Positions 1 through 20,587 of a stretch of DNA of 20,587 nt are shown here, piece by piece. A program made the translations under genes and the position numbers. Positions within the stretch are counted from its first letter, which is position 1, and each line of letters opens with the position of its first letter. Source of the stretch: a virus; IMG/VR virus record IMGVR_UViG_3300010370_005335, positions 1 through 20,587 of that record; one strand, 5' to 3'. The notes below the pieces were generated by a model. It was not told the origin of the DNA. It did no database searches and worked only from the letters and a program-made list of their open reading frames with translations.

Positions 1-59
1 CTAGCAAAAAGGTTCGTGTAAAGTCCACCTATAAGCCAAAGAAGGTTAAGAAGAAGTAA
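1..59 (+). CDS. C-terminal end of an unidentified gene (partial)
   Basis: An open frame enters from the left edge (first full codon at 3) and ends with TAA at 57-59, two bases before the next start codon. The 18 visible residues are very basic: nine lysines and one arginine, ending in KKVKKK. Such a tail is common on nucleic-acid-binding phage proteins, but it is too short to identify the protein. It is read as coding because it is continuous and abuts the next gene in the style of the rest of the window. Confidence 0.55.
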   Translation, partial: SKKVRVKSTYKPKKVKKK

Positions 60-61
60 TC

Positions 62-619
62 ATGGATATTTCAGTATCGTCTGAAAAATCTATCGGAATG
101 TTTTTGTCAGGAGGTATGGATAGCGCATTGCTTCTATACCTCCTGGCACAACAATCCAATAAAATAAAAATTTTCACGATACCTAAGTATGATGGTGCTG
201 AACATTATGTTGGACCCATAGTGACTTGGATAAACAATAAATTGGGTTGCAATTTACCAGAACCTATATTGATAGGTAACCCAAAAGCCAATCATAAAAT
301 GCAAGTAAATACAGGACTGGTTAAGGTGTATCATTCCTGTGATGTATTTTATTTTGCCGGAAACTCATATCCAGAGGATGTATTACCCAACGGTCCTAGC
401 AGAACAGAAAGAAAAAATCCCAAAGAAAAACAACCATTTTTTCATTTATATAAAACAGACATTGTGAAAATGTATGTTCAATATGATTTAATGGAATTGT
501 TAGGGTTAACACATACCTGTACTGAACAATCTATAGGACGTTGTAATGAATGTTGGCAATGTAAAGAAAGAGCATGGGCCTTTAAAGAATGTGGTTTACA
601 GGACTTGACAAATACATAA
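62..619 (+). CDS. QueC-like PP-loop ATPase (adenine nucleotide alpha hydrolase fold)
   Basis: 185 aa. Residues 16-21 are SGGMDS, the PP-loop that binds ATP pyrophosphate in this fold. C153, C161, C164 and C167 followed by R170 and AF (173-174) reproduce the C-terminal zinc-finger signature of QueC, the 7-cyano-7-deazaguanine (preQ0) synthase; K131 sits in a K-x-[DE]-I-V segment as in QueC. Known for the family: ATP-dependent conversion of 7-carboxy-7-deazaguanine to preQ0, used for tRNA queuosine or, in some phages, 7-deazaguanine DNA. The protein is shorter than typical QueC (about 220-230 aa), and no queD, queE, folE or DNA transglycosylase gene is in the window, so preQ0 synthesis is not proven; another adenylating amidation is possible. 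The stop of the preceding gene lies 2 bp upstream, and no strong ribosome site is visible. Its last codons (599-613) double as the -35 region of the next promoter, giving the tail QDLTNT. Confidence 0.78.
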   Translation: MDISVSSEKSIGMFLSGGMDSALLLYLLAQQSNKIKIFTIPKYDGAEHYVGPIVTWINNKLGCNLPEPILIGNPKANHKMQVNTGLVKVYHSCDVFYFAGNSYPEDVLPNGPSRTERKNPKEKQPFFHLYKTDIVKMYVQYDLMELLGLTHTCTEQSIGRCNECWQCKERAWAFKECGLQDLTNT

Positions 620-633
620 AAATGTATTATATT
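598..633 (+). promoter_or_regulatory. Sigma70-like promoter for the uvsE-pspC-amidase-dsbA unit
   Basis: Perfect -35 TTGACA at 605-610, a 17-bp spacer, and -10 TATATT at 628-633. The predicted start is near 639-641, giving a leader of about 19 nt before the uvsE ATG at 659. The 16-mer ACAGGACTTGACAAAT (598-613) and the -10 recur exactly, with the same spacing, ahead of the DNA ligase at 20176-20211. The -35 half lies inside the coding end of the QueC-like gene. Confidence 0.8.
611..628 (+). repeat. Inverted repeat inside the promoter spacer
   Basis: AATACAT (611-617), four A (618-621) and ATGTATT (622-628) form a perfect 7-bp inverted repeat filling the space between -35 and -10. It could be an operator half-site pair or a weak AT hairpin ending the upstream transcript. 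There is no GC stem, so a classical terminator is unlikely. The second promoter copy lacks this repeat. Confidence 0.4.
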
Positions 634-658
634 TCAGTATGACTTCAAGTGAGGTGTT

Positions 659-1570
659 ATGCCACATCAAGTTGGGTACTGCTGTATCAATCTCACGTTA
701 GGCAAGGAAAAGATTACCACAGGAAGGACGTTACGCCAAGCTTCATTCAAGCAGGACACGAAGCTGGAGCGTACGTCCTTGCTTGCCTTGCAGAATGCCA
801 CAGATTTGGTGAAGATATTGAAGTGGAACGAGGAGAATAATGTACGAGTGTTCCGAATTGGCAGCAACATCTTTCCTTGGAATTCGGAATATGAAGTGAC
901 GCAATTGCCTGATTATTCTCTTATCCTGGAATATCTACATCTGGCAGGTCAAATCATTAAACAATCTGGACAACGGGTGAGTTTCCATCCCGACCATTTT
1001 GTGAAACTTGGTACATTGAAGGATATCGTGGTTCGTCGTTCCATACATGACTTGAATCACCATGATTGGATCATGAACATGATGGGACTTCCTGCCACAC
1101 ATTATTATCCGCTCAACATTCATGTTGGCATGAACAGAAGTGATGAAACCACAAATCGGTTCATAGAACGATTTGAGATGTTGAACGCATCCACCAAGGC
1201 ACGTTTGGTGGTGGAGAATGATGACAAGGCAAATGCCTATTCAGTAAAGCAACTATATGACATCTATGCCGCCATTGGCACACCCATCACATTTGATTAT
1301 TTTCATCACACGTTCCATCCAGATGGATTGTCAAGCAAAGAAGCTGCCGCCATGGCCGCCGAGACCTGGGATTACAAGCCATTGTTTCATTACAGTGAAA
1401 GCAAAAATTTGAATGAGAATGTTCAAGGTAATCCCCGAGCACATTCCGATTATGCTCTATTGACATTGGATGATTATGGACTAAATATTGATGTTGATTT
1501 GGAAACGAAAGCGAAGGAACTGGCCTGGACACTATACGAGGGGAATAGACATGACAAGATGGTATCGTAA
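659..1570 (+). CDS. uvsE: UV damage endonuclease (UvsE/UVDE family)
   Basis: 303 aa, the usual length of the bacterial/phage UVDE family, whose TIM-barrel enzymes nick DNA 5' of UV photoproducts with metal-bound active sites. Family blocks appear in order: FRIGSNIFP (65-73, the family's R-I-S-S-x-x-F-P block), SFHP (108-111), a histidine-rich HDLNHHDWIMNMMGLP segment (130-145), NIHVG (153-157), VVENDD (184-189), FDYFHH (212-217) and FHYSES (243-248). Together these supply the His/Glu/Asp metal ligands. The ATG at 659 is chosen because GAGGTG (651-656) precedes it and the N-terminus starts with the family's G-Y-C-x-x-x-L segment. It is first in the unit driven by the 598-633 promoter; its end overlaps the next gene by 20 bp. 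A DNA-repair function for phage genomes exposed to sunlight is the straightforward reading. Confidence 0.93.
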   Translation: MPHQVGYCCINLTLGKEKITTGRTLRQASFKQDTKLERTSLLALQNATDLVKILKWNEENNVRVFRIGSNIFPWNSEYEVTQLPDYSLILEYLHLAGQIIKQSGQRVSFHPDHFVKLGTLKDIVVRRSIHDLNHHDWIMNMMGLPATHYYPLNIHVGMNRSDETTNRFIERFEMLNASTKARLVVENDDKANAYSVKQLYDIYAAIGTPITFDYFHHTFHPDGLSSKEAAAMAAETWDYKPLFHYSESKNLNENVQGNPRAHSDYALLTLDDYGLNIDVDLETKAKELAWTLYEGNRHDKMVS

Positions 1571-1808
1571 TGCCAAAAAAGGGAAGTTGGGTGGGATTTG
1601 TGCAGGATTAAGTGAGATGTTGAATGTAGATGTGGCCTTGATACGGTTTGCATGGTTTCTGCTGATTTGGACACCATTCCCAGCTGTGATTGGATATGTT
1701 ATAGCATGGTTCATTGTACCAGACAAGGGGGAAATCCATGCTGACAACATTAGCACTCGCACTACAACTACAAGCTCCGCTGGTAGTAAAGAATTTCTTG
1801 CCGGGTAA
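1551..1808 (+). CDS. PspC-domain small membrane protein
   Basis: 85 aa from the ATG at 1551, which has a good ribosome site (GAGGGG, 1538-1543). The first 60 residues are a complete PspC domain: a basic start (WYRNAKKGKLGG), the ICAGLSEML segment, DVALIRFAW, then a hydrophobic stretch ending in AWFIVPDKG. PspC domains sit in the inner membrane and in bacteria take part in the phage shock response to membrane damage. The frame runs on into a polar Thr/Ser-rich tail (about residues 67-80), most of which is encoded by DNA that also encodes the start of the amidase (71-bp overlap). Position directly before the endolysin suggests, as inference only, a role at the membrane around lysis or stress sensing; the short tail and hydrophobic segment would also permit a holin-like role. 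An in-frame start at 1488 was rejected as lacking a ribosome site. Confidence 0.8.
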   Translation: MTRWYRNAKKGKLGGICAGLSEMLNVDVALIRFAWFLLIWTPFPAVIGYVIAWFIVPDKGEIHADNISTRTTTTSSAGSKEFLAG

Positions 1809-2256
1809 AACACTCAGAGACACCACAAGAAATTACATTGTGATACACAATGATGGGGCTGGTTTAAATGCATCCGCCACCAGAAGAATTTTACAAAGAA
1901 GAGGATTGTCGTATCATTATTTCATTTCCAAAGAAGGCGCCATCTATCAATGGAAAGATTTAAAGTATCAAGCACTTCATGCAGGTGTATCATTATATGA
2001 AGGTGTAAAAGATTGGAACAAATTTAGTATTGGTATATGTTTACAAGGAAACAATTTGTTTCCATACACAGATAAACAATATCAAGCATTGACATTGTTA
2101 GTGAATTACATTAATATGCGGTATCCGGATAGCAAAGAAAAACCTATTCTAGGACATTCTGATGTAGCTTATCCGAAAAAACGGAAAAAGGATCCGGGTG
2201 AACATTTTCAATTATGGAGAATATACAATGACACTACCAACCACCCCCGAGGATAA
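1738..2256 (+). CDS. Endolysin: zinc N-acetylmuramoyl-L-alanine amidase (Amidase_2/PGRP fold)
   Basis: 172 aa. It cleaves the bond between muramic acid and the stem peptide in peptidoglycan. The fold is clear from YIVIHNDG (33-40), the SIGICLQGN segment, and GHSD (139-142) followed by K150-x-D152-PG. Expected zinc ligands are H37, H140 and D152, with K150 in the catalytic position. This Asp-ligand pattern matches AmpD-type amidases; T7 lysozyme uses Cys at the third position. The N-terminus (about residues 2-17) is mildly hydrophobic, so a weak signal or anchor is possible but not convincing. The start at 1738 follows AGGGGG (1726-1731); an earlier in-frame ATG at 1714 lacks a ribosome site. 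It overlaps pspC by 71 bp and dsbA by 29 bp, so it is probably translated as part of the same message. Role: host cell lysis (inference from family and context). Confidence 0.88.
   Translation: MLTTLALALQLQAPLVVKNFLPGKTLRDTTRNYIVIHNDGAGLNASATRRILQRRGLSYHYFISKEGAIYQWKDLKYQALHAGVSLYEGVKDWNKFSIGICLQGNNLFPYTDKQYQALTLLVNYINMRYPDSKEKPILGHSDVAYPKKRKKDPGEHFQLWRIYNDTTNHPRG
2089..2117 (+). promoter_or_regulatory. Possible weak internal promoter ahead of dsbA
   Basis: TTGACA (2089-2094), a 17-bp spacer and TAATAT (2112-2117) lie within the amidase gene, 111 bp before the dsbA start. The -10 matches only four of six consensus bases, and TTGACA is frequent in this codon usage, so this is tentative. Confidence 0.25.
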
Positions 2257-2485
2257 GCTCAAGCTCCTTGATGCACTCAAGGAAATTTCCGCAAGCATGG
2301 CGCGTGTGGAAGCTGAGCGCGACCTTATCAAGAACGTGAAGAATGACATTTGTGATGATTTGCAGTTGAACAGAAAGGTACTAAATAAGTTGGCACGGAC
2401 TTACCATAAGGGTAATTACAGTGAAGAAGTTGAACTACACAAGGATTTTGAATCCCTTTATGAGACGGTAACCAAGAAAGCCTAA
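2228..2485 (+). CDS. dsbA: T4 DsbA-like double-stranded DNA-binding protein
   Basis: 85 aa, close to the 89 aa of T4 DsbA, a small dsDNA-binding protein linked to T4 late transcription. From memory, the C-terminal two thirds align without large gaps: LIKNVKNDI (33-41) corresponds to T4 LIKDIRIRA, LNRKVLNKLARTYHKGN (47-63) to GKMFNRLLALYHKDN, and ESLYETVTKKA (75-85) to VELYDTVFSK. The protein is highly charged with helix-forming sequence and no membrane segment. The start at 2228 is preceded by GGAGA (2216-2220); an in-frame start at 2198 lies deep in the amidase gene without a ribosome site. This is one of two T4 core genes in the window and marks the left edge of the accessory island: the next gene begins 3 bp after its stop. 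Confidence 0.8.
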   Translation: MTLPTTPEDKLKLLDALKEISASMARVEAERDLIKNVKNDICDDLQLNRKVLNKLARTYHKGNYSEEVELHKDFESLYETVTKKA

Positions 2486-2488
2486 AGA

Positions 2489-4408
2489 ATGTTTAGAGTT
2501 AGTTTAGTACAACCTAATTTTCCACAAGGACCCAAGAGCAAGAACGCCTACTATCTTCCATACAGTGTAGGTGTTCTTTGGGCTTATGCCAAGCAATTTT
2601 CTGAAGTCACAGACCAATGGGAATTGGGTGAACTAATTTTTAAGCGAGAACCCATCAATGAAGTTGCACAACGTTTATCAAGTTCCAACTTGGTGGGATT
2701 CAGCACATATATCTGGAATCGCCAATACAATTATCAAGTTGCAAGAAAACTCAAGGAGTTGAATCCTTCTTGTGTAATTGTATTTGGTGGTCCTGAACCT
2801 GAAATCACCAACCCAGACATTTTCAAGAAATATCCTTTCATGGACTTGGTTGTTCAGTCTGAAGGTGAAAAAACATTTCATCAAATACTTTTAAAGTTCC
2901 GAGATAAAACATTTCAAGAAGTTCCTGGATTGTTGATTAACAACAACAATGAAGTCTTGAATACTGGATTACCTATTCGTATTGATGACTTGGAAACCAT
3001 CCCAAGTCCCTATTTGTCTGGAATATTTGATGACTTAGTAAAGAAGCACCAAGACATTGAGTGGAATGTTATTCTAGAAACGAATCGTGGATGTCCTTAT
3101 CAATGCACCTTCTGTGATTGGGGTAGCTTAACATACAATAAAATTAAAAAGTTTGATTTGGACCGAGTGAAAAATGAACTTGAATGGTTCGGTGCCAACA
3201 ATTGCGGCTTCATGAGTGTTGCTGATGCCAACTTTGGTATTTTTCCAGACCGTGACAATGAAATTGTTGATAAACTTGTTGATGTACAACAGAAAACAGG
3301 TCGTCCTTATCGTATGAATGTTGCCTGGGCCAAGATGCAAAAGTCTGAAGTTGTGGACATTGCTAAAAAGTTGATGGGAACAGCATTCAATAACGGATTA
3401 ACTTTGAGTGTACAAAGTTTAGATGAGACGGTGTTGGAAAACATCAAACGAAAAAATCTTGGCATCAACAAATTGGAAGAAGTGTTTGAGTTGGCATCTA
3501 ACGCCAATGTACCTGTATGTACAGAATTGATTCTAGGATTGCCTGGAGAAACACCAGACAGTTGGAGAAACAATTTCTACAAGTTGTTTGAAATCAATCA
3601 ACATAATGGAATAGAAATTTTCCATTGTCAAATTCTAGAAAATGCTGAAATGAATCTCACACAACGAGAGAAATTTCAAATTAAAACCATTTCCGTAGAT
3701 GATTACATGAGTGGAAGTTATGCCAGTGATGAAATTCCTGAGACTGTAGAAGTGGTGGTGGGTACTGATACCATGTCTCATGATAAAATGCTAGAGAGCA
3801 TCATGTTCTCTTGGTTCATCAACACATTCCATATTGGTGGGTTTAGTCAACTTTACAGTAGATTTGTCAGAAAGCATCTTGACTTCTCCTATGAAATGTT
3901 TTATAATGAATTGTATGCCTATCTTGAAACACAAGAATGGTTCCAACAAGAAACAAAAGACATCTATGAATTATATGATAGATGGATGCGAACAGGAAAA
4001 ATTCGTACCACAGTGATGGGTAACGTGGAAATTCATGGATGGAATGCTTTCAGTAAAACAATTTTAGATATTCATGCCAACAACAAGTATAATCTTGTCC
4101 ATGATAGTGTGGAAGAATTTTTCCGAAACAAGTTTTCTGATGAACTTTCTTCAGACTTGATGGAAAATCTTGTTGAATTGCAACAATCTTATGTTGTTCG
4201 ATATGGTGAGTTTGATGATAAACATCTGGTTCTTGATTACAACATATATGAATACTTGTTGGGAGCCAGTTTTCAACAAAAACCTACCAGCTACATTCTA
4301 GATTTCCCAGAAGATAAGACACAAGACAAGTCAACATTTCTACAAAACATCTTTTATAGCAGAAGAAGAAACTTTGGAAAGGTGAGAATACAACGTTATG
4401 ACATTTAA
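2489..4408 (+). CDS. B12-binding-type radical SAM enzyme
   Basis: 639 aa. Residues 1 to about 140 resemble a cobalamin-binding Rossmann domain (LVGFSTYIWN 68-77, VIVFGGPEPE 96-105). The radical SAM core follows, with the [4Fe-4S] motif C202-PYQ-C206-TF-C209, then LSVQSLDETVL and ELILGLPGETPDSW in the positions typical of B12-dependent radical SAM enzymes. About 240 C-terminal residues form an extra helical domain I cannot name. No DxHxxG cobalamin motif is evident, so if B12 binds it is likely base-off without the His ligand, or the domain may be degenerate. Known family chemistry includes methylation of unreactive carbons and ring rearrangements; the substrate here is unknown. It opens the island, 3 bp after dsbA, and overlaps the GMP reductase gene by 11 bp. 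Confidence 0.85.
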   Translation: MFRVSLVQPNFPQGPKSKNAYYLPYSVGVLWAYAKQFSEVTDQWELGELIFKREPINEVAQRLSSSNLVGFSTYIWNRQYNYQVARKLKELNPSCVIVFGGPEPEITNPDIFKKYPFMDLVVQSEGEKTFHQILLKFRDKTFQEVPGLLINNNNEVLNTGLPIRIDDLETIPSPYLSGIFDDLVKKHQDIEWNVILETNRGCPYQCTFCDWGSLTYNKIKKFDLDRVKNELEWFGANNCGFMSVADANFGIFPDRDNEIVDKLVDVQQKTGRPYRMNVAWAKMQKSEVVDIAKKLMGTAFNNGLTLSVQSLDETVLENIKRKNLGINKLEEVFELASNANVPVCTELILGLPGETPDSWRNNFYKLFEINQHNGIEIFHCQILENAEMNLTQREKFQIKTISVDDYMSGSYASDEIPETVEVVVGTDTMSHDKMLESIMFSWFINTFHIGGFSQLYSRFVRKHLDFSYEMFYNELYAYLETQEWFQQETKDIYELYDRWMRTGKIRTTVMGNVEIHGWNAFSKTILDIHANNKYNLVHDSVEEFFRNKFSDELSSDLMENLVELQQSYVVRYGEFDDKHLVLDYNIYEYLLGASFQQKPTSYILDFPEDKTQDKSTFLQNIFYSRRRNFGKVRIQRYDI

Positions 4409-5417
4409 ATTAGATTTTGATGATGTACTGATAGTTCCAAAATTTTCGGACATCACTTCACGCAATCAGGTTGAAGTGAACACAACAATGAAAGGTAGAT
4501 GGGGAGCCACAATTCAAGGTGTCCCCATCATTGCTGCCAACATGGATGGTGTAGGAACCTTCAGCATGCATCATTCATTGAAGAAATTTGATGCATTTAC
4601 TGCCATCACAAAACATCATACCTTGGCAGATTGGGTATCACAGAAGGATGTGAGCCATGCTTTCATCACGATTGGCATGAATGATGATGAATTGAAACAA
4701 GCTGTTGACATCATTGAGGTTTGGAAATCACGCGTTGACAACTTTGTTCCTAAAATTGTCATTGATGTGGCAAATGGATACATGAATCCCTTCTATGATT
4801 TCATTAAAAAGGTTCGTGATACTGTTCCTGATGCCTATATCATGGCAGGAACCGTGGTTACACCTGAGGCAGTGTATCGCACCATCACATGCGGAGCTGA
4901 TTTAGCCCGTGTTGGCATCGGAACAGGCGCTGTTTGTACAACTCGCCGAGTAGCTGGCGTGGGTTATCCTCAATTTTCCGCCTTGCAAGAGTGTGTTCCC
5001 GCCGCTGCAAGTGTCGGTGGTGGTGTGCAAAGTGATGGTGGATGTGTTTTTCCTGGAGATTTCTCAAAAGCACTGGCTGCTGGCGCACAAATGGTGATGG
5101 CCGGCAGTATTTTTGCCGGTCATGAGGAGTCGGAACAGGCAATTCATGACGGAAAAGTGACATTTTATGGGATGAGTAGTCGTGCAGCCCAAGAAAAACA
5201 CAATCAAGTGAAAAAATATCGAGCATCCGAAGGCAGAGTTGTTCAACTCCCGTATAAGGGGTTGGTGGAACACACAATTTCTGATATTTTAGGGGGAATT
5301 CGTTCAACTTGTGCCTATATAGGTGCACTAAATATTTCTGAGATGCCAAACAAGGCAACTTTCATTCAAGTTAACAATCAATTAAATCGTTCTCTTGAGC
5401 GTTACACCATTCAATGA
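4398..5417 (+). CDS. guaC: GMP reductase (IMPDH/GMPR family)
   Basis: 339 aa, the length of stand-alone GMP reductases, without the CBS pair usual in IMP dehydrogenases. The TIM barrel is recognisable end to end: FDDVLIVPKFSDITSR near the start, PIIAANMDGVGTF, DVANGY, IMAGTVVTPE, and the catalytic loop GIGTGAVCTTR with nucleophile C180. SDGGCVFPGDFSKALAAGA follows, then the GMPR-type FYGMSSRAAQEK, YRASEGR and VEHTISDILGGIRSTC blocks. The enzyme reduces GMP to IMP with NADPH, releasing ammonia. In a phage it could rebalance purines taken from host RNA or DNA, or feed a modification pathway; being translationally coupled between two radical SAM genes suggests the second but does not prove it. 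GGGV replaces the more usual residues before SDGG; all catalytic positions I can judge are kept. AAAGGTGAG (4379-4387) may serve as ribosome site. Confidence 0.93.
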   Translation: MTFKLDFDDVLIVPKFSDITSRNQVEVNTTMKGRWGATIQGVPIIAANMDGVGTFSMHHSLKKFDAFTAITKHHTLADWVSQKDVSHAFITIGMNDDELKQAVDIIEVWKSRVDNFVPKIVIDVANGYMNPFYDFIKKVRDTVPDAYIMAGTVVTPEAVYRTITCGADLARVGIGTGAVCTTRRVAGVGYPQFSALQECVPAAASVGGGVQSDGGCVFPGDFSKALAAGAQMVMAGSIFAGHEESEQAIHDGKVTFYGMSSRAAQEKHNQVKKYRASEGRVVQLPYKGLVEHTISDILGGIRSTCAYIGALNISEMPNKATFIQVNNQLNRSLERYTIQ

Positions 5418-5424
5418 TTAAGGT

Positions 5425-7677
5425 ATGACTGAACCTATTGATTTTAATCTCACAAAACTTGCACATGAGGCAAAAGCTCGTAAGGAACTAGAGCCAGACT
5501 TGGCAGATGCCAAGCACGTTGCCATGTTTGAGGCTATCAAGCCGTTTGCCAAGCCATTTGAACAACACAATGTCACTCCTGTGTACATTGATTACAAAAC
5601 ACGCAACACAAAACTGGCTTTAGTGTTGTGTCCTGAGTGGGCACCACATTTTCCTCCCTACAACTTGGCATTGTTGAGTGGTATTGCCAAGACGGCAGGA
5701 TATGAAACCAAGATTTATGACTTGAATATGCGAGCTTACAAGCAATTCAAGGAAGATTGGTGGCCCAATCAAAAGCTTCCTTTCCGTTTATGGGATCCTA
5801 GTGCCAGCTGGCATTGGTTACAAGAAACTTACATGCAAGACATTCATCCTGTGTTGGAGCCTTTGTTGCTTCAAGCAGTAGATGAAATTTTAGAATTTAA
5901 CCCACAAGTTGTTGGGTTCACCATGTACTACATTAGTGCAGAACCCACCAAGTGGATGTGTCAAGAAATCAAGCGCCGTCGGCCTGACATTAAAATTGCC
6001 ATTGGTGGTAGTAACACCAAGAAAAGTTGGTTTGAAATAGAACCTTACTACGATTACGTGGTGGCAGGTGAAGGAGAAGCCGCCATTCTTGATATTCTAC
6101 AAGAAGTTGAGGATGGTGTTGTTCGTACCGAGCCTTTCTATCTTGTACAACCAGAAGGTGAGCGTATCAACATCAATAATCTTCCCATGCCTGATTATGA
6201 AAGCATTGATTTCTCAGAATATGAGATTCCTAATGGTGTGAATAGTCAATTCAGTCGTGGATGCACGGCAAAGTGTACCTTCTGTGAAGAAACACATTTC
6301 TGGAAGTATCGCCAACGTAGTGCCGTGGATGCCATCAAGGAAATTGAATGGTTGTATTACAACAAAGGCACAGATGTCATCTGGTTCATTGATAGTTTAG
6401 TGAATGGCAATCTCAAGGAACTTCGTGCCTTCTGTAAGGCAGTAGAAGCCAAGGGATTGAACATTCATTGGACTGGATATTGTCGGTGTGATGGAAGAAT
6501 GGATTTAGAATACTACAAGGATTTAAAGGCTGGTGGATGCATCATGTTGAACTATGGCATTGAATCTGGAAGTCAAAAGGTGTTAGATGCCATGGATAAG
6601 CGTGTGACCATTGAAGAAATGGAAGCCAACTTCCGTCATGGAAAAGAAGTGGGTATCTATGCCGCTACCAACTGGATTGTGGGATTCCCTAATGAAGATT
6701 TCCAAGATTTTGCTGATAGCATGACCTTCTTGTGGAGAATGCGAAACAACAATATCAATAACGTGGGTGCTGGTGTGGGCATGGCAGTGGGTCCAGAAAC
6801 CATTGTGGGACAGAACACACATAAGTTCAATGTCAGTGCTCACAAATATCAAGGACATTGGATCACTCAGGATTTCACAAAGGGTGGCACGCACGTGATG
6901 CATCGTGTGAAAAACTTCCACACCTTCTTGGATTTCATGCGTGGATGTACAGATGTACCTTTCGGATATCCCATTCGTATGAATTTGGAAAAGGAACATT
7001 ATGAAATCACATTACACAATCCCAACACCATCAAGGAAATTGATTACGAAGATTTTGATTATCGTATCATCAAGCCTAACTTGAATCCTTTTGCTGATAA
7101 TCTTGTGAACGAGATGTGGCCTTTCTTCCGTATGTTATGGAAGACACGTGGTGGATATAATGCCACGGTGAAGTTTAATCCTGAGATTGATATCAAGGAA
7201 TTTGGATGGCAATTTGGTCCCGGAATGTACAATGCTGTGTATAAGTTCTCCATTACAGATGATGGTAAGTGGATAGCAGACTTTGACATGAAGTTTGAAC
7301 AAGTTGACAATCATTTAGACACCCGTGAACGTCCAGATGAACTACAAGCTAATGGACAACCTGGTAGAAAGGGTCCTTTCTACGCACAAGACTACAGCAG
7401 AATGATGTCTAACACAGCGTCACGGGCCAGAAAACTTGCCAAGCCACATTGGGGTGATTCTGGACGGTCTGATACCGATTTTGGTATTCTATTGTCAGAA
7501 GAAGAATATCTCAACAAGACCATTGACTTTTCCTTTGAATATCATTATGTTGATACAGGGGATTGGGGACGTGCTGAGGACATCAAGCCCAGAGAAAAGA
7601 AACAAGAACCAGAAAAAGTAAAGAATAAAATTTTACCAGTCATAGGAGCCATAAATGTTCAGAACATTAATGGATAA
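5425..7677 (+). CDS. B12-binding-type radical SAM enzyme with long C-terminal extension
   Basis: 750 aa. After about 60 leader residues a cobalamin-binding-like domain begins (LALVLCPEWAPHFPPYNLAL 64-83, VVGFTMYYIS, IKIAIGGSNTKKSW, VAGEGEAAI). The radical SAM core has C280-TAK-C284-TF-C287, followed by GGCIMLNYGIESGSQKVLDAM and NWIVGFPNEDFQDF, both typical of the B12 radical SAM superfamily. The last roughly 250 residues (about 500-750) are an aromatic-rich domain I do not recognise, ending in a Lys/Glu-rich linker. It differs clearly from the B12-type protein at 2489, so the two are probably not redundant. AAGG touches the start codon, so initiation may depend on coupling with guaC, which ends 7 bp upstream. 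Substrate unknown. Confidence 0.85.
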   Translation: MTEPIDFNLTKLAHEAKARKELEPDLADAKHVAMFEAIKPFAKPFEQHNVTPVYIDYKTRNTKLALVLCPEWAPHFPPYNLALLSGIAKTAGYETKIYDLNMRAYKQFKEDWWPNQKLPFRLWDPSASWHWLQETYMQDIHPVLEPLLLQAVDEILEFNPQVVGFTMYYISAEPTKWMCQEIKRRRPDIKIAIGGSNTKKSWFEIEPYYDYVVAGEGEAAILDILQEVEDGVVRTEPFYLVQPEGERININNLPMPDYESIDFSEYEIPNGVNSQFSRGCTAKCTFCEETHFWKYRQRSAVDAIKEIEWLYYNKGTDVIWFIDSLVNGNLKELRAFCKAVEAKGLNIHWTGYCRCDGRMDLEYYKDLKAGGCIMLNYGIESGSQKVLDAMDKRVTIEEMEANFRHGKEVGIYAATNWIVGFPNEDFQDFADSMTFLWRMRNNNINNVGAGVGMAVGPETIVGQNTHKFNVSAHKYQGHWITQDFTKGGTHVMHRVKNFHTFLDFMRGCTDVPFGYPIRMNLEKEHYEITLHNPNTIKEIDYEDFDYRIIKPNLNPFADNLVNEMWPFFRMLWKTRGGYNATVKFNPEIDIKEFGWQFGPGMYNAVYKFSITDDGKWIADFDMKFEQVDNHLDTRERPDELQANGQPGRKGPFYAQDYSRMMSNTASRARKLAKPHWGDSGRSDTDFGILLSEEEYLNKTIDFSFEYHYVDTGDWGRAEDIKPREKKQEPEKVKNKILPVIGAINVQNING

Positions 7678-7771
7678 GCTAGTAGACAAAATTTATTTTT
7701 GGGCAGCTAGCTATCGCACCAAGAAAAAGATTCGGGAACTACAAAAGCGTGACCCGTTCATCTATCGGTAA
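7655..7771 (+). CDS. Small basic phage protein, 38 aa, ending DPFIYR
   Basis: A short ORF overlapping the end of the preceding radical SAM gene by 23 bp. It has one of the best ribosome sites of the window (AGGAG 7644-7648, six bases before the ATG), which argues that it is translated. The peptide has an amphipathic N-terminal helix (MDKLVDKIYFWAASY), a run of lysines and arginines, and the tail QKRDPFIYR. I recall similar tiny proteins with Y-x-x-K-basic helices and a DPF(I)Y end in T4-like marine phages, but no function is known to me. It ends 2 bp before the next start codon. Confidence 0.75.
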   Translation: MFRTLMDKLVDKIYFWAASYRTKKKIRELQKRDPFIYR

Positions 7772-7773
7772 TC

Positions 7774-8550
7774 ATGTACTCGCTTCCGTTAGATAGTTTC
7801 CAGATACCAGCCCAACGTTTCATAGATTGGATGAATCTTATCAGAAAAACTGAGGATCCTTCCCTTCGTTATGATTACATGGAGGCATTTTGGGAAAGTC
7901 AAATTGTAAGCAAACAATGGATGATTAAAGAATTCAAGCGAGTTATCGTGGATTATGTGGATTCTTGTGTCCCAGACTGGAAGGCTAAACCTGTTCTTCC
8001 AGGAAGCTTTGCATATGTTTTTGGAGGATGGCACGGTTTAGCTGCCATGTTTCTTGTTGACAACATCCCAGAATTGAATTTGGTATACAGCATTGATAAA
8101 AATGCCAAGAATGAATTGATGGGTGAACATCTGTGTCATCATGATAAGCGAATTGCATTTCAAACGTATGAAATGGAAGAGTTTCCTCTACGTGCATACA
8201 ATCCTATTAACACAGTTCTAGTTGTAAATACATCCACTGAACATATCACACAAGAACAATATGATAAGTGGATTAAATCTGTTCCTCCCAGAACATGGGT
8301 GATATTACAGGGAAATAATTATAATACGTTAGATGAGCATGTTCGCCCAGCTAAAAGTTTAGAACACTTTCTTGAAATGAATCCACTGGACATGGTATGG
8401 TATTCTGGTGAGTTGGATTGTAAACAATTTACACGCTACATGGTGATGGGATACAACATGGAAAAATATAATGGGTTGGATGATGAAATGTCCACCATGT
8501 TGTCTACAAAAATACATACTATGATTACGAGAACCTCTTATGAGTTATGA
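7774..8550 (+). CDS. Putative class I SAM-dependent methyltransferase-like protein
   Basis: 258 aa. The centre carries a Rossmann-type nucleotide-binding start: AYVFGGWHGLAAMFL (80-94) as a glycine-rich motif I, and about 18 residues later VYSIDKNA (104-111), where the acidic residue would hold the ribose of SAM. VLVVNTSTEHI (motif IV position) follows. Such a pattern fits a small-molecule or glycan methyltransferase; the N-terminal 75 residues are helical and unlike any family I can name. No DNA methylase catalytic motif (DPPY or PC) is present, so restriction-type DNA methylation is unlikely. It overlaps the following radical SAM gene by 11 bp. Confidence 0.55.
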   Translation: MYSLPLDSFQIPAQRFIDWMNLIRKTEDPSLRYDYMEAFWESQIVSKQWMIKEFKRVIVDYVDSCVPDWKAKPVLPGSFAYVFGGWHGLAAMFLVDNIPELNLVYSIDKNAKNELMGEHLCHHDKRIAFQTYEMEEFPLRAYNPINTVLVVNTSTEHITQEQYDKWIKSVPPRTWVILQGNNYNTLDEHVRPAKSLEHFLEMNPLDMVWYSGELDCKQFTRYMVMGYNMEKYNGLDDEMSTMLSTKIHTMITRTSYEL

Positions 8551-9958
8551 TTTAGAGCGTATTAAAAAAATACTGCCTATCACAGACAATTTAAGTCCCA
8601 CCTTCTGTATGGCAAAATGGCACCATGTCACCATCTATCTTCAAACAGGTGAGACACATAGTTGCTATCATCCGGCACCTCATAAAATTCCGGTTGAGGA
8701 GTTAAAGGATAATCCCTCAGCCTTACATAACACACCACAGAAGAAACAAGAACGCTTGGCGATGCTCAAAGGAGAAAAGCCTAGTGGGTGTCAGTATTGT
8801 TGGAACATTGAGGCACTAGGCCCTGATTACGTATCGGATCGCCATATTCGTACCGCCTCCATCTACACTGATGAAAGATTTGAAGAAATCCGTCAGAGTC
8901 CTTGGGACATGAACATCAATCCTGAATACATTGAGTTAAGTTTCGGTAATGAATGTAACTTCAAGTGTGGGTATTGTCATCCCAAGGCTTCGTCACGCTA
9001 TTATCGTGAAATTGAGCAACATGGTCCATACACCATGGTGAAGAATCATAGAAATGACATTGATTGGTTCACCATGTATGAAGAAGAAACCAATCCCTAC
9101 GTAGAAGCCTGGTGGCGTTGGTGGCCTGAGGTTCGTAAGACATTGAACATTCTTCGTTTGACAGGTGGCGAGCCTTTGATGCATAAGAGCACCTGGCGGT
9201 TGTTGGATTCATTGAAAGATGACCCAATGCCGAAGTTGGAATTGAACATCAATAGCAACTTAGGTGGGAAAAACGAGTGGGTGGTTCGTTTGTCTGAAAA
9301 TGTCAAGCATCTATTAGACACTAACTCCATCAAGAAGTTTAAATTGTTCAGTAGCATTGATACCTGGGGTCCACGTGCCGAATATATTCGTACTGGATTG
9401 AACTTGGAAACGTGGGAAAACAATCTTGACACCTATGTTCGCATGACTAACAGCCATGTAACATTCATGATTACATTCAACATCTTGTCTGTAACCACAT
9501 TCAAGAGTTTGTTGGAAAAGATTCTTGAATGGCGTGTTCGATACAATGATGTGATTCCCGATGACCCCATTCGGCCATTGGAACGGAAGATTCGTTTTGA
9601 TACTCCATATCTCAAGGAACCTCTTCAATATGATATGAACATTCTTCCTAAGGATGAATTCATGCCATATATGTACGACACACTTAGTTACATGGAAGCC
9701 AACACCGATGAAAATGATGTCACAAAGTTTTCTGAATTGGAACTGGAACGTTTCAAGCGTGTTGTGAAGTACATGGAAACAACTGTGTATCCTGTGGACA
9801 AGTTGATAGAAGGTACCAATGATTTCTATAATTGGTTCACAGAATATGATAAACGTAGAGATACCAACTTCCTTGAAACATTCCCAGAATATAAAAACTT
9901 CTTCCTGAGTGGAAAGGATGCCTCAAACGCCGGCCTTATCAAACTTATTAAAAACTAA
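8540..9958 (+). CDS. Radical SAM protein with N-terminal twitch-like cysteine domain (variant)
   Basis: 472 aa. The radical SAM core has C139-NFK-C143-GY-C146 preceded by ELSFGNE, then LRLTGGEPLMH and the SSIDTWGPRAEYIRTG strand. In front of it lies a cysteine domain with C23, C42, C84 and C87, including W27 and G37. The spacing nearly matches that of three paralogues in the island, but the second Cys of their CC pair is Tyr43 here. Four cysteines are enough to hold an auxiliary [4Fe-4S] cluster. An insertion of about 45 residues rich in Trp (ETNPYVEAWWRWWPEV) separates the core motif from GGEP. The N-terminal auxiliary domain matches the group annotated in databases as twitch domain-containing radical SAM protein; substrates are unknown. 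Confidence 0.85.
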   Translation: MSYDLERIKKILPITDNLSPTFCMAKWHHVTIYLQTGETHSCYHPAPHKIPVEELKDNPSALHNTPQKKQERLAMLKGEKPSGCQYCWNIEALGPDYVSDRHIRTASIYTDERFEEIRQSPWDMNINPEYIELSFGNECNFKCGYCHPKASSRYYREIEQHGPYTMVKNHRNDIDWFTMYEEETNPYVEAWWRWWPEVRKTLNILRLTGGEPLMHKSTWRLLDSLKDDPMPKLELNINSNLGGKNEWVVRLSENVKHLLDTNSIKKFKLFSSIDTWGPRAEYIRTGLNLETWENNLDTYVRMTNSHVTFMITFNILSVTTFKSLLEKILEWRVRYNDVIPDDPIRPLERKIRFDTPYLKEPLQYDMNILPKDEFMPYMYDTLSYMEANTDENDVTKFSELELERFKRVVKYMETTVYPVDKLIEGTNDFYNWFTEYDKRRDTNFLETFPEYKNFFLSGKDASNAGLIKLIKN

Positions 9959-11165
9959 TAAAACATTTTGCATGTTTCCCTGGATTCATATGTATGTGAA
10001 TACAGATGGGGAGGCGTATCCCTGCTGTACCACAAAATATGAAAACCCTGTTGGTAATGTTAGAAATAACACATTAGTTGAATTATGGAACAATGATAAG
10101 ATGAAAGAAGTTAGAAAAAAACTTCTGGCGGGAGAATATGTTGAGGGATGTTCCAACTGTTACAAGCATGAATCCACCGGGTCTGGTGGTTTTTCATTTA
10201 GAAATTTTGCCAATAATGAATTTGGACATCATTTCGATTTAGTGAATGAAACCATGGAAGATGGATATCTACCAGGAATGAACTTGAAGTATTTTGATGT
10301 TCGTTTCAGTAATCTTTGTAACTTCAAGTGTAGAACGTGCGGAGATATGTTTTCTTCTACGTGGGCGGCCGAATCCTATAAGCAAGGGTATGGAGAAATC
10401 AATGGATTGATGCATGCCTCGAATGGTGATCCTTCTTTGTTAGAACAATTCAAACCACATCTTGGTAATTTGGAGATGTTGTATTTTGCTGGCGGTGAAC
10501 CATTGATTACACCAGAACATTATGAAATTCTTGAATATCTCATTGACAATGACAGCACAGATGTTACATTACGATATAACACAAATTGTAGCAGATTAGA
10601 TTTCAAGGACAAGAGTGTTATTGATTTATGGAACAAGTTCAAGAAAGTGGAAGTGTACGGCAGTTTAGATAGTTTCGGGACACGTGCCGAGTATATGAGA
10701 AACGGTACTGTTTGGAACAACATTCTTAACAATTTGAAGCGTGTGAAAGATAATTGTCCTTCCGTATCCATTTCATTTAATTGTGTTGTGGGTGTGTTCA
10801 ATGTTCTCACCATCACTGAATTTTTAAATCATCTTCATGATGAAGGATTGATTAGTTGGGATTCAACCACGTGTAGTTTCTATAAACTCATCAATCCAGA
10901 TTATTACAATCTTAATAATCTGCTTACAAAAGAGATGAAGGCTGAAGCAAAATGGAAAATCAAGGCATGGTTGGATTCTCATCCTGATGGTCCCATTCGA
11001 ACTGGATTAACAGACATCTATCATTTCATCCAAGAAGATGTTGATCCACAGATTCAATGGCAAAAGAAGTTTAAAGAATTTACACAACACTTTGATAACA
11101 TTCGTGAAGAAAATTTAGTATCATCTTTCCCAGAACTCAAGGATTGGTATGAAGGTATTGAATAA
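9918..11165 (+). CDS. Radical SAM protein with N-terminal twitch-like cysteine domain
   Basis: 415 aa from the ATG at 9918 (an in-frame GTG lies at 9909; neither has a well-spaced ribosome site, so the start is uncertain). The N-terminal domain has C18, C36-C37, C78 and C81 with PWIH after the first Cys and G31 in the turn, as in SPASM/twitch auxiliary-cluster domains. The radical SAM core has C134-NFK-C138-RT-C141 after DVRFSNL, then YFAGGEPLITPEHY, and VYGSLDSFGTRAEYMRNG at the strand that usually contacts SAM. It is a close paralogue of the genes at 11149 and 16790 (shared R-F-S/G-N-L-C-N and GPA/GDM-x-SS-W blocks). It starts 41 bp inside the preceding gene. Confidence 0.87.
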   Translation: MPQTPALSNLLKTNKTFCMFPWIHMYVNTDGEAYPCCTTKYENPVGNVRNNTLVELWNNDKMKEVRKKLLAGEYVEGCSNCYKHESTGSGGFSFRNFANNEFGHHFDLVNETMEDGYLPGMNLKYFDVRFSNLCNFKCRTCGDMFSSTWAAESYKQGYGEINGLMHASNGDPSLLEQFKPHLGNLEMLYFAGGEPLITPEHYEILEYLIDNDSTDVTLRYNTNCSRLDFKDKSVIDLWNKFKKVEVYGSLDSFGTRAEYMRNGTVWNNILNNLKRVKDNCPSVSISFNCVVGVFNVLTITEFLNHLHDEGLISWDSTTCSFYKLINPDYYNLNNLLTKEMKAEAKWKIKAWLDSHPDGPIRTGLTDIYHFIQEDVDPQIQWQKKFKEFTQHFDNIREENLVSSFPELKDWYEGIE

Positions 11166-12411
11166 CATAGAAGAATCTAAAGGATTTTGTACTTTACCGT
11201 GGATTCATATGCACGCTTGGCCTGACAAGCGTGTTCTTCCATGTTGTATAGCGGATTCCAATATGCCAGTGTCAACCACAGAAGGTGACACGATACTAGA
11301 CATCATGAATAGTCCGCGATTCAAAGAAATTCGTTTAGAGATGCTTCAAGACAAGAAAATTCCTGAATGTCATCGCTGTTATTCACTGGAAGATTATGGT
11401 GTATGGTCATTACGCCAATCCAACAATCGGAGACGTTTTGAATCTGTTCGTGATTTAGTGGAATCCACAAATGAAGATGGATCCATTGATACTTTTAAAA
11501 TGAAGTATCTAGACATTCGATTCAGTAATCTATGTAACATGAAATGTCGCACGTGTGGTCCAGCTTGTAGTAGTAGATGGGCCGAAGAATTCTCACAAAA
11601 GCATGGAAAAGAACATTTGAAAGTGTTCAACATGGAGAAAATTGTTACATCAAACAATGAAAATGATGAATTATTAAAGAAACTTCGTCCTCATTTATTA
11701 GATGTAGAAGAAGTATATTTTGCTGGCGGCGAAGCCATGATTACCAGTGAACATTATGATATTCTAGATTACTGGTTGGAAAACAATCACACCAATGTAG
11801 AATTAACATACACTACAAACTTTCTAACACTTCGTTATAAAAATAAAAATGCTTTAGATTATTGGAACAAGTTCAAGGATGTTCGCGTTTGGGCTAGTTT
11901 AGATGGAATGGGTAAAGTGTTGGAAGTAATGCGACATGGCGCAGTGTGGGATGAAATTCACGACAACATTTTACGAGTAAAGGCTGAAGCACCCCATGTG
12001 AAGTTCGGTATCACACCTACCATTTCTATTTGGAACGTGTTTCACTTTCCGAAATTTCATAGATTCCTATTGGACAACAAACTGATAGGATTGGAAGATT
12101 TACGGTTAAACATCTTAACATATCCTTGGTATATGGGTTTGGATATTTTGCCAAAACACATGGCAGAACAAGCTGAAGATTTATGGTGGGAACATTACCA
12201 TTACTTAAAGTTTAAACATCCCCATGATGAAGAACATCTTGGACAATTGCGCTCGGTTTGCACAGCTTTGAGTAATTCCAAGGGAAACATTGATGGAGTG
12301 CGAGAATTTTTCAAAATCAATGATGATATTAGTCCAGGTCGCAATGAAAACATTTTTGAACATATACCAGGTATGGTGGATTTAGAGAAATGGCTGAAAA
12401 ACAACTCTTAA
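11149..12411 (+). CDS. Radical SAM protein with N-terminal twitch-like cysteine domain (GGEA variant)
   Basis: 420 aa. N-terminal cysteines C14, C32-C33, C74 and C77 have the same spacing as in the paralogues; the core motif is C129-NMK-C133-RT-C136 followed by GPACSSRW. The SAM-binding GGEP motif reads GGEA (YFAGGEAMIT), and the RAEY segment of the paralogues is replaced by KVLEVMRHG. The enzyme may therefore have drifted in substrate, or it may work as a non-catalytic partner, although the three cluster cysteines are intact. The start codon overlaps the preceding stop by 17 bp and has no clear ribosome site, suggesting coupled translation. Confidence 0.86.
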   Translation: MKVLNNIEESKGFCTLPWIHMHAWPDKRVLPCCIADSNMPVSTTEGDTILDIMNSPRFKEIRLEMLQDKKIPECHRCYSLEDYGVWSLRQSNNRRRFESVRDLVESTNEDGSIDTFKMKYLDIRFSNLCNMKCRTCGPACSSRWAEEFSQKHGKEHLKVFNMEKIVTSNNENDELLKKLRPHLLDVEEVYFAGGEAMITSEHYDILDYWLENNHTNVELTYTTNFLTLRYKNKNALDYWNKFKDVRVWASLDGMGKVLEVMRHGAVWDEIHDNILRVKAEAPHVKFGITPTISIWNVFHFPKFHRFLLDNKLIGLEDLRLNILTYPWYMGLDILPKHMAEQAEDLWWEHYHYLKFKHPHDEEHLGQLRSVCTALSNSKGNIDGVREFFKINDDISPGRNENIFEHIPGMVDLEKWLKNNS

Positions 12412-13370
12412 GCATCTATCCGAAAAAGAAATATCTTGCCATCACCTGGCAAGTCAGTGATAATTGTAATTTTCGGTGTCCTTATTGTAATGAAGGCAAT
12501 TGGGGAGGTCATCATAAGAATGATGATAACACCGAGACTTATGTGAAGAATGTAAAACAAATCATTGACAAATATTTGGATCAAGGATACGAAGCATTTA
12601 AAATTTATTTCAGTGGTGGTGAACCCACCATCTGGAAAAATCTCATTCCTGTTGCAGAATTTTTCAAGGAATATGCTCCTAACAACACAGTCGCCATCAA
12701 TACAAATTTAAGTCGTGCCACGGAATGGTGGGAACAACATTATCATATCTTTGATGATGTTGTAGCATCATTTCACATTGAACATGCTAATCAAGAAAGA
12801 TATTTCAACAATAGTATGCTGTTATGTGACAAGATTAACTATTGCTGCAACAAAATGTTGATGCATGATGAACGATTCTGGGAAGTTGTGGAGTTTGGCG
12901 AGATGTTGAAAGAAAAGCTTCCTGCCTATACCATTGAGTGGACACCTTTGTTTGATGAAATGACAGGAAATGCCAAGCCTTGGGAATATCAAGATGTCAA
13001 GAAAACTGAATGGTTGAATCAACATCAAAACTTGGAAATGAAACATAGTCCCAACAAACCCTGGAAGGATTCTCCCGCTGTTTCCATTGCTCGATGGGAG
13101 GATGGTACGGATACATTTGTGAACAGTAATGAAATCATCTTGAAGCGACAAAACTTCTTCACAGGATGGGAGTGTGATATTGGTGATGCCGTGTTTATCA
13201 ATCCACGTGGCATGGTATCCATGGCGAGCTGTGGAATATCAGAAAGTGTGGGACATATTTTACATGACATAAGTAATATCAAACCTCAAACCATCACATG
13301 CACAAAATATCATTGTGTTTGTGGTACAGACATCATTATACCTAAACGTTCTCATGGATACCAATTTTAA
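12390..13370 (+). CDS. Radical SAM protein with C-terminal cysteine-rich region
   Basis: 326 aa. The core motif comes almost at the N-terminus (C26-NFR-C30-PY-C33), followed by YFSGGEPTIWKNL (69-81) and NTNLSR. This is the canonical order, with the auxiliary region at the C-terminus: a Cys in GWECDIG, another in MASCGISESVGHI after the VFINPRG turn, and a final cluster TCTKYHCVCG. The G-x-C...G-x-V-x-x-x-x-C...C pattern resembles a SPASM/twitch domain. It differs from the neighbouring N-terminal-twitch proteins and may act in series with them. It begins 22 bp inside the preceding gene, without a strong ribosome site. Confidence 0.84.
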   Translation: MAEKQLLSIYPKKKYLAITWQVSDNCNFRCPYCNEGNWGGHHKNDDNTETYVKNVKQIIDKYLDQGYEAFKIYFSGGEPTIWKNLIPVAEFFKEYAPNNTVAINTNLSRATEWWEQHYHIFDDVVASFHIEHANQERYFNNSMLLCDKINYCCNKMLMHDERFWEVVEFGEMLKEKLPAYTIEWTPLFDEMTGNAKPWEYQDVKKTEWLNQHQNLEMKHSPNKPWKDSPAVSIARWEDGTDTFVNSNEIILKRQNFFTGWECDIGDAVFINPRGMVSMASCGISESVGHILHDISNIKPQTITCTKYHCVCGTDIIIPKRSHGYQF

Positions 13371-14250
13371 TCCTTCATATAAACCTTCTGTGTTGTTTGA
13401 TTATGCTAGTTACTATAATCAAAAGGGGAAACAAAAGTTTCACGGGTCATATGACCAACAAAGATGGGAGAAGTTTTCAGAAAAAACCAAAGCATTAGGA
13501 ATTGAACCTTCTGTTTGGCCATATTACGAAATTGAAGATGATTTCTATTCTTTTAATTCTCTAGGATACAGAACCTATGAATTTTCTGAGCTAAAAGAAG
13601 GTCAGTTCGATTTAGCCTTAGGATGTTCATATGTTGAAGGCGTTGGGTTACGCCAACATGAAACATGGTTGCACCACTATGAGAAACTTTCAGGCGTGAA
13701 GTTAGTAAATTTAGGTAAAGGTGGTGCTTCAAATACAGCAACTAAATTTAATTTAGTAGCTTGGCTTCTTGGAAAATTTCCGAAACCCAGAAAAATCATA
13801 GTGTTATGGACAGAACCGAGTCGAGATACATTTGTCCGAGAAAGTGGTTCATATGTTAGTTTAAATCCTGGGTGGAACAAAATATGGGAAATTTTTAACT
13901 ATAGCGATGAGGTGATAAATAGTTTGTATCAAACATCATTGAATCACAACTCTATATGGAGTAATAAATTCGTTGATGTATATACAACTGTGAACTTGAT
14001 TGCCAAATCATCTAATATTGAGTTGTATAACTTTTTCCCGGATTTTTTCTGGAACAAAGCATTCACTGATATATTAGAAGAACACACTAAATTTTCTGGT
14101 ACCATTGTTGACTTCAATGTTCCCGGAGGTTGGAAAAAATTTGGTGACGGAGTAAACATTTATCCTGCAGCTGACGGTGTACATCATGGATGGCAACATC
14201 AACTTCCAGTTGCTACACAAATTTACAAGGTGACGCATGAAAAAAATTAA
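13354..14250 (+). CDS. SGNH/GDSL-hydrolase-like protein
   Basis: 298 aa from the ATG at 13354, which overlaps the previous stop by 17 bp; a longer frame from 13315 has no supporting signal. ALGCSYVEGVG (88-98) stands where GDSL-family enzymes have the G-D-S nucleophile block, with Cys in place of Asp. VNLGKGGASN (118-127) fits the block II/III glycine and asparagine region, and D274-GV-H277 fits the terminal catalytic D-x-x-H. Family members are esterases, acetyl-transferring or deacylating enzymes acting on carbohydrates or lipids. No signal peptide is visible, so action in the host cytoplasm is assumed. Roughly 85 N-terminal residues precede the fold and are unassigned. Confidence 0.7.
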   Translation: MDTNFNPSYKPSVLFDYASYYNQKGKQKFHGSYDQQRWEKFSEKTKALGIEPSVWPYYEIEDDFYSFNSLGYRTYEFSELKEGQFDLALGCSYVEGVGLRQHETWLHHYEKLSGVKLVNLGKGGASNTATKFNLVAWLLGKFPKPRKIIVLWTEPSRDTFVRESGSYVSLNPGWNKIWEIFNYSDEVINSLYQTSLNHNSIWSNKFVDVYTTVNLIAKSSNIELYNFFPDFFWNKAFTDILEEHTKFSGTIVDFNVPGGWKKFGDGVNIYPAADGVHHGWQHQLPVATQIYKVTHEKN

Positions 14251-15559
14251 AGTGGTGTATGAGTGGATTAGTCCTCGGGGCCCATTATCCAACAATACAG
14301 TAGCTGACTTATATCATATTGCCAGTGGTTTACATGGTGTTCATGTGGATGCCACAAAAGGTGGGGGTGCCTATCTTTGGACACAAATATTCCAATATCA
14401 CCCAGATTTGTTTGAATTAAGTTCAGCATCTGCCATCAAAGATGGAGATTTCTTCATCTATGATTATCAACTACATCACAAGTGGCCGTACTTGGATTTC
14501 TTTGCCAAGGGAGCTCCAAGTGGGTTGTTGGAAAGTATTCAAATGTCAGGCAACATCATGCACAACATCCGATTCCAGAATGGATATTTGTTCATGGACA
14601 TGGCATTGGAAGCCTGGGTCAGTCCCACCACGTTCCGTGCCATGCACCGGTATTTTGATAACTGGCAAATTCCCACCAACAAAGTGATTTACCAAACCGG
14701 TGCGTCTAATGCTGCCGAGTTGTATGACAAGTTCTGTCGTGAGAACAATATTCCAGACAATCTTCGAATCAAGGTGTTTTCCTGGGATTCACAAGAATGG
14801 ATCTGGTCTGTTCGATATGCCAATGAAGAATATGATAACAAGAAACACATTGATTTCATTGAAAAAACTTTCATGTGTTTAAATTACAGATATCGGCCAC
14901 ATCGTCTTGATATGTGTATGATGTTTCATAAGTATGACTTGTTGAAAGACAGTTTTTTCACGCTTCCCGCTAGAAATCCTGAAGTGTACCAGGATGCTTT
15001 TCGTGTGAACATCAATCCTGCGTTCATTGCCAAAATAGGCATGACCGAACAAGAATTAAATGAGCTGGAAGCAAAACTTCCATTACGCATTGATGATTTA
15101 CCTTCTAGTCATGCCAATCACTTCAGAATGACACATGATGACCAAAGAGAATTAAAGGATTATTACACTAAAAGTTTAGTGTCCATCATTACTGAAACAT
15201 TGTGTTATGATGAAGCTGTCACGGAAACAGAAAAGACACTGAAAGCCATTGCACACAAGCAACCTTTCATCATTGCTGCCGCTCCCAAGGCATTGCATTA
15301 TCTACGATTACATGGATATCAAACATTCTCACGATGGTGGGATGAAAGTTACGACAACATTGAAGACCATTATGATAGAATGATTGCAATAGGCAATGTT
15401 TGCAAAGACATACATAGTTGGGACAGAAATAAACGAATACAATTTCTTGAAGAAAGTAAAGGTGTGTTACAACACAATTACACCAAGATGAAAAATGTTC
15501 GTACAAGTAGAATTCCAGAAATGTGGTATCACTTATTTGATTTAGCACAGGGAGTATAA
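14237..15559 (+). CDS. Unrecognised protein, possibly glycosyltransferase-like
   Basis: 440 aa. A C-terminal block at about residues 319-385 reads ETLCYDEAVTETEKTLKAI, then KQPFIIAAAPKALHYLR and GYQTFSRWWDESYD. From memory, a TEK-T/W-K-(A/P)-I ... PFI ... LR..G(F/Y).TF ... W.ESYD pattern recurs in marine phage and bacterial surface-polysaccharide proteins, and resembles the donor-binding end of some glycosyltransferases (E of TEK near the nucleotide). The first 300 residues show no motif I can name. It has a good ribosome site (AAGGTGA, 14227-14233) despite a 14-bp overlap with the SGNH gene. Its place beside a sugar-nucleotide dehydrogenase fits a glycan role, but this is inference and the call is weak. 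Confidence 0.45.
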   Translation: MKKIKVVYEWISPRGPLSNNTVADLYHIASGLHGVHVDATKGGGAYLWTQIFQYHPDLFELSSASAIKDGDFFIYDYQLHHKWPYLDFFAKGAPSGLLESIQMSGNIMHNIRFQNGYLFMDMALEAWVSPTTFRAMHRYFDNWQIPTNKVIYQTGASNAAELYDKFCRENNIPDNLRIKVFSWDSQEWIWSVRYANEEYDNKKHIDFIEKTFMCLNYRYRPHRLDMCMMFHKYDLLKDSFFTLPARNPEVYQDAFRVNINPAFIAKIGMTEQELNELEAKLPLRIDDLPSSHANHFRMTHDDQRELKDYYTKSLVSIITETLCYDEAVTETEKTLKAIAHKQPFIIAAAPKALHYLRLHGYQTFSRWWDESYDNIEDHYDRMIAIGNVCKDIHSWDRNKRIQFLEESKGVLQHNYTKMKNVRTSRIPEMWYHLFDLAQGV

Positions 15560-15563
15560 TGAA

Positions 15564-16802
15564 ATGAAAGTTGCTATGATTGGTTGTGGTAAACTAGGCG
15601 CACCATGTGCCAATGAAATGAAATATGCTGGTCATGATGTAGTGGGATATGATGTTGTGAAATCCGACCTCCCAGATTTTCCAATGAAGGACACCATTCA
15701 AGAAGCGGTCCAAGACCGTGAATTGATTTTCATTGCCGTACCTACTCCGCATGACAAGTCCTATGGTGGTGAAACTCCCACAGCTCATCTAGAGCCTAAA
15801 GATTTTGATTATTCCATTGTAGTGAACATTTTAAAAGAATTGAACAACCATTGTAACAAGAATCAACTTGTGGTGCTTATCAGCACTGTTTTACCTGGAA
15901 CTGTTCGTCGAGAATTTGTACAACACGCCACAAATTATCGTTTCATTTACAATCCCTATTTGATTGCCATGGGATCCGTGAATTGGGACATGGTGAATCC
16001 TGAAATGGTTATCATTGGTACCGAAGATGGCTCTTTGACAGGTGATGCTCAAATTGTCATTGACTTCTACAAGACCATGATGAAGAATGACCCAAGATAC
16101 ATTGTGGGAACTTGGGATGAAGCTGAGTGCATCAAGATTTTCTACAACACCTTCATTTCTGCCAAGATTGGGTTGGTGAACATGATTCAAGATGTGGCTG
16201 AGGCTTCTGGTAACATCAATGTGGATGTGGTGACCAAGGCGTTGGCTGAGAGTGATAGAAGAATCATGGGACCCGCCTATATGAGAGCAGGCATGGGTGA
16301 TGCTGGCGCTTGTCATCCCAGAGACAACATTGCACTTCGGTGGTTGTCAAAAGAATTGAATTTGGGATATGATTTGTTTGGTGCCATCATGGAAAGTCGA
16401 GAACTTCAAGCCAAGAAAGTGGCAGAATCTTTGATTGCATATGCATCTGAATATGATATGCCTATTTACATTCATGGCAAGGCATACAAGCCAGGTGTGG
16501 AATACACCGAGGGTAGTTATAGTTTATTGATTGGACATTATGTTCAACAACTAGGGGGAAGTGTGTCTTACATTGACCCATTAACTAATGATATGCATGA
16601 TGAAGTGCATGGTGTGATTTTAATGGCTCATCATGCTCCCACAACATATAGTCATAGTCGTGTCATTGGTAGTCAAGAACAAAAGTTCTACACCAAGATA
16701 CTCCCTGGTTCCATTATCATTGATATTTGGAGAACATTACACACCTCGGATATTCCAGATTGTAAGATAGTACATTACGGGAATACAAGATGTTCAAAAT
16801 AA
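15564..16802 (+). CDS. UDP-glucose/GDP-mannose dehydrogenase family protein (variant active site)
   Basis: 412 aa, the usual family length. The family oxidises nucleotide sugars to uronic acids with 2 NAD+. The N-terminus has the NAD fold (G7-C-G9-KL-G12), then FIAVPTPHDK and ISTVLPGT. The central domain has ECIKIFYNTFISAKIGLVN, with the helix lysine and asparagine expected near the substrate. C250 in GDAGACHPRDN is at the catalytic cysteine position of the family's GGSCFPKD loop. Deviations: GGS is replaced by DAGA and the lysine of PKD by Arg, and the C-terminal K-x-x-x-x-D-x-R-x-S motif reads KPGVEYTEGSYS, losing the usual Asp/Arg pair. An altered substrate is therefore likely. GGAG (15551-15554) precedes the start. 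The gene links the glycosyltransferase-like gene and a twitch radical SAM gene. Confidence 0.8.
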   Translation: MKVAMIGCGKLGAPCANEMKYAGHDVVGYDVVKSDLPDFPMKDTIQEAVQDRELIFIAVPTPHDKSYGGETPTAHLEPKDFDYSIVVNILKELNNHCNKNQLVVLISTVLPGTVRREFVQHATNYRFIYNPYLIAMGSVNWDMVNPEMVIIGTEDGSLTGDAQIVIDFYKTMMKNDPRYIVGTWDEAECIKIFYNTFISAKIGLVNMIQDVAEASGNINVDVVTKALAESDRRIMGPAYMRAGMGDAGACHPRDNIALRWLSKELNLGYDLFGAIMESRELQAKKVAESLIAYASEYDMPIYIHGKAYKPGVEYTEGSYSLLIGHYVQQLGGSVSYIDPLTNDMHDEVHGVILMAHHAPTTYSHSRVIGSQEQKFYTKILPGSIIIDIWRTLHTSDIPDCKIVHYGNTRCSK

Positions 16803-18052
16803 TACAACCCAAAGTAGAAAATCTTTCTGAGAAAAAAGAATTTCTGTTAAACAACAGTAAAACTTTTTGCATGTACCCATGGATAAGTTTACACTTGAAT
16901 CCTATCGGGCAACCAGCACCTTGTTGTATTTCCAATGTTCGTTCTGATTTTGGAAGCACCGCCAGTCAAACATTAAAAGAATCTGTGAATCATCCCAACA
17001 TGAAACGCCTTCGGGTGGATTTGTTGAATGAAATTAAAAATGACACTTGTGTTGCTTGTTACAATCATGAAAGTGAAAACATCAAGAGTGCCAGAATAGA
17101 TATTAATGAAAGATACGAGAAATTTTTTGATACAGATGTTGTGCCCACGAAACCAGATGGACAACTTGATGATTTCAAAATGAGATATTATGATATCCGT
17201 TTTGGTAATTTGTGTAATTTCAAGTGCAGAACATGCGGCCCTGCGTTCAGTTCACAATGGGAAGCCGAGATGGTGAAAAATGGAACCATGGGTCCCATTC
17301 CTTTCAAAACACCTCCCAGCATTCTACCAGAAGTGTTGGAACATATTCCCAACATGATGGAGGCATATTTTGCTGGTGGTGAACCATTAATTAGTGAACA
17401 ACATTATGTAATTCTTGAGGACATGATTCGTCAAGGAAGAACAGATATTCAACTTCGATACAACAGCAACATCAGCAACTTGAAATATAAAGACAAGGAT
17501 TTGTTGGATTTGTGGAAGCATTTCACAAAGCCTGTGGAAATTTATGCCAGTGTGGATCATTGTGGAGAAAGAGCTGAGTATATTCGACATGGTACTGATT
17601 GGGGTGTAATTGAAAATAACATTGCAAAACTTAAAACCACCCCTAACGTGAAACTTGCCATGAACACGGTATTCAGCGTGTTTAATGCGTTAACCATCAC
17701 AGACTTTTATAGCTATTTGTATAGTAAAGGATGGTTAACAAATAGCTTTCAATTATATGCCATGAGTTCTCCTTCACAATTGGCATCCAATGTGTTGCCT
17801 GTGACAAAGAAGGAACAAGCCTCAGAAAAAATTAAAAGCTATTCCACCTACTTACAAAAAATAAGACATAACTATACACCTGAGAGTGGATTTCTATATT
17901 GGTTACATTCTGTGGATAGATGGATGTTCATGAAGCATGATTGGGAAGAAAAAAAGGAAGATTTCAGAAATACTATACGAGCCATTGATGATGTTCGGGG
18001 AGAATCATTTGTGAAAGTGTTCCCAGAACTAGCGGACATGATGGAGGATTGA
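16790..18052 (+). CDS. Radical SAM protein with N-terminal twitch-like cysteine domain
   Basis: 420 aa. The N-terminal domain has C27, C45-C46, C87 and C90 with PWIS after the first Cys and G40 in the turn. The core motif is C142-NFK-C146-RT-C149 followed by GPAFSSQW. AYFAGGEPLISEQHY and YASVDHCGERAEYIRHG complete the SAM-binding strands. It is a close paralogue of the proteins at 9918 and 11149 yet is separated from them by four other genes, so the cluster either grew by duplication and insertion or drew related genes from different sources. The start overlaps the dehydrogenase stop by 13 bp with only a weak ribosome site. Confidence 0.87.
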   Translation: MFKIIQPKVENLSEKKEFLLNNSKTFCMYPWISLHLNPIGQPAPCCISNVRSDFGSTASQTLKESVNHPNMKRLRVDLLNEIKNDTCVACYNHESENIKSARIDINERYEKFFDTDVVPTKPDGQLDDFKMRYYDIRFGNLCNFKCRTCGPAFSSQWEAEMVKNGTMGPIPFKTPPSILPEVLEHIPNMMEAYFAGGEPLISEQHYVILEDMIRQGRTDIQLRYNSNISNLKYKDKDLLDLWKHFTKPVEIYASVDHCGERAEYIRHGTDWGVIENNIAKLKTTPNVKLAMNTVFSVFNALTITDFYSYLYSKGWLTNSFQLYAMSSPSQLASNVLPVTKKEQASEKIKSYSTYLQKIRHNYTPESGFLYWLHSVDRWMFMKHDWEEKKEDFRNTIRAIDDVRGESFVKVFPELADMMED

Positions 18053-18053
18053 T

Positions 18054-19511
18054 ATGTTGATTTGGGGAGTTTCTGCCAATAGTCATGACGCCGCCATCAC
18101 GGTGGTGAAAGATAAAGAAATCTTGTTTGCCTCACAATCAGAAAGATATTCTGGTGTGAAGAATGATGCACATTTAAACTTTGAAATCATTGATGATGCC
18201 AAGCGTTATGGTGAGCCTGATGTCATTGTCTGGTATGAAAAATCCTGGTTGAAATCACTTCGGCAAATTCGAGCTGGCCAAGGGTTCAATTTCTTCAGTA
18301 ATGAACCTGATGTCTATCTACGGCAATACAACATTGATACTCCCGTCACCTCTGTGGGACATCACCATAGTCATGCCGCAGGAGGATATTACACTTCCCC
18401 GTATCAAGAAGCTGCTGTGTTGGTGATTGACGCTATAGGTGAGTTTGACACCACCAGTATTTGGCATGGCAAAGGAACAAAATTAGAAAAGAAGTTTTCT
18501 CTTGGTTATCCTCATAGTTTGGGATTATGGTATTCTGCCATGACGCAACGTGTGGGATTGAAACCCAATGAAGAAGAATACATCTTGATGGGTATGGCAG
18601 CATATGGTGACCCATTGAAATACACCGCCATGATATTGGAAGATTTCTTTGATAGTAGACATATGTTGAAGTTGAATCATAATCTTCATCGAGGATGCAT
18701 GTGGTGGCGTCCAGAATTAAACACAGAACAAGACAAATATGATATTGCTGCCGCCACACAATTCATCTATGAAATGTGTTTTCATGATTTGTTGGATGAA
18801 GCCAAGAAGTTGACAGGTAGTAAGAATCTGGTGTTGGGTGGGGGATGTGCTTTGAATTGTGTTGCCAACAGCATCGCTTTTCAATATTTCGATAATGTTT
18901 GGATTATGCCGAACCCAGGAGATGCAGGCAATAGTCTAGGTGCCATTGCCGCTTACCAACAAGAATTTTTAAACTGGCATGGTCCTTATCTTGGCAAAGA
19001 CATGGGTATGAAATATCCTACTGAACAATTGATTGATACATTACAAACAGAACAAATTGCAGGTGTGGCATTTGGTCGTGCTGAATTTGGACCTAGAGCA
19101 TTAGGACATAGAAGTTTATTGGCAGACCCACGTGGAGATGACATCAAAGATAAGGTGAACGCCATCAAGAAGCGTCAGAAGTTCCGTCCTTTCGCTCCCG
19201 CCATTCTTGCTGAACATGCTCATGAATATTTCCATATGCCAACCACAGAAAGTCCGTATATGCAATACACGGCTTTGTGTAAGCGTCCATTAGAGTTTCC
19301 TGCCATCATTCATGCCGATGGAACATCACGGGTGCAAACTGTATCCAGAACTGATTCACCGTACTTCTATGAATTTCTTCAAGAATGGTATCGTGAAACA
19401 GGATGTCCCATGGTGTTGAACACCAGTTTAAACATCAAAGGTAAACCCATGGTGAATGATAGAAAGGATGCCGATGACTTTCAAACAAAATACAATGTAA
19501 AGGTGTTATGA
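18054..19511 (+). CDS. NodU/CmcH/TobZ-type carbamoyltransferase
   Basis: 485 aa. The N-terminal domain of this family makes carbamoyl-adenylate from carbamoyl phosphate and ATP and the same polypeptide transfers the carbamoyl group to a sugar or antibiotic hydroxyl. Seen: WGVSANSHDAAITVV (4-18), the iron-binding HHHSHA (103-108), MGMAAYGDP, LGGGCALNC (261-269), PGDAGNSLGA, and the C-terminal signature FGRAEFGPRALGHRSLL (340-356) with RPFAPAIL (378-385) and NTSLN (456-460). It is somewhat shorter than the typical 540-600 aa but both domains are present. A strong ribosome site GGAGG (18043-18047) precedes the start. Its stop overlaps the next start by 4 bp (ATGA), tying it to the SGNH protein that follows. 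The acceptor is unknown; a sugar made by the neighbouring genes is the simplest guess. Confidence 0.92.
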   Translation: MLIWGVSANSHDAAITVVKDKEILFASQSERYSGVKNDAHLNFEIIDDAKRYGEPDVIVWYEKSWLKSLRQIRAGQGFNFFSNEPDVYLRQYNIDTPVTSVGHHHSHAAGGYYTSPYQEAAVLVIDAIGEFDTTSIWHGKGTKLEKKFSLGYPHSLGLWYSAMTQRVGLKPNEEEYILMGMAAYGDPLKYTAMILEDFFDSRHMLKLNHNLHRGCMWWRPELNTEQDKYDIAAATQFIYEMCFHDLLDEAKKLTGSKNLVLGGGCALNCVANSIAFQYFDNVWIMPNPGDAGNSLGAIAAYQQEFLNWHGPYLGKDMGMKYPTEQLIDTLQTEQIAGVAFGRAEFGPRALGHRSLLADPRGDDIKDKVNAIKKRQKFRPFAPAILAEHAHEYFHMPTTESPYMQYTALCKRPLEFPAIIHADGTSRVQTVSRTDSPYFYEFLQEWYRETGCPMVLNTSLNIKGKPMVNDRKDADDFQTKYNVKVL

Positions 19512-20200
19512 GTACGTTACTAATCACTTTGGGTGATAGTTGGACTCAAGGTGTAGGATGTTATGAGCCTGAACTACGAGAAAAATTGAACAAAGGTGAA
19601 GCCACGATGCAAGACTTGTTTCTTGGATCCTTTGAACGATTTTCCAAATGCTCTTGGGTGACGCATGCTGCTAGAATTTTAAATGCCGATGTGAAGAACA
19701 TTGCATTAGGTGGAGATGCCAACTCCGCATCAGCCAAACGATTGTTAATGGGACCGTATTCTGACTGTAAGAAGTATTATGATGATGTCATTGTGGTGTT
19801 TTTAATGACTGACCCTGCCCGGTTTTCTTTTTTTAACAACCATATAATACAATCTTTTCTTCCTGGCAATGGTTCCTTGTTCATGGAAGAATTTCTGAAA
19901 CATTGTTTAAGTGTACCAGAAGATGAAGCTCATGAGGCTTTGTTTTATCTAACTGTAGTGAAGAATTTTTGTGAGGCTAATGGATATCATTTCTATTATG
20001 GGTCTGCATTTTTCAAAGATGTACAGTTGCCTAAATCCTCATCGTTGCTACATCCAGAACATTCTGCCATAGTGGAAATGTTGCCTAACGAAGTGGATTA
20101 TATGTCAGATATTTGTTATCATCCCAATGAAAAGGGATATCATTTCATTGGTGAGTATATTGGTAATTACATAAAACAGGACTTGACAAATCCACAATAA
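19508..20200 (+). CDS. SGNH/GDSL-hydrolase-like protein
   Basis: 230 aa, the size of a minimal SGNH hydrolase. LGDSWTQG (8-15) is a classical block I with the nucleophile S11; NIALGGDANS (64-73) supplies the Gly/Asn oxyanion blocks; D201-ICY-H205 followed by PNEKGY supplies the catalytic acid and base. Unlike the protein at 13354 it keeps the full GDS triad start. It would hydrolyse or transfer an ester on a glycan or lipid; no signal peptide is seen. AAAGGTG (19499-19505) serves as ribosome site, in the context AGGTGTTATG that is identical to that at uvsE. The last codons overlap the ligase promoter, giving the tail QDLTNPQ. Confidence 0.8.
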   Translation: MSTLLITLGDSWTQGVGCYEPELREKLNKGEATMQDLFLGSFERFSKCSWVTHAARILNADVKNIALGGDANSASAKRLLMGPYSDCKKYYDDVIVVFLMTDPARFSFFNNHIIQSFLPGNGSLFMEEFLKHCLSVPEDEAHEALFYLTVVKNFCEANGYHFYYGSAFFKDVQLPKSSSLLHPEHSAIVEMLPNEVDYMSDICYHPNEKGYHFIGEYIGNYIKQDLTNPQ

Positions 20201-20211
20201 TATACTATATT
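20176..20211 (+). promoter_or_regulatory. Sigma70-like promoter for the DNA ligase, second copy of the module
   Basis: ACAGGACTTGACAAAT (20176-20191) contains -35 TTGACA (20183-20188); after 17 bp comes -10 TATATT (20206-20211). The predicted start is near 20217-20219, about 19 nt before the ligase ATG. The 16-mer, spacing and -10 are identical to the promoter at 598-633, and the reading frame of the overlapped gene end is the same. Confidence 0.8.
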
Positions 20212-20243
20212 CCATAGTAACTCAACAGGAGATACTATGGAAT
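20209..20243 (+). promoter_or_regulatory. Perfect 11-bp inverted repeat enclosing the ligase ribosome site and start codon
   Basis: ATTCCATAGTA (20209-20219) pairs perfectly with TACTATGGAAT (20233-20243). The 13-nt loop contains the ribosome site AGGAG (20227-20231), and the right arm contains the ATG (20237-20239). The left arm lies across the -10 end and predicted start, so it is present only in read-through RNA from upstream; RNA made from the local promoter would lack most of it. Confidence 0.6.
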
Positions 20244-20587
20244 CCATTTTTACAGAACTTGCTGCCACAAGCAGTCGTTTAGAAAAAGAAGCCATTTTAA
20301 AGAAGCATCACGCCAATGAAACATTGAAGCGTGTGTTGTTTCTTGCTCTTGACCCATACACACAATTCTATATTCGTAAAATTCCCCAATATGAGCAAAT
20401 TGGTAATACTGATATTGGACTAGAAGAATCACTGAATCAGCTGCATCTGTTGTCTAGTAGGACAATAACCGGTAATGCTGCCATTGGACATTTGAAAAAT
20501 GTGTTGTGTAATTTGCCTGCCGAAAAAGCCAAGGTGATTGAACGCATCATTGAAAAGGATTTGAAGTGTGGTGTATCTGAGGCCACC
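20237..20587 (+). CDS. 30: ATP-dependent DNA ligase, T4 gp30-like (N-terminal part, cut by window end)
   Basis: 117 residues are visible and the frame is open at the edge. They match the N-terminal DNA-binding domain of T4 gp30 ligase as I remember it: AILKKHHANETLKRVLFLA (19-37) against T4 AILEKNKDNELLKRVYRLT, FYIRKIP (44-50) against YYIKKWP, TITGNAAIGHL (76-86) against KLTGNAAIEEL, and IIEKDLKCGVS (104-114) against VMMRDLECGAS. The enzyme seals nicks in phage DNA replication, repair and recombination through an AMP-lysine intermediate; that lysine lies beyond the window. A strong ribosome site (AGGAG) precedes the ATG, within a hairpin loop. It marks return to T4 core genes at the right edge of the island. 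Confidence 0.88.
   Translation, partial: MESIFTELAATSSRLEKEAILKKHHANETLKRVLFLALDPYTQFYIRKIPQYEQIGNTDIGLEESLNQLHLLSSRTITGNAAIGHLKNVLCNLPAEKAKVIERIIEKDLKCGVSEAT

Follow-up and report, generated by a model that had tools for sequence, protein, structure and literature searches.

In the SPASM/twitch enzymes that act on peptides, the auxiliary domain is C-terminal and often holds two clusters, and RiPP maturases possess an N-terminal RRE (PMC6231123). Some of these enzymes, such as CteB, SkfB, SuiB and anSME, share a radical SAM core and a SPASM-type domain with the proteins described here. BtrN, a 2-deoxy-scyllo-inosamine dehydrogenase (PDB 4m7s, 4m7t), oxidises an aminocyclitol and binds its auxiliary [4Fe-4S] cluster through four Cys ligands (PMC9012708); it shares with our proteins a four-Cys twitch, C-x17-C-x44-C-x2-C, but this twitch follows the core in BtrN and precedes it in our proteins, and the overall kinship is distant. 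BlsE, a cytosylglucuronate decarboxylase, is a radical SAM enzyme that works on a sugar acid. The order in which the twitch comes first gave its name to the NCBIfam family NF033640 (N_Twi_rSAM; "N-terminal twitch", twitch domain-containing radical SAM protein). Our literature searches brought up neither a substrate or product nor any biochemistry for members of NF033640, and in the open-access literature we found nothing on point on phage radical SAM arrays or on the function of an N-terminal twitch.

The window and its genes

We analysed a linear IMG/VR virus record of 20,587 bases (the window), which encodes four N-twitch radical SAM proteins (Table 1). From position 7774 to 20200, every gene lies on the + strand and either overlaps its neighbour or is at most 4 bases away from it, so that these genes are very probably co-transcribed. 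In G002, a 119-kb contig related to the window, T4-type baseplate wedge and hub genes are found ~20-35 kb from the cassette, and this indicates that the window comes from a T4-like myovirus lineage. The window itself stops short of any tail gene, and no complete sugar-nucleotide pathway is found within it. A QueC-like reading frame was noticed by eye at window positions 62-619.

Table 1. Features of the window, with positions, strand and the evidence for each assignment.
Feature	Position	Strand	Evidence
B12-binding-type radical SAM	5425..7677	+	NCBIfam B12-rSAM families, below cut-offs
Possible methyltransferase	7774..8550	+	Relative in L012 against Methyltransf_25, E 0.0017, below cut-off; neighbourhood
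N-twitch radical SAM, subtype B	8540..9958	+	NF033640, 327 bits; Cys pattern
Twitch four-Cys segment, 8540 protein, residues 23-87	8606..8800	+	Cys positions; invariant columns
N-twitch radical SAM, subtype A	9909..11165	+	NF033640, 381 bits; Pfam SPASM E 5e-14, residues 21-85; AlphaFold2
Twitch four-Cys segment, 9909 protein, residues 21-84	9969..10160	+	Cys positions; BtrN profile; model; invariance
N-twitch radical SAM, subtype A	11149..12411	+	NF033640, 367 bits; Pfam SPASM, residues 14-78
Twitch four-Cys segment, 11149 protein, residues 14-77	11188..11379	+	Cys positions; invariance
Radical SAM, usual order (core first)	12390..13370	+	Pfam Radical_SAM; C-terminal Cys 262/281/304/309/311
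Possible SGNH/GDSL-type protein	13315..14250	+	Weak: L008 relative against Lipase_GDSL, E 0.03
GT-B-fold, probable glycosyltransferase	14237..15559	+	AlphaFold2 pTM 0.82; Foldseek
UDP-sugar (UDP-glucose type) dehydrogenase	15564..16802	+	Pfam UDPG_MGDP_dh domains; phrog_9148, E 4e-97
N-twitch radical SAM, subtype A	16790..18052	+	NF033640, 358 bits; Pfam SPASM, residues 27-90
Twitch four-Cys segment, 16790 protein, residues 27-90	16868..17059	+	Cys positions; invariance
O-carbamoyltransferase, NodU/TobZ/GdmN type	18054..19511	+	Pfam Carbam_trans_N and _C
Possible SGNH/GDSL hydrolase	19508..20200	+	Pfam Lipase_GDSL_2, E 0.0017, below cut-off

Several of the other genes point to sugar chemistry. 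The model of the 14237 product matches trehalose-6-phosphate synthases (Foldseek E 1e-5, probability 1.00), which makes this protein a probable glycosyltransferase of GT-B fold; a direct search for it among cultured phages gave no match. The 15564 protein scores 162 bits with TIGR03026, slightly under the cut-off, and the 18054 protein finds GdmN and TobZ in the PDB with E 1e-39 to 1e-51. The C-terminal five-Cys set of the 12390 protein is kept in 18/18 relatives; we considered whether this enzyme could be a QueE and rejected it, on the grounds of this conserved set and since no QueE model came near its cut-off.

Family membership and domain order

On their scores (Table 1; the curated cut-off is 170 bits), the four N-twitch proteins are full-length members of NF033640, from which they do not differ: the matches extend from position 1 to 395-398 of the 398 profile positions, and thus include the N-terminal domain. 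The original prediction had called the order of domains reversed. The twitch does precede the core, but this arrangement was already on record, since the family is named for it; the feature was read correctly and belongs to a catalogued family. The newer and more interesting part of our findings lies in the gene arrays and in what surrounds them. Members are also present in contigs of Bdellovibrionota and Alphaproteobacteria, while none exceeded the cut-off in 14 well-known bacterial and archaeal genomes. With the viperin models NF038283 and TIGR04278, the scores of the four proteins do not exceed 31 bits, where 180 and 450 would be required, and unlike in RiPP maturases, no RRE peptide-binding domain was found in Pfam scans of the four.

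The N-terminal cysteines

The coordinates and spacings originally given for the four proteins were all recovered from the translations. The pattern C-x17-CC-x40-C-x2-C is exact in the 9909 protein (Cys 21/39/40/81/84; its ORF starts with GTG, and the ATG at 9918 lies three codons further on in the same frame), in the 11149 protein (14/32/33/74/77) and in the 16790 protein (27/45/46/87/90); these three form subtype A (C-x17-CC). The 8540 protein, with C-x18-C-Y-x40-C-x2-C at residues 23/42/84/87, belongs to subtype B (C-x18-C[H/Y]). Common to all is C-x17/18-C-x41-C-x2-C ahead of the CX3CX2C core motif, which is found downstream of these cysteines in 4/4 proteins (at 139/143/146 in the 8540 protein). 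When the first 120 residues are shuffled, the pattern recurs in at most 5e-5 of trials. Pairwise identity among the four proteins is 25-39% along most of the sequence (BLAST E 1e-15 to 1e-89), and given this full-length homology, the common spacing reflects shared descent rather than independent coincidence.

In 580 distinct family domain rows, taken from two scans of viruses, one scan of genomes and a pair of vibriophages, any residue aligned at the four N-terminal and the three core positions is a cysteine: the first cysteine is present in 578/580 rows, the remaining two being gaps, and the other ligand cysteines as well as the core CX3CX2C motif in 580/580. The exact spacing is far less general: C-x17-CC-x40-C-x2-C occurs in just 49/378 full-length viral members, and the gap to the second ligand is x17 or x18 in the wider family, so that the original step from exact spacing to a rigid fold fails, while the prediction of a cluster stands on other evidence.

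The residue after the second ligand, i.e. the second position of 'CC', is C in 357, Y in 114 and H in 105 of the 580 rows; as it varies in this way it is not a ligand, and a scheme in which both cysteines of 'CC' bind the cluster is ruled out. The likely ligand set, as read from the alignment, consists of the first cysteine, the cysteine that closes the hairpin (GX4C where the Gly is present), and the two of C-x2-C. In MAFFT columns C40 rather than C39 seemed to be the near-invariant residue; raw sequences and the profile alignment showed that this shift stems from the way in which the x17/x18 difference is aligned.

Evidence for a probable N-terminal auxiliary cluster

In three of the four proteins (9909, 11149 and 16790), the N-terminal 65 residues align with the complete Pfam SPASM model (PF13186) above the gathering threshold; the 8540 protein gave no match, and its four cysteines are kept. 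The C-terminal ends of the StsB model (320-394 of 466) and of the NirJ2 model (239-302 of 326) match the N-terminal segment of the 9909 protein, and since these are the C-terminal ends of models for ordinary enzymes, what stands at the front of the protein is the usual domain. When a profile of the N-terminal part only was compared with the PDB, BtrN was the sole solved enzyme found (E 0.004; E 6e-5 with the full-length profile), and the alignment covers the C-terminal twitch of BtrN with the cysteines aligned.

AlphaFold2 modelling of the 9909 protein, based on an alignment of 82 sequences, gave a pLDDT of 93.4 and a pTM of 0.91. In this model, C21 is followed by a hairpin (27-30/35-37), C39, a helix (63-73), and C81 and C84, an order of elements that agrees with the canonical twitch, described as Cys, β-hairpin, Cys, helix and two Cys (PMC6231123). 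Nearly the full-length fold is common to ~20 independent predicted structures from uncultured phages (TM ~0.7-0.9 by query length). Among solved structures, the thioether-forming enzyme 5why and anSME rank high in Foldseek; BlsE is the second-best match, with similarity in the core only and 18% identity to the N-twitch protein. Two of the PDB neighbours, BlsE and DesII, have sugars as substrates. Taken together, the SPASM match in three of four proteins, the alignment to BtrN, the predicted structure and the invariant cysteines make it highly probable that the N-terminal twitch carries a four-Cys auxiliary site, as was originally predicted; that the cluster is of the [4Fe-4S] type is what we infer from them. 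For the convergence of the cysteines on one cluster, which the original prediction proposed to check in predicted structures, the support comes from the order of elements and from homology.

Paralogues and arrays

In a tree of 120 proteins, built by a quick method and with SH-aLRT support only, each window protein clusters with the protein encoded at the matching position in L007, L010 and L012 (support 98-100); the paralogues within the window, in turn, lie far from one another. About five such groups, in near-constant order, are found in the larger phage type. The four are evidently old paralogues, separately maintained in a fixed order. This fits different steps or positions on one substrate without being proof of a series, and the original suggestion that four enzymes act in series on related substrates is plausible. 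In the tree, the 8540-type genes fall together with sequences from Bdellovibrionota. The 7774-type gene, a possible methyltransferase, lies beside the 8540-type gene in Bdellovibrionota (L101, L104) too, and its place next to an N-twitch gene is seen in two Pseudobdellovibrio contigs.

Related phage contigs have 4-19 N-twitch genes apiece, with a median of five NF033640 genes per ~20-kb locus and 7 to 19 in contigs of 130-350 kb (19 in a 320-kb record). Radical SAM enzymes thereby take up several percent of the coding space of some phages.

Gene neighbourhood in related phages

Neighbouring genes were counted in 113 distinct viral loci, which had been retrieved by searching with two of the window's proteins, so that the sampling is one-sided. 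Most frequent are a GT-B-type gene (98/113), the GT2-like f3 (96/113), the f2 family (79/113) and a carbamoyltransferase (74/113), followed by two tail-type genes, tail6 (70/113) and tail9, with a Peptidase_G2 domain (58/113), and by an amidinotransferase (42/113), NDP-sugar epimerase (19/113), the 5425-type B12-rSAM gene (17/113) and UDP-sugar dehydrogenase (15/113). The carbamoyltransferase and amidinotransferase assignments rest on solved relatives; for f3 and f5, sequence search gave no convincing solved relative.

In three loci (L127, L129 and L131), a set as in the window (N-twitch, 12390-type and GT-B genes) comes directly after a tail9-tail6-f8-f5-f5-f7-f3 series, which ties the two types of cassette together. 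Elsewhere, two PF11397 (Pfam GlcNAc) glycosyltransferases (L115) or a tail-fibre gene (L114) lie beside a window-type cassette; the PF11397 family is best known for protein glycosylation. Fusions are also observed: of the carbamoyltransferase with SPASM and radical SAM (L087), of an N-twitch radical SAM protein with the 12390-type enzyme (L090 and L091), and an N-twitch-TPR-N-twitch arrangement (L086).

In 8 loci metK exceeds its cut-off, and a gene like an MTA/SAH nucleosidase, itself below cut-off, is present in 8/8 of these. Radical SAM enzymes are inhibited by 5'-deoxyadenosine (PMC8102628), and the pair could serve both to supply SAM and to remove this by-product.

Proposed function and alternatives

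We suggest that all four proteins are radical SAM enzymes with two [4Fe-4S] clusters each. The core cluster, bound by CX3CX2C, would split SAM to give a 5'-deoxyadenosyl radical that abstracts a hydrogen from the substrate, while the N-terminal twitch, with four Cys ligands as in BtrN, would carry an auxiliary cluster able to take up the electron or give it back, and would thereby permit oxidation, epimerisation or elimination. Together with the GT-B enzyme, the UDP-sugar dehydrogenase and the carbamoyltransferase, the paralogues would modify a sugar or glycan step by step, joined in relatives by the amidinotransferase, the NDP-sugar epimerase and B12-type radical SAM enzymes. Most likely, the tail fibres of the phage itself would carry this glycan or be its destination. 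We give this reading as a whole a probability of roughly 0.5. Of its parts, the family, the order of domains, the conserved cysteines, the fold, the gene neighbourhood and the fusions are results of computation, and cluster type, reaction, substrate and tail destination are proposed on this basis. That the substrate is a sugar or glycan, a case of guilt by association with the gene neighbours, seems to us somewhat better than an even bet, while the tail fibre as destination of the product is a tentative proposal.

Host-surface glycans and direct protein modification are the serious rivals. The same sugar chemistry might yield a product that enters host lipopolysaccharide or capsule, for receptor masking or superinfection exclusion; pathways for surface polysaccharides often include a carbamoyltransferase, a UDP-sugar dehydrogenase and an NDP-sugar epimerase, and the occurrence of the N-twitch family in Bdellovibrionota and Alphaproteobacteria would suit this too. 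However, the repeated adjacency to tail-fibre-type genes and PF11397-type glycosyltransferases argues against a host destination, nor did a flippase, a polymerase or an O-antigen ligase come to notice, and we consider it unlikely. A similarly low likelihood applies to direct action of the enzymes on a protein or peptide, through cross-links, epimerisation or RiPP-like maturation, e.g. on the adjoining tail proteins. Peptides are frequent substrates of SPASM/twitch enzymes, the top Foldseek match, 5why, is a sactipeptide thioether-forming enzyme, weak matches to peptide maturase models are seen, and several paralogues per cassette would suit several sites; yet the Pfam scans found no RRE, and the many glycan-type neighbours would be left without explanation.

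Two further alternatives appear far more remote. Hypermodification of viral DNA bases would accommodate the QueC-like frame and the filing of the phrog_1601-type carbamoyltransferase among phage auxiliary genes, but the arrays accompany tail-type genes, and their surroundings showed no recognisable enzyme for base hydroxymethylation or DNA modification. Equally improbable is small nucleotide or cofactor chemistry of a viperin-, MoaA- or QueE-like kind: the core does resemble viperin and MoaA, but the resemblance is limited to the core and lies far below the cut-offs of the viperin and MoaA families, and the four-Cys auxiliary site is unlike the three-Cys site of MoaA (PMC9012708).

The arrays, fusions and neighbours point to a concrete substrate class for the N-twitch family, namely glycans, with carbamoyl- and amidino-transfer. 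It is possible, though we put it no higher than tentative, that large T4-like phages run a radical-enzyme assembly line, made up of the N-twitch arrays, glycosyltransferases, carbamoyl- and amidinotransferases and sometimes SAM synthetase and nucleosidase, which builds aminocyclitol- or deoxysugar-like glycans on the tail fibres of the virion. No phage-made glycoconjugate of this kind on tail fibres was described in the literature searched. A product on the tail would offer phages a new route to alter recognition or adsorption, and would make these loci a source of new radical sugar enzymes.

Distant homologues of the N-twitch proteins are found in cultured large vibriophages, namely a MoaA/NifB/PqqE-family protein of KVP40 and radical SAM proteins of Vibrio phage K566; some of them are clustered, their identity is 22-24%, and most of the matches are partial in coverage.

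Radical SAM gene arrays in large phages

Single phage contigs of 130-350 kb, including G014 (the record containing locus L044), G018 and G016, carry 7-19 radical SAM genes of the N-terminal-twitch type, and on these contigs such genes are also dispersed outside the main cassette. In most large-phage loci the radical SAM array ends with the gene for the conserved neighbour protein f2, a family present in 79/113 of the viral loci compared. Two related loci, L090 and L091, come from contigs of Rickettsiales MED657 MAGs, that is, from bacterial bins; both carry a phage tail-type gene series, and they look like mis-binned phage DNA. In some phages, metK and an MTA/SAH-nucleosidase-like gene are located within the arrays.

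Other radical SAM proteins in the window

One further radical SAM protein, encoded in the N-terminal-twitch gene run of the window, has its domains in the usual order; its C-terminal cysteines (262, 281, 304, 309 and 311) are kept in 18/18 relatives. For one of the two B12-binding-type radical SAM proteins encoded upstream, the nearest model is the KedN5 C-methyltransferase, at 251 bits (below the cut-off of 700).

Features in the window and in related loci
Feature	Location	Remark
QueC-like frame	window 62-619	upstream of cassette; named by eye only
UV-damage endonuclease UvsE	window 659-1570	upstream of cassette; model score over cut-off
B12-binding-type radical SAM protein	window 2489-4408	upstream of cassette
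IMP dehydrogenase/GMP reductase-like gene	window 4398-5417	upstream of cassette; named by eye only
B12-binding-type radical SAM protein	window 5425-7677	upstream of cassette
Radical SAM protein, usual domain order	window 12390-13370	within N-terminal-twitch gene run
f2 conserved protein	L070:13680-14732	~350 aa
metK	L060:15454-16551	
MTA/SAH-nucleosidase-like gene	L036:12431-12994	
Carbamoyltransferase, SPASM and radical SAM domain fusion	L087:1081-3885	- strand; Bacteriovoracaceae contig
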